This document shows, in pieces, positions 1 through 64,000 of a stretch of DNA of 64,000 nucleotides; position 1 is the stretch's first letter, and every line of letters begins with the position of its first letter. The stretch is from Leishmania martiniquensis (Eukaryota > Euglenozoa > Kinetoplastea > Trypanosomatida > Trypanosomatidae): assembly GCF_017916325.1 (NCBI RefSeq), contig NC_090142.1, positions 131,501 to 195,500 of the forward strand. The letters are read 5' to 3'. A program made the position numbers and the translations under genes. The notes beneath the pieces were generated by a model. It was given only the letters and a program-made list of their open reading frames with translations, ran no database searches and was not told the DNA's origin.

Positions 1-727
1 CGCTCTCTCAGCCCCTCCCCTTCCCTTCCCTCCCCCCCACCACCACCACACACACACGCACACACCGCACACACACAGAGGTATTCTGTGCAGCTTTTGT
101 CGGGCCCCCCTCTCTCTCCGCCTCTCTCGTCACGTGAACGCATCTAAGTAAGGGCAAACGATAGCTCACGTCGTCACGCACATGTGGGGTAACGGTGGAG
201 GTGGACAGGTGCGGCAGCGGCGACGGTTTAGGGCGCATGCGCGCCTCTGCATCCGCCGCGTGTCGCGCCTGCGCGAGTGGGGCAGCAGAGGGGCGACACA
301 GGGGAGGGGAGGAGGGAGGGGCACCGCGCGCCCAACGAAAAGAGGCGAAACAGAGTTGCACGAGAGCGAAGTGAGGAGAGGCGAAACGGTCGCAGTGCCG
401 TGCGCGCGCCACCACACTCGCATCAGCGCACCAGGAGAGAGGGGAAGTGAGAAAGAGGAAGAGAGAAACAGCGGCGCCACGACGGGGGCAGGAGATGCGG
501 AGGGGCACAAGTGAGAGGGAAAGGGGGAACGCAAGTGTATGTGTGTGTGAGAGAGAGGGGGAGGAGAGGGGGGCGGAACAAAGCAGCAGGCACGCAGCCC
601 ACTCCCCACACGCACGCACACCAGTGCGCGCGCCCAGCCACGATATTGCCGACTACTTCGCCCACGGCCCTTCCAAGGCAGAGGCGCGCCTCGACGACGA
701 CTTCACTGCCGCACTTGTCGGCCATAC
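1..727. other. Gene-free spacer at the left edge
   Basis: I see no credible coding region here. On the minus strand this is the 3' untranslated and intergenic sequence after the LRRC51-like gene. CA runs at about 47-77 and GA-rich stretches at about 430-475 and 525-575 (pyrimidine-rich on the minus strand) could serve polyadenylation and trans-splicing of the next gene to the left, outside the window. Open frames in it are Ser/Pro/Leu- or Arg/Glu-rich translations of low-complexity DNA. Confidence 0.7.
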
Positions 728-3235
728 CTAGGCTTGGCTTCCCACCATGGACCGCGCCTTGGCCAGCACGCTTGTCTGACCCGTCGTGAACATTTCGTAT
801 GCGCCTGCCATGTGGCAGTCGAGCCCTGTGAGGGTGACGAAGTCAACCTGCCGCAGCGGCGCCACGCGAGTGGGATTTCGCAGCAGCAGCGCCAGCAGTC
901 GCCTCCAGTAGTGCGAGTTGCCATCGGACCGACCCCCCCCTCTGGCGGTGTTCTCGGCGCCGCCCGCGCCGTGCGCACTCGGGGCGGGTGCCTTTCCGCT
1001 CTGAACGGTGACAGCCCGAATATTCATGTCCTCCGCGATGGGATTACCGTGGAGGGTGAGGATGGCGAGGTACGGCAACGGTGCGATCTGCGTCTCAACG
1101 ACGCGCCAGTCAGCGATGGCGTTGCCGTGCAGCTTGAGGCTTTGCAGCGGCAGCAGGCTTAGGTCTGGCAGGGTTGAAATATCGTTCTGACTGAGGTCCA
1201 ACGTGTGCAGCGTGAGCAGACAGTTCGCCACAAGGCGGCGCAGCACCGGCACCAGCTGCGCCATCTTCGCTTGCAGGTGGCAACCAGACACCCGCACGCA
1301 GGACGCATCATACCGAACCAGGCCGGTGTCGCTGTTGCTGGCTTTGTTGCCATGCCTCGTGCCACGCTGCTGACCACCGGCGCCACCGCCGATGCCGAGC
1401 TCGTCTGTGATGCTGCCCCCTGATCCGCTGCCGACGCCCGCTTCGAGAAACGAGAAGCTGTGCTTCTCAGTCTGGAACTCGTACGCCTCCTCCTCGCCAC
1501 GCTTGTTGCGTGCTTTGATGAGCGTGCGGTTGGAGGCGGAGGCGCCAGACTTGCTGGGGTCACTCTCCTGATTGAGGAAGACCCCCTGGGAGAGCTGAGC
1601 GTCGGCGACGGCGCGGGGTAGCCGGTTGGCGTGCACGTGCCCCGAGACGGGCGTGAGTCGCAGCAGCATCGACGGCTCCGTCGCCTTGACAAAAGAGAAG
1701 TCGAGCAGCGCCCACGCATTGCTGCAGGCGTCGATGCGGGTGTCCGCCAGCCCGTAAAACGCCTCGACGGCGCGGTGGACGTGCTCTGGGCGCGCCGCCG
1801 ACAGCTCCTGCCCGCGCGCGAGCTTCAGGCCTCTTTTTGCCGCCGGGAGAGACACGGCGCCGCCACCCTTCTCCGACTGCCGCGGCGGCAACGGGGCCAG
1901 GGGCAGATCGCGTTTAGCCCGCGAGGATGTCGATAAGGTCGGCGCCGCGCGGGCGAGCACCTCAGGCACCGTGAGCATTCTGCGGTGAATTGTCACGATG
2001 AGGCCGTCATCGAGGAACATTTTGTCCTCGAAGAGGAGGTGGTCGGCACCCCAGATGAAGCGCATGCAGCTGAGCGGCTGGTTACGCTCGGTGAACTGCC
2101 GCCCCAGCTGGCTGTACGCCTCCTGCACCGTTGCCGGGGCCGGCGGCGGGGCCAGCACCTCCTCCTCCTGTAAAATGTCTTTACGCAGCTGAATTTCCAC
2201 CTCGATGGGGGCGATGTGGTCCGGGGGCGCCGTCTTGCCACCTGGAGAGGTTATCCAATGAAGAAGCTGGAAAAGGCGGTACGAGACGAGCAGTTTGCCC
2301 TCTGTTATGGTGACAGCGTCCTCGTAGGAAATTAGACTGCCGCGTGGCGCGGGCCGCGTTGGCGCTGCGGCATCCGCCGCGGAGGCGTCGGGAGGCAGTC
2401 GCGTGCCCGAAGCTGTCTGCTGCTGTGGTGGCTGCGCCTGCGCCTGCTGCTGCTGCTGCTGGTGGAACCAGCGCACGCCGTGGTTAGCCTGTGCAACGGC
2501 GATAGCAGCGGCACTTAGGCTACCGTTGGCGGCATCCTTGGAGGCGCTGCCGTATGCTGAGCTCGACTTCCCAAAGGAATCCGCTTGGCAGCGCTTGCGT
2601 GCGCCGGTTTGATGCCGCTGCTGCTGCAGTGCAGCGGGTGAACCACGCTCATCGGCAGCGTCCCTCCCGCTAGCGGCGGCAGCGGCTATAGCATGGGCTG
2701 TATTGGCCGTCGTATTACTGTCCGCGCCGCCAACGCCAGCTGCGCTACTGTCCTCGTCACCCTCGTCGGCGACGAGGCGATGATGGAGCTCGCGACGCTT
2801 TCGGAACGCCTCGTATCGCTTTTCCTGCGTGATCCTCCACTCCTCTTGGCGCTTCAGCAGATCATGTGCGCGCCGCTTCCGACTTCGAGCTCTGCTCGCT
2901 CCAGGCATGGCGAGCGGAGCAGCAGCAGGACCGTTGCTCCTCTTGTTCGACGGCATCTGCATGGCCCCTCTGCCGCCCGTCGCCGCCGTACCCGCGGCAG
3001 CGGCATCAGCCGCAGCAGCAGTAGCGGCGTCCACAACAGCAATGTGCTGCTGCTCCGACAGCTGTACCCATCGCTGCACTGCCTGCACATTGCTATCAGC
3101 GATGGTCGAGGGGTAGGGGAAGTGCGTCACCAGGAGCACCTGAGGAGCGAGAAGATCGTAGTAGGCGTTGATGTCCTGCGACATAATTGCCTCCGTCACG
3201 ACACGGCGGCCATGCTCCGCCTGCTCGTACTCCAT
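728..3235 (-). CDS. Leucine-rich repeat protein, LRRC51-like at the C-terminus
   Basis: Protein of 835 residues. The ATG at 3235 is chosen because the frame upstream is a Thr-His run coded by a CA microsatellite and a trans-splice acceptor sits at about 3300. Seen: an Ala-rich low-complexity N-terminal half with a Gln run near residue 257, then two to three LRRs at about 674-735 (LDLSQNDISTLPDL, LKLHGNAIADW, ILTLHGNPIAE), followed by a capping segment of the kind that closes LRRC51. Known: LRRC51 is a small LRR protein of ciliated eukaryotes. Inferred: a flagellum-related scaffold carrying a long lineage-specific N-terminal extension. The middle part (about 320-420), which includes QPLSCMRFIWGADHLLF, matches no family I recognise. 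Existence is confident; the family assignment rests on the C-terminal fifth only. Confidence 0.83.
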   Translation of the reverse strand: MEYEQAEHGRRVVTEAIMSQDINAYYDLLAPQVLLVTHFPYPSTIADSNVQAVQRWVQLSEQQHIAVVDAATAAAADAAAAGTAATGGRGAMQMPSNKRSNGPAAAPLAMPGASRARSRKRRAHDLLKRQEEWRITQEKRYEAFRKRRELHHRLVADEGDEDSSAAGVGGADSNTTANTAHAIAAAAASGRDAADERGSPAALQQQRHQTGARKRCQADSFGKSSSAYGSASKDAANGSLSAAAIAVAQANHGVRWFHQQQQQQAQAQPPQQQTASGTRLPPDASAADAAAPTRPAPRGSLISYEDAVTITEGKLLVSYRLFQLLHWITSPGGKTAPPDHIAPIEVEIQLRKDILQEEEVLAPPPAPATVQEAYSQLGRQFTERNQPLSCMRFIWGADHLLFEDKMFLDDGLIVTIHRRMLTVPEVLARAAPTLSTSSRAKRDLPLAPLPPRQSEKGGGAVSLPAAKRGLKLARGQELSAARPEHVHRAVEAFYGLADTRIDACSNAWALLDFSFVKATEPSMLLRLTPVSGHVHANRLPRAVADAQLSQGVFLNQESDPSKSGASASNRTLIKARNKRGEEEAYEFQTEKHSFSFLEAGVGSGSGGSITDELGIGGGAGGQQRGTRHGNKASNSDTGLVRYDASCVRVSGCHLQAKMAQLVPVLRRLVANCLLTLHTLDLSQNDISTLPDLSLLPLQSLKLHGNAIADWRVVETQIAPLPYLAILTLHGNPIAEDMNIRAVTVQSGKAPAPSAHGAGGAENTARGGGRSDGNSHYWRRLLALLLRNPTRVAPLRQVDFVTLTGLDCHMAGAYEMFTTGQTSVLAKARSMVGSQA

Positions 3236-4550
3236 ACGTCGGCAAGCAGGCGGGGCCTGAGAGGATGCGCGGATGGGGTTCGGGAGCTCCGCTTCGCGTC
3301 TGAGCAAGGCGGCAGAGAAAATGGGGAGCCTCGGAGCACGGAGCAGCGACAAAATGTGTATATATGGATGTGTATGTGTGCGTGCGTGCGTGTGTGTGTG
3401 TGTGTGTGGTGGATGTATCTGCTGAGAGGAGTTGCGATGAGCGATGCGCCCACTCCTCCTCCAGTCCTCATCACACAGCGGCACGCGCGCACACTCCCCG
3501 AAAGGGGCGCAGAGAAAGAGAGGGAGAAGACGGAAGGGGGACAGGTGGTCAATAAGGCACCGACGATGGAGAAACAGGGAGGGTGACGGGGCACCTCTGC
3601 ACTAGCAGCAGCGGCAGTCGCGCGCAGCAGCCGCGATGGTAGCTGCCGTGCCGGTGTGCAAGCAAGCCTGGAGGGGTATGCATTCGTGCGTGTGTTGCTG
3701 CGTATTCAAAGAGGTCCGCGCAGCAACGCACTCTGATGACTATCCGAAGTGCCTCCGCAGGAAGGCTGGTAAGGGGGGGTGAGGAACTTGGCGGGTGTAT
3801 GGGTACGAACGTATACACGCACGCGTGCGCGCTCAGGCACAGTGAAAGGAAAGGGGAGTGGAGGAGAGCGAAGAGGATAGACGAAACTGAAATGGAAAGA
3901 AGGTCAGAGAAGGTAAACTATACAGAGGGGCTTCGCGTCTAGACGGGTGAGGCGAGCGAGCGCCGCACCCACACGCCCGTGCGGGTGACGTGAGAATGGG
4001 TACATCGGTGTGCACCAGCGCCTCACTCAGAAGGGTGATTCCCAATGCGCATCGCGTATTGAATCACGAGCCTACAAGAAACGAATGAACAACGAGAAGA
4101 GGGGGGGCTCCACCACAACGTGTGCAGCGACGTCGCACTACGTACATCTGTAAGGCTATCCGGGAGCACCCCCTCTCTATATACATATACGCACACACCC
4201 GCGCACCCATATGCGTTGGCCTCTCGAGAGCGCTGATGGAGGAGGGGGAGGAGGGTGTAGAGCGCTGATGGAGGAGGGGGGTATGCGCTACCCCACCACC
4301 ACCCGTGCCGCCGGAGCCTCCCCGCCTCTGTCAACCGGCTGCAGCCACCCCACCCCGCCGACCCACGGAGGACGTGCAGAAAGACCACATTCGAGCGTAA
4401 GAGAGGAGGAAGCGGTTCACAGGCGAGGCTAATGTACATCATCGTCATCATCCAGGGGCACACTGGCGTAGATAACAAAGAAAGGAATGGGGGAGGGGGA
4501 GGGCAGCGGGGAACGCTGCTGCTGCCTCTGCGACCACGACCACAGTACAT
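3236..4550. other. Intergenic spacer between PFR-like and LRRC51-like genes
   Basis: No gene seen. It holds a GT/GTGC microsatellite at about 3370-3412 and a 22-base direct repeat (AGAGCGCTGATGGAGGAGGG plus two G) at 4227-4248 and 4259-4280. The 175-codon minus frame at 4023-4550 is Pro/Ser/Cys-rich and repeat-derived, so it is not called. Confidence 0.65.
3300..3330 (-). promoter_or_regulatory. Predicted spliced-leader acceptor for the LRRC51-like gene
   Basis: On the minus strand a pyrimidine-rich tract (about 3330-3303) ends in the first downstream AG at 3301-3300, 64 bases before the ATG at 3235. The geometry is typical of trypanosomatid trans-splicing; it is predicted from sequence only. 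Confidence 0.5.
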
Positions 4551-6953
4551 CTACGGCTTGTCCACACCGAGCAGCTCACGGATGGCGTCGCCGTTCTTAT
4601 AATTTGCCTCCATAGCTCGCAGCTCCTCGCGGCTATGGCGCAGCCCCGCCCACTTCGACTCCACCGCCTTCATTTCGTGGTCCACCAGTCGTCCCTGTTG
4701 AGAGAGGTAGGTGCTCTCGTGCGCCAGACCAATCAGGCGGGCCGTGACGAAGGGGTGGACAGCCGTGGCCGAGAGAGGAGCAGCAGCGGCGCCGTCGCTT
4801 GCTGCGGTGGCTGCTGGAGTATCGGCTCCCGTAGTGGCCACATCGGTCACCGAGGGGGCAGTCGGAGAGGGGTCCGCATCGGCGGCCCCTGCAGTAGGCG
4901 CGTCTTCCAGCAGGCCCGGCGTGGGGAGCGGTTTCTCAGCCTCCTCTGCCGCGCTGGACGTGGGCGGTTGGGTCTGCGTGTGCCGCACCACGACACTCTT
5001 CAGCACCGGATCCACCTCTGCTTTCCGTTCTGCCTCCATGTCGGACACATACTTCAGGTACAGCTGAACCTCATCCAGCTCGCGCGTGACGTCAGCCAGG
5101 CGCTGCTCGTGCATGGCGACGTCGGGGTCCATGGTGTCACTCGCGCGCTCTTGATTTAGCAGAGTGCTGCGCTGCAGGAGTCGCATGCGGTCTGCCTGCG
5201 TGCATCGCTTCGCCCTGGCCTCCTCCGCCGCGTACACAAATTGCTCATAGTAGCCCACGTATTCCTCTGCCTCACGTTGGGCGAGGTCAGCGTCGCTCTC
5301 CTCAACTGCCGCGAGGTGCTTCAGTAGCTTCGGCACGCACGCGTCCACGTACTTGCCGAACACATCACCAGCCTGATTCCAACGTGACAGCACATCCTCG
5401 CAGTGCACCAGGCAGTCGAGGTGAGCTGACTGGGCCTGCAGCTGTGCTTGCACCGCCGCCGCCTCCTTGGCGCGCTGCTCGCGCTGCGACATGCACTGCT
5501 GCGAGTATCGACTGCGCTCACGTGCATTTTCAGCAAGCTTCGCGAGCAACACGCCAACCTCCTCCCACAGCGCACGCGCGGTCTTGTCCATCTCGCCCAG
5601 GCGGGCCCTCATGCTCCCGTCCGCCGCGATCTCCGCTGCCTGCATGGCGGCCAACTGCTCCTCCGCCTGCTGAATGCTGTCCGACAGGAGGCAAACATCG
5701 TGCTGCACACTGGACAGCGCCTCCTTCGAGTACTTCTGCACTGCCTGCACCGCCTGATGGCTGTCGTCGATGAGGTTCACCACATCACGGCGAAAGTCCC
5801 GAGTGTCGTCCGAGTGCAGCGAGACGAGCGTCATGCGGGCCTTGTACAGCAGCAGGAGGTCGTTGGAGAGGTCTACCTGGGCATGCAGGTTACGCAAAGC
5901 TTTGAGAGGGTCGCCGGTGTCGATGGCCTCTTCCTTCTCACGCTTCACCATCTGCACGCGGGCCTGCAAGTCGCGGAGCGCCACCTCAGACTTTTTCAGC
6001 TCCCGCTGCGCGTAGTCGCCAGGGTTGTAATGCAGGCGCTCGTGCAGCGCGACGGCGGCGCGGGAGGGGCAAACGACCCCCTCCCTGTCCTCAGCCTCCG
6101 CTGCCTCGGCGGACACCACCGCCCCGGTCTGTTCAGCTCGGTCTGCCGCGCCATCCTCTTGAGCTGCCGCTGGCTTCCCCTGCGGCTTCTCGTCACGCAC
6201 CGCCACCTCGCCCTCTCCGAACCACACCAGTTCGCTCAGCTTATCCAGCAAGCTCAGCTGCGTCAGGTGCGTGTCCAACGGCGCCAGCAGGTACGGCGAT
6301 CGTAGCAGGTCGTCCAGCGCGCGCCGCATCGTGTCCATCGGGATCACAGGCATCTGAGTCATGGAGTCTGTCTCCCGCACCGGTGTGCGTAGCGCGTGCT
6401 CCTCCACCACATCGGCAGGCGTGAGTGGCATGTCCTCGGTGCACCGGTAAGCGTCGAGGTACGAATGCAGGCTTTCCACGGCGCGCGTGTTGTGCACAGC
6501 GCTCTCCATCGGAAGTTCTGACAGCAGTGCCTGAATCTCCTCCATGCGGGCGCACCAGCGGTTGTTGAGCGACTCGACCTTCTCCCGCAGCTCCGCATTC
6601 AAGGCGGCTTGCTGGCAGCCATGGTACATCAGAGACGCGTGCTCTATTGGGGGTTCCAGTCGCGCTGCGTCAAGGGCCTCTTTCGAGCTTCGATCGGTGA
6701 TCGGCAGCAGCTTCTGCACCGCTGTCGAGTTCGCCAGGGATGATGCAGCGCTGCCGTCCGCGAAGTAAGTGCGCCCCGCTGCCGTGCGCAAGAGTGATAC
6801 GGGTTGATCGCTGTCGCTGGCTCGCAAGTCATCGTAGCCGACATGGGAGCGCAGTATCGTCAGAGCATCTTTCGGCAGCTGCGGGGCGAGCGGCTTCGCT
6901 CGGTACCCGCTGTGCGGCAAGCTTGTCGCATACGGGCGCCTGTCTGGATACAT
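4551..6953 (-). CDS. Paraflagellar rod family protein
   Basis: Protein of 800 residues starting at the ATG at 6953 (MYPDRRPYATSL); an AG after a CT tract lies 17 bases upstream, whereas the longer frame runs into CT-repeat DNA. Residues about 300-650 are a long alpha-helical coiled-coil region with the flagellar rod domain signature (LHYNPGDYAQRELKKSE; DPLKALRNLHAQVDLSNDLL; DDTRDFRRDVVNLIDDSHQA; KYSKEALSSVQHDVCLLSDS). Known: proteins of this family build or associate with the paraflagellar rod alongside the axoneme. The C-terminal about 120 residues add an Ala/Thr/Pro-rich linker and a final helix. It is longer than the major rod proteins PFR1 and PFR2 (about 600 residues), so it is more likely a minor rod component than either main subunit. 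Confidence 0.86.
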   Translation of the reverse strand: MYPDRRPYATSLPHSGYRAKPLAPQLPKDALTILRSHVGYDDLRASDSDQPVSLLRTAAGRTYFADGSAASSLANSTAVQKLLPITDRSSKEALDAARLEPPIEHASLMYHGCQQAALNAELREKVESLNNRWCARMEEIQALLSELPMESAVHNTRAVESLHSYLDAYRCTEDMPLTPADVVEEHALRTPVRETDSMTQMPVIPMDTMRRALDDLLRSPYLLAPLDTHLTQLSLLDKLSELVWFGEGEVAVRDEKPQGKPAAAQEDGAADRAEQTGAVVSAEAAEAEDREGVVCPSRAAVALHERLHYNPGDYAQRELKKSEVALRDLQARVQMVKREKEEAIDTGDPLKALRNLHAQVDLSNDLLLLYKARMTLVSLHSDDTRDFRRDVVNLIDDSHQAVQAVQKYSKEALSSVQHDVCLLSDSIQQAEEQLAAMQAAEIAADGSMRARLGEMDKTARALWEEVGVLLAKLAENARERSRYSQQCMSQREQRAKEAAAVQAQLQAQSAHLDCLVHCEDVLSRWNQAGDVFGKYVDACVPKLLKHLAAVEESDADLAQREAEEYVGYYEQFVYAAEEARAKRCTQADRMRLLQRSTLLNQERASDTMDPDVAMHEQRLADVTRELDEVQLYLKYVSDMEAERKAEVDPVLKSVVVRHTQTQPPTSSAAEEAEKPLPTPGLLEDAPTAGAADADPSPTAPSVTDVATTGADTPAATAASDGAAAAPLSATAVHPFVTARLIGLAHESTYLSQQGRLVDHEMKAVESKWAGLRHSREELRAMEANYKNGDAIRELLGVDKP

Positions 6954-8353
6954 GGGGCTTACCTGGTGGCTAACAAGGAGCGTGGGAAGTGAGCGCCGGT
7001 ATCGTCGAGTGAAAGAGAGAGAGAGGAGGGGGCGAAGGCGAGTGTGATGCGTATTTGGCCGGTTCCACAATGTTGTGAGCCTCTTTTGCCTCTCGTGTGT
7101 GTTTATGTGTGTGTGTGCGAAGAGCGGCGCTGCTGTCGAGGGAGGCCGACAGGCCATATGCGCACGCGTTTCGGTTGAGTGTAACAGACCAAAAGAAGAA
7201 AAGTAATCGCACCAGAGACGTGGAGTGGGCGGAGCGCTCGAGAGAGAGGGGAGAGGGGCGGGGGGTGAGGAGAGGGGGCACTGTCGCCATCATAGCAGCG
7301 TTGGTGAGGCAAAAGAGAGGCGCCGAATGTGCCTGCACTCCTTTCCCCATCACACACACACACACTTCTTGTCATCTCCGCTACCGTGCACCTGCGGAGG
7401 TGGTAAATGGGAAAAAAAACGAAAAAAAAGAAGGGGTCCGCCCCCCCCTCCGCACCGCAGCGACGCCGTGCCGAGGGGAAGGAGGCTTCACGGGTGACCG
7501 GTGCAGGCGAACGCGTGCGCCTGACTAAGGTCAGTGAGGGGAAGTGCGAATCGTATGGAAAGGCAAAAGAAAAGGGGCACATCAGAGGCGCATGCCGGTG
7601 ATGCCGCGCACGTCTCAGAGCTCCCCACCCCACAGCACAACGCGCGCGCACACCATTACCCCGTTGCCTTTCTTCAAACGACTCGGTCGGTGAGCGCGCA
7701 CCAGCCGCCGCATCACAGCGATCGCTGCCTCTGCCCCTGCCCGATGCGCTTCAGCTTTACTCGTACCGCCGGTTGCCTCCCGTCGAACGGCATCATAACT
7801 ACGACAGTGAGAATAGAGAGCGCCGGATGGGGATGGGCGGCGACTACATACATACTTGCAAGACCAAGAAGAGAGAGCGGGAGCCCGACCCTGCGTCTCC
7901 TCCCCGCCCCCACAGACAGACGCGCACACACACACACACACCGGCGCGCACACACGCATGCGCGTGCGGCAACGGTAAGTTGAAATATATATATGTGTGT
8001 GTGTGTGTGCATGTGCACGCGGCCACGCCCACGCGCGGACGCCTTGACGAGTTGAAAGCGAGCTGTAGCCATGTATGGTACATCACTTGCAGGAATCCCT
8101 GCGTATGTGTGTGTTTGTGTGTGTGTCTCGGCTTCCTCCTCAGATAGCTCCCCCCCTATTCTTGTTGCCGCCATCATCGCCTCACGCATGTGCGGAGGCA
8201 GGAACACGGCCAAGGATGGAGAGAGACAGAGAAACGAAAAGCGATGCTCGACGGTGCACAACAACGAATAGCGTGTGCGTGCGAGAGGGGAGAGAGAGCA
8301 GCAGCACCACCACCACTTGCCCGAATAAGTGTCTCGCGGGCGTTGCGCATTCA
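6954..8353. other. Intergenic spacer with compound microsatellites
   Basis: No gene seen. It contains A-rich runs at about 7411-7431, an AC run at about 7922-7942 and a TA run passing directly into a TG run at about 7986-8010. Frames crossing it encode CVCV and HTHT strings, the mark of CA/GT repeats rather than proteins. Confidence 0.65.
6970..7035 (-). promoter_or_regulatory. Predicted spliced-leader acceptor for the PFR-family gene
   Basis: On the minus strand a CT-rich tract at about 7035-7008 is followed by the first AG at 6971-6970, with another AG at 6965-6964 closer to the ATG at 6953. Either gives a very short 5' untranslated region. Confidence 0.5.
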
Positions 8354-11300
8354 TCAGTCTCGCGGGCGGCTTGCCTCTCCCTGCAGTCGCTCGATAAGCG
8401 GCGGACTCAGGCGCGTCCCCGCCAACCTCACAACCGCGATGCGTTTGTTCACACGCAGCAGGGCGGTGAAGTTTCGCACGGCAGGCAGCGATATGCCGGG
8501 GTTGTGCTCCAGGTGCACCTCATGCACGGTGTGATTTGCCGCAAGCGCGTAGCACAGGCTCTCAGCATCCACATTATCCAGCGACATGTTGTTGAAGTAC
8601 ACAACGCGGAGACGAGGCAGGTGCTCGAGGAGGTGCAGCACGGCAACGAAGCCGTTGTGGCCGACGTAGTTCCCGCTGAGGTCGATCTCCTCGACGGAGT
8701 AGGTAAACTCCGGTTGCACCGGAAGCTTGCGCATCAAGTAGCTGTTCGGACGGCACTGCTGTGCCTCACAGCAGCGAGCGTAGACGTCTCGAAGAGAGGG
8801 GCCGTAGAGGGTGCCGCCCTCCACCTCACGAAGAGCCTGCTTAACGGCGGGGTCGCCCTCCCCCACCAGCTGCTCGTAGGCTTTCTGTTGCTCCAAGCGC
8901 TCGGCAGTGGCCCTCCCGTGCCCGTTGGTTTCAGGTGTCGGGGAGGCATCCGCGGTGCGACCCGCCACGCCGTCGTCGTCGCCGCCACCGGTACCGGGTA
9001 GCTTGCCCATCGGCAGCGCGGAGGCCGAGCAGACAAGCGGGGCAGTGAGGGCCTCTCTGGCACCAGCGTCTGCCGCCGCGCTCGAGACGCAGCTCGGAAT
9101 AGGCGCGCTGCTCCTGTCGCTCTGACAGTAAGCTGTCGTGCGTGCCTCAACGCCGTCACCACTCTCAGAGGTGGAGGCGGGCGGACGGCCGCCGGCCACC
9201 GATGCCTCTAAGGAGGCCGCCAAGACGGATGAGGCGGCAGCGGCCTCAAGCGGAGTAACGGTCCCGGATGCCCTCTCGAGGCTGCATGCGCAGACGTCGT
9301 GGCTGTCCTTCAAAGCACCGCAAATGGTGTCGTCATTGTCGCTGTGAGCGCCCGCAATGCTTGCCGAGTCGCTCTCGCGGAGGTGGGGGATGTCGGCCAC
9401 GCTGATGCACGAGCTGCTATGTGCGGACGAAGAGAGGTCCGCATCTGACCCTTGCGGCATCTCGCCGCCCAGTCTACTGCCGACCTTCTCGGCGGCAGCG
9501 GGCGCAGACGGCGGTGTCACGAACGCTGCGAACGCGTCGCTGGGCAGCGACCCGGTGAGCACTGAAGCTGAAAAAATTGACGGGCGAACGGCCTCTGCGT
9601 CAAAGGGAGAGCCCCAGTCCGACTCGCACCCCCTCTCGTGTCCGCCGCGCCCGTGCAGGCTGCCGGCGTTGACATTGATGACAGACACAGAGTGGCGAGT
9701 AGGCACGGCACCGTCCTCCTCTGGCGGCACCACCGCGTCGATGCCGCCTTCGACGCGGCCGTCGTTACCGAGGGAGAGAAACTGAAGGTGGCGCTCGCGG
9801 GCTGCAGCGACGACGCGCGGATCCCTGGCGGCGAACGTCTTGGGATGCGGCGCCGCGGCAGCGGCAGTCGAAGGTGAGGCCTCGCCGTCGAGGTGTTTGT
9901 CAGCGCTGTAGGCATGTATGATGTCCTCCTCCACAAGACGAATGTTTCGCGTGCAGTAGCGGCTAACGCGCGCATTCTTCGTGAAGCTGTTCTGCGGCAG
10001 ATACTCTATCCCACTCAGTAACTGCTGGAAGACGCACAGGTGGGCGTCGAAGACACCACCGCTGAGTTTCGCAATGTAGAGCGCGGTCACACCCAAGTTG
10101 CCGACGAGAGTGGACGTGATGAGCGCTTTGGCAACGCAGCGAAGCGGCTCGTAGGTAAAGGTCATGGTGCGCAAGCGCCCCGTGCGGTCGCCCATGAAGA
10201 GGTTGGTCGGGAGGCCCGCCATTTTCGCATCCGGGAACACCTCCGCGACGCGGGCCGCCTTCAGTTTGCTGTACTGCTCCGTTGACATCACCTTAGGGTA
10301 CCCCATCCGCGACACCTCCTCGACCTCAACGCACATAATGATGGGGCTGACCTTGTACTTGGCGACGCCAATCATCTCCGCTGCGACGGCATCGTCGAGC
10401 AGCCGCTCATACACGCTGAGCTTCAGGGTGAGACAGGTAATGGACCCCACGTCGACTGTCTTCGCCGGTGAGTAGTCGAGCAGCACGCGCATCGGGTACA
10501 GCGGGGTGACAAAGGCGATGGCTGCCTTGTGATCGACGTACTGTAGCTCGCCGAACGCCTCCTGCTGCTCGCTAATCAGCGTCGTCGTGGCGGCGCTGTG
10601 GTAGGCGACGTCGATGCCAAACTGCGCCCGCCCCGGTGTCGCGTACGCTGGCAGGAGCACCTTACGCACGTATCCCTCCAACTCCTCGGCGTCCGTGCAC
10701 CGAGCGCGCAGCAGGTAGCCGCGTTGCCCCACAAGGGCGCCGATGGCGTAGACGCAGCTCTCCTGCAACTCGGAGCGATCACGCAGCGTGTAGCGCAGCT
10801 GAAAAGACCGGTGGCAGCCACCCAGCCGGTAGGGGCAGCGCAGCTTGTCGCCCATGTGCAGCCTTGCGAGTCGCGTGTCGCCGTCAACGCTGGAGACGTG
10901 GGGGTCGCGCAGGATGAACTGTACACAGTGCTTGCAAAATAGCTCGAGGTTCATGTCTGGGGCAGCATGGCAGTAGATGAGCTCCACCGCCTTCAACTTC
11001 TCCACCCACCAGGCGTCGCCGTCGACACGGTCGTCGATGAGTGATGCCGGCTCGCCCATTTCGTAGGAGCCCGTGAAACCGTGCGGCTCTGCATGCCCGT
11101 CGTCACTGCTTGCTGCGGCAGGGATCGTGTTGAGGCCGCCTCTGCTCAAGCTTGGCCGATGCAACGAGGCGCCGACGCCTGGTGAGTTGCCGGCAGCGCT
11201 GCCAGGTCGTGGCTGCTGCGCCACCGCGGTCCGGTCTGTGTACGAGAGCACCGTGAGCATCGGTGTCGAGTCCGCCTGTGTGGGCGACCGTCCATTCTGT

Positions 11301-11758
11301 GCCAGCCCCACCGCGGTCTGGTCCACATCGATGAATTCGTACTCCCACTGCGGGGAGCACTGTATGACGACCTGCGCTGCTTGATGCACAAATCGTAGAG
11401 CGAACTGCCACTCGCGCCGCATACACTCTGGAACGCTATTCTTGTGTGACGGGATGTGCGTGGACTGCTGCTGTGGCGGTGGTTGCAGCGAGGCAGGCCA
11501 GTGGCGGGGCGAGCTCGACGAGTGCTGGTGCACTTGCGATGTGGACGTGACAGACTCGCCATTGTGGTCCCCTGCGATGTCAGCGGCGGCCGGGGACGGC
11601 GTGGTGGCCGACACAGATGGCTGTACCGCCTCCACCGGGGTGACGGTGGAAACCAGAGAGCCGCGCCCTTGCGCCACGGACTTCTGCCCCGCTGCCGGCA
11701 CCTCACCGGCGGCCAGGAGGCCCAAGCGACTATCAGTGCACGGCGCGGGCAATGCCAT
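8354..11758 (-). CDS. Conserved hypothetical protein with C-terminal leucine-rich repeats
   Basis: Protein of 1134 residues with an ATG at 11758, downstream of a strong CT tract and AG. Residues about 110-660 form a dense, non-repetitive globular region (for example CKHCVQFILRDP, LRCPYRLGGCHRSFQLRY, YKVSPIIMCVEVEEVSRMGY) that I cannot assign to a family. Residues about 690-970 are Ser/Ala/Pro-rich low complexity. Residues about 1020-1120 are leucine-rich repeats of the ribonuclease-inhibitor style (VEEIDLSGNYVGHNGF, LRVVYFNNMSLDN, VHEVHLEHNPGISL). The Cys pairs (LFCKHC, CPYRLGGC) could bind a metal but do not fit a standard finger. No catalytic motif is visible. Role unknown; a scaffold or adaptor is the modest guess from the LRRs. 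Confidence 0.8.
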   Translation of the reverse strand: MALPAPCTDSRLGLLAAGEVPAAGQKSVAQGRGSLVSTVTPVEAVQPSVSATTPSPAAADIAGDHNGESVTSTSQVHQHSSSSPRHWPASLQPPPQQQSTHIPSHKNSVPECMRREWQFALRFVHQAAQVVIQCSPQWEYEFIDVDQTAVGLAQNGRSPTQADSTPMLTVLSYTDRTAVAQQPRPGSAAGNSPGVGASLHRPSLSRGGLNTIPAAASSDDGHAEPHGFTGSYEMGEPASLIDDRVDGDAWWVEKLKAVELIYCHAAPDMNLELFCKHCVQFILRDPHVSSVDGDTRLARLHMGDKLRCPYRLGGCHRSFQLRYTLRDRSELQESCVYAIGALVGQRGYLLRARCTDAEELEGYVRKVLLPAYATPGRAQFGIDVAYHSAATTTLISEQQEAFGELQYVDHKAAIAFVTPLYPMRVLLDYSPAKTVDVGSITCLTLKLSVYERLLDDAVAAEMIGVAKYKVSPIIMCVEVEEVSRMGYPKVMSTEQYSKLKAARVAEVFPDAKMAGLPTNLFMGDRTGRLRTMTFTYEPLRCVAKALITSTLVGNLGVTALYIAKLSGGVFDAHLCVFQQLLSGIEYLPQNSFTKNARVSRYCTRNIRLVEEDIIHAYSADKHLDGEASPSTAAAAAPHPKTFAARDPRVVAAARERHLQFLSLGNDGRVEGGIDAVVPPEEDGAVPTRHSVSVINVNAGSLHGRGGHERGCESDWGSPFDAEAVRPSIFSASVLTGSLPSDAFAAFVTPPSAPAAAEKVGSRLGGEMPQGSDADLSSSAHSSSCISVADIPHLRESDSASIAGAHSDNDDTICGALKDSHDVCACSLERASGTVTPLEAAAASSVLAASLEASVAGGRPPASTSESGDGVEARTTAYCQSDRSSAPIPSCVSSAAADAGAREALTAPLVCSASALPMGKLPGTGGGDDDGVAGRTADASPTPETNGHGRATAERLEQQKAYEQLVGEGDPAVKQALREVEGGTLYGPSLRDVYARCCEAQQCRPNSYLMRKLPVQPEFTYSVEEIDLSGNYVGHNGFVAVLHLLEHLPRLRVVYFNNMSLDNVDAESLCYALAANHTVHEVHLEHNPGISLPAVRNFTALLRVNKRIAVVRLAGTRLSPPLIERLQGEASRPRD

Positions 11759-12509
11759 CGTGCAGGGGAGGGTGAAGACGGTCTACGAGGTGTGTAGAGA
11801 GTCTACAGGCCGAAAGAGCTGAAGAGAGAGGAGAGGAGGGGGAGGGACAATGAAAAGGATCAGAGAGAGGTGGCGCCTCGCCAGCCACGCGTGCAGACAT
11901 GAAGCTCGATGAAGGTGCGCTGTCTGCCATCTATGGTTAGGTAAACGTCAGCACCGCCGCACCACGTTCGACTCGCTGCATGATGGCACGGGAGACAGAG
12001 CGAGAGAGAGAGAGACAACGCTGTGCGAGTGCGACCATGCAGCTGCGCGAGCGTGTGCGTTTGGTGTGCGTCGGCTTTATATTGAACGTATCCTCCCCGT
12101 CGCCTATGAAGTGGCTGACGTGCTTACACGGAAGGAGAGAGGCCACGCCAACAATGGTTGCTGGGCGGCAGCGCAACGCGCCAGTACCGAACACTCCGGG
12201 TGCTTTCCAATTGAGGAGGAGGAAGGATGACGCTGATGATCCGCATTCGCGCCGGCGCTTACCGAGAGACAGCGTCGAATGACAGTACGGAAGCGGTGGG
12301 AAAGGGGGGGCGGCACCATACAGCATGCGCACACATCCGCACCCTATCAGGCGCGATGGGCAAACTTTAGACGAATATGAGAGAAGGAGGCAGCGAGCGG
12401 AGGACGTCGGCAGCAGGCGTCCTCTGTGTGCGTGCACACGTGTGTGTGTGTGTGTGCGGCAAGTAGCTGCACAGCAGCGATAAAGCACACTGCATTTGGC
12501 CGGCCGTCA
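11759..12509. other. Intergenic spacer
   Basis: No gene seen. It has a GA run at about 12000-12016 and a GT run at about 12437-12457. Nothing else is recognisable. Confidence 0.6.
11819..11850 (-). promoter_or_regulatory. Predicted spliced-leader acceptor for the LRR gene
   Basis: On the minus strand a nearly pure pyrimidine tract of about 25 bases (about 11847-11822) ends in CAG at 11821-11819, 61 bases upstream of the ATG at 11758. Confidence 0.6.
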
Positions 12510-14945
12510 TCATCGCTCCTCCGCCGGCCACCCCGCCGTGTACCGCTCCTCGTCACCAGTAGCAGCGTACAAGACAGACGACACGGTGTCGCGCAGCACA
12601 AACCTGCGCACGACAATGGCACCGCCGCAGCCAACCAAGAAGCACCAGTCATTCAGCCGCTGGTAGTAGTAGTAGGGGAGAGACCCCAGCACGGCGAGGA
12701 GCACGTTGGATGGCGCACTGTCAGCAGACGGCGGCACCCCATCGAGCGGGGATGCTACGGCTCCTGGCAGAGAAGAGCGCAGCATAACCAACTGCCCAAC
12801 GAAATACACCCCGATCATCATCGAGAGGCCGATGGCGATCGTCTCTGGCCGGCTGATGGCGGACCCGCTGAAGGACATGGTCACGTGAAAGAGCGCCAAG
12901 AGCGCTCCGCGGACCGAATTCATGACCATCCACCCATTCACCACGAGCGCCAGCGCCAGGATGACGTGTGTGCTGACCTCGACGGCGGTCACGGAGAAGG
13001 AAGTGCCACCCTTGGCGCCTCGCCGGCGCAAGATGAACGCGTTCTCGAGCAGCGTTACCGCCTGCGTGACGGGGTCTCGAGTGGACGCCTTGAATAGCCA
13101 CAGACTCGCCACCGTCAGGCCGATCTTGATGGCCGAGTAGGCTGCCATAAACACCCCGAGGCCTGCGTACCACCGACCCACCCATGTCGCCCCGCGCTGT
13201 GCTTCACGCAGCATGCCCTCCACCTCGTAAAGCTGCAGATACATCGATAGGCCGAGGTAGTGCGACGCCGCGGACTCGTCGCGGAGCTTTTGGATGCGCG
13301 CCGCGGCCCACTGGCGGGAGAGGGCAGGGCTGCTGATGGATGAGGTCCGGCTCGTGGTGGAGGCGCAGCCACCATGCAAGCTGCCTGACGCACGACTCAC
13401 CATCATCTGGGCAGCGCTAGAGAGCTTCTGGCGAAGCCACCCGACAGCGCCGGGGGAGCTGTGCTGATGTGGTATGTGCACGGGCGCTGACAGATGGTCG
13501 AGACCGGCGGACTGCCACAAATCGCTGCCACCCGGTAGTCCCCCTTGGGTAGAGCAGCCGATGTGGTTCGAGCCTGGATAGAGGGTGTGATCGGGGGCCC
13601 GCAGGCCATCGCCTCGACCTATACTGGGCACAACAGGGGCCTGCCGTGACGGAGACAAGGAGTACCCGCGCTGCGGACTCGGTGAGACCGCAGAGGAAAA
13701 GGCCGGTGAGGCCCACTCTTCATGCAGCACGCCGTATTGCAGGGCAGCGATCTGGCGCTGCGCTGTCCCGTAGCCGTTTAGCACGTGGCACAGTTTCTTA
13801 TTGAAGTTCCGCTGCGCCTTCCGCAACTCGTCCTCATGTCCGCGCCAGTACGTGTAGGGCGCCAAGAATGCGTACGGGGAGGTGATAGCGGCGTAGCCGG
13901 ACAAGAGGCCAATCATCGCCACGCCAACGGTCGCGACGCGCGAGGCCACAGCGCACACAAAGGCGCGCAAGTCTTTCACAGTGGACGTCATTGAGTGCAA
14001 GGTGTTAGGAACTGAGAACTGCCGCTGCGACTGATGTTGCGACTGCGCCTGTTCGGCTGCTTCGCCGCTTTCACCAGGCATCTCGGCCTTCGCGCCTGCG
14101 ACGGGTTCGACGACGCGGCCGGCTGCTGAGTCACCACCGGCAGTCAGGGTGCCTTTCGTTTTGATCTCTCTTGGCACGTTCAGAATGGCCGTGCTTCTCT
14201 GCAGTTGCGTGTATACTCGCCGCGCCGCTGACATGGAGGTCGTCCGCACCAAACGCACATCGAAACGCCGCGTACGCGCCGCCCACATCCCGGTGCAGAT
14301 GAGTGACACCACCATCGTCCACAACAAGCCCCGGCGCAGCCGTCTACACATGCCGCGCGAACGTTTGCCCTCTTCCCAATCGCGCTGATAAGAAGAGCGC
14401 GACTTGAGCTGCGGCCGGCTGCGGTGCGAAAAACACGCACTGAGACTTCGACACCCGCTTGCGCTTCTCGAAGGTCTCCGAAGGGTGCTGTAGCGTCTGC
14501 CAGAAACGTGGCGGTTGCTGCCACGGGCGAGCGCGTGACGCAGGCATGAGATCACGCAAACGGCAGGGCAGGCGATCAGCACCGTGCTCAGCAGCAGCAG
14601 CAGCAGCCAAGTGAAGGACTGCGCGCCAACCTGCATGCGCGGTTGAAGCAGAAAAAGCAGCGCCGGCCTTCGCTGCGCCCTGCCCCCATCCGCTTCCGCA
14701 GCGCTGTTTGCACTGCCCTCGGTAACCGCGGTATCGGCGGCGACGGCGGCGGACGGGTGCAGCGACACCTCTGCCATGTCGACCAGGACGGCGCTGAAGA
14801 GCGACAGTGACAGCGCAAACGTGCTGGCGAAGCAGCACTGCGCCGCACTGGCGTCGCCCATCGGCTGAACCACAACAAGACGCATAAGAAGCTTGCCAAC
14901 ATAGAAGAAGACGGCGTAGCTCGCCACCACGTACAAGAGGCTCAT
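12510..14945 (-). CDS. GPHR: Golgi pH regulator (GPHR/GPR89) family membrane protein
   Basis: Protein of 811 residues, ATG at 14945, with an AG after a CT tract 41 bases upstream. The N-terminus has hydrophobic segments at about 1-26, 38-60, 110-135 and 200-220. The GPHR core follows: a segment near 338 (MIGLLSGYAAITSPYAFLAPY) matches the family's LSGYGAVxxPY motif; a helical loop at about 540-575; then AYSAIKIGLTVASLW and DPVTQAVTLLENAF, VMNSVRGALLALFHV, MIGVYFVGQLVMLRSSLP and YYYQRLNDWCFLVG in family order up to about 790. Known: GPHR homologues are multi-pass proteins of the Golgi and ER, implicated in anion conductance that supports luminal acidification; plant members were also proposed as abscisic acid receptors. 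Odd: about 200 extra Ser/Arg-rich residues between the N-terminal segments and the core, and another insertion at about 400-530. Confidence 0.86.
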   Translation of the reverse strand: MSLLYVVASYAVFFYVGKLLMRLVVVQPMGDASAAQCCFASTFALSLSLFSAVLVDMAEVSLHPSAAVAADTAVTEGSANSAAEADGGRAQRRPALLFLLQPRMQVGAQSFTWLLLLLLSTVLIACPAVCVISCLRHALARGSNRHVSGRRYSTLRRPSRSASGCRSLSACFSHRSRPQLKSRSSYQRDWEEGKRSRGMCRRLRRGLLWTMVVSLICTGMWAARTRRFDVRLVRTTSMSAARRVYTQLQRSTAILNVPREIKTKGTLTAGGDSAAGRVVEPVAGAKAEMPGESGEAAEQAQSQHQSQRQFSVPNTLHSMTSTVKDLRAFVCAVASRVATVGVAMIGLLSGYAAITSPYAFLAPYTYWRGHEDELRKAQRNFNKKLCHVLNGYGTAQRQIAALQYGVLHEEWASPAFSSAVSPSPQRGYSLSPSRQAPVVPSIGRGDGLRAPDHTLYPGSNHIGCSTQGGLPGGSDLWQSAGLDHLSAPVHIPHQHSSPGAVGWLRQKLSSAAQMMVSRASGSLHGGCASTTSRTSSISSPALSRQWAAARIQKLRDESAASHYLGLSMYLQLYEVEGMLREAQRGATWVGRWYAGLGVFMAAYSAIKIGLTVASLWLFKASTRDPVTQAVTLLENAFILRRRGAKGGTSFSVTAVEVSTHVILALALVVNGWMVMNSVRGALLALFHVTMSFSGSAISRPETIAIGLSMMIGVYFVGQLVMLRSSLPGAVASPLDGVPPSADSAPSNVLLAVLGSLPYYYYQRLNDWCFLVGCGGAIVVRRFVLRDTVSSVLYAATGDEERYTAGWPAEER

Positions 14946-16020
14946 GGTGAAGATCTCTGGCTCCCTTTCCGCTGGTCAAAGAATGCTGAGAGAGAAGGCG
15001 CGTGAGAGCCTATGCGAGCACGCAGCGCCGGAGCGGGAGAGCGGCAGAGAGAGGGGGGAAGCATTGCCTGTGAGTTGCACAGCGTCTCGGGAAAGGGGGA
15101 GGATGAGTGAGAGCATACCGAAGAAGAGGTGGCAGCCTTCCCAGTGCCGGTTGTGTCCCCGCCGCCTGTTGCCCACCACCCGGCCAATCAGAGGGACAGA
15201 GCGACGGATCTACGTGTCAGAGAAGACAGGAGGGATGGCGGAGAGGCGAAGGCTACCGTGGCGGCAACGGCGCACACCTTTTGGCGAAGATGCGAAGAAG
15301 CAGCAAATTTTTTTTGCTTACGTTCAAGCGGAGAAAGAGAGCCACGTGAACGGCGTGAAGAAAAAAGGGGGCGTTGAGCTCTCAGAGAAGGCACACCGGA
15401 GGTTCGCACCTTTTGTGCCTGCCACGGCGTATGTGTGTGTGTGCGTTGCGTTTGAGGACGCGGGCGTAGCGGCGGAGGCCGCAGGGGCGCACTGAGCGCA
15501 AGCCCAAAGGAGAGAGATGAGGGCCTGCGCTTCCGTTCGGGTGCGCTCGCCAATCCGCTTCAGGATGCACCTGCGAGGCGCCACGTGCACGCAGAGACGT
15601 GCGTATGGTGGGAGAGAGGAAGAGGGGCGGAGCAGCGAGTGTCGTCCAACATCAGGTAGCATGCGTCATCGCCGCCAGAGACAGGCACAGAGAGAGAGCG
15701 CACAGGCGGAGGGCATGAGAGGGCGAAGAAATCACTGGCACACGCACGTAACGCACCCGCTCGGCTCCCTTCGCCTCACACGCTTGCCCCCTCCGTCCTC
15801 GGGTCGGTCCCCGACTCCCTCTCCACACGTACACACGCAAAGACGCCTTGACGCAGGCGGCCTCAGCGCTTCGTATCCACGCTCATCTGTTCGTATGACC
15901 CCACCGTTTCGTCCAGGCGAAGGTCGCCGGCCTCCACGTCACCAGCCCCAGGACGGGGCATCGAGGCAGTGGTACGATGGTCCAAGCCCACCACCTACGC
16001 GGAGTGCGAAAACACTCAGT
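14946..16020. other. Intergenic spacer
   Basis: No gene seen. It contains a T-run at 15308-15316 and a GT run at about 15430-15442. The 207-codon plus frame at 15517-16140 is Arg/Pro/Ser-rich and overlaps the Nudix-like gene end antisense, so it is not called. Confidence 0.6.
14985..15003 (-). promoter_or_regulatory. Predicted spliced-leader acceptor for the GPHR gene
   Basis: On the minus strand CGCCTTCTCTCTCAG ends at 14986, 41 bases upstream of the ATG at 14945. A longer pyrimidine tract lies further upstream at about 15062-15040. Confidence 0.5.
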
Positions 16021-18384
16021 CTACTCGCTTGCGGTCGCTTGGGCGCGATAGCGGCGCATGATTACCTCCAGCTTCTCCTCATGGCTCAGCTCTGTCATAG
16101 CCGCCGGCATCGCAGCTGCCCCAGGGCGCTCCGCCGGTAAAGACAGACCAGTGACTGTCGAGCCAACTTCAGCCCGCACTTTTCCTGCGGCCCCCTTAGC
16201 GCACATGACTGCCGTAGAGCAGTCGCCGCCGCTGCCAAAATCTGTTACCGTGTCTAGTGAAGCTGACGAGGCAGCAGAAGATAACGTGAAATCGCCGGTG
16301 GTCGTCATGAGTTGCGACGGGCTCCGGGTGCCATTCTCTGAGCCTGCATGAATGCCAGAGGGCGGAGGGCGTGCCCCTGCCCAAGTTGGGGCCGGGGAGG
16401 GCGGCTGCAGGGCCAGCATATGTGTTGCTGCTTGCGTCTGGCGCACCATCTCATGTGCCTCAGCGCTGTCGCTGTCAAGGAGCAGCTCCCCATGAGGCGC
16501 TTCAGTCAAGCGACGCAGCTCCGCAGAGAGCGCGGCTTCGTCTGCGATGGGAATCCGGTGCGGTGCGCTGCCCTCACGCATCTGCCGCGGTGAACACAAG
16601 CAAGATACAGGTTCACTACGCAGTTCGACCGGGTTGGCTGCAGAGGTCACAGTATAGCAGCCTGCCGCTACATTTTCCGGAGACCTCAGCTCTTCGTCAC
16701 CAGCAGCGCTGCTCCTGTGGCGTGCCACACTGTTTGGCGTGTTCGCGCCGTGGGAGGTCCGTTTCCACGCCTCACGCTGCAGCCCCACGCCAGGGCCGAG
16801 CGCAGAGCCGACTGCCGCACAAGCACTCGAGCTCAGCGCTGCCAGAGAGTACAACACGAACACTGTGCAGCTCACAACGAGTGCAAAGCTCACAACGTGC
16901 TCCGCGATAGGCGTTTCAGGTACAGCGAAGAGCAGCGCATCGGCAGAGGCAGGGAGGACTGCGTACCGCCGCTCCGTCCAAGAGCCATAGAGCACACGCC
17001 TCCATCGCTGCTGCTCCTTCGTGAGGGTTAACGGTGTCGCTGAAGAGGGTAACTCACTTTGCGAGCTGTCAAGTGTGCTGCTGTCGCGCTGCCCATCACC
17101 AGTGCTTGCTGTTCCCTGGCCCGAGGCGCAGCCACGGCGGGGATGCAAACGCAGCTTTGCGCACATCCATGCGCGCCACCAGTAGAGCTGGTAAAGGAGC
17201 TCGCCGTAGCCATGCGCGGGTAAGAGCACCCCATATTGCAGGAGGCAGCTGTCCGACTCGACGAGGGGCCAGTCGTGGGTCTGGTGGCTGCCCAGCGCCA
17301 GCACCTCACTCACAGTCCGAAGTGTGACACCCCACACACGCCACGCGGATGACGCAGGGGACGATTTGGAGGCCTCGTCCCGCGTCGCCGACGCCTCGCC
17401 GTCACCTCTGCGCCCCCTCCCATCCGCCTCCGCGCCCCCGGCAGTGGCAGAAGTGGACGGCGGAACCGATATGCTCGGCAGCAGGAGACTTGGGAAGTAA
17501 AGGCATATGTTGTCTCCGAGCGCCTCCCTCAGAATCAGCCGCGCGTCGGCGTTCCGCGGGTTCACAAAGCTCTGAAGCGGGTATGCCACTTGCCTGCGCT
17601 CGACGCGCGCTGCCATCAGCGTCCGCAGTGGCACCCACCGAGAGCTCTCCACCTCGTGCGCAGCCAGCTGCACTGTCGGCGCGGCTGCGCCCACGTGGAG
17701 GAACAAGAAGCGCGCCTGCACCAAGTCACGATCACCGATCACGCGACTGTGCAACCGGTAGTCCGGCAGACGTCCGAGGCACAGAAACTCGCGAAGGTGC
17801 CGCAGCGGGAAGCCGATCCCCTCGTAGGCGCCGCGGCATACCGTATCGAAGTCGTCGTGGTCTTCCAGGCTACGGAATCCGCCCGGCAACACGACGCGAC
17901 CGCACCACCGCCCCGCCTCCACGTTTGCACGCTTCAGGAAGAGCATCTGCAGCGAGGATGGGGCACTAACGTCGACAAAGCCAGCACGCTGGTGATGACG
18001 ACTGTGGTGCGCCATGTACTCGAAGAGCTCCAACGGGTCGGTGCGGCGGTGTGCGGACGAGCCCCACGAGACCGAAGAAGAGGGGAAGCGGGCAGCGCTG
18101 GAGAGGTGCGACAGCATCCAACTGCTGTCACCAGGAAACGATGCGGCACCGGTCGTCGTCTCCTCTTCCACCGCCGTGTCCGCACGCACGCGCCGCGCGG
18201 TGGTGGCTCTGAATGTGCTCAGTGCTGTTGCGAGCGTCCGCTGCGTGTCGTCGTCGAACCGAAAGATCACCGCGGTGGCACAGCGACGACTACTGGGGCG
18301 GTACGCGTGCAGCCGCCGCTCCGCAAGGCGTCGCGTGATGCGCATCAGCAGGGCCAGGTCCACACCAGGCACTCCCGGCGACAT
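16021..18384 (-). CDS. Nudix-fold protein with degenerate Nudix box and a membrane segment
   Basis: Protein of 787 residues, ATG at 18384. Residues about 30-260 look like a Nudix domain: a strand with LQMLFLKRA, then VVLPGGFRSLEDHDD and CRGAYEGIGFPL at about 160-192, followed by strands YRLHSRVIGDRDLVQARFLF and HEVESSRWVPL. Against the Nudix box GX5EX7REUXEEXGU, the Gly, the first Glu (with a slightly longer spacer), Arg, one Glu and final Gly are kept, but the Glu after Arg and the second Glu of the EE pair are Gly. Known: those glutamates bind the catalytic divalent metal. Inferred: reduced or altered activity, or a binding role. A hydrophobic stretch near 491-525 (VVSFALVVSCTVFVLYSLAA) predicts one membrane segment, with a low-complexity tail after it. 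Substrate unknown. Confidence 0.8.
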   Translation of the reverse strand: MSPGVPGVDLALLMRITRRLAERRLHAYRPSSRRCATAVIFRFDDDTQRTLATALSTFRATTARRVRADTAVEEETTTGAASFPGDSSWMLSHLSSAARFPSSSVSWGSSAHRRTDPLELFEYMAHHSRHHQRAGFVDVSAPSSLQMLFLKRANVEAGRWCGRVVLPGGFRSLEDHDDFDTVCRGAYEGIGFPLRHLREFLCLGRLPDYRLHSRVIGDRDLVQARFLFLHVGAAAPTVQLAAHEVESSRWVPLRTLMAARVERRQVAYPLQSFVNPRNADARLILREALGDNICLYFPSLLLPSISVPPSTSATAGGAEADGRGRRGDGEASATRDEASKSSPASSAWRVWGVTLRTVSEVLALGSHQTHDWPLVESDSCLLQYGVLLPAHGYGELLYQLYWWRAWMCAKLRLHPRRGCASGQGTASTGDGQRDSSTLDSSQSELPSSATPLTLTKEQQRWRRVLYGSWTERRYAVLPASADALLFAVPETPIAEHVVSFALVVSCTVFVLYSLAALSSSACAAVGSALGPGVGLQREAWKRTSHGANTPNSVARHRSSAAGDEELRSPENVAAGCYTVTSAANPVELRSEPVSCLCSPRQMREGSAPHRIPIADEAALSAELRRLTEAPHGELLLDSDSAEAHEMVRQTQAATHMLALQPPSPAPTWAGARPPPSGIHAGSENGTRSPSQLMTTTGDFTLSSAASSASLDTVTDFGSGGDCSTAVMCAKGAAGKVRAEVGSTVTGLSLPAERPGAAAMPAAMTELSHEEKLEVIMRRYRAQATASE

Positions 18385-19629
18385 CGGGCAAGATGGAGGA
18401 AGGGTGCTACCAGAATATGGGCGTCAAGGATGCGGCTCAGCTTCTATGCAGCCGCGTGTACGTGTGCGCATGTATGAGAGAGAGAGCGAGCAGTTGCAGG
18501 GGCGGTACGAGACGAAATAGAAGTGCACCGACACAAGAGCCGGCAGCGGTGCAGTCACTTCTGATGAGGCAGAGGAACGGACTCGAGCAAAACGCGCTGG
18601 ACGCAGTGGGAGAAAGGGGGGAGAGGGACGGAGGTCCAAGACGATACGTCATGCACACACACACACAAGCCCGCGCCATGAGCCCCGTGGCCGAGGGGGA
18701 GGGGGAGCAGCAGCAGCAGTCGCCAGCCAAAGAACCCTTTCCTCTTTTTTCTCCTCCGCTCTCACTCGTCCCTCGCATCGTCGCAGCTTCGCTCGGCCGC
18801 AGAGCCGACGGTAAAGCCGAGGTCGTATGATCTGAACACGTGCGCCCTTCGACGGCGACCTCATATATATATTTATATGTGTGTGTGTAGTGGTCTCTCG
18901 AGAGCCTCTGAAGATAATGCCACGCGACAACGACGGTGGAAAGGGGCGACGAGACGTGATGGTGCACACACACTCACTGACTCACACACAAAGAATTAAG
19001 AGAAACACGAAAAAGGCGAAGCAAAAAAAACGGCATTACGGACTCCTTAAGAAGCACACACACGCACACGCACACAGCCTAACAGACAGACAATGTGTGC
19101 ATGGGGATGTATATATATATATATGGGCGAGAGTAGACGGTAAAGCGCAGTGCACGCACACATACGCACTGCTTCGATGACACACAGGCAGAGGTGGAAA
19201 TGAAGCATCACACGCACAGCTCGCCTGTGCGTGTGTGAGCATGGGAATGTGCGTGAAAATACCTTTAACAGTTTAGTCCCTCGCTTACAGAAAAAGGTGC
19301 GAGGGCGTGCCTGACACGGACACCGACGGCAGAGAGAGGGGGGAGAGGGGGAGTCATACACACTCACAGAAACAAAGACACACACACAGACCCGCACAAG
19401 GACGGAGGGAGGCACACGCGCCGCCACAATGGCTCCCTCTTTCCCTCACACACGCTGGCAGACGCACTTACATCTACTGAAGCACAAGCGCATACGCTGG
19501 CTCAGCAGTCGTGTCATCGGAGCGATACACAGACAGAATGAAGACAAGTACAGCACGCGTGGGGCGAGCGAGGAGAAGGGGGCGGTGGAGATTCATTGAA
19601 GTGCCCAGCCATGGATGCATTCATGCAGA
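18385..19629. other. Intergenic spacer and helicase 3' untranslated region
   Basis: No gene seen. TA runs at about 18863-18878 and 19110-19124 sit next to TG/CA runs, and CA runs lie at about 18653-18666 and 19056-19076. The minus-strand pyrimidine runs at about 19330-19352 look like ordinary processing signals. Confidence 0.6.
18444..18492 (-). promoter_or_regulatory. Predicted spliced-leader acceptor for the Nudix-like gene
   Basis: On the minus strand a CT repeat at about 18492-18476 is followed, with no intervening AG, by the AG at 18445-18444, 60 bases upstream of the ATG at 18384. Confidence 0.5.
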
Positions 19630-19997
19630 CTAGTACGGTGTGAAGCTCTCGCTGCGTGGCGCACCAGCAGGCACACCTGCTCCCGGAGCGCGTCCGAAAT
19701 CGCCACCGCCAGTGCCTCCATAGCCGCGACCACCGCGGTAGCCACCACCACCATAGCCACCACCACCATAGCCACGACCACCACCGTAGCCACGACCGCC
19801 GTACCCGCGCCCACCGTACCCACGCCCGCTGCGACCGCCATCGTTGCGCGCATACTGGCAGACGGAGTACAGCTCCGGCGAGACCTCTTGCTTCGCACGC
19901 AGCAGGAGATCGATGAGATCACGTATGGTCTTACTGTTGTCAGATGATGAGACGAAAGAGTAAGCGTCGCCGGCCTTGCCGGCACGACCCGTACGGC
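19630..19997 (-). CDS. DBP2B: DEAD-box RNA helicase DBP2B, exon 2
   Basis: Second coding exon of the helicase whose first exon is at 24594-25998. It starts two bases into a Gly codon at 19997 and completes motif VI (HRIG joined to [14 protein letters not shown]), then the end of the helicase C domain (residues about 470-515), then a tail of tandem [10 protein letters not shown] units and a final ESFTPY before the TAG at 19630-19632. Exon 2 is 368 bases, so the joined coding sequence is 1773 bases (590 residues), divisible by three. The reading frame stays open upstream into the intron as far as about 20256, but the sequence there has no helicase similarity and is Ser/Cys-rich. The Gly-Tyr-Arg tail is typical of RNA-binding, arginine-methylated helicase tails. 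Confidence 0.93.
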
Positions 19998-20041
19998 CTG
20001 CACACATCGGCAGAGGCATACATGTACACAGAGAGAGAGAC

Positions 20042-20045
20042 GTTA
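20042..20045 (-). promoter_or_regulatory. Candidate branch point (TAAC) of the helicase intron
   Basis: On the minus strand GCGCGTAACG lies about 45 bases before the acceptor AG and is followed at once by a CT repeat and an AG-free stretch to the acceptor. It resembles the last four bases of the yeast branch sequence; predicted only. Confidence 0.4.
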
Positions 20046-22096
20046 CGCGCCCATACACGAAGACGCAGACGGGCGAAATGGAAGGAGAGGCCGGGCAGAG
20101 AGAACGCGCGAGAGAGAGGGGTGCACGTGCCCATTCATACATGAGCGGATGCGCCATTTGGTATGGGAAGCGGTTTTCCCACGTGTCATTTTCGGGCACA
20201 CACACACGCACGTAGGCACGTGAGAGCGCAGGAAGAGAGCGAGAGAGGAGAAGCACGCCGGCAAGCAGAGCGGCAGGGAGAGAGGAGGATAGGCGGATAG
20301 GGTGATGATGATGTTGGTGAGAGAGGGGAGGAGGAGATGTGCGAGAGAGGAGAGAGAGCGAGAGAGTGGAGACGTGTCTTTACCCGCGAAGGCGGGAGGG
20401 AGAGAGTGTAACGGACATGGGTTGTGGAAGTTTGTCCATCGATGTGTGCGTGTGTGCATGTGCATCTCATCAGCTGATGTTATCGTGCAAAAAGACATAA
20501 CTAAAAAAAGTAAAGGTCGAAAAAATCTCAGCAAAGGCGTGAAGAGAGGGGAGGGTGACGGAGGGAGGGGGAGGGGGGAGGGGAGGGGAGCGTTGGCAGC
20601 AGATGGGTCGGCTAAGAGGGGGAAGAGGAGAGGGGGGGAGGAGGAGAGGGGGAGTCTCATCACGTGTGGCCGCGCTGGTGGGTTCGCCGAGTACACAGCG
20701 AGGCCCCTCATAGCACACACAGAGAGAGAGACGAGTGCAGTGGAGCCATGAAGGGCGGGCAGTGGGGGGGGGCTTACGAATAGATGGACGACGTGTACGT
20801 CTGATCACATGGTGGCACTCAGCTACATGCGTGCACCCAGATACAGACATGTGTGTGTGTGTGTGTGTCCTGACGCGTTTGACCTGCGAAATACGCATGC
20901 ACGCGCGTTTGTGGGCTAAGTGGGCCCCGCCACGTGCGTGTCTGCGCATGCGTGTCCAGTTGTCGTGTGCAGGGCCTCTCTCTATCTGTGTGCGTGCGTG
21001 TGTTCTCCTCTGCCCAGCCTCTCACCTCGTCCTGCAGGTGGCGCCTCCAGCTCTCCATTTTTCGCTCACCCTCACCGCCGCCAGCCCCCCCCCACACACA
21101 CACACGACGCTCTCCTGAGCACCAAGTGGATGCACCCCACCCCATCATCGCGCTTCTTCTGCACTTGTGTACACAAAGCGCAGGGGACGATGTGTACTGC
21201 GCGAAGAAGAGCACGAGGTGGGCATCGCACCCGCTGGGAATGAGGGAGGCCGCGCTTGGGAAGAGAGAGGGAGCGAGTGCGTCTCGGCAGGGGGGGTGGA
21301 GGATATCGTCCAGCGCATCCTTCACGTCTTCGGCAAACATCCGTGAACGTTCGCCAACACGCGCGAAGCACAAAGGACGCGGAGGGGGAGAGGGGAGGGG
21401 AAGAGCGGCAGACTCGGACCCGCATGAACCAGCAACACTCCTGCAACAGTCCCACCACATACGCACAGACAGACAGACGTGCACACCTACTCGACCATGC
21501 AGAGGTGCGCGCAGGTGCACGACTGCACCAAGGCACACGCATACGCAGAAACAGGCACGCATGGGACAATGCTCCTACGCCGGTGGAGAGCGTTGCACAC
21601 CTTCCGTGACGTGAACAACGGGCTACGAAGATACAGAGTTGAATGCTGAGAGACGTACCCCAGCACGCCCATGGTCGTGCAGCGCGTCCGCCACCTGTTG
21701 CACTACTTACCTCCGAACCGGCTGAGCATGGCACGCATATACGTATGTATGGGCGCTCGTTGTCCGACGCTTAGAAAGGGGAGCGAAAGAGTCGTCAACA
21801 TCCTCCCGCACGTGCGTCACTGCATACGCGTGATTGCAGGGGGAGGGGCGGGGAAGAAGAGAAGGCGCGACGCTGTCGGACAGACACAGACACACACACA
21901 CACGTCGGCACACACATACACAAGCATGCATGCATGCATGGAAGCCCACGTATGGCATCCGTGTGCGCATCTCCACCAGCGCAACGACGTCCCGCCCACC
22001 GTTTCATGAAAGAGAGGAGGATGAGCATAGGAATCGGTGGTGGCGTGAACATCTGCGTGTATCTGACGTGCGCGTCGCTCAATCTTTTGCTTTCTT

Positions 22097-22137
22097 CCGG
22101 CCGCCCCACTCCATTCCGGCCGCCCCACTCCATTCCG
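22097..22137. repeat. Two tandem copies of a 19-base unit inside the intron
   Basis: The unit CCGGCCGCCCCACTCCATT occurs at 22097-22115 and again at 22116-22134, with the first bases of a third copy. It lies in the middle of the helicase intron and codes for nothing recognisable. Confidence 0.85.
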
Positions 22138-24237
22138 CCCGCCCGCGCACCCGCTCTTCGGCTCGGCTGTGCCCGACTAGCCCTCCCATTTCTGTCTCGA
22201 TGGCTGAGAGGGGAGAGAGGGGGGAAGGGGCGCTCTTCGGCAGGCCGATGCACACACACACGGATAGACCGACTACAGGGCATCAGACACGTTTCCCACG
22301 CATGCGTGTGCGCAGACAACGAGCGCGGTACAGCAAAGGTGCGCCGCTCGCACACGTGAGACATCCATCGCAGACTTGCGTTCATGCAACCCCATCACAC
22401 GCACACGCAGAGAGCTCGCGCGCGCATGCATCCTTGATGCTACCATTGTTGTTGTGTTTCGCGTGCGAGAGGGGAGATGCATGCACGCAAGCCGTCTGGT
22501 CCACGCATACGTGCCGTCACACAATCGCCCGCTACGTCCGCGCCCATAGTGCCGGTCTTCTGCATTCCAGGCGGTGTCTACTCTCTTCTCGAGTGCGTGC
22601 TGAGCCGCCGAGGCACGCACGGTCTGAAGTCCTACGCACACACACTCACTTCGCAAGAGAGAAAGAGAGGGAGGCGATGGTCAATGTCCGGCAACATGAA
22701 ATTCCACGCACGAGCACGTCTCGCCACCTCGCGGGCATGAGGTAAGGGGAGGGGTTAAAGTGAGAGCAGGAGAGAGCGATATTGCAGGGGGAGGGGGAAA
22801 GGCAGTCGAGGATGTCACCGTACCATCACGCTACCTCTGCATGCATGTTCCACAAACGTAAACGCACGCACGCATGCGGGGCGCCTATGCATCCCTGACA
22901 CGAGTGCCGACAGATGTGAGAATAAAAACGAGATGAGCAATGAAATGAGAAAAAAAAAAGCAACGGTCGTTCAGCTGATAAGATATCACATACACACGCG
23001 CACGCACGCACACATCGGCAGGGAGAGAGGGGGGAGAGGGGAGGGTTAGGGGAGCTGAAAAGATGAAGCGAAATAAGTGCCGCTCTCCCTGCCCCTCCTC
23101 TCCTCCCGATCCGCTTTGTCTTCACCTTCTTTGTTTCCCACGTCCTTTCCTCGCACATGTTCATCGTCTCTCCCGCTTACATCAGCCGCAGGCAAAGCCA
23201 TTCGCGTCCACCGTTCGTGCTGTGGCCACTCACAGCCCATCTCCCCGCCAGGGTACACTTCACCCCCTTTCCATGGTGACCCTCTTGCGTCACCGTCCAC
23301 CACCACCCCATCCACCACTACCACCGCTATCACCCTCTTCGCTCCCTTCATATGGATTCGTACAGCGCGATGAAGTGTAAGAGCGTTCAAGAGGACGAGA
23401 TCAGCTTCGAGTGCAAGACAGAGAGGGTGGGAGGGAGAGGTCAGAAAGGCAATGGGTGAAGCGCGGAGCCAAAAAGCTCGAGACCGCGCACGCACACAGG
23501 AAGAGCGAAGAGAGGGACGGAGATGGACGGATGCGATGCCGTGCGAAGTGTGTCTGCAGGGACAGACAGACAGAGAGAGAGAGATCGGGACGAGGGCGTA
23601 ACAAAGCGAAGAGGGACGAAGGGAGCGGGGGAGAGGAGGAGGAGGAACGGTCACGTATCACCGGGTTGATTTTTTTCTACGGTATCCATGCGTATGTGTG
23701 AGCGTGTGTGAGCGTGTGTGTATGCGCCTATGCTTGTGCGTGTGCGTGTGTGTGTCAGAGAGAGAGCATAGAGGAAGGCGGGGAACAGGGCGAGCAAGAG
23801 ACGACGTGGCGGTGGGCATGCGAGGAAGTGCGATCCCCCTTACCCAAGACGCCACCACCACTGTATCCTCTTCTCGAAGAGCTTGCCGTTTGGCCTTCAC
23901 TGGCTGCTACAACCCCCTCGCCACTGTTCTCACCCTTTCCCTGCTGTGATAGCGGCATGTACACCACCACCTCTCCAGAAGTGCTCTTCCTTGAATGTTT
24001 CTATGAGTTGTGCGCGCGCACGCGTATCCCGCTGTACTTCGCCCTATTGCCTCTGTGTCCCTCCTGTGCAAGCGCGCACTTGCGATGTGCCGGCGACCGC
24101 ACCACCACCACCTATTTCCCCATCACCTCCCTGCCTGTCTGCCACCTCTTTTCTTACCCCACACTTCAGGAGCTCCTGTTCGCTTTCCTGACATCTCATC
24201 ATCGACCAGCAGCCACCACACACTCAGAGAGAGAGAG

Positions 24238-24272
24238 GCATATATATATATATATGCGTGTGTGTGTGTGCA
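24238..24272. repeat. TA palindrome joined to a TG run, inside the intron
   Basis: A perfect 20-base palindrome, GC flanking (AT)8, at 24238-24257 continues into a GT run to about 24270. The same TA-then-TG arrangement recurs in other spacers of this window (about 7986-8010, 18865-18890, 32917-32941, 37308-37334). Confidence 0.8.
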
Positions 24273-24593
24273 TATCGGCAGGCCTCGGAGAACTGGAGCA
24301 GGCTCGGGAGCGAGATGAAGTGAAGAGCGAGGGGGAGAGGGGAGAGGGGGAGCAAAGGCGGGCACAGCGACAGTCATGCTGCGAGAGCAGCATCAGCCGC
24401 GGCAGCAGCAACGGCACCGGTGTGATGCACTAAAGAGGAGGGAGAGCATTGGCACGCACACATGCACACACACACACACAGGTACACATAGTGCCCATGT
24501 ACACACGCCCGCACACAATCACTCATACGGACAGATACGTAGAGGGGATCGTGGTTAGCGATACCGTGAGAGAGCGGAAGCTCGTCAACATAC

Positions 24594-25998
24594 CAATACG
24601 ATGCACATAATCTTCGATGTTCAGAGGCATATCGTAGTTGACAACTACGTCCAAGTTTTTTATATCGAGGCCACGCGCTGCTACATCGGTAGCGACAAGG
24701 ATCGCGCGCTCATCCTTGCGGAAGCGGTCCAGCACGTAGTCGCGGCTCGACTGTAGCTTATCGCCGTGAATGGCCAGAACTGTCTGCCGCAGCGCGCGGC
24801 CAAGGCGGTCCTGCAGGATGTCGCACGACTTCTTCGTCTTCACAAAGACCAGCACACGCTGCGGACCGACCTGGCGAAGGATTTCTTCCAGCTTCTCCTC
24901 CTTGTGATACCCTTCAACGACAAAGACGTGCTGGCGCACGTCGGCGTTCGCCACAAGCTCCTCCGAGCCGATGTGCACACGCACGAAGTCCTTCTGGAAG
25001 CTGGCCGCGAGGTTGCGGATCTCGCGCGGCCATGTAGCCGAAAACATCAGCGTCTGGCGGTCTGTTCGGATCTGAGAGCAGATCTTTCGAATCTGGTCCT
25101 CAAAGCCCATATCCAGCATGCGATCGGCCTCGTCGAGGGTAAGGTACGTGACGCGTAGCAGATTCGTGCAGTTCATCTCCAGCAGGTCGATCAAGCGACC
25201 GGGCGTTGCGATGCAGACATGTACACCGGCGCGCAGGGCGCGTTGCTGTGGCCCCTTCGGAGTGCCGCCGTACACGCACGTCGTCATAATGCTCGGCACG
25301 CGCGTCAGCGCCTTGCGCGTCTCTGTCTCTATCTGCACCGCCAGCTCGCGGGTCGGGGCGAGGATCAGGGCGATGGGACCGTCGCCAGGCTGCAGGGGAG
25401 GCTGCGCCATAATGTGCAGCGCTGCGGGGATCATGAAGGCCATCGTCTTTCCAGAGCCCGTCTTGGCCACACCGACGATGTCACGTGAGTTGAGTAGGAC
25501 CGGCCAGGAGACGGACTGGATTGGGGTCGGCTTCTGGAAGCCCGCGTCCATGAACGCCTGGTGGATTGCATCTGGGGCAACGAGGTCCGAAAATTCTAGC
25601 ATCGGCTGTGGAACGCGGTCTCCGTAGATGGTGATGCTGTTCTCGCGCAGCCACGCGGCGATCTCCTCCTCGCTGCGCGGCTTCTGCGGCTTGTAAAAGT
25701 TCCACTGTGTCGCCACCTTCTGTACGGCATCCCAGTCAATGCGGTGCAGGTTGGCGCCAAGGCCGCCGTGGCGGTCGTGGTAGCGGTCTCCGCCACGGCT
25801 GCCACCGTAACCACGACCGCCGCTGCCGTAGCTACGGTGGCCACCGCCACCGTAGCCGCCGCCGCTGCCGCGATAGCGATCTCCGTCGCGGCCGCCTCCA
25901 TAGCCGCCACCGTAGCCACCGTCACGGCCGCCGTCGTAGCCGCTGTCACGGCCACCGCCGTCACCACCGTTGCGCGTGGCGTCACCGTAGTCGGACAT
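24594..25998 (-). CDS. DBP2B: DEAD-box RNA helicase DBP2B, exon 1
   Basis: Codes for residues 1-468 and the first base of codon 469 of a 590-residue ATP-dependent RNA helicase of the Dbp2/p68 type. Start ATG at 25998 (MSDYGDATRNGG), 54 bases after a strong trans-splice acceptor. Residues about 10-80 are Gly/Tyr/Arg/Asp-rich. Then the full motif set: Q motif (QKPTPIQSVSWP), AKTGSGKT near 177, PTRELA, TPGRL, DEAD near 287, SAT, VLVFVKTKKSCD, ATDVAARGLD, and HRIG at the exon end. Known: the family unwinds RNA duplexes and remodels RNPs in transcription, splicing and decay. The exon ends with the donor described in the intron entry. Exon 1 alone lacks the arginines of motif VI and could not make an active enzyme. 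Confidence 0.95.
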
Positions 25999-27159
25999 GA
26001 TACTCGCGCAAGCTGAGCAGCTGTTGTGGTTGCCGTTCGAGGGGAAAGCGCCTGCAGAAGGAGAGAGGTGAGTGAGTGTGTGTTGAAATCGCCGGTTGGT
26101 ACAGTAGGGTGTTTCAGCGACGCGTATGTGCGAAAGAAGGGGAAGAGAATAAACTTCACTGCGTTTGGCGGCCGAAAGTGATGGAGGAAGAAAAGAGAGA
26201 AGGGGAGGGTTGAGGCGCACTCGAACGCACCGAGACAGTGTGTATGCATGTGAGAGAGCACAAGAGAGAGCGAGGTGAGCAGGGGGGAGGGGGAGGGAGG
26301 GAAAGCGACGACACTGGAGGGAAGTGCTGAGGCTGGAGGAGAAGCGATAGGGCCGCGTATCTACGCGGCCGCAAAAAGGGAGTGTAGCGTCTTCTGGTGC
26401 GGGTGCGTACGTCTCTAGTGCGTCCGCGCGCACGCACGCCCACACGCTGCCCCAGGGCCGTGCTCTGCCTTAGCTCCTATCCAAAGGAAAGGGGAGTGGG
26501 GCACACCCGACCCTCCTCGCCACCTCCTTCTCCCTAGACGGCTCCGAGAGCGAGGGGGAGAGGGGGGGGCGGAGGGCAAGGCCACCCACGTCCCCGTCAG
26601 TGCTGCCGCCAGCCTCCCCCCGCGCCCTCTCCTTTTTGGCACCGCAACGATGCTCCGTCTATCCTGTTGGCGCGCGTGTCTCTCCTTCACCATTGGCAGC
26701 CCCTTAAAGGGTACTGATCCATCACGCACACACACACACAGACACAGAGAGAGAGGGGGAAGAAACGGAGGTGATAGCGCACCGTCGAGGGCTTTCGTGG
26801 GAACAGAAGGGGGGAAGCAAAGCGCGTTACTTGCGCGAAGCAGAAGAGGGGAAGGGGGGCGTGAGGTCGACAGCCAAAAAGAGAAGCGGTGTGGAAGCAC
26901 GAGAACGACGACGCCGCCATCTCCGTCCACCCACCCAGCAGCACCCTCCCCCTACCCCTCTGTTGCCTGCGCCATCATTCCGGTAGGTGTGTGCGTGTGC
27001 GTGTGTGTCTGCACTTGCAGGCTGGAAGGCGTAGGGCGACCGACCTGACACTCACAGACCAACTTAGAGCCACGCGGGCACACACCCATACGCGAACTGA
27101 GCAGCATCGGTTATACACCACCACCACCGCTTTCTTACCGCGCGCACGTCGCCACTCCT
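25999..27159. other. Intergenic spacer
   Basis: Beyond the helicase leader I see no gene. It has a CA run at about 26727-26741 and a GT run at about 26990-27008. The 171-codon minus frame at 26415-26930 is Pro/Ser/Arg low complexity. Confidence 0.6.
26052..26080 (-). promoter_or_regulatory. Predicted spliced-leader acceptor for the helicase gene
   Basis: On the minus strand CACCTCTCTCCTTCTGCAG ends at 26052, 54 bases upstream of the ATG at 25998. This pre-mRNA would thus carry one trans-splice acceptor and one cis-intron. Confidence 0.65.
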
Positions 27160-29157
27160 CTAGTCAAAGGAGAAGTCGGAGGAGGAACCCTCCAAGTCGG
27201 TCTCGTCAAGCTCCCACGAGTCTATGCTGTCGTCTACCCGCAACGAAAAGGTGCGCTGGAGGCGCTGAGAGGTTACGGGGTGGCTGCCAGATTCGATCTC
27301 CGCGAGACACGCCTGATGCGCTTCCCTCGCTGCCCTTTGCCGCCGACGGTTCTCCTCCTTCATCCGCATGTACTCACGTGTTGGGGTGTCCAGGCGTCGG
27401 TTCGCAGCGGCGTCGCCTAGCGGGGCGCAGTTCCACACAAGGGGCTCCACGGTGAACTGGCCACCGCAGATGAAGAGGCCGGAGGCGTGGCTCTTTGGGC
27501 TGTAAATGGGCGGCACGCCGGGCCATTCCTCTCGCATGCCGGCGGCACGTGCGGCGAGATACGGCTGAAGCTTGCTGATGCCAACCATCGCCGTGCGTGC
27601 CGGCGGGGGAGGAGAGACTGCAGGAGCCGCAGAGGCTGCAGTGGGCTGCCCCCCTGGAGCGGCCGTCGTGGTGTCACAAGCTGCGGGCGAGCAGGGTCGC
27701 GCCGCCATAGCGGCAGGGGATCGGACTGCAATGGCTGTGCTGAACGTGGGCGGTGTCATTGGGGCTACAGCTGTAGCTGTGTTGGCTGCGGTTACACTGG
27801 GCGTTGAAGGGGCTCCCAACCCGGGTGTTCCGGGAACAGGTGAAGCAGTTGGCTTTGGCGTCGAAGGGCCCGCCACTCGGGTGGTCGCCGCAGAGCCGGT
27901 GCCCATCACCATAGCAACGGCACCTTCCCCTGCTGTAGGCGGCACGCTGGGGACGGCAGCCTTGACGGTGCCTTCTGCCGCCACGCCGGGCGCTGTTGCT
28001 GCCGCCGCAGCCGCAGCACCACTCCGGGAGGCAGTGCGAGGAGCACCCGCAGCAGCGGAGGGGGCTTGGACTGCTGGCACCGCTGTTGCATCGGCTGTCG
28101 CTGTCACTGTTGCTGTTGCAGGGCCGCGCGATACCGCCGCCGCGGTCGCCTCCTCACGGGTGGCCGGCTCGGCGCTACTGCTGCCGGCAGCGACAGCAGA
28201 AGCAGCGCTGCCAGCGCCAGCCGTGGCGGTGACAGGCGTCGCGGCGCAAGACCCCGCTGCATCCTGCTTGGTTGTCGCCGTAGGTGGGGGTGCGGCGGCG
28301 GCAGCCGTGGAGGCGGCGCTCGCTGCCTCCCTCTTCGCCGTCTCGCGCTCAGCCGCCGCTTCCTCCTCGTCCTCCAGTCTGCGGTGGCCAAACTTGGCGA
28401 CCGCCCTCTCCAGCATGTCTTGGTGCCGCCTGTCACTTTTGGGGTACGCCGACAGCGCCTTGATGAGCATTGCCTGGAGTACATGCTGATCCTCCCGATC
28501 CACGAGCTGGCCGCCGAGGCTGAGGGCCGCGTTCATGAGCTCGACCATGATGTTCGCAAGCGTTGCTGCGATGTCCTCTTTTCCGTCCTTTCTCTTGTTC
28601 GACCTCTTTGCGCCACTGCCACCCCTCCCCGCACCGCCGGCGATGCCGCCCTTACTCTGTGTCAGGAAGGCGTACGCGCCTAAGATGTATCCGTCCACGG
28701 GCTTCTTCATTGTCTTTAAGAGCTGCACAAAAACGTCCTGGTCACCCGCCAAGACGGCAGCGTAGGCGAGCAGCTGACCGACTCGGCGGGCGCACACGCT
28801 GGGTGGCTGCCGCATCATGTGCAGGGCACACTGAACCGTGTCGATAATGTGTGGGTTGCTAATGTGGAAGGATAGCAAGTCCGTGTCGCTCGACTCATCC
28901 AGTTTGGCCGCGATAGGTCGGCTCTGCTCGAGCACCTGTGTGACCTCATCGAACTGACTCTGTGAGGGGTGAACATAGTCCCAGAAGCACCGCGGTCCCT
29001 CGCATGGGCGGTCGCGCTTGAAATTAATCTTTCCCTTGATAAAGCTGCAGCACCACGTGTCTGGGTAGCCATTCAGTGGGCAGTTTAATCCGCCAATACA
29101 CGCCCGGTGGAGCTGGTGCTCACACGGGTGCCCGAAGCTGAAGAGCTGCATCGACAT
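27160..29157 (-). CDS. Hypothetical protein with Cys/His-rich N-terminus and Ala-rich middle
   Basis: Protein of 665 residues. The ATG at 29157 lies 6 bases after a CT-rich tract and AG, which rules out the upstream start within that tract; a second Met at 29151 is equally possible. Residues 10-63 hold a Cys/His cluster: H10, C12, H14, H17, C20, C26, C36, C37, C52, C57, H63. C12-X7-C20-X5-C26 begins like a CCCH zinc finger, but the fourth position is Gly instead of His. Residues about 75-250 look helical and globular; about 270-540 are Ala/Thr/Pro low complexity; the C-terminus is charged and ends acidic (WELDETDLEGSSSDFSFD). Inferred: possibly an RNA-associated zinc protein, by loose analogy with trypanosomatid CCCH proteins. 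Not recognised as a named family. Confidence 0.76.
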   Translation of the reverse strand: MSMQLFSFGHPCEHQLHRACIGGLNCPLNGYPDTWCCSFIKGKINFKRDRPCEGPRCFWDYVHPSQSQFDEVTQVLEQSRPIAAKLDESSDTDLLSFHISNPHIIDTVQCALHMMRQPPSVCARRVGQLLAYAAVLAGDQDVFVQLLKTMKKPVDGYILGAYAFLTQSKGGIAGGAGRGGSGAKRSNKRKDGKEDIAATLANIMVELMNAALSLGGQLVDREDQHVLQAMLIKALSAYPKSDRRHQDMLERAVAKFGHRRLEDEEEAAAERETAKREAASAASTAAAAAPPPTATTKQDAAGSCAATPVTATAGAGSAASAVAAGSSSAEPATREEATAAAVSRGPATATVTATADATAVPAVQAPSAAAGAPRTASRSGAAAAAAATAPGVAAEGTVKAAVPSVPPTAGEGAVAMVMGTGSAATTRVAGPSTPKPTASPVPGTPGLGAPSTPSVTAANTATAVAPMTPPTFSTAIAVRSPAAMAARPCSPAACDTTTAAPGGQPTAASAAPAVSPPPPARTAMVGISKLQPYLAARAAGMREEWPGVPPIYSPKSHASGLFICGGQFTVEPLVWNCAPLGDAAANRRLDTPTREYMRMKEENRRRQRAAREAHQACLAEIESGSHPVTSQRLQRTFSLRVDDSIDSWELDETDLEGSSSDFSFD

Positions 29158-30507
29158 TGCTGCTGATGAATAGAGGGAGAAGAGAAGGAGATGCGTAGGT
29201 GGTAGTGGTGATGCTGCGGCGATGGCGCGAAGCACCGGGACGTGATGCGGCGGCAGTCCTGGTGATTACGTTTGGCAGCACGCGCGCACTCTCTCCCTCC
29301 CCTCTCACCGCAGAAACCGCGCACACCTTCACAGAGAGCGAGAGCGCGTTCGAGCGCAAAGTTATGCCCACAGGAAGAAGAGGAGGAGAAAAAAAAAACG
29401 ATGCTGCACTAAGCGCGCGAATGAAATGGGAGAAGGGGGAGAAATGCTCCGCCAATTAGTGTGTGAGTGCCTATACCTTATATGGACCTCTGTCAGCATG
29501 TGCTGGTGCAGTGGGAGGGGTGTGAGGGGGTAAGAGGTGGAAAAGAGTCGGAGAGTTCAAAGAGAAGACGCGGGCGTTGGTAACGCCCCCACCCGTATGC
29601 CACCCTGCCCTTCCACCTCCCCGAGCATGAAGGGCATAGTGATGCGTTACCACACCGAGAGGGGCAGGGTAGAAATAGGAGGGGGGTAAGAGTGGCAAAG
29701 ATAAGGCGGAAGATACCAGGGTGAAGAGGGGGTTAGTAGCCTCCCCTCTCTCCTCGATCCTCCACTGCTCCGCCCACTTCCCTTACAGCCGCAGACACGA
29801 TTGCAGCTCCTTCACCGGTGCGTGTTCGGCCTTCCCCACCACCAACACCACTCCTCCTCCTCATGCTCATCTTGTTGCAGACAGGAACGTCCGGCACTTG
29901 GTATCCATCCCTCAGGATTTATATGGCACACCTGCAAACAGCACTCGCGTGTCAGGTACGCAGGCGCTGAAGGCGGCATGTATGAGAGGAGTCGGAGAGG
30001 CGCATGAGGGGATCACTGAGGGAGCCATGCATGAGAACACACTGCTTCGCAGTACGGTCGCCACCGACTCCTACTCCTCACCTCCCCACCACCACCACTC
30101 CCTTCGCCCCACGCCTCTGCACATCAGCAGCTGTGCGGAGCGGACGACGCAACGCTTTGCCATGTGTGCTCCGTCTCGCATTCAGCCGAGAGGACAAAAG
30201 TGAAGAACGCGCGCGGCTCTTCGCGAGACACACATTAGAAAATGGAGGAGGACAGTGTGCGCACTGAGCGCAAAAAAAAAAACAGCAACACGGCTCGCCC
30301 GAGAGAGAGGGCAAAAAAGCAAAGGAAGAGTGAGAGGGAAAGAACGAGGGGGAGGGGGCGCCGTCACCTCTTCTGCGGATTGAGGGGGTACAGCGACGAC
30401 AGACAAGTGTGAAAATGCCCCTCAGAGCGTTCCGGGCCCGCGCAGTCCCCCGCTGTTGCACCTCCTGTTCGCCTCTCCCCCTCCCCAACCCTACTCGCCC
30501 GCGATGC
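29158..30507. other. Intergenic spacer
   Basis: No gene seen. It contains an A-run at about 29391-29398 and another at about 30272-30281. The stretch about 29740-30190 is less repetitive than the rest, but has no frame with coding character in either direction. Confidence 0.55.
29163..29196 (-). promoter_or_regulatory. Predicted spliced-leader acceptor that decides the start at 29157
   Basis: On the minus strand CTCCTTCTCTTCTCCCTCT (about 29195-29177) is followed by TTCATCAG ending at 29163, then CAGCA and ATG. Only Mets at or after 29157 would be in the mature mRNA. Confidence 0.6.
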
Positions 30508-30831
30508 TTAGAAGTCGTAGCAGCGCCCATTCACTTCCCAGTCCCCGTAGCGCGTCGGGTCCGGCTGCGTGCTGCCAATCACACGGCCTGTCTCCTCGTC
30601 CACAATGTTCGTAGGGATGGCGCCGGCCTGCTTGTTGAAGAGTGCCTCGGCCGACCCGAGTGACGTGGTGAAGCGCTTCAGATCATCGTCTGACATGCGC
30701 TGCGCCTTGAAGCTAGAGTCCTCCTTGCCGAGAATGGCGAGGCGGTGGGCAAGGTACTGCTTGTCCTTGATGACCGAGACGAAGGCCTCATTCTCGGCGC
30801 CGATGAGCAGAGGCGCACCGCGACGCAGCAT
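30508..30831 (-). CDS. SDHAF4: Succinate dehydrogenase assembly factor 4
   Basis: Small protein of 107 residues from the ATG at 30831 (MLRRGAPLLIG). The frame is open a little further up, to a GTG at 30858, but an ATG start is expected. The C-terminal motif DPTRYGDWEVNGRCYDF is the hallmark of SDHAF4 (DUF1674 family, consensus GPEPTRYGDWExxGRxxDF). Known: SDHAF4 binds the flavinylated SdhA subunit in the mitochondrial matrix and promotes its joining with SdhB while limiting radical production. The basic, hydrophobic N-terminus fits a mitochondrial presequence. There is no other complex II gene in the window. Family assignment is strong despite the short length. Confidence 0.88.
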   Translation of the reverse strand: MLRRGAPLLIGAENEAFVSVIKDKQYLAHRLAILGKEDSSFKAQRMSDDDLKRFTTSLGSAEALFNKQAGAIPTNIVDEETGRVIGSTQPDPTRYGDWEVNGRCYDF

Positions 30832-33421
30832 CCGGATGAGTGCAGTAAAGAGCGACACCCCCCCCAGTGGAGGTGTTGGCGAGTGGAGAGCAGACGTTTG
30901 CCTTTTCGCCTCTTCCGCTTTGCGCGCGTGCGGACTTTACCCGTGGCGTGTGTGTGTGTGTGTGTCCGGCCGTTTTGGGGGGCAAACGCGCAGTGAGCGA
31001 AGATGCGCAAAGCAGCAGCCCGCAGCCCGAAGATTCGGCTGCTCGTTTCTCTACTCACGAAGAGACGTGCGTGCACACATTCAAGCACGTGAGCACTCGG
31101 CATAGTGCCGCAAAGAAAAGGGGGTGTGGACAGAGAGAGTGAGAGAGAGAAAAAAAAAAGAGGCAAAGGAGGAGATGTGCAGTGCATTTTTTTTGCCAAG
31201 CAAAAATGACGGGAGGGGGGTGGGAGGGTCTCGATCGAGTTGCAGCGGCCCCGTCACGGTCAGTCCCGCCAACCCACCTCAATGACCCGCTGTTCGCCCA
31301 TCCTCCCCCTCATCCGCTGCCACGGCTATGCTTCGCATCGGGGTGTGCGGAGGGGGATTGCGGGGCGAGAGAAGTGCCCCATCCGTGGCCACAGCCCCCG
31401 CACTGCGCCTCTCCCCGCAAAGTATGAGGCAGCCCTTTCGCTACTCCGGCGCGCCAGCGTAGGCGTGCATAACGGAGCACGTTTTCTCCCTCCTTCTGTG
31501 TGTGTGTGTGTGTCGGTCACCGGTCGCGCATCGCAGTGAAGGCGTCTTCTTCCCTTCTGCTTCGATAGAGGGGGAGGAGGAGAGCTCAACGTCGCACCGG
31601 CTGCAACGCGCGCATCGAGCCGCTTCCCTCTCATGCCCACCACTGCCGTCCTGACAACCTCTTCTTCCAACACGTACACAGCATATTATACGCAAACACA
31701 GAGAGAGAGGCATGACGATAAGGGGCAGCTGCCTGGGAGCATACACACACACACACACACACGCGCGAAAGAAAAAAGATAGAGCTAAGCACATATACAC
31801 CTCCGCCCGCACACGCTCGCCCACTCTCAGCCACGACAGGAGTGGCTGCGTCGGGTGCGGTTGTGACCATGCGCCCGCCATGTCCCTATTGCCGCTGCGG
31901 GCAGCAATGTTCCTTCCCTCGCTCGCCCCACACACCACAGAGGCACGCGCACGAAGACGGCGTGGCCGTGCACCTCGAGAGGCGGGCAGACGAGTGAGAG
32001 GGAGAGAACGAGTGCAGGGACGCAGTGCCGCCAATCCGCACGAGCGACAGAGGGACGGGGAGGGGCAAAAAGATGCGGAAAAAAGGGGGAAGATGCACAG
32101 AAGCGGCGCTCCAAACACCGCACACATGAGCGAGAACAGAGACTTGGCGGAAAGAAGCGCAAACGGTGAAAGAAAAACTGTGAGGATGCGAGAGTTATAG
32201 AGAGAGGGGGGAGGGGGGAGGCGGAGGAACAGAAAGGGGGCCGACTGCATCACCGCCAGCAGCAGCAGCGGCGGCATTACCCACGCCAAAGAGGAGAAAG
32301 ACCGTCTCTCTATCTGGCCTTCCCCCCACCCCACCCCCACTGCTGTTGATGGCGACGATGCCGATGCAGTCGCCAACGTGCATAGCGGCCCGCAGCGAGC
32401 GTCGTCCAAACGAATAACAAAAGAAAAAAAGAAATGGGAAATGGCGTCGATACACGTCGAGAGAATGGGAGATGAGAGAGGGGGAGGGGAGGGAAGGGCG
32501 TGACGCTGTCCTCTCCCCACACACACACACCCTCCTGACACACACCGCACGACGGCAGCAGCAGCAGCAGAAGGCCGGAATGGCGGCGGAGGGCGAAGCA
32601 AAGAAGGAGATGGGGGTATTGTCCCTCTAAGGAGGCAAGGCGCCACCGAAGCTGCCGGCAAGCTCATTTCCACCCTTGCATGCGCCTATTGAGGCCGCTC
32701 CGCGCGAAGAGGTCTGTCTCTCTGCCTCTGTCTCTAAGCTTACGCACAGGAGAAAGTGTCAGAGAGGCACCACCGCCGCCGCCATCATCATCATTGTCCT
32801 CTTTCCACCGCAGCGAGTAGCAACAGCAACACAAGGTGAAGTGCACATCGGCTCGACGCGTGCGGCCCTCTTTGAGTAGACATGAACATATATTTGTGTA
32901 CACATACACAGGCACGCACACACACACACATATATATATGTACACATAGGCACACAGACACACAGACAGACACACAGACACACCGCGAGAGAGGGGTGAA
33001 GAGAAGGGGAAGCAGAGATGCATAGAGGAGGATGTACGCTCTCTAACATGTGCACGCTCCCCTTTCCACGCTGAGAGGTGTGTATGTGTGTGTGTGTGTG
33101 TGTGTTGGGGGAAGGGAGGGAGGGAGGGGGGCATACACCTCTCCAAGTCAAACCTTCTCCTCTCCTCCCACCCTACTCTGGCGTCGTGTCTCTGTTTCGA
33201 TGTCCCGTGCGGTGAGTTTCGCTCATGTGCTTGCCCGGCTGTCTGCATAGGCCCTGCGGCACCTTTCAGGAGGGCGGCGACGAGCAAGAGGTGGAGGAGT
33301 GTGTACAAAGGGGGGTGACGCGGGGATTCCTCTGCATGCGTCGCCCCCTCGCTTGCTGCGGGTTTGGGTGTGCACCTGCGCAGAGGCAGACGCGCGCCTC
33401 CCCCTAAGAAAACAAATCAGA
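30832..33421. other. Long intergenic spacer with many simple repeats
   Basis: No gene called. It contains GT runs at about 30949-30965, 31498-31513 and 33075-33106, an AC run at about 31743-31763, a TA/CA compound repeat at about 32908-32941, and a small hairpin (TTTTTGC, CAA loop, GCAAAAA) near 31190-31206. A 410-codon minus frame at 31441-32673 spans several of these repeats and is rejected as a gene. The stretch about 31210-31450 is less repetitive, but I cannot identify it. Confidence 0.55.
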
Positions 33422-36187
33422 TCAGTACGGCATGCTCAACACCTCAATCCCAACGCGCAGGCAGCCACGCACGAGGAAGCCGTCCTGCTCTAACGTGAAG
33501 CGATTGATGAAGCGCAGCGGGCCCCAGCCCTTGCCAATGTAATCCTCCTGCCAGTCCCGCACAACGTGCACAACATCACGCGCCGGGTCCCCGTGGTACA
33601 GGATGACGCGAAAATCAACGCGGTGCTCGTGGCCCTCAGCGAAGAGGTAGACACCGCACTGCTCCGACGCCACAGTGGCATCAATGCCCACATACCACGG
33701 TAGGCTGTGCGAGGTGAAGGGGCGGCTGTAGCACGGCTCCTGCAGCGAAGTCACATCCATGATCACCCAAACAAACCGGTCCACGGCATAGCCGCTGCCC
33801 AGCAGCGTCGCCGCTGGCGAAGGCGCATTAGAGACACGGTTGGGGAGTAGTGCCGCTGCAGCGGCGGCGAGGGCAAAGGTCTGCGCCGCTGCATTGGCGT
33901 TGGCGACGGAGACAGAGACCTGTGGTGTACCTTGGCGCAACGGAGATGGAGCGCGTTGCGGCGTTGGGTCCGCCGGCATCGGCGTGGTGGCCTCGTGTCC
34001 GCTGGGCGCGCGGCGGGGGTCGACCAGCAACATGTCTTCGGTGGCTGCGTGCCGGCGCACGTTGGTCTGCGCTGCTGACGTCGATGAGCGGCGGTGCGGA
34101 TGCTGGTAAGGAAGCGGCGATGGCTGCGAAAGGGCAGGGGACGTGTAGTCAACGGCGGTAGATGCGGCATGGTCGAACAAGCCTCCCACTCGCGGTAGGG
34201 AGCGGCCGCCCATCGTAACCTCCTCCTGCAATGCAGTCATCGACATTGGCGTCATACCACCGCTGCGGATGCCAGTGATGGCGAGAGCTGGCGCCAGCGT
34301 CGCCGCGACCACATCCACACCAGGCACGGCCGCAGCGTTAGCAGCAGCGACATGCAAGGACGACGACGAGACCGACACCGTCGGTTCCGAGTTTCCGGCT
34401 GAGCTGTCTGTGGGCACCGTGGGGGCAGTGTCAGGATAGCTCATGCAGCAGCGCCGCCGCAGCACCTCCACCTCTCCCTGCAAGGCGCGGCACTCCTCCG
34501 TGGACGCGTCGAGTGCCTGCGAGACCAGCAGCAGATGGTCCGCCACACAGCGCTTTAGGTGTCTCGCCATTTCTGCCCGTGGCAGCACCGCCGTACAGCC
34601 ACGCTTCACAAAAGGGCACACGATGATGATGAGCGGGCACTGTCGCAAGTGCTCTGCGGCGTCCGACACGCAGCCGGTCCACGAGCATAGCGGGCGTGTC
34701 CGTCTTGCGCATCCGCTGCCCCTCGTCTCGCCACTGCTGCCCTCCGCCCTTTCCGCTGCTCTGTCGCCTCGTGCATTTTTGGCAGACCCGAGCTGCCACA
34801 GCTTCGACTGCAATGCGGGTGAAAGTGACGCGGGGCAGCAGCACCGTAGCGCGTTGATCTGCCGCTGCGCGCGAGCGTCGGTGCGCAGCAGCTCCACCTG
34901 GATCGGGGTGCGGTCCAGAGGGCACATGGAAGTTGGGTTCGCCTGCATCCACGACTGAAGGCAGCGACGGCAGAAAAGATGGCCGCACGTAGTGGCTGTT
35001 GGTCGCACACACACAGACATGCACACACCACAGACAAGATCGTCTGGCGTCTGGAGAGGGTCTAAGATGACCGCGCCGCCGTCCAGCTCGTACGTGAGGA
35101 GACTGCCGACATCGGTGGCGTTTGTTGCTTCCGTCGACGCCTTGAGCTCTTGAGTCGTAGCGGAAGCGGAGGCGGAGGCGTTGACGACGGTGGAGGGCGA
35201 CGCGCTCCACATCCCTAGAGGCTTGAAGTTGGGGGTCGTTGGCGAAACGGACGCCTGTGGCCGCATGCCAACTGGGCTCGACTGGCTGCCGGAGCCTCGA
35301 AGTGCGTGCGTCGGGTGCGCCGCTGCCGCGCCGGCGAAATTTGCACCTCGAGAGGGCGCAACGGCAGCATCAGGCGCGGTGGTGCTGCGAGTGCTGGGGC
35401 ACGAGCACGAGCGACGCACCGAGGCGCTCGTGGCATCGTTCATGACTGGTGGCGGCATGAGCCCACGGCGGCGCGGCGGATTAGAGAGATCTCCGCGGGT
35501 GGTGGTAGAGGCAACTGCCGGTGCGGGCACGTACAGGTGAAGGGAAGCCAGGGATGACCCCTGCCGAGGCTCCGGCACCGCACACGGCGCGCCGTCGTGT
35601 TTCGGCGTTGCAGGCACGCTTGATGCGCCCGGCGTTGACGCCTGCACGGCCCTTTCGGGGGTATGAGTGGAATAGTGGCCGCCACGGTACGCTTCAGAAA
35701 TGGCGGCGTCGTTTGGTGCCACACGCGTCAAGGCACCGAAGGCGACAGAGGCGTCTCGAAAGGTCGGCGAAGTCCCGCTTGTCGCATCGACAGCCGGCGT
35801 CTGATGACTGAAGTCGGCAGACGGCAACGTGGATATCCCAGGCGGGTGATTCAGTGCCGCGGCAGCGCCCGAAGACGATAGCGAGTTCAGGTGTGAGTAG
35901 CCCGCAAGCTTTTCTGTGCCTCCGACAACGTTTGGCAGCGCATTCGTCCACGCCGACACGCTACAGCCGCCGACACTGGTACGACTGGTACTGTTGCTCG
36001 TACTTTCCAGTGTGTCTGTCGCATTGCTCCCCCTGCGAGGGCGTTGCCGTGAGTTCGCCGTGGCCAAGTCAGCTCGCCTAGTGGGGTCGCTGCCACCGCT
36101 GCTACCGTTGTTACTGGGGGTACTTTCGCGGCGTCGCGGTAAAAAGGATGGCGGAGACGCTGTGTCAGCGCGGCGAACGTCTCGCAT
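33422..36187 (-). CDS. RING, TRAF-type zinc finger and MATH domain protein (TRAF-like E3 ligase candidate)
   Basis: Protein of 921 residues, ATG at 36187. Residues 1-370 are Ser/Thr/Pro low complexity. RING at 386-425: C386, C389, C401, H403, C406, C409, C422 and D425; Asp as last ligand (CPLD) is also seen in TRAF6 (CPVD). Two TRAF-type fingers follow: C501, C506, H513, C517, and C524, C531, H543, C547. A short coiled coil (about 550-580) precedes a low-complexity linker. The C-terminus (about 805-918) fits a MATH/TRAF-C domain: FVWVIMDVTSL, CYSRPF, LPWYVGI, GVYLFAEG, VDFRVILYH, GWGPLRFINRFTLEQDGFLV. Known: such proteins are ubiquitin ligases in which MATH binds the target. Inferred: an E3 ligase with unknown substrate. 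No AG lies between the last pyrimidine tract and the ATG, so the acceptor is probably the AG near 36247. Confidence 0.9.
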   Translation of the reverse strand: MRDVRRADTASPPSFLPRRRESTPSNNGSSGGSDPTRRADLATANSRQRPRRGSNATDTLESTSNSTSRTSVGGCSVSAWTNALPNVVGGTEKLAGYSHLNSLSSSGAAAALNHPPGISTLPSADFSHQTPAVDATSGTSPTFRDASVAFGALTRVAPNDAAISEAYRGGHYSTHTPERAVQASTPGASSVPATPKHDGAPCAVPEPRQGSSLASLHLYVPAPAVASTTTRGDLSNPPRRRGLMPPPVMNDATSASVRRSCSCPSTRSTTAPDAAVAPSRGANFAGAAAAHPTHALRGSGSQSSPVGMRPQASVSPTTPNFKPLGMWSASPSTVVNASASASATTQELKASTEATNATDVGSLLTYELDGGAVILDPLQTPDDLVCGVCMSVCVRPTATTCGHLFCRRCLQSWMQANPTSMCPLDRTPIQVELLRTDARAQRQINALRCCCPASLSPALQSKLWQLGSAKNARGDRAAERAEGSSGETRGSGCARRTRPLCSWTGCVSDAAEHLRQCPLIIIVCPFVKRGCTAVLPRAEMARHLKRCVADHLLLVSQALDASTEECRALQGEVEVLRRRCCMSYPDTAPTVPTDSSAGNSEPTVSVSSSSLHVAAANAAAVPGVDVVAATLAPALAITGIRSGGMTPMSMTALQEEVTMGGRSLPRVGGLFDHAASTAVDYTSPALSQPSPLPYQHPHRRSSTSAAQTNVRRHAATEDMLLVDPRRAPSGHEATTPMPADPTPQRAPSPLRQGTPQVSVSVANANAAAQTFALAAAAAALLPNRVSNAPSPAATLLGSGYAVDRFVWVIMDVTSLQEPCYSRPFTSHSLPWYVGIDATVASEQCGVYLFAEGHEHRVDFRVILYHGDPARDVVHVVRDWQEDYIGKGWGPLRFINRFTLEQDGFLVRGCLRVGIEVLSMPY

Positions 36188-37505
36188 TCGGGGCGGCAAA
36201 GAGCGGAGGAGAGTTGGGGAAGGAGAGGGGGAGAGAGAGAATGCGGGAGCACTGCCGAGAGGGGTGGCGCAATTCACTCTGTGTGTGTGTGTGTGTGCGA
36301 GTGTGTGAGAGAGTGAGTGTGTGATGGGGAGGGGGAGGGGAGAAGAGGATGCGCGCAACCAAAGCGAATGGGAAGAAAGCACACACACACAGAGAGAGTG
36401 AGAGGGAGGGGGAGAGACGAATGGCGCCAATGGGTGAGTCGAGCAACGGCAACAGTGAAGGCGCGTCGTTCCGATGAAGAGACGAGGTGCACCCAGATAG
36501 AGAGACGCTTGCAGACACCTGTACACCGAGAGAGAGACAAACACACACGCACACTTACGCTTTTACACTTGCGCACGACGCGCTGGGAAGATGCGACCTC
36601 GCTCGGCAGACGCGGTGGGATGGGTGGGGGAGAGGGTCAATCGGTGTGCGGCGCGTATGCTTCAAAAAGAGGGAGGCGGCAAACTTTGTCTGCGTGAAGG
36701 GCACGCCTCTCTTGGAATGATGTGGACGTCGCGAGGGCCGAAAAGGTCAGCTGCGCTACAGCGAAAAGAATGCGAAGGGTGGCGGCACTGAGAAGACAAA
36801 AGGGGAGGAGTGATGGAGTCGATGACGCTAACCTCCCGCGCACCTCCCGCCTCTGCACACTAATAGACGTCCGTGCACGTGCGTGGGCCTACCCCTCCTG
36901 CGCCATCCAGTTTTCTGGCACTTCCTCCTCCACGAGTCTATCAATGTCTGTTGGGCAGTGACTCTACCTTCACGGGGCACCCACACATGCGCGCAGAGCA
37001 GCACAACTCCGATGGGATGGGACTGTGCTTCTAGAAAAAAAAAAGCTGAGGGCGATATCAAGAACGGAGAGGTAGGAGAGCAGAAAACGTGCGGGGAGCG
37101 TATGTCTAGAGACGCCGGTAGATGTGACAGTGATGGGGTGGGATGGCGATGGTGCTAAGAGAAGGGGGGGCAGAGAAGACGACAGGATGTGAGAGAGCGT
37201 ATCCACACAGAGAGGCCCTGCGAAGCGGGAAGAGTACATGTGTATGCTAGGCAGTATGAGGAGGGTGGCCCTTCGCATATATGCTAGCACAGACACAGAC
37301 ACACACGCACACGCGCGTATATATATATACATGTATACGGCAATTCTCTGTTGGTCAGTACTCTTCTTGTGGGGGGGGAGATGTACTCGCAGTTGATCTG
37401 GGAGGCACACGCGACAACACGAACGCACAAACGCACAGAGAGAGCGCGAGAGCTCAAAACGGAAAGGGAGTGAAGACAGAGACGGGGGGATACACCAGAA
37501 GAACC
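36188..37505. other. Intergenic spacer
   Basis: No gene seen. It contains a GT run at about 36279-36297, a CA run at about 36380-36391, an A-run at about 37034-37045 and a CA-to-TA compound repeat at about 37292-37334. Frames through it are repeat-derived. Confidence 0.6.
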
Positions 37506-40500
37506 TCACGGAACCCAAGTCGCGCCAAAGCGTTGTGGCCGCACGAGTGTCTCGCGCGCAGATACACATGGGCTTTCCGCGCACTCTAGCAGGTCGCTCG
37601 GGACGGCACAGCCCGATGTGAGGCGCGTTCGGGTCGCGCGCGCGATGAGCGAGGTTGCCATCACCTTGCCATCCCGCAGACCTGCCAGCAGCATTGATGG
37701 ACTAAAAACGAGATCCTCGATGGCGCTGCGGGAGTGAACATGCGGAGCCACCTGCATGCAGGTTGCCTCGGTCAGCACCGTTTTTTCTGGAAGTCGTGCC
37801 AGGAACTCGATGCCCACCGCAGGTGCCGCCACGTCGCCCGTCGGCCGCGCCGCCGCACTTGCAGATGAAGTCGCGCCACTTCTGGGTTGCGGAGCTGCGC
37901 TGCGGCTACTGCTCGTTGCGTCGGCGCTGACGGAAAAGGCGTGCGGCGGGTAGTAAGCAAACGTGTCCTCGCCCTCGCCCTGGATACGCCGCTCCGTCCG
38001 CGCCATCGCCGCACCGATGCTGCGGAGATGCAGCAGCAGCACCAAGCCGTTGGATAGGCCAAGTGCAACAAGCGGATCGTAGTTGCTGCGCGCCACACAT
38101 GTGACGTACACAGCGTCACTGTTCGACAAGCTGCTGGCAGAGAGCGCAACACCCGCGCCTGCATCACCGCCCCCGGCACCGAGCGACGGTCCCAGGGTAG
38201 ACCGCAGCACTGTGGTGACGGGCACAGTCCCCAGCACCACTAGCCTTCCCGTGACGATCTCGTACGTGGCCAGCATGCCGTCCACAGACACCACCAGCAC
38301 CGCTCGCAGAGGGGTGATAAAGACAGCGTAGGAGGGTATGAAGGGAAGCGCACACCGCGCCATGATCGCACCGGCGTCCAGCATAGTATCGAGGACCAGC
38401 ACCTCCCCCACCATCTCCCCTGTATCCGAGCCGGCAGCCGCGACGCGCCGTGCTGCGGTTGCCAAGGGTGGGGCCGCTGCCACGGGCGAGGACGCATCCA
38501 GTGCAGGAGGTGGTGCCTTTGCGCCCATGTCGTAGTCTGACATCAGGACGGCACTTCCTCGGTCGCGTCGATGCCGGTGTGGCTCCCTGGTCGTCCCAAC
38601 CACCACCACCAGGGAGCTCCGATCCCCGCAGAACGTGCAGGCGCGTATGCCAAAGGGGGCGAACAGCTGCGGGAAAAAAAAGGCCGGGGGGCTCTCGACG
38701 GCCGCCGCGGCGAAGCGCCAGCCCGCCACGGAGCCGTCCGAGAGGCCTGCAGCGATGATGTAGCCGCTGGGGGAGAAAGCGACTGGGATGACGGCGTGGC
38801 GGTCGGCGTTGCCGGGCGAAGGTGGTGCCGCCGCTCTGCCTGTGATAAAGGTCGGCCGCGCGGCCGCGGCGGGCCTCGTCGCCGTGTCCCACACCCGCCA
38901 TAGGGGCGCCCCGCCACCGCCGCCGCAGCCATTGCCGACAGCACCTTTGATGTGGCGCACGGCACAGCAGAAGCTCGCCACGCACTCCTGAGACGCGAAG
39001 GGGTAGAGGTCGAGGTGCCCGTCGAGGTGCCTGGAGACAAAGAAGGGCAAGTGCGGATGACTGGAAGGCATCGCGTTGGCCGCCAAGCTAAACCGTGGGC
39101 GGCTCTCGAGAACCGACTTGGCCGCCACCGCTGCGATGACAGCCGGTGTGTACTGCGGCTTCGCGCGCTCCGTCGCCAGGCGAAGCCGCTCGTTCTGTGC
39201 GGTGAGGCTCAGCGTGAAAGCGGCCGTCGCCAAGTTGCGCTCCGTTGCCTGTTTCCACAGCGCCTCCTCATTGTCCCCGGCGAGGAGCTCTCGGAACCCG
39301 TGGCCGACCGACGTGCCGGCCTCCGTCGTCCACACCACACTGTCGCAGCTGGAGGCGTCGAAGTGCACCCCGGTGACGCTGTGGTTGTGCTGAGCAAGGA
39401 TAAGGCGGTCGGAGCTGACGAGACGTCGCTCCTGCTCCTGGCCGAGGCCCAGCGTCACCATGAGCAGGAGCGACCGCAACATCGCATGCGTGTGGTGCCG
39501 CCGCATCCATGCCAGCTGCATGTAGGAAAGCGCCGGGCAGTACACCTGGGAGCGGCCGTCAGACGGATGTGGTTCGCTTGGCCACGGTGCGGCCTCAGAC
39601 GTCAAGGGCGACTCAGCCCGCGTCGCGTACGACGAGGAGACTGGTGTGGTGGCGGCTGAGAAGATGGAGAAGATGCTCTGCGAGGAGGAGCCGGTGCTGC
39701 TGAAAATCGTGCCTAAGTTTCCTGGACGGCTGCGCTCTCCCAGAGGATCTGTTACCACCTTCAGTGGACGCAGCAGGCGCTCCAGCAGTGCTCGCGCCGA
39801 CGCGTGTGATGCTGTCGCCTCCTGCAGCAGCTCCACTGCTGCGTCGGTCGGCGCCGCGAGCTGACGGCACTGCGCCAGAGCCACCGGTGGTAATGACCAC
39901 AACAGCTCGAGCTGCGTCGCACACAGCTCCACCAGCACGCGTGCGTGGTCCTCCACCCACGAAGCTGAGAACCCAGGAGGCGGCGTTAGAGGATTGGATG
40001 GCGCACGGTCGGTCGTCCTTTCTTCACAGCTGAATTCGGCCGCCGTGGAGGCCTCCGTCATTGCCGGAGAGGAAGCCGCCAGCACATTTAACGGTGGAGC
40101 AGCTAGCACGGCCACCAACACCGCCCGCATCAACTTCACCACCTGCTGCACTTCTAAGAAGATCCCGTTCGGGTCCGTCAGAGGCCCGGGCGCGTACTGT
40201 GGCTGTGCTGCGTAGATGCGCAGCATGCATTCCTCCGAGAGAGCGCTCCACTGCGTCGCCACATCGAGTAGCAGCGTGCATAGGACTACGCGACGCTGCT
40301 GCAGCGCCGCCTGCACCTCCGTGGAGAGCGTTTCGGCATAGATGGCCCCGCCGTCCTTGGTGCGCTGCGTGGTTGGCGCAGTCGCCCCCAAGCTCAACTC
40401 CATCTGTGTCAGTTGCCTGAGGTGCTCCATGAGCCGCAAGTATTGCTGAGCCTGGCAGCATGAGAGCAGCAGCGACACCTGGGCCGAGTCGGTCAAGCGC

Positions 40501-43500
40501 AGCGGCACGGAGTCACCAGGCGCCTCGGCATCGCTGGCGGTGCCATCCGCGTCGAAGGTGGAGCGAAGGCTACCACAAGCCCCGTCGGCTTCGAAGGAGG
40601 TACCTGGCACCCGCGCCGCATACTTGTTCGACCTCCTCGCTTCCGCGGCAGCAGCGAGCAGCGCATCAAAGATGCTCTGATGGGTCTGATTGTTTTCTTC
40701 GTTGCCGCTGCTGTCCTCCGCGTCGTCCTCGCCCGCCATCGCTTCCACATCCTTGTCGTTCGCGACGCCCAGCACGAGACCCTTGCCGCTGCCGGCCCCT
40801 CCCCCCCGGTGACCCCGTGATGTGGCTGCCTGCCCACCACCGAGGCGGCTGCCATCCGCCTCGCACGCGTCACGGTAGTGCCGCCTCACGTGGTGTAGAA
40901 GAAGAAGAAAAAAGGCTGTAAGAGGATGTCGCAACGGGTGCGGGGTCGCGGCGAGCGGCGCTGACGCTGACGAGGCAGCATCCGTTGCGTGAGCAGCACA
41001 GGTTTCTTGCAGCGCGCCACTGTCGTCCGACAGAAGCTTCGCCTGCACCGCAGCCTTCAGCACCCCCTCCGTGGAGATGGGAACCTGCTGAAGGGCGAGC
41101 AGCACGATGTAGTTGGCACCGCGCAGCGCCACCTCGCTCAAGAGGAAGTGAAGCAGGGGCACACACAGGGCGCGCCAGCCGACGTCTACAGCTGCGGGGG
41201 TGATGATATCCAAAGACGGTCCAGCCGTCGACACAGGCGCCGCCAGCGAGGACTTCTCCTCCCTCTGCGGCAGTGGCGGTGCTCCTGCCGGTGGACCGAC
41301 CTGAGCAGAACCCGCCCCTGCGCTCTCGGAGCCCTCCACATTGTTTCTGTTGCTGGCTGTCGTACATCGTGCCGTGCGCGTATGGACCTCCCCAGCTGAT
41401 AAGAGGCGTAGCAGCGATGTCAGCAACTGCTGGAACGATTCGTGCCGATTGGTCGAGGCCGAGGGCGGCTCAGAGGATAACGGTGGCACGGCAAACGATG
41501 GCACAAACACAACTTCGGCTCCCCCGTCACGACCGCCAGCACCCGCCACGCTCGACGTCGTCATGAAGGGCGAGGCGGCGGTAAAGCTCAGCAACATGCG
41601 GCGCAGAATGTCCTCGCACGTCCCAGCGTACCCCGTGATACCCGCGTCACTTTCAGCGTCACTGCTTGCCGGGACTGCGGCGCCAGTCCGGGCGTAGGCG
41701 TACTGCACCTCCGCCTCTGCCGCAGCGGCCGCCTCCTCAGAGAATGTGAAGGCCGGCGAGGAGGCGCCAGCAGGAGTCCCTGCCCCGGTGGAGGACGGCC
41801 CATCCTGTCTTCCAAGCGCGAAAGCGTCACCGCCACTGCGGTCGCCATCGCCGCTGCCGTCGTCGTCGTCGCTGTCACTCCCGAATCGACGAAAGAGAAG
41901 TGTCCCGGTATTGAAGTCCGCCGCCATCTTCGACACGTGCGGCGGCGCTCTCTGAGACGCACCCGCAGCACTCCTCGATCCTTCCAGCGCACCAGAGCGG
42001 GCCGCTGTTGCGGTTGCCGCCTCTGCCCGCAGCCCCCGCAGCAGCACCTCCGCGTCGCGGTAGTGCAGATACCCGTTCAGACTCAGGCGGTGCGCCAAGC
42101 AGTAGCGACCGAGGCGCAGCAGACACACCACCTCACAGGCTGGGGAGAGAAAATGGTCGCCGCGGTAGGCAAGGGCGGCCACGCAGTCTCTGGCGTAGCG
42201 CAGCGCGCAGAGGGCCTCCGGATGCGCGGTGGGGTGGGCCGCGATGCGCTGCAGCGCTCGGATACGTCGCTGCACCGTCACCTCTGGGGACACCGGCGGC
42301 GGGCCAGCGTCGAGCCAGCTGAGGCACGCCAGCTCCCACATATCCAGCGCACCACACACCTCCGCCTCAGCCTCGCGCTGCACGATGTACCATTCCAGAG
42401 GCGTCTCCGCTGTCGGCGACTGCTCAAGGCCATCGCTCGCTGCTCGCAGCACGAACAGGGCCAAGGATGCGTTGCGGCATCGCTGCAGCAGCACCTGCAC
42501 GGCACTTCGCACGTCGCCAGCCAGCAGGAAAAAGGCTGCGCCGTATTCCGGCATGTTTTTGCTGATGGCAGCGTACGCGTTAGCGGAGGCGGCAGCGCGG
42601 CTATGCGCGTCGTTCGAAAAGTCGCGGCTGAAGAAGCAGTGCAGCCGCTGGTTGCTTTGGGCCTTCGCCAATGCCGCCAGCGTACCGACCTTGCGAGCTG
42701 TGCAGTACATGAGTGCGCATGCTGTCAGATCCTTTGTCGACTGATACTGATGGCGAGCGACGCGGTCCGCCATAGCGCGCAGGTCAGCCGCACAGCGCAG
42801 CCAAAATGCCACGCCAGAACGCTTCACCTGCTCCCAGGTCAGCTCCTGCGGCAACGCCGCTCCGGCGGCGGGGTCGCCGGCGCGGCCGGCACCAAAGCCA
42901 CTGGAAGCAGCGCCGCCACCACCGTCCACGTGCATTGGGCTTGCCTTGTCAAATAATAGCGACACCAGAGTCGACTGCGAGTCGGACATGGCTGCCCACA
43001 AGTACGACGCCGTCGAAATGGTACGCGTGGCGGTGCGGCCAACTTCAAAGTGCAGCACAGAGTCCAGGGCGCGCGAGTCAGTGGCGGCAGCGGCCAGCGC
43101 ATCCATATTCTTCAGTCGCAAGCGCCTTGCAAGGCTCATGTAGCGACTGTAAAAGAGGTGCCGTGCGGCTGCCTCGTCAACGCTGCGGCTCAGCGGCAGC
43201 GTATCGCGCAAGGCCTCCAGGATGCATAGGAGCTTCAGCTGCTCATGGCTATCCAGTCCACTCAAGGTCACTTGCGGAAGGAGCTGGGAGAGCTCGCTGA
43301 AGAGCGTGCCGCAGGTGGCGCTGAAGTCATGCAGGCGGTTAGCTGCCGTCGTGCAAGGCATCGAGGAAGATGGGGTGGGCGCCGTCGCGTTGGCAAGTGT
43401 CTCCTCTTCGCGCAGCGCTGCCACAGATAGGCGCGGTGGAGTTACACGGCGCAGCACCTCCTCGTACTGCACCACCTGTGGACGGTCCTGGAAGCCGCGC

Positions 43501-46500
43501 GCCACGGCCGAGGTGCACAGGCGCCGCGCCAACTCCTCTGGGGGCTCACCAAACGGCATCGCGCTCGGCGAAACATTCACGGCCGAGGCCGCCTCGCCGG
43601 CCCCCGCGGATGGCACCGCCGTCCTCAGTGCGTCTGCGACGCATGCCAACACCTTTGCTAGCACGCTCCATCGCGCCATGCCGATCAGCTGCATGAGAGA
43701 GTCAGGGTGGTATTGCGGCAGCGCTGCCTCTCCGATGACGGAAGCTGATGGGCCGTGTGAAGCACTGGGTGGGGCGCCACTGCCGCGGAACGGGAGTTGG
43801 CGGACATGAATGAAGGTGCTGTCGGCCGTTGCGTAGAGGACGTGGCGGGTGGTGGGGCAAAAAAAACCCAGCTTGGCCGCGTCGGTTGGGGAGAGATCCA
43901 CAGGATTCGACTCGCACGCCCCGGCGACGTCGACGACCATGAGAGCCGTCACCCTCTCCGGAGCGACCGCCGAGCCGCGACCGCGGCTTCTGAGCAGCCC
44001 GCCGTGCGGCACCGCCAGCGGGCACCAGGAACCGTCTTGGACGTAGGAGTATCCGCTGTGGGTCTCTCTGGGGAAGCAGCGAAGCCAGCGCTCGAACCGT
44101 AACTGCTGCATGGCCGCGCTCTCCGCTGACCGCAGCGACGCATCTCCTCCGAGCGGCCACCGTCGCAGCAGCACGACCTCCCCACTAGCGTTCAAGTAGA
44201 AGGCGTCTACCCCAGGCAGTGTCGCCTCCAGTGCGAACGCGGAAGTGCTGGAAGCGAGACAAGCCTCAGGCAAGCCAGTGCTGCCGTTGGCTTTTAGCGG
44301 CGACGCCACTGCAGCTACCTCAGGCGCCGCGAGCGACTGGACAGCTGGGCAGCCATATAGATACAAGACGGGGAAGGCATCCCTGCCATCCACCGAGGTG
44401 CGGCAGAGCACCCCGATCACAACGTCGTTGTTCACCAGCAGGGCACCAATAACGCACGAGATGCTCAGAGGGTCGATCGTCGTGGGCAAAAGAAGACGCT
44501 GCGAGAAAGTCGGCGCACCAGCCTCGCCATTGTCAGGCGACAGCGGACTACGCACGCGAACATACGCCGCCCCAGGCGGCCCCGATACAACCTCGCAGCG
44601 CACCACCGCCGACCCCGCTGCAGATACGGACACACGCTGGCAGGCGCAGAAGGCCTCGCGAACACCCTGCACGAAGCCTCCCAAGCTACTTGGTGATACA
44701 GCTCCCCACGCCGAAGGCACTTGCGCTCGCACCAATGGCTTCGACCACCAACGCTGCTGCACTTCCGCCGGCACGAACACATATTCGGCAACGACGGGCT
44801 CGAAAGGGATGTAACAGCCGCCGGCAGCCACGAGACGGTGTACCGGGGCAAGCGCCTCCAGACACGGGGGACGGAGTCGGATCAGCGCCGCATCATCACC
44901 ACTCCCTTCTCCCTCGCCGTTGCCGTCGCAGAACGTGTTCGCACGAACGAGCAGCAGCAACTCGCCGCTCGTGTCAATGCAACAGCTCGCCAGCACGGAC
45001 AGACTACGCGCAGCGCCACGGCAGCGAGGCATGATGGTGACCGTGTCGACCTCGGCGTCGGCTGGCGCCGCTTTCTTCGTGAGTGCTTGAGCGACGTCGA
45101 TGGCCTCCGCGCCCTCTTCCAACGCTCCGTACTTCGCAACGAGATGCGTCAGCAAACGCCCCGCGTCCTGCTGGGCCGCCTTCAGCAGCGCCGGCATGAA
45201 GCGAAGCTTGTCCGGGCACTTTCGGGTCATGAAAGAGACCACATTCTCCTCTGTCACCTGCGCCGCACCGCTCGCTGCCGCCGCGGTGGGTGCTGTCGTC
45301 CGTGCCATTGGCGGCGCACCCCTCGCCGGGGAGGCACCTGCACTTGGGCTCGCCTGCTGGAGCGCATCCTGCGCGTTACTAACGCCGCCATTCATTTCGT
45401 CAGCGCCTCCCGCCGAGGCGCCAGGGATGAGTACCTCAGTGAGTGGCGCCACTGTAAGCACGCGCGCCTGCATACTAGAGGGCTCTACCTGCAGCACAAC
45501 CACACCCCACACTGTTCGAGCAGGCGTCCCACTCGCTACGAGGTCAGGAGCGGTGTAAGGAACGCTGTGCGGGGAGGGAGCCGAGGCGGTGTGAGATGGA
45601 GCGGCTGTGTCGGCCGCGATCGCCTCGTCAGCCTGCCGCGCCGTCTCCCAGGCCCCAGAGGCTGCCTCCTCGACTTCCAGAAACGACGGAGAGGGCCTCA
45701 GCCGGCGCCGCGGCGACTCGGCTGGGTGCGGCGTCGTAGTCGCGGGGAAGCCAAGCAGGCCGGCAATTAGGATCGTCGGCAAACCTGCGTAGCTCCAAGC
45801 AGGTGAGGGTTGTGGCTGCCTCTGCATCTGTGCGGCCTCTGCCAGAGGCACCACAGTCCGCAGCGACAGCAACGGCGCGCAGCCCAAAGCCAGGAAGCAC
45901 TCCACTCGATAGACGGCGGCGGAGAGGTCTACCATCACTGCTAGCACCACCCCGCTTGCAAAGCGCAGTACCATTCGATACCGACGCGAAGCGCCGAGCA
46001 GAAGCTCCACCGCGCACGGCTGCTTGCCCGTGTCATGCCCGAGCTCGATGGGCCGCATGCGCCATGTTGGGAGAACTGTGACTTTCACCAGGGAGCTGTA
46101 AAGACGCAGAAGAGGCTGCAGCAGCCCCCTGCAAGCCAACCCGACAGCGCGCTGCTTGGCAAAGCTCGCGTGCTTCTGCCGCCCAAACGAGTAGCTCGAT
46201 GTCCGAACGGTGCCGTCATCCTCGACGTGCACAAACTCCATGCGGCTGCTCATCGAGTTGGCTTCCGCAGAGCGCGAAAAGTTCGGCACGAGGCTCGTGT
46301 GCATCTCCTCAATCGACGGCGGCGGTGCCCCTCCCCATGTCGTCTCGGGCGCCATACTGGCAGGCAGCAAGGCAAGGTCCGGCGTATTTGGTGTTACCGA
46401 GGGAGAGTGCAGCAGCGCGTCCGCTGCCGATGCCGAGGGTGTTGGGTTGCCATCGAGGGATACAGTGTTGCTGCTGGGGCACGGGCACGGGTGCGGCCCG

Positions 46501-48446
46501 GCTCTTGGCGAAGACGGGGTATACGTTAGAGCAATCACACCGGTGGGAATCAGCTGCATAATCCTCTCGACGCTCCTGCCACCGAAGCCTAGGCCTGTGC
46601 TGGCAGTGTCTGGCCCCTCCCCCTCGTAATCGCCTCGGCACAGTCCCCACCCGCCATCTTCGCACTCTTCCATCACATTGGTGCACCACCGCGTGGTGGG
46701 CAGTGATTGCACTGTGTACAGCATCATGTACGCCGTCTCCTCCTGTGGATGCGTGCATGTGACGCACAGCAGTGTGTGCGACGAGACGCAGTGCCACCGC
46801 ATGTCATCAATGTGATAGATGCCCACAGAGGTGGTGAGAGCGCGCTCGGCCAGCGTGATGTACGCGCCGGCCGCGGGCGACACAGACACTTGAGGCGCCG
46901 TTGTAGGCCGGCCTGTCGCTGGAGGAAAGCCACCGATTAGGGCCGGGCCCGACGTTGGTGAGAAGGCCGGCGTTGGCCCGACACTAAAGCTTCGACGCGC
47001 ACCCGTCACTGTGGCGCGTGTGCCGCCACCAGATGTGGGGTAAACGGCGAAGAGGGGGGAAGCGGCTGTGGATGTGGCAGTGCTGAAGTGGCGGTCCCTC
47101 ACCAAGCTCGGCGACGCGGGGGACGATACGGGCACCTGTCCCTCGGAGGGGCAGGTGCAGGAGGTAAAGATGACCATTGTGGCGTGGCCCAAGGCGAGGG
47201 CGACGTGATGGTTCACACGGCACACCGCAAGGCTGCGGTAGGCCCCCATAGACCGCCACACAACGCGATCCGGCAGCTGCGGCTCGGCTGCTGCGCTGCC
47301 GGCCGCAGAGGCAGATGTCGGCGCCCCACTGCTGTTTCCCAGGACGATCAGCACCGCCTCTGTGTCGAGCACCACACATAACGTGTCCGCACTCACGAAG
47401 TCCATTACTCGCACGACGGAGGAGCGCGCTGGCGCAGATATCCGCACGGGTACAACAACAGCAGCAGCAATGCCTCCAATCCTCCCGCCCGCAGAGGCGG
47501 ACGTGGCGTCCCCGGCAGATGTGGAGGAGAGGGCGGAAGTGGGGGCGCCACGGCATGGAGTGCTCGAGGAAGAGGGAGAGGCGGTGCCGGCCTCGTTCAG
47601 CCCAGGGGAAGCGGTGGATGGCGTCGAACTCAAGCGGAGCCCTACTCGCCTCCAGCGCAGCCGCCCTGTCGAGCCACACTGTCTCTGTGGTGTTTGCCCG
47701 CCGCTTGCCATGGGGTCAGAGGCCCTCATCGCCGCAGGCGACGAGGACATCTGCAGTGTTTGGAAAAGATGACTGCGCCCGTGCACGGATGGGTACCGAC
47801 CTGCTGACCTTTCAGCCGTGCCGGAGGTCGCGGCGGCGGCGGAAGGCGACACCGCTGCAGTGTCAGTTCCCTCCGCTGTCCGCCAGAGCGACGGCGCGCG
47901 AGTTTCGCACCACAGCCTCCCGGCATCGTCGAGCTCCAACACAAACAATGCCGTTGTCGTGGCGACGGCAACGCGCAGGACGTCCTCGGTGAAGGAGCAC
48001 AGAGACACAGCGCACACACGTGACGCCGACGCCGGTAGTGCATGAGCCGACTCGCCTGGAGCGCACGCTGCTGCTGCTGTTTTGGGCGATGTGGTGGCAG
48101 CGGTTTCGGCAGTTGAGGTTGTGGTGCGGCGGGGCGACTGCAGGGCCGACGCCGCTCCCGCCACCTCGTCGAGCAGAGGACCGCTTTGTGCCAGCACCAC
48201 GCCGTTCTTCAGCAGCAGCAGTGTGCTTCCTCCTGTGATGAGGGCGGTGAAAAGGTCGCCGTTAGGATTTATGTAATGCGTGTCGTGGGAACACTCCTGA
48301 GGAATAAGTGCGCGCGGCGGCTCGTGAGGCGGCGAAGGCGCCGGTGACGGCGGCATAGCCCTCAGCAGTAGCCCTTCGGCCTTGCTTGGCTCTTGTATGT
48401 AGGTGTGTGACTGTGGGTGTCTTGCGCTGTGATTGCTGGTGTGCAT
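37506..48446 (-). CDS. Rav1/DmX-like protein (RAVE complex, V-ATPase assembly regulator)
   Basis: Very large protein of about 3646 residues. The first in-frame ATG after a plausible acceptor is 48446; the next, 48356 (MPPSPAPSPP), is nearly as good. The diagnostic part is at about 1865-2010: SGVAFWLRCAADLRAMADRV, TACALMYCTARKVGTLAALA, CFFSRDF, ANAYAAISKNMPEYGAAFFL, DVRSAVQVLLQRC, matching the RAVE protein 1 C-terminal domain (low-level core of Rav1, DMXL1 and DMXL2). Before it lie beta-rich repeats compatible with N-terminal propellers; the last about 640 residues contain WD40-like blades (VIPVAFSPSGYIIAAGLSDG, ACTFCGDRSSLVVVVG, VTCVARSNYDPLVALGLSNG), as in DmX. Known: RAVE promotes reassembly of V1 with Vo to reactivate the V-ATPase. 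Odd: many Ala/Ser/Thr-rich insertions make it longer than yeast Rav1 (about 1350) and near animal DMXL length. Confidence 0.9.
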   Translation of the reverse strand: MHTSNHSARHPQSHTYIQEPSKAEGLLLRAMPPSPAPSPPHEPPRALIPQECSHDTHYINPNGDLFTALITGGSTLLLLKNGVVLAQSGPLLDEVAGAASALQSPRRTTTSTAETAATTSPKTAAAACAPGESAHALPASASRVCAVSLCSFTEDVLRVAVATTTALFVLELDDAGRLWCETRAPSLWRTAEGTDTAAVSPSAAAATSGTAERSAGRYPSVHGRSHLFQTLQMSSSPAAMRASDPMASGGQTPQRQCGSTGRLRWRRVGLRLSSTPSTASPGLNEAGTASPSSSSTPCRGAPTSALSSTSAGDATSASAGGRIGGIAAAVVVPVRISAPARSSVVRVMDFVSADTLCVVLDTEAVLIVLGNSSGAPTSASAAGSAAAEPQLPDRVVWRSMGAYRSLAVCRVNHHVALALGHATMVIFTSCTCPSEGQVPVSSPASPSLVRDRHFSTATSTAASPLFAVYPTSGGGTRATVTGARRSFSVGPTPAFSPTSGPALIGGFPPATGRPTTAPQVSVSPAAGAYITLAERALTTSVGIYHIDDMRWHCVSSHTLLCVTCTHPQEETAYMMLYTVQSLPTTRWCTNVMEECEDGGWGLCRGDYEGEGPDTASTGLGFGGRSVERIMQLIPTGVIALTYTPSSPRAGPHPCPCPSSNTVSLDGNPTPSASAADALLHSPSVTPNTPDLALLPASMAPETTWGGAPPPSIEEMHTSLVPNFSRSAEANSMSSRMEFVHVEDDGTVRTSSYSFGRQKHASFAKQRAVGLACRGLLQPLLRLYSSLVKVTVLPTWRMRPIELGHDTGKQPCAVELLLGASRRYRMVLRFASGVVLAVMVDLSAAVYRVECFLALGCAPLLSLRTVVPLAEAAQMQRQPQPSPAWSYAGLPTILIAGLLGFPATTTPHPAESPRRRLRPSPSFLEVEEAASGAWETARQADEAIAADTAAPSHTASAPSPHSVPYTAPDLVASGTPARTVWGVVVLQVEPSSMQARVLTVAPLTEVLIPGASAGGADEMNGGVSNAQDALQQASPSAGASPARGAPPMARTTAPTAAAASGAAQVTEENVVSFMTRKCPDKLRFMPALLKAAQQDAGRLLTHLVAKYGALEEGAEAIDVAQALTKKAAPADAEVDTVTIMPRCRGAARSLSVLASCCIDTSGELLLLVRANTFCDGNGEGEGSGDDAALIRLRPPCLEALAPVHRLVAAGGCYIPFEPVVAEYVFVPAEVQQRWWSKPLVRAQVPSAWGAVSPSSLGGFVQGVREAFCACQRVSVSAAGSAVVRCEVVSGPPGAAYVRVRSPLSPDNGEAGAPTFSQRLLLPTTIDPLSISCVIGALLVNNDVVIGVLCRTSVDGRDAFPVLYLYGCPAVQSLAAPEVAAVASPLKANGSTGLPEACLASSTSAFALEATLPGVDAFYLNASGEVVLLRRWPLGGDASLRSAESAAMQQLRFERWLRCFPRETHSGYSYVQDGSWCPLAVPHGGLLRSRGRGSAVAPERVTALMVVDVAGACESNPVDLSPTDAAKLGFFCPTTRHVLYATADSTFIHVRQLPFRGSGAPPSASHGPSASVIGEAALPQYHPDSLMQLIGMARWSVLAKVLACVADALRTAVPSAGAGEAASAVNVSPSAMPFGEPPEELARRLCTSAVARGFQDRPQVVQYEEVLRRVTPPRLSVAALREEETLANATAPTPSSSMPCTTAANRLHDFSATCGTLFSELSQLLPQVTLSGLDSHEQLKLLCILEALRDTLPLSRSVDEAAARHLFYSRYMSLARRLRLKNMDALAAAATDSRALDSVLHFEVGRTATRTISTASYLWAAMSDSQSTLVSLLFDKASPMHVDGGGGAASSGFGAGRAGDPAAGAALPQELTWEQVKRSGVAFWLRCAADLRAMADRVARHQYQSTKDLTACALMYCTARKVGTLAALAKAQSNQRLHCFFSRDFSNDAHSRAAASANAYAAISKNMPEYGAAFFLLAGDVRSAVQVLLQRCRNASLALFVLRAASDGLEQSPTAETPLEWYIVQREAEAEVCGALDMWELACLSWLDAGPPPVSPEVTVQRRIRALQRIAAHPTAHPEALCALRYARDCVAALAYRGDHFLSPACEVVCLLRLGRYCLAHRLSLNGYLHYRDAEVLLRGLRAEAATATAARSGALEGSRSAAGASQRAPPHVSKMAADFNTGTLLFRRFGSDSDDDDGSGDGDRSGGDAFALGRQDGPSSTGAGTPAGASSPAFTFSEEAAAAAEAEVQYAYARTGAAVPASSDAESDAGITGYAGTCEDILRRMLLSFTAASPFMTTSSVAGAGGRDGGAEVVFVPSFAVPPLSSEPPSASTNRHESFQQLLTSLLRLLSAGEVHTRTARCTTASNRNNVEGSESAGAGSAQVGPPAGAPPLPQREEKSSLAAPVSTAGPSLDIITPAAVDVGWRALCVPLLHFLLSEVALRGANYIVLLALQQVPISTEGVLKAAVQAKLLSDDSGALQETCAAHATDAASSASAPLAATPHPLRHPLTAFFLLLLHHVRRHYRDACEADGSRLGGGQAATSRGHRGGGAGSGKGLVLGVANDKDVEAMAGEDDAEDSSGNEENNQTHQSIFDALLAAAAEARRSNKYAARVPGTSFEADGACGSLRSTFDADGTASDAEAPGDSVPLRLTDSAQVSLLLSCCQAQQYLRLMEHLRQLTQMELSLGATAPTTQRTKDGGAIYAETLSTEVQAALQQRRVVLCTLLLDVATQWSALSEECMLRIYAAQPQYAPGPLTDPNGIFLEVQQVVKLMRAVLVAVLAAPPLNVLAASSPAMTEASTAAEFSCEERTTDRAPSNPLTPPPGFSASWVEDHARVLVELCATQLELLWSLPPVALAQCRQLAAPTDAAVELLQEATASHASARALLERLLRPLKVVTDPLGERSRPGNLGTIFSSTGSSSQSIFSIFSAATTPVSSSYATRAESPLTSEAAPWPSEPHPSDGRSQVYCPALSYMQLAWMRRHHTHAMLRSLLLMVTLGLGQEQERRLVSSDRLILAQHNHSVTGVHFDASSCDSVVWTTEAGTSVGHGFRELLAGDNEEALWKQATERNLATAAFTLSLTAQNERLRLATERAKPQYTPAVIAAVAAKSVLESRPRFSLAANAMPSSHPHLPFFVSRHLDGHLDLYPFASQECVASFCCAVRHIKGAVGNGCGGGGGAPLWRVWDTATRPAAAARPTFITGRAAAPPSPGNADRHAVIPVAFSPSGYIIAAGLSDGSVAGWRFAAAAVESPPAFFFPQLFAPFGIRACTFCGDRSSLVVVVGTTREPHRHRRDRGSAVLMSDYDMGAKAPPPALDASSPVAAAPPLATAARRVAAAGSDTGEMVGEVLVLDTMLDAGAIMARCALPFIPSYAVFITPLRAVLVVSVDGMLATYEIVTGRLVVLGTVPVTTVLRSTLGPSLGAGGGDAGAGVALSASSLSNSDAVYVTCVARSNYDPLVALGLSNGLVLLLHLRSIGAAMARTERRIQGEGEDTFAYYPPHAFSVSADATSSSRSAAPQPRSGATSSASAAARPTGDVAAPAVGIEFLARLPEKTVLTEATCMQVAPHVHSRSAIEDLVFSPSMLLAGLRDGKVMATSLIARATRTRLTSGCAVPSDLLECAESPCVSARETLVRPQRFGATWVP

Positions 48447-49460
48447 GGTGCGCCCCCGGCGCAACACGCACAAGGGCGCCGCTCTTGTGGGGCCCGCAGA
48501 GGTCGGCCACGCGCCCTGGAGAGCAAGCGGGTGGGAAGGAGTAAAGCGCACCCCCTTCAGGGTGGGCGCCGGCCGCACGTACCCAAGACGAGTGCGAAGG
48601 CAGCGGCCTTTGCGTGACCGTACACCTGGCGTTTGTTGCAGCAGTCGAGAACGGGAGCGGCAGGCGGTGCGGTGCGGGGGAGGGGGGCGAAGGTGGGCCA
48701 GTTCTGACAATATATATATATATATGGGAATAATATTTACGACCAGGACGAAAGGGGCCTGTGTGGACTAATGCGGTAGTGCAGATGCACGTGAAAGCGC
48801 ACACAGACGTGCACAGAGATGGAGGGGAGGGCAGTAGAGGAAGGGGATGGAGAGGGAAGAGCGTGTGTGTGTGTGTGTGTGTACAGTGAGGGGAGAGGAA
48901 GAGAGGGGAAGTAAATTAAGCCGGCGTCACAAAGGGGGGAGACAGGACATGGAAGAGAGTGGGGACGAATTCACGCGCCCACACACCGCAGCGCAGTGCA
49001 GTGGGAGAGGAAAAGAGAGGGGGAGGGAGAGGCGCGGGCTGGTCTTTGTAAGAGAGGGCTTCCCGCAATGAATGAGGCGTGAGGAGTTGGGGAACGGGCA
49101 ATCGCGATGTTTGCGGTTCGCTGACACCTGCAACACTCATTCGAAATCATGTGGCGAAGTATGTGAAAGGAACGCACAGGAGGGAGAGAGGGGGGAACGG
49201 CACGAAAATGGTGACGTAAGGGCGCTTGATTAGAGAAGGACGGTCCTCTCTCCCTCTCACTGCTAACAGCTGACGCCACGCACTTCCATGCGCATAAAGG
49301 CGCCGACACAGCCACAGGAAGGACGTGCGATAAGATCTGATGACGCATACGCAAGGCAATATGACGAAGAAGAGATGTCTTCGGTGTGCAGCCTTCGCGC
49401 ATCACGGAGCCACACCACGCATCGCAGTGTGGGCGCATCGCACATGGGTGGGTTCTGCGA
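48447..49460. other. Intergenic spacer and Rav1-like leader
   Basis: No gene seen. A TA run at 48711-48724 and a GT run at about 48862-48882 are the main repeats. On the minus strand, pyrimidine-rich tracts at about 48690-48670 and about 48545-48520 are candidate acceptor regions for the Rav1-like gene. Confidence 0.55.
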
Positions 49461-52169
49461 TCATTGGCGCGGTGGGGCAACCACAGAGGCAGTGATTCCA
49501 CCTATCCAGCTCTCCAGCGTCGCTTCCTCCGCGCGACTTGCCGTCTCACGAGCGGCAGTGGCAGCGTCGCAACCCCCACCATCCTTGCGGAGGTACTCAG
49601 TGTGTGGCCCGACGAGAGAGCCTTTGACCACTAACACCTCACCCACTCCGACATCACGCACCGAGAGAAATAGCCGGTGCGCCGTACCAACGTCCAGCCA
49701 CGCGGCACACACCTCCTGCACACCAACAAGAGAAGACACTGTGCCTGCAGCCGAACTAGAACCGCTAGCTGAGCCGGTCATGCTGTACCGCTGCTTTGGA
49801 CTCCGTCGCACCACGAGCAGGCCTGGCTGGCACTCGTGCTGACTTGGCTGCCCCACGTTGAGAAGACTCTTGGCACCGGTGTCGTACATGTACTCGGACA
49901 ACGCATCTTCAAGGTACGCGGCGGCGCTGCGGCCGTCACCAATCAGTGTCCACACGGCAGACGTGTTAACAAGGCCGGTGCTGGTGGGAGAAACGAAGGA
50001 CGAGGTACCACAGCGCTGCGTCGATTCTTCGCACCGGGCAGCGGCTCCCTGGTGTGGTACTGGCCCCTGCGAAGTCCATGCGATGATGGAGCCAAGAGTG
50101 GTGAAGGCGTTCGATGCAACCGGAGCAAGGTGGATGTTCGTGTAGCGTGCGTCGCAGGGGGACACGTGGAGCAGAAGTCGTCCTGAACGCGAGCAGACGC
50201 CACTACCGCCGCGCAGGGCCACCTCGCGTGGCAGCCAAAGCGAAGGGACGTAGGGGGCCATGCGGTACGCCGACCCAAGAGCTGCCGCTGCCAAGGACGC
50301 GGCATCGTGCACGTTGGCGGCTGTCGTATCAGCGCCCTCCTCCGTCTCGCGGCGCTTACCCAGACGGCCCTCATCGGCGACCAGCGACGTAGGGACAGCC
50401 AGGCACACAATGAGTGCATGTGTGCTGAGCACCCGCGGTGCGTGTAGCTGGAGCACATAGAGCTCATCAGCTCCTGCGTCGGTATGCGCTACACCAGAGA
50501 GAGAAGTTCCCTGTGCCGCTGCAAAGCTGTGCTCACAGCTGTTCACATGTACCTGCTCGCCCTCTGCAGACCCTCGACGAATGCGCAGCAGGTACGATGT
50601 CCACCGCGGCGCCACCGGCGGAGCTCCGATATCGCGTACAACCAGGCGCATGGAGCGCTCTCCGCTGCTTAGCGATGGATCGTCTAGGGCCGATTTCTGC
50701 AGCTCACCTTTGCGCAGCACAGCGTCAAGCTCCTCCGAAATTGGCCGAGAAGACGTCGATAGTCTGCGCAACTCCCACAGGCTCACAGTTTCGTGTCGCG
50801 CCGAAACGCCGGCCATCTCGCTATCACCTCCAGCCCACCCCCTCGTGTGCTCTTGGCGGCACTGCTGGTGCATAGCACGATGCACATGTGCCTCCCACGC
50901 CTGCTCTACAGAGGGGAAGCTGTAGATGGAGCTGGGCATGGCGCATGCGTCGTCCAGCTGGAGCGCACCCACCGCCACCACCGTTTCTACTCCCGCCACC
51001 GTCATGGAGAGCGAGAGCCCCTCCCAGCACAGCTGTAGGTCGTGCTGGAGAAGGCGCTGCACGGCAGAGGCAGCATCCACATCACTGCAAGCAGGAAATG
51101 CGGAGATGGGGAACAGACTACAAGATGCCTTGAGGCTGTGTGCCTCGTTGACCGCGCTTTGGTGCCTCGGCAGCAGCGGTGGCGGCGGTAGTGAGGAGCA
51201 GGAGGGTATGAGAAGCTGGACAAAGGCAGCGCCAGCGGCCGAATAAAGGCTCACCCCCCACACGGAGCTGAGGGCGTCGTCCCCCATGGCCACAAGCACA
51301 TGCGGCGCGCATGGTTCCCGCAAGTTTGTGACGGCAGATGCTCGAGTTGACATCTTGGAAGTCTGCGGGCACACTCGCGTCGGATCCCCCGAAGGAACGC
51401 CGCAGGCTGCTGGATTGGCGGTAAAGAAGCGGAACCCATCCAGTTCAAGGGCTGGCGTGCGATAGAGCGACTCTAGGTAGGCCAGGATCCGATGCGCCGC
51501 ATCGTCAACAGCGCCAGAGGCCGCCGATGCCGACGCGCCACCGTCCCACACAACTTCCAAGAAGAGTCGGAAAAAGGGCTGCAGCGCGGCCGCAATCGAG
51601 ATGGAGGTGGCAGTGGTGGCGCAGGCCGTAGATGTGGCCGGTGGCACCACAGCGAGAGTTGTGGGCGACCGAGGAACGGCTGTCACCTCCACCACCCATG
51701 CGCACAGCGGCGCACGCTCACGTTCGGCGCAGCCGCTCTTCTCCACTGCAAGAGCGGCTGAGAGCGCGCTGTCAACCCCGTGGGCCGGGCCTGCCCGCCA
51801 CGAGGAGTGACGTAAGAGACTTGCTCGCAGTCTCTCAACGCACCAGTTCGACTGCCCTAAAGCGTCTGGTGCAGCAGTGTCGGGGACGTTTAAGGCACTC
51901 GCACGCGGTACAAACAGCTCTGTCACGTACAGCGTTGCCCCAGTCTCATCCATGCTCTCGAAGCGTGCCGTGTTGCTGGACGTGCCGAGGGGAAGTGCAT
52001 CCTCAGGGATGACGTTGCTGCCCGGCGCCGCCGAACTGGTAGCGGCCTCACCACCTTTCCTGTAGGTGTGAGCAAGGTGGTGGGAAGCCACGTCGAGGGT
52101 CCAGCGGCGAGGGGCAAGGATGCACCCTGTCGAGAAGCCCCACACGCGCCGAGGGCACAGGTCGTCCAT
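49461..52169 (-). CDS. Conserved-looking hypothetical protein, 902 residues
   Basis: ATG at 52169 (MDDLCPRRVWGFSTGC); the longer frame to 52220 begins with GTG and lies in pyrimidine-rich leader DNA. The protein is evenly mixed in composition over most of its length, with short Ser/Ala-rich linkers, which argues that it is real. Short hydrophobic strand-like segments alternate with loops (LYVTELFVPRAS, APLCAWVVEVTAV, AAFVQLLIPSCS, ARWTSYLLRI-like, VLQLHAPRVLSTHALIVCL, RLFLSVRDVGVGEVLVVKG), suggesting a mostly beta structure. I see no signal peptide, membrane segment, zinc ligands or catalytic motif and do not recognise the family. It sits between the Rav1-like and transporter genes; no role is inferred from that. 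Confidence 0.78.
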   Translation of the reverse strand: MDDLCPRRVWGFSTGCILAPRRWTLDVASHHLAHTYRKGGEAATSSAAPGSNVIPEDALPLGTSSNTARFESMDETGATLYVTELFVPRASALNVPDTAAPDALGQSNWCVERLRASLLRHSSWRAGPAHGVDSALSAALAVEKSGCAERERAPLCAWVVEVTAVPRSPTTLAVVPPATSTACATTATSISIAAALQPFFRLFLEVVWDGGASASAASGAVDDAAHRILAYLESLYRTPALELDGFRFFTANPAACGVPSGDPTRVCPQTSKMSTRASAVTNLREPCAPHVLVAMGDDALSSVWGVSLYSAAGAAFVQLLIPSCSSLPPPPLLPRHQSAVNEAHSLKASCSLFPISAFPACSDVDAASAVQRLLQHDLQLCWEGLSLSMTVAGVETVVAVGALQLDDACAMPSSIYSFPSVEQAWEAHVHRAMHQQCRQEHTRGWAGGDSEMAGVSARHETVSLWELRRLSTSSRPISEELDAVLRKGELQKSALDDPSLSSGERSMRLVVRDIGAPPVAPRWTSYLLRIRRGSAEGEQVHVNSCEHSFAAAQGTSLSGVAHTDAGADELYVLQLHAPRVLSTHALIVCLAVPTSLVADEGRLGKRRETEEGADTTAANVHDAASLAAAALGSAYRMAPYVPSLWLPREVALRGGSGVCSRSGRLLLHVSPCDARYTNIHLAPVASNAFTTLGSIIAWTSQGPVPHQGAAARCEESTQRCGTSSFVSPTSTGLVNTSAVWTLIGDGRSAAAYLEDALSEYMYDTGAKSLLNVGQPSQHECQPGLLVVRRSPKQRYSMTGSASGSSSAAGTVSSLVGVQEVCAAWLDVGTAHRLFLSVRDVGVGEVLVVKGSLVGPHTEYLRKDGGGCDAATAARETASRAEEATLESWIGGITASVVAPPRQ

Positions 52170-52240
52170 CTGGCAAATATACAGCAATGGACGGGTAAAC
52201 GAATAAGAAAGGGGATGCACAGGAAGAGAAAACAGAACTG
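52170..52240 (-). promoter_or_regulatory. Pyrimidine-rich leader ending in CAG directly before the ATG at 52169
   Basis: On the minus strand a T/C-rich stretch from about 52236 to 52175 has its first AG at 52171-52170, immediately adjacent to ATG. If used, the spliced leader would be joined straight to the start codon. An alternative AG lies at about 52242, upstream of the tract. Confidence 0.45.
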
Positions 52241-53023
52241 AGGTCGAGTCCGGCGTGTCAACGCACCTTTGTCAAGTCAGCTCAGACGGCAAGTATGCCG
52301 ACGATGTTGCTGAGGCGGCAGGGCCGCGCAGTGCCGCTCAAGCGCGGAAGGCGTGCGGGCCGGCAAAGAGAGAGAAAAGGAGGCGGAGAAGAGAGACGAA
52401 GTGATAAGAGAAACTTTCGAAGTCGATCGCGCGCGTGTGTGTGTAGATCTGTGGGGGCATGCACACACAGAAAGAGAGGCAAGCACAAAGATAGCAGGGG
52501 GGGCACGATCAGGTCTCGGAGGGGAGAGAAGGGGGCAGTGCGCAGGCGTCATCATGCTCGCTTTCGGTGCCTTTGGTATAGCCTTAGCCCTGCCCTCTCT
52601 TGACCCCTCCTGGCGGGCAGACGGGTCGCCGTCGGCGCTCTCCAGTGGTTGCGAGTGGTCCCGTAAGTGTGCCTTATGGCCTTTCGCAGAACCGCTTCTG
52701 CCGGCACGCCGCTCCTCTTTCTCCGTTGCGCAGACGTGCGCATTCGACCTCTCACCGAGAGAGAGAGAGACGGAGAGGAGTGAAAGAGGCAGCAGCCGTG
52801 CGACTCCCGAGAGCAAGACGGAAGCACTTCAGCACACCCGATGGACAGCCGTGATCAGCAGAAGAATAGAGCTAGAGAGAGGGAGGGCGCAGAGGGGGGG
52901 ACGAGCAAGAGAGCTCCGCGAAAGATGTGCTCCGACACCCTCGATAGCACCGCTCTGCCCGCCGCACCTTCCTCACCTACTCCTCGCCCAGGCAGCATCA
53001 CTCTGCCCCATCGTGCACCACCG
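52170..53023. other. Intergenic spacer
   Basis: Apart from the leader described separately, nothing is recognisable. It has GA-rich stretches at about 52364-52400 and 52758-52776. The 249-codon plus frame at 52353-53102 runs antisense into the transporter gene and is not called. Confidence 0.55.
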
Positions 53024-54964
53024 CTACACGCCGAGGTTGATCTGGATCGGCAAGTTGGCGAGCAGAAACCCGGCCATAACGAGGATGGCCCCGGCAACGT
53101 AGACGCCACTGAAGTGCGCATCCTTGGAGACGGCATCCACAACCATGGCAAGCGGTGTGGTGAGCGACAACCCAAGCGTGGCGACAACTGGGGATGTAAG
53201 CACCACGCTGCGTGCCCACAGGACGTCGCTGAGGTTGGTGCCGATGAGAGAGTTCATCAGCAAGGGCCAGAACTGCTTCCATGATGGCCACACAAACGGC
53301 TCCGCGCCCGTCACGCTCAGCAGCACCAGGCCGGGCCACAAGAGGATAACGTTCAAGACGCCGACGGCGCCGAAGACCATTCCCATGGCAAAGCGCTCAT
53401 CGTCCGGCAGGTGGAACTTCAGCACTGACGTGTAGGTGGCGTAAAAGAACGCCGACAGCAGAGCCGCGATGTTGCCTCCGAGGGTGCTGCGGCCGCCAGC
53501 GGCGCCCTTATCAGATAGCCCCACCATAATCGTTCCGCTGACGCTGAGGGCAACTGCCACCAATCGATGCGCGCCCACACGCTGCCGCAGCAGCACATAA
53601 GATAAGAAGAGTGTCCAGATCGACGAAGTGGAGCTCAGGATCGTGTTGGAGGCAACCGAGGTGATCGAGAGGGAGAGGTTGAAGAGGTAGTTCGCCAGAA
53701 ACCAAAATGGGCAGAAGAAGAGCGCGCACCGCCAGATGCGCCGGAGCGAGTAACGGCGAATACGCTGCCGACGCGCGCGCCGATGACAGCAGCGCCGCTG
53801 CGAAGACCGCGTATCGTTGCGGCGAAGCATGTCTGAGGAGATTATTATATCTCGGTGCGCCACGGCCTGCCATTGGACAGCGTCAGCCAACTCGTCCTCA
53901 TCCGTCAGCGCGACACTCACCACCTCCTCTTGCGCACTTGAAGCCGACGAGGTGGGAAGGGAATAGTCACGGCACTCGTCAGCGACATGCAACTGCGCCT
54001 CCGACCCCGTCACAACGTCCACAATCCCGCCATCATCAGTGTCGTCGTTGTCCACCATCAGAGTCCGGTTCGCGACATCTCCATCACTCAGCACCTGGCG
54101 CAGGGGTGTATGCGGCACTGGCAGCGGCCCTGCATCGGAGCGGGTAATGGCACTGGTCATCGTCGACTGTGACGGGGGACCGCCACAGTAGAGAGGCAGC
54201 TGCGGTAAGCGCGGTTCAGCGCGCGAAAGTGAGTGCGAGAGGGATGAATTGAGGCTCAGAGATCGCTGCAGCTCCCACTCTGCGAGACGCCGACGGGGCG
54301 GGACGCCGTGGGAGAGGGTCGGGTCGACACCCGCGACGGCCCCATTGCTATGCGGCTTTCCTCCCACGGCGCAGACACAGACGCACGGCATTCTCGAGCC
54401 TTCGTCAACCCCAACGTGTTGCTCCCCCATCCCACTTCGCGCGTCGCCGTGCTCGCCGCTGGGGCAGTCTTCTCTCTCCTCTTTGATCACCTTTTGACTC
54501 TCCGCCTCCACGGTCGGCGGCAACGCCCTCGACTCCAGGCGTGCATCCTCGACGCACACCGGCTGCATCCGCGACGTTTCATCCCACGGGGTACGCCGCC
54601 AGCGAGCCGAGAGAACAAAGCCGACGTTCCACAGGCAAAATCCGGTCGTGTTGAAGTAGGTGAGAAAGAACGGCTTGTTGAAGTCCAGAGAACCAAAGAT
54701 GTGCTGAATCCATACGGAGGACGCCACCCAGATGACCGTCACGCAGAGAATGAGGGCGACGCCGAGGCCGTACTTGGACAGCGTCATGAGGGGGCTTAGG
54801 CAGGCAACCGCTCGAAGCCCCGCATGGCCTGCGCGATCCACCAGCTCTCCAAGGCCGCTGCGTTGGACGGCGATCACGGTCGAGCTCGGGGCGTCATCGA
54901 TCTCATTGGCGCGGGCAGCACCAGCAGCACGCTCCCGGGTAAAGGACGGCGGCCAGCTTGCCAT
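53024..54964 (-). CDS. SLC35F5-like drug/metabolite transporter family membrane protein
   Basis: Protein of 646 residues from the ATG at 54964, or 587 from the ATG at 54787 (MTLSKYGLG) just before the first membrane helix. Segment 1 (LGVALILCVTVIWVASSVWI) is followed by FNKPFFLTYFNTTGFCLW, typical of SLC35F5 and fungal relatives. A polar insertion of about 270 residues comes next, then the remaining helices: FWFLANYLFNLSLSITSVAS, NTILSSTSSIWTLFLSYVLL, LVAVALSVSGTIMVGLS, NIAALLSAFFYATYTSVLKF, MGMVFGAVGVLNVILLWPGL, LMNSLIGTNLSDVLWARSVV, PVVATLGLSLTTPLAMVVDA and a last helix. Known: ten-helix carriers; substrates of SLC35F5 are not firmly established. Odd: no AG lies between the last pyrimidine tract and the first ATG, while one lies just after it, so the shorter form may be the main product. 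Confidence 0.87.
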   Translation of the reverse strand: MASWPPSFTRERAAGAARANEIDDAPSSTVIAVQRSGLGELVDRAGHAGLRAVACLSPLMTLSKYGLGVALILCVTVIWVASSVWIQHIFGSLDFNKPFFLTYFNTTGFCLWNVGFVLSARWRRTPWDETSRMQPVCVEDARLESRALPPTVEAESQKVIKEEREDCPSGEHGDARSGMGEQHVGVDEGSRMPCVCVCAVGGKPHSNGAVAGVDPTLSHGVPPRRRLAEWELQRSLSLNSSLSHSLSRAEPRLPQLPLYCGGPPSQSTMTSAITRSDAGPLPVPHTPLRQVLSDGDVANRTLMVDNDDTDDGGIVDVVTGSEAQLHVADECRDYSLPTSSASSAQEEVVSVALTDEDELADAVQWQAVAHRDIIISSDMLRRNDTRSSQRRCCHRRARRQRIRRYSLRRIWRCALFFCPFWFLANYLFNLSLSITSVASNTILSSTSSIWTLFLSYVLLRQRVGAHRLVAVALSVSGTIMVGLSDKGAAGGRSTLGGNIAALLSAFFYATYTSVLKFHLPDDERFAMGMVFGAVGVLNVILLWPGLVLLSVTGAEPFVWPSWKQFWPLLMNSLIGTNLSDVLWARSVVLTSPVVATLGLSLTTPLAMVVDAVSKDAHFSGVYVAGAILVMAGFLLANLPIQINLGV

Positions 54965-57900
54965 GAGAGGAGAGGCGAGCCAGGCACAAGTGTCGCGGAA
55001 AGGATGGGGGGAGGGGACAAGAGTGCGGCGGGGAAGAGGAAGTTCAAAGGACAGGGGTGAGGGCACCCGCCCCCGCTGCCAGCCACGCCTGCCGCCGTCG
55101 ATGAAGATTAAATCCGCACACAGCCACCCACGGGGAAAGAGAGAGAAAGAGATGCACTGCAGCCGCCCTACCACTGCACAGCCAAAAAAGAGTGAGTCCG
55201 AGTACACTTCGCAGGCGATGCGGCTTCCGCTTTCCCCGCTTTTCCCTTCGCTTCCCCTCCTTTGCTTTGGGGTGTGCGCCCACCTGAGGCGTACACCTGC
55301 GCGGGCAGAGGGAGGAAAGGGGGGATGGGAGGGCGGTGCACTGCACTGTGTATACGTGTGCCGCTCTCGCACGCTTCCCCGTTTCCTTTTTTTTTCACTC
55401 CCGGGGCACGCGCACCCGCACGTTAGAGCAAAGAGCAGTGAAGATGAGAGGGGCGGAGTGTGAAAGCGGATGAGGGAAAAGGGGGTCGCGACGGGTTACG
55501 AAAGGCGGCAAGCGAACAACAAAATAAAGAGCGTGAGCAAACAGAAGAAGAGAGACGTAAACAGCGGCGAAAGAGGCAATGATACTCAAAGGCACCGCGG
55601 AGAAGGTGCGCTGGCGGGGCAGAGGTGTGTTTGTATGTGAGATGGGTGTAACGGGTGGAGGGAGTGGTCGTGGCGGCACGAGCGAATGGATGTAAAAAGG
55701 GGGGAGAGTGAGATACACGTAGTGCTGAAAAATGGAAAACGGTAGGCAACAGAGAGAGAGAAGGGAAAAACAGGCGCCGCCACTGCTCTTAAGGGATTCA
55801 CGAGTGCCCCGCACACACCACCACCACCACATCCCAGACCTGCTCCGGCCTTCCACGTTTGCCTGCGGCAGCTATCCCATGCGCACTCCAGCCGCGGAGG
55901 GAGGGAGGGGCACGCGGAGATGGAAGCGAAAGAGCACCGAGTCGAGAAGAAGAAAGGAGCTGGGAAAAGGGCGGTGCGTTGAGGAGAAAGGGAAACGAAG
56001 GGGGGAGCGGGTGAAAGAATAGAGACACAAACACACACAGAAATATATGCAGAAGAAGAGCCGAAATCGATGAAGACGTGAACTATATAGAGAGGGGGGG
56101 TGTCGTCGTCGTCGAGGAATGTGATGCGCGCGACGAAACGACACACACACACACACGCACTCTCTCTCTCTTCCCGTCTCGTGCGCGCGCGTATGCCTTT
56201 CCGTTGGGCGTCGACTGCCTCTGTCACGGCTTTTTTGTCGCTGTTCGGTGCCTTCGCTCCTTTCGTTGTGGGTACGGGGGAAGGGAGAGAGGGGAAGGGG
56301 AAGCGGTGCGGCGACCCGTTCGCGTACTAGCGAGCTCGGGTCTTGCCTCACGCTCCCCCCACCTCCGATACTCCTGCTGCAGCTGCTCCCACTCCGCTCA
56401 CACCCCGCTTGCTACTCGGATGCACGCAGGTGTGTCGGGGTATGAGGTACGAATACCTCCGCGGTAATATGCTGCTGTTGACCCTGACGGAAGGCTGTAT
56501 CCCACCCAGCTCGAGTGCACCACGCTCCCGCTTTTCCTCCTTCCCAACAAGCCCAATCGTAGTCGCAGTAGGGAAGAGAGGAAGAAGCGGGCAGAGGAGA
56601 AAGAAGCGGGGGTGGAGGGGGTGGGGGCCTGCAGACTCTATCTATGCGGATGAGTATCACACCCTTACACAAAAGCGCACGCACACAAATACCAGCTGTC
56701 CCACAGTAGACACGCAGAGAATACCGCGACCGCCACCACGAATGCCAGGGTGCTCCGACTTGGTGTCTATTGCGTGTCTTTGTGGAGTGCGTTTATACGC
56801 AGTGGTGCAGATGCGCGTGCTTGTCTGCGTGCGTGCGTACCTGCACGAATGGAACGATCGAGCGGGAAGGTAGTCGGGATGTGAGGTGGGAGAGGGAAAG
56901 CGCCGTGTGCGGGCGACGTGCAAGAACGGGGGGTCCGAGACACATACAAGCGCCCAAAAAAGTTGGGCAAGGACGAAAAAAAAAAAAGAGCGGTGGCCAA
57001 GCAGAGTTGTAAGAGGCCATGAGCACATTGGTGTGGAGAGGCGAGAGATATCACCGCATGCTCCCATAAGCGCGTGAAAGCGAACTCTTTCTTTGCATGA
57101 CCGCACGCATGAAGAAGGGGAGCCGTCCTTGAACGCTACTGCGCTACAGCAAGCATGGCCTTCTGCGCGCACTGATAGTGTATATTGGCGCCGCACTAAG
57201 CTCGCAATCAGCATATAGAAGTCCTCGACAGAGGCAGCGTGAAAACCGGTATTCTTCTCTTTTTCTGTCGGAAGCCGCTACCCGTTCGGCACCGTGTCAC
57301 AGCTGCAGCCGCGACAACTGTCCCTGATGCGGATGAGTGTCGCTGCCCTGTCGCTGACGTCCGTCTCAGTCAGCTGCGCATCGCTACGCCCACCGCATTC
57401 ATATCCGCAGCTGCTCTGCTCCTTCCCTTTCTCTTTTTCCCCACTTTCGACCTCTCCCCCTCTCCCTCACCTGTCATATGTGCGCGCACACACCTTTACA
57501 GACGTTCATTCTACGCGCCCGATTGTGCGCGTGTGAAGACAGGTGCTGCTCACCCCCTCTCCCTTCCTCGGCTCTCACCCAGAAGCGAGGACGAAGGAGC
57601 GAAAGAGGTCATCGCTCGCGTGTGCCCAAAAGAGGAGATCCTTCGCGGCCAACTCACGCTGAAGTGAAACGGGAGGGAGGCGCCGCAGATGTGAATAAGT
57701 GCGGAGGAGGTGCGGGCGGATTCATTTCGCTTCCTTCTCCCTCTCTCTTGGGGGTGGTGTGCCCGTTTAGGGTGAAGACCGAAAAAAAAGGGCGGATAAT
57801 TCCCCCGCCGACGCCATCTTCACCCTCGGTGAGGGTGGCAGGAAGAGGCTGAGGCGGTGAAGTCATGAAATGGAGGGGGGCCTGTGCACAAGAGAAACTA

Positions 57901-59932
57901 TAAAGCGACGGGAACGATGAGGCGTCCTTGCTCCCCCCCTCAGTGGTGGGTGAGACTATTGGGCGCTACAGGACTCCTGTCTGCGGAACCTATCGCCCTT
58001 CTTTCGCTTGCGCCATATAGATGGCGTGTAAGGGGCAACGGGGGGAAACCTGAAGGAGCATCGGTGAGCTCCTCGAGCAGCACATTCGAAGCCTTTTTTA
58101 ATGCTCCCCGCCACCATAATCACCATCATCACCCCACACACATACACACACAAACATCTCCCCAAGGCGCACTAAAAAGCTCAGCAGAGGAGCAGTAACA
58201 GCGTAGTAAGAGGCCGGGCATTACCAGACCGGATTTTGAAGACATGAGAGGGCCCACTCCTTTTTTTTCGGAGAGAGGAGAGGGAGGGCGACACTGTTGA
58301 AAGAATCGCTGAAGGCGCGAAGCGGAGATGACAATAAGTGTGTGTGTGTGTGATGGGGAAAGGAGGAGAACAGTAGAGGGAAGAGAAAGGGGAGGAGTGG
58401 GGGGCGACGCACTCACGCACACACTGCCGAAAAGAAACGAAAAAAACAACGAAGAAAAAGCCGTCAGAGGAAGAACAACAGCGCCAAGCTGTACAGAAAG
58501 GAGGAGGGCGACTCAAAAGAGGAAAGGGGCCACGGGCAGAGGACGGTAGACGATAAGGATGCGAGGTGTCTGTGGGCGCGAAGGAGCGCGTGCACTCCTA
58601 CACTGGCACGTATATCGACTCCAACAGGCTCAAGGCGTCGACAGAAGCCAGCAAAGAGGTACATAGGGAAAAAAATGGTGGCCAATGCCCTCTCTGCTCC
58701 CATCACCCGGCCCCACCTTTTTACGAACACACGCATACCATTCAAGCATACCCCAAGTGTCTCCCAGCCAACGAAACAGCAGTTGGCATCCATTATGTGC
58801 TGAGCTTCCACCCCCACCCTCCCCCTCCTCTGCTATCCGGGCCCATCTCTCGCGTGGGCGCAGAGCAGCGGGCCGGCACACACGGGTGCTACAACCAGGC
58901 GCCGGCTCGGCCCATCTGAGCTGCGCCTTTGCCCCTAGCTTTGCCCGCCCCCACCCCCGCATCGCACGTGGCCTCATAGCAGCGCCCCTCACCCTGGTTT
59001 CCACCCGTTGCTCCCCTCTCGGGGTGGCTCAGGCTCCCCCGGACCGCCAGGTAGAGCGAGAGCCAGGAGAAACGCGCTCGATTCACGCTGGCACTCTGCC
59101 CATTGCAAAGACGATGCAGTCGTGCGCACTGCCGCAGATCTCCCCGACACAGCGCCACTTCAGGACTCGATCGCCAACAGCAGCTGCGATGGGTCGCTCC
59201 GGCCCCCTTGGGTCGTAGGTGCCTGGCCCTGTATCACTGCCAGAAGCGGTGCGGCAATGGCATGAGGGAAGGGGTGCGGCGTGATCTCCCCACACAGAGT
59301 GGGGGTACCACGCGCCGCGGGCCTGCCCGCCACGCCATCATCCGGCAATCAGACGAGCACGGGCAAAGTGGAAATGACGAAGGAGTAAGGCAGAGAGCGA
59401 GACAGCAGCACCGAGGGGAACTGTGCGAAGTGAACCCACACGGAGCCACAGCCGAGTGGCGCGCATAGCGAAAGGAGAGGAAGAAAAAAAAAACGGCGGG
59501 AGAAGGGGGAAGGGGGCTAGAGCACACGTCTTGCCAGCGAACGGACACACACGCACACTCTCGACTACTACACATGAGACAAGTCACCAGAGAACACAGG
59601 CGCTAAGATGCCGGCAAACGGCAACGGAGGCGGAGGAGAGCCAGAGCCGCAAGCGCACCAAACCAACAAAAAGAAGAGAAGGGCAAAGAAAGAGCAGCAG
59701 TGGCAGCAGTAAGGTAAGCGGCTCAGCGTGAAAATCAGTGCGCGCGTATAGGGAACGGCGGCGCGCAGCATATGGGCGAGGAAGGCGGAGGAGAGGGCCG
59801 CCCGCAGGGGGGGGCGAAGCTATAGAAACATAAAACGGCACACGCCTACCCACCCTGTATGCACGCACACACACACACACGCTCAGACACAGCCGTGTCT
59901 GTGCGTCCAAGAAGCGTTGGGCAGCCGCAGGT
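54965..59932. other. Gene-free stretch of about 5 kb
   Basis: The largest gap between genes in the window. No frame has coding character. The first part (about 55.0-58.4 kb) is GA/CT-rich and A-rich spacer DNA with a CA run at about 56141-56157, an A-run at about 56977-56989 and a GT run at about 58338-58352. The part about 58.7-59.5 kb is of different, complex composition (next entry). On the minus strand this is the 3' untranslated and intergenic DNA after the SIN1-like gene. Confidence 0.6.
58720..59495 (+). repeat. Candidate degenerate retroposon (SIDER-like) block
   Basis: About 770 bases of non-repetitive, CG-rich, non-coding DNA end in an A-run (59487-59496) on the plus strand, within a region of simple-sequence spacer. 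Known: Leishmania 3' untranslated regions often contain SIDER elements, degenerate remnants of ingi-type retroposons, roughly 0.55 kb long with an A-rich end. The part about 59130-59350 resembles my recollection of such repeats, but I cannot align it. Orientation here would be opposite to the genes. Boundaries are approximate. Confidence 0.35.
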
Positions 59933-61477
59933 CTAGCTAACACGGCCGCCAAACCACCTGCTGCGAATTCCTGTCATGAAGCGCTGCATCGCCGTCCCGC
60001 TCTTGACGTTTGCCGCCGCTTCCTCTGCCTCGCGTTTGCGCAGCTCGCGGCGCACGATGCGGATCTTCTCGTTCAGAAGTGCACAGTTGTACACTGTCGT
60101 GCACTCGAAGTGGTCCTCCTCAAAGTGGGAGCTCTTCGTATAGACAATCTCCATGTACTTCGGTTTGTCGGCGAAGATGCGCACTTCCTCAATGTCCTTG
60201 ATCGTCCGCTCCGTCGTCTTGGGCAGCGCCTCCGACGCGTTTGGACGCATTGTGTACAGGTGCTCGCCATCAACGCAGAGCAGCCGCTGCTGTCGTGCGC
60301 CATACTTATTGATGCGAATTACTTCGAACTGCTGGAAGGATACTGCCTCATCGACATCCATGTCAATAATGATGTCCTCTGCCAAGTCGCGCAGAATCTC
60401 TGCCGGCGCTTCCTCGACGGCGCGCCCGTTCACCACCACCTCTCGAACGCCAAAGCGGAAGAGAGACAAGACGGTGCGCTCGGCGATGGGGCAGTTTGGC
60501 TGGCCGCAGCCGGCGCCGAAGTTGTAGTACTCATTAATGTTTAGCTCCAATGGCCCATACATGATACGCAGAGACCCTTGAATAATCTCGCTGGCGGGCA
60601 GCCGGCTACAAATTGTAGCCTCCAACGACTCGGAGAGCATGTCGGCAGGCACGACGCACTGCCGCTGCACTGCCTTTGCCTTCGGGTCTAACGGGCGCAC
60701 CTGCACCGTCAAGTTCACGTCTCGCGTGGTCGTATTTTGCAGGGCTGTGCGCTGCGGAAAGAGAAAAATCTTCGCGGCCGGCATCGGGTTCACGGCATAG
60801 CACGAGAAGTTCTGCGCGCACAGGTCCAGCTGGGCAGCCATCTCTTCCTCCCCTGTGTACTCGTCCGCGATGAACAACTTGTATAGACGCGGGTTCGTCG
60901 AGTAGCGCTGCGAGAGTACCTCATTTGTCGCCACGGCCTGCTGCAAAAAGGCCGCCACGACATCGACACCACGGTAGGTCGGCTGCGTCATAGTCACCGT
61001 CACAGTGGTGCGCTTGCCTTGCGGACTGAGAAAGGTGCTGAATACGCGCACCTCTCGCGTAGAGGGGGCGCCGTCAAAGGCAAACTCGCTCGATAAGGTG
61101 CTCTGCGTCTTACTCATTTGCCCGTCCATCTGCGGCCCGCGACCGCCATAGCCACGCGTCGGGGAGGCGCAGCCGTATGCAGCGGCCACAGACCCATGGC
61201 GCTGCAGGGTGTCTGACGGGACCCTCTCCACACTACGAAAGATGTCATTCGCCTTCAACGCCCGCTCCACGAGCGCGTCCCGCAGCTCATCCTGGGTCAA
61301 TGCCCAAACGTTGCCCAACTCGCCGTTGTAGCCATTCGCGTTGTGCCGCCAATCATCCACGGTGTGCCACGGTTCGTCACGGGTACACTGCGGAACCTTG
61401 CAGGCATACCTCTTCTGCTCTCGCTGCAAGTCTTCTGTGACATCGATGCCCGTCACGTCGACGGCCCATCGCATCAT
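59933..61477 (-). CDS. SIN1/AVO1-like protein (candidate TORC2 subunit)
   Basis: Protein of 514 residues, ATG at 61477 (a second Met follows at 61474). Residues about 140-245 resemble the CRIM region of SIN1: a strand-rich stretch with YKLFIADEYTGEEEMAAQLD and FSCYAV. Residues about 260-360 could be the Ras-binding-like domain. Residues about 375-485 look like the SIN1-type PH domain: FEVIRINKYGARQQRLLCVD, GEHLYTMRP, IKDIEEVRIFADKPKYMEIV, followed by a C-terminal helix LLNEKIRIVRRELRKREAEE. Known: SIN1/Avo1 is a core TORC2 subunit that recruits AGC kinases and binds phosphoinositides through PH. Inferred: the trypanosomatid TORC2 SIN1. Overall similarity is weak and rests on domain order and the PH segment, so the gene is certain but the family call is moderate. 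Confidence 0.75.
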   Translation of the reverse strand: MMRWAVDVTGIDVTEDLQREQKRYACKVPQCTRDEPWHTVDDWRHNANGYNGELGNVWALTQDELRDALVERALKANDIFRSVERVPSDTLQRHGSVAAAYGCASPTRGYGGRGPQMDGQMSKTQSTLSSEFAFDGAPSTREVRVFSTFLSPQGKRTTVTVTMTQPTYRGVDVVAAFLQQAVATNEVLSQRYSTNPRLYKLFIADEYTGEEEMAAQLDLCAQNFSCYAVNPMPAAKIFLFPQRTALQNTTTRDVNLTVQVRPLDPKAKAVQRQCVVPADMLSESLEATICSRLPASEIIQGSLRIMYGPLELNINEYYNFGAGCGQPNCPIAERTVLSLFRFGVREVVVNGRAVEEAPAEILRDLAEDIIIDMDVDEAVSFQQFEVIRINKYGARQQRLLCVDGEHLYTMRPNASEALPKTTERTIKDIEEVRIFADKPKYMEIVYTKSSHFEEDHFECTTVYNCALLNEKIRIVRRELRKREAEEAAANVKSGTAMQRFMTGIRSRWFGGRVS

Positions 61478-63632
61478 TTTCTAACCCCTCACTCTTCCCA
61501 AACCGAAGCGTCTTCGTATGTATGTGTATGTGTGTGTTGTTCGCGTGCTTGAAGCCACGAGCGCATTGAATACCTCCACTGACGGTGAGCACCGAAACCA
61601 TGCGCCACCCGAAAGCAAAAGGGATAAGAGAAAGAGCGTGTGAGCGGCGCAACTCATCCGAAGGGCGGTTTCTTGGGGGAGGGGGGGCGGCGCTGGCCAA
61701 GAGAGCGGCGGCGGCAGAAAGATTGTCGTGAGCAACAAAAAAAAAGAAACGCAGCGCGACGGCAACGGCTGTGGCGCAGCGACAGAAACTCCCCACACAC
61801 ACACACCGGGGACAAGATAAAAGGCTGGCAAAAATATGTCAGTCACCAACAGGCACAGTCGATGCGTCTGTGCGTGGCGCGGCGTTTGTGGGAAAATGCT
61901 CGTATCTTCGCTTGGGGTGAAAGAGGGCACAAGTTGGGGGAGGGTAGCAGGAATATAGAGAGACGAACGAGAGCATGAGCTTTGCCACCAGGGGCAAATG
62001 TGTCATCGGATTACCTGGAACGGAAGGTGTTTTACCGTCGGCGCCGGCTGCAGTACGCCTTCTTCCTCCAGGTGACCCTTTGGTACTCTATGTGCTATGC
62101 ATCCTTTCGTTTTCGTTGGCATTCGTGAAAGCGCTCGACCGCGCCCACCCCACTCCCATGGCTCGCAGCCGGCCCATCCTTCCGGCTGTCCTGTCTCACC
62201 TGAGGGGAGCTGTGAGCCGAAGTCGGATGGGTCAGACGCGGCAACACGCTCAGCGCCATGGAAAAGAGAGATTCGCCAGCAAGGCGAAGGACAGCGTGGC
62301 CGAAGATCACCCGTAACACAGCGATCGACTAAAGCGGACTGCGCGGGCTGGTCATGAGAGCAACCGCCTGCGCCCGGTCTGTTTAGTAGTTCTCGTCCTT
62401 CTGTCCCCTCCCCCCCCCCGAGCGTCAAAGAAAACGGAGCGAAGAGAGAGGGCAACAAACTGCGAACGAAATCCTTCCAGGAGAAGAGAAAAAAAACGAT
62501 CGAAGAGTCCCCCCCTCCCCATAGGCGGCCACGGAGGCTTAGGGGCAGAGCCCGTAGAAGCGGAGGAAGATGGTGGACGATTGGCGTACGTCTCTCTTCA
62601 TTGTTCCAGAGGAGGCATCGTCGCAGTGTGTAAAGGCGTGTAAAGGCGCGTGTGCGACATAGCAGCACCGCATGCGTCAGTCGAAACAGCACCCAACAAG
62701 CTACCCGAATACCGAAGTCAAGAGGACGATGAGAAGCGAAAGAGGCGGTACATAGTGGATGGGGAATGAAATAGGGGACGAATCTGCGCGTGCGGCACGG
62801 CAGATCGTCGCAGTCCTTGGCGAGGATTTGACCACAGACGAATGGACGCGAGGGCGAGCGTGAATGCATATGTCTGCAAGCCATCGGGGAAAGGAGAAGA
62901 GGCAGAGGAAAAGAGAGGCAAAAAGGATGAATGAGGTGGAGGCCTACGGTACAGCATGAGGGGGAGAAAGGTCAGCTGCGTACCTCAGAAACAGAGGAGG
63001 CCATGCGTGAGAAGTTAACGAGAAAGACGCGCCTCAAGCGGATGCATATGCACCGCTCCCCACATTAGTTCGCCTCCTCCTTCAACATTCTCGGAAGTGT
63101 TGGCCGAACTGTGGGGCGGCAGAGCAGCAGACGGGGGGAGGGAGGAGACGACCTTCACAACACCAACGGTGCCGACACCCTCCTCGCCACTGCGAGGGAG
63201 GGCTGCAGTCTACAGTATACTGACTTGGAGCCCATATCCGCGTACCGCGTGGCCTTCACGCTCCCCGTGGTGCTAAGCGCACGTGCTCCTTTCGGCTACA
63301 CTTTGCCGAGGGGGCGCCCCTTTTGCGTGCCTGCTCGCGTGAAGGAAAAACGTGCAGCCCTCACAGCCTAAGCGAAAAAAAAGGTACCAACAGCGCCTCG
63401 CGGCTTCACAACGGCAGATGCGCGGAGAAGATACGAGCAAGAGATAGAGACACGCCGACAAAGCAATTGCACGCGTTATCCACACGCGCACAGCACCCGC
63501 AGCAGTACAAAAATCCAAAGCTGTTCGTTTGGAACGGACGCACAGAGCGACTGCCCGAAAGCCCACCTACCCACCCCCCATTCGGCCAGTGACGAGAGGA
63601 GCAAGGGAAGGAAGAGGATGGAGCCGGTCTCA
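61478..63632. other. Long intergenic spacer
   Basis: No gene called. Two blocks of complex, non-repeat sequence (about 61.98-62.40 kb and 63.00-63.37 kb) are each followed on the plus strand by an A-run (62488-62495 and 63375-63382), similar in layout to the block at 58.7-59.5 kb. The 293-codon minus frame at 62003-62884 has mixed third-position bases and no family features. Pyrimidine tracts on the minus strand at about 61645-61610 could serve the SIN1-like gene. Confidence 0.5.
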
Positions 63633-63962
63633 CTACTCTCTTGAGATGCGTCGGTGGTCCAGAACACGCAGCTCCCGATCCAGCTTGTAGTTTCGCCGGT
63701 ACAAGGGAAACATGCGATCCCGCGAGGCTGCCAACGATCCTGGGCGACTGCTGCGGCCCTGCTCTGCCGGGTAACGCTGCCCCTTCATCGAATATGTATA
63801 GTGCAACGGCTTGTAGAGAGAAGCGACGTACGCCTCATCCAGCTGCAGCTCCGCGGCGGCCTCGTCAAGGTTGAAGCGCCCACGGCGGTCAAGCGGGTGG
63901 ACAGCTTTGTCCTTCCATCCGCGCTCGAAGGAGTTGTAGAGGGCGCGCACAGTTCGGCGCAT
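63633..63962 (-). CDS. Small basic protein at the window edge, unrecognised
   Basis: Protein of 109 residues from the ATG at 63962 (MRRTVRALYNSFERGW) to a TAG at 63633-63635. It is basic, without low complexity or membrane segments, and has a patterned helix (FNLDEAAAELQLDEAYVASL) and an Arg/Tyr-rich C-terminus (FPLYRRNYKLDRELRVLDHR). The composition and the Arg-rich N-terminus would suit a mitochondrial ribosomal or other mitochondrial protein, but I do not recognise a family. The frame stays open upstream of the ATG to the end of the window and no acceptor is visible in the 38 bases available, so the true start may lie outside and the gene may be 5' truncated here. Confidence 0.62.
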   Translation of the reverse strand: MRRTVRALYNSFERGWKDKAVHPLDRRGRFNLDEAAAELQLDEAYVASLYKPLHYTYSMKGQRYPAEQGRSSRPGSLAASRDRMFPLYRRNYKLDRELRVLDHRRISRE

Positions 63963-64000
63963 TTGTGTCAGGCCTGTCGACCTATTCCTTTCTTTCTTTT

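What the first reader, a model, noticed from the sequence alone, without database searches (positions are those of the whole stretch)
19998..24593. A 4.6 kb cis-intron in a trypanosomatid DEAD-box helicase
Exon 1 stops exactly inside motif VI (HRIG) and 4596 bases later the minus strand resumes in phase with RTGRAG. Donor GTATGT and acceptor CAG restore one 590-residue frame. Trypanosomatids process almost all mRNAs by trans-splicing; poly(A) polymerase and this helicase (DBP2B) are the established cis-spliced genes. Here the intron is more than twice the coding length.
Basis: partly seen in the sequence, partly recalled or inferred. Interest (0 to 1): 0.92.

Follow-up and report, generated by a model that had tools for sequence, protein, structure and literature searches.

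The report
Known long intron in Leishmania helicase
This Leishmania RNA-helicase gene is interrupted by one of the very few true introns known in these parasites; the intron is real and unusually long, but the same intron has already been described in a sister species.

Summary
On the minus strand, DBP2B exon 1 (25998-24594) ends in HRIG, a 4,596-nt GT-AG interval (24593-19998) follows, and exon 2 (19997-19630) resumes in phase with RTGRAG, giving 590 residues that align without a gap across the junction to solved DBP2. Database models of 17 relatives, seven of them named (L. donovani, Leptomonas, T. cruzi, Phytomonas, T. theileri, T. vivax, T. congolense), read HRIG-M at this residue, as expected when a GTATG donor is read through. 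The genome also carries a split PAP gene with a similar donor and a spliced-leader array. The intron is already known: L. donovani HU3 has a 4,470-bp intron there, shown by split RNA-seq reads, and the L. major orthologue is annotated as cis-spliced (PMC6467909, passages). The length in Leishmania is thus in print too. One side observation may deserve a test: the intron's sense strand holds 17 strong polypyrimidine-AG sites (antisense 1; 100 shuffles, mean 0.7), and 31 of 203 other AGs score above the real acceptor. Verdict: real, correctly read, already known.

The parts
24594..25998 (-). DBP2B exon 1, coding part: Gly-rich N-terminus, DEAD domain, Helicase_C up to HRIG
   Evidence: ATG at 25998
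19998..24593 (-). cis-intron, 4,596 nt, GT-AG
   Evidence: published orthologous intron of 4,470 bp in L. donovani
24584..24593 (-). 5' splice site GTATGTTGAC; GTATG[T/G]TGA occurs once in the window
   Evidence: the PAP intron of the same genome, as I placed it, starts GTATGGTGAG
19998..20045 (-). 3' splice region: candidate branch site TAAC (20045-20042), pyrimidine run (20040-20030), acceptor AG (19999-19998), the only AG in the last 90 nt
   Evidence: sequence; the branch site is inferred
19630..19997 (-). DBP2B exon 2, coding part with stop: RTGRAG, end of Helicase_C, Gly-rich C-terminus
20378..24303 (-). stretch holding 17 acceptor-like polypyrimidine-AG sites on the sense strand, each stronger by this measure than the real acceptor
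   Evidence: my own score: at least 18 of 20 pyrimidines, no AG between tract and AG

Best explanation
The interval is a conserved spliceosomal intron in the DBP2B (DDX5/DBP2-type DEAD-box helicase) gene of a Leishmania. The long ORFs around it all run the same way, as in a polycistronic array. The 5' end of the mRNA is made by spliced-leader trans-splicing (inferred); U1 snRNP recognises the extended donor (shown in T. brucei for PAP, with fewer data for the helicase), and the spliceosome joins it to the acceptor 4.6 kb downstream, restoring motif VI, HRIGRTGR (motif name recalled). Without the join the product is a helicase cut off before RTGR.
For: Exact in-phase GT-AG join in a conserved motif; Helicase_C spans it; 17 of the 29 HRIG-bearing sequences among the 31 best hits read HRIG-M at this point, and 10 of the 13 of these that go on read M-L, as GGT-ATG-TT would allow; T. 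brucei, Angomonas and T. melophagium models read on as HRIGRTGRAG; a split PAP gene in the same genome with a similar donor; a 50% identical paralogue on C36 reads HRIGRTGRAG in one open frame; the L. donovani intron has split RNA-seq reads.
Against: No RNA from this genome. No U1 snRNA was found (Rfam U1 at E up to 10; two guessed patterns), though trypanosome U1 is only 75 nt and lacks stem-loop II. The acceptor has a weaker pyrimidine tract than 31 of the other 203 AGs scored in the intron; by longest pyrimidine run, 14 are stronger.
Confidence: 0.97

Rival explanations
1. Two separate genes or a broken gene: exon 1 makes a short helicase and exon 2 is a separate trans-spliced message or a remnant; nothing is spliced in cis.
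For: The sense strand of the interval is rich in trans-splice-like acceptors. In T. brucei, coverage plots show isoforms with spliced leader on DBP2B and RBP20 exon 2. Seventeen database models of relatives run out of exon 1 into the intron or stop there.
Against: Both parts are intact and join within one conserved motif without a gap; junction reads in the L. donovani orthologue; validated intron in T. brucei.
Confidence: 0.02
2. The interval is a late insertion, for instance a mobile element, or an assembly artefact.
For: It is far longer than the PAP intron (815 nt as placed here).
Against: The 4.6-kb sequence has one full match in the genome and eight further matches of 30-58 nt (a search that skips simple repeats); L. 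donovani has 4,470 bp at the orthologous place; relatives across the family share the donor position (inferred from protein models).
Confidence: 0.01
3. The intron is real and also houses a gene (small protein or structured RNA).
For: Length; 34 ATG frames of 50 residues or more on the two strands.
Against: Codon scores of these frames are -0.32 to +0.15 bits per codon, against +0.07 to +0.35 for ten long window ORFs; but 36 frames from four stretches taken as intergenic, which also supplied the background, span -0.38 to +0.36, and exon 2 itself scores -0.02, so the test is weak. No Rfam family at gathering score in the window; in the intron sixteen matches at E up to 1, each far below its gathering score.
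Confidence: 0.1

Closest known systems
DBP2B cis-intron of Leishmania donovani HU3 (LDHU3_07.0430) and L. major (LmjF.07.0340)
   Same: Orthologous gene (this one on contig C7), one intron, kilobase length (4,470 bp in L. donovani)
   Different: 4,596 nt here; probably not L. donovani, since the two published PAP primers have 2 and at least 3 mismatches in this genome
DBP2B intron of Trypanosoma brucei (Tb927.8.1510)
   Same: Same gene; a T. brucei gambiense model reads HRIGRTGRAG (P0007); intron validated (PMC2936537, PMC4041458, passages)
   Different: Its length was not found in the passages read
PAP cis-intron (LDHU3_29.3990; T. brucei Tb927.3.3160)
   Same: Donor with GTATG-TGA as placed here; present in this genome on C29, 815 nt
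   Different: Short (841 nt in L. donovani, 653 in T. brucei, 302 in T. cruzi) and with a strong pyrimidine tract here (20 of 20)
Spliced-leader RNA 5' splice site
   Same: ATTG|GTATG, the same nine bases as the DBP2B exon/intron border
   Different: A trans-splicing donor; 102 places in the genome match the leader pattern with up to 3 mismatches

Membership tests
DBP2B cis-intron of trypanosomatids | Gene is a DDX5/DBP2-type DEAD-box helicase | tested here: met
DBP2B cis-intron of trypanosomatids | Intron inside HRIGRTGR, after the first base of the Gly codon | tested here: met
   the same residue in 17 relatives' models, inferred from protein, no DNA of theirs seen
DBP2B cis-intron of trypanosomatids | GT-AG ends | tested here: met
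DBP2B cis-intron of trypanosomatids | Removed from the RNA in cis | not testable with these tools
   No RNA data for this genome; reported for L. donovani (PMC6467909, passages)
U1-dependent spliceosomal intron | U1 snRNA of the same genome pairs with the donor | tested here: inconclusive
   No U1 gene found with Rfam U1 or two guessed patterns

The most novel reading that the evidence does not exclude
The long Leishmania intron works as a cis/trans switch: its many strong acceptor-like tracts capture the spliced leader or provoke polyadenylation and so set how much full-length DBP2B is made, the rest being exon-1-only messages for a helicase that lacks RTGR of motif VI.
Probability: 0.15. Interest if true: 0.5.

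Novelty: already known. Interest (0 to 1): 0.2.

Why it matters
It adds one more Leishmania with the kilobase-long DBP2B intron. The one open point worth a test is how a spliceosome that works almost wholly in trans-splicing passes 31 AGs with stronger pyrimidine tracts over 4.6 kb to reach a weak cis acceptor. Spliced-leader reads in existing RNA-seq could answer that.

Tried and rejected
Nested gene: codon scoring did not separate intron frames from intergenic ones and gave exon 2 a low score too, whose scored stretch also ran 37 nt past the stop; left open at low weight. Nested RNA: nothing at Rfam gathering score; fifteen weak miRNA-like matches and one snoRNA-like match at E up to 1 were set aside as likely chance in repeat-rich or purine/pyrimidine-rich DNA, which I judged by eye. 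Repeat element: rejected. U1 snRNA: not found; my patterns were guesses from complementarity plus a guessed Sm-like site. Recursive splicing: one AGGTAAGT at 21712, not of the GTATG-TGA type, not pursued. PAP splice sites: of 54 GT/AG pairs in the ranges looked at, 18 fit in phase; I chose one by the GTATG donor and the protein it gives, so its likeness to the DBP2B donor is not independent evidence. Pfam PF04928 hit two places (C14 and C29); C29 was taken because its frame is split and because the L. donovani gene number is 29.3990; the L. donovani reverse primer sits in its exon 2 with 2 mismatches, while the forward primer has 6 or more in that locus on its own strand. RBP20, the third intron gene, was not sought in this genome. 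Conservation of the intron interior was not tested: the genome tool states that G000 has no relatives there, and no other collection was scanned for Leishmania DNA. The T. brucei DBP2B intron length was not found in the passages read. The species was not determined.

Full report
Observation. The minus strand holds a DEAD-box helicase in two pieces. Exon 1 runs from ATG 25998 to 24594 and stops after CGT-ATT-G; 4,596 nt later exon 2 begins at 19997 with GC-CGT-ACG and ends at a stop at 19630-19632. The interval starts GTATGTTGAC and ends GTGTGCAG. The join gives 590 residues. Pfam finds DEAD (residues 158-329) and Helicase_C (366-475, across the join) in the joined protein, and solved DBP2 (8ark) aligns through HRIGRTGRAG with no gap at the join. 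Unspliced, the frame ends at 24523, 71 nt into the interval. Sliding the join by one or two bases gives the same protein, but only this pair of ends is GT-AG.

What organism. The helicase core (residues 81-470) is identical at 382 of 390 positions to a cluster named after L. braziliensis and at 352 of 357 aligned positions to an L. donovani record. It is a Leishmania. It is probably not L. donovani: the forward PAP primer printed for that species has 13 places here with up to 3 mismatches, each with exactly 3 and none of them on C29, where the PAP gene lies, and the reverse primer has 2 mismatches in exon 2 of that gene.

Support from relatives. The protein search scored 7,985 candidates and listed 120. 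Of the 31 best, 29 contain HRIG: twelve go on RTGR (four of these are animal or fungal proteins) and seventeen go on with M. Seven of the seventeen are named (L. donovani, Leptomonas seymouri, T. cruzi, Phytomonas, T. theileri, T. vivax, T. congolense) and ten are not. Four end at that M; of the other thirteen, ten read M-L and one each M-F, M-R and M-Y. This is what a gene caller gets when it reads through G|GTATG, mostly followed by a leucine codon such as TTG. The DNA of these relatives was not seen, so this is inference, but it places the donor at the same codon across the family. T. brucei (P0007), Angomonas (P0004), T. melophagium (P0006) and L. braziliensis (P0001) models read on as HRIGRTGRAG. 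The L. donovani record P0002 looks like a faulty gene model that reads into the intron and rejoins within exon 2.

The other intron of the genome. A PAP gene in two pieces lies on C29. Its exons join with a GTATGGTGAG donor and a CTGCAAAG acceptor, 815 nt apart, to 502 residues. These ends were chosen by me from 18 phase-compatible pairs of 54, partly because of the GTATG donor, so the likeness of the two donors (GTATG-TGA) is suggestive only. GTATG[T/G]TGA occurs once in the window on both strands, plain GTATGT 29 times. A 50% identical paralogue of the helicase on C36 has no break there and reads HRIGRTGRAG. No U1 gene was found.

The inside of the intron. It has one full-length match in the genome, itself, and eight further matches of 30-58 nt. 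No Rfam family reaches its gathering score in the window. Thirty-four ATG frames of at least 50 residues score -0.32 to +0.15 bits per codon; ten long window ORFs score +0.07 to +0.35, and 36 frames from stretches taken as intergenic -0.38 to +0.36, so the test separates poorly. By my own acceptor measure (best pyrimidine count in 20 nt within 60 nt upstream of an AG, no AG between), the sense strand has 17 sites of 18 or more and the antisense strand 1; 100 dinucleotide shuffles of the sense strand gave a mean of 0.71, s.d. 0.85, at most 4. Four stretches taken as intergenic have 2.2 to 6.4 such sites per kb on the same strand and 0.8 to 1.9 on the other, the intron 3.7 and 0.2, and two long ORFs 0 and 0.5 on their own strand. 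So on its sense strand the intron looks like ordinary non-coding sequence of this chromosome, and the excess over shuffles is not special to it. The real acceptor scores 15; 31 of the other 203 AGs scored in the intron are stronger (by longest pyrimidine run, 14). The best site within 700 nt upstream of each of nine window ORFs, DBP2B included, scores 19 or 20, but that is a best-of-many value and the true trans-splice sites are not known. The PAP acceptor as placed scores 20. The 3' end has a candidate branch site TAAC, an 11-nt pyrimidine run and then only the acceptor AG; it is the only AG in the last 90 nt.

Known or new. PMC6467909 (passages) reports for L. [quoted passage not shown] T. 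brucei Tb927.8.1510 is an established intron gene (PMC2936537, passages; PMC4041458, passages); U1C and U1-70K crosslink near its donor (+11 and +22), with few tags, and at the PAP donor with more. Leptomonas seymouri has both introns (PMC4552786, passages). PMC12592628 (passages) names RBP20 as a third cis-spliced gene and reports that loss of DRBD3 lowers split reads of all three; spliced leader on exon 2 was seen for DBP2B and RBP20, with enough reads to count only for RBP20. PMC11613528, the survey behind the third intron, is not held. So the intron, its gene and its great length in Leishmania are in print.

Mechanism. Shown elsewhere: the L. donovani and T. brucei introns are removed in cis; U1 snRNP proteins contact the donor in T. 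brucei; cis- and trans-splicing appear to compete at these genes. Shown here: intact exons, GT-AG ends, phase, a place shared with relatives' models. Inferred: that the intron of this species is spliced in the same way, the branch site, and that acceptor-like tracts inside the intron could compete. That last point is the only part I would call open.

Noticed in passing
window 20378-24303 (-): Seventeen strong polypyrimidine-AG sites on the sense strand of the intron against one on the antisense strand; the real acceptor is weaker than 31 of the other 203 AGs scored.
   Followed up: partly
window 24589-24597 (-) and L030: Exon/intron border ATTG|GTATG is the same over nine bases as that of the spliced-leader RNA.
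   Followed up: no
window 55373-59932: A 4.6-kb stretch between two long minus-strand ORFs; the other twelve gaps between the ORFs that I took as main ones are 0.5-2.2 kb (some of those ORFs are doubtful genes). Frames inside it were scored only as part of the intergenic control.
   Followed up: no
window 21712 (-): A lone AGGTAAGT, a classical metazoan-type donor, within the intron.
   Followed up: no
window 4551-7157, 12510-14945, 33422-36544, 59933-61477 (-): Neighbours with Pfam matches: paraflagellar rod protein, GPHR/ABA_GPCR-type membrane protein, RING finger protein, Sin1 PH domain; the other six of ten ORFs scanned had none.
   Followed up: no
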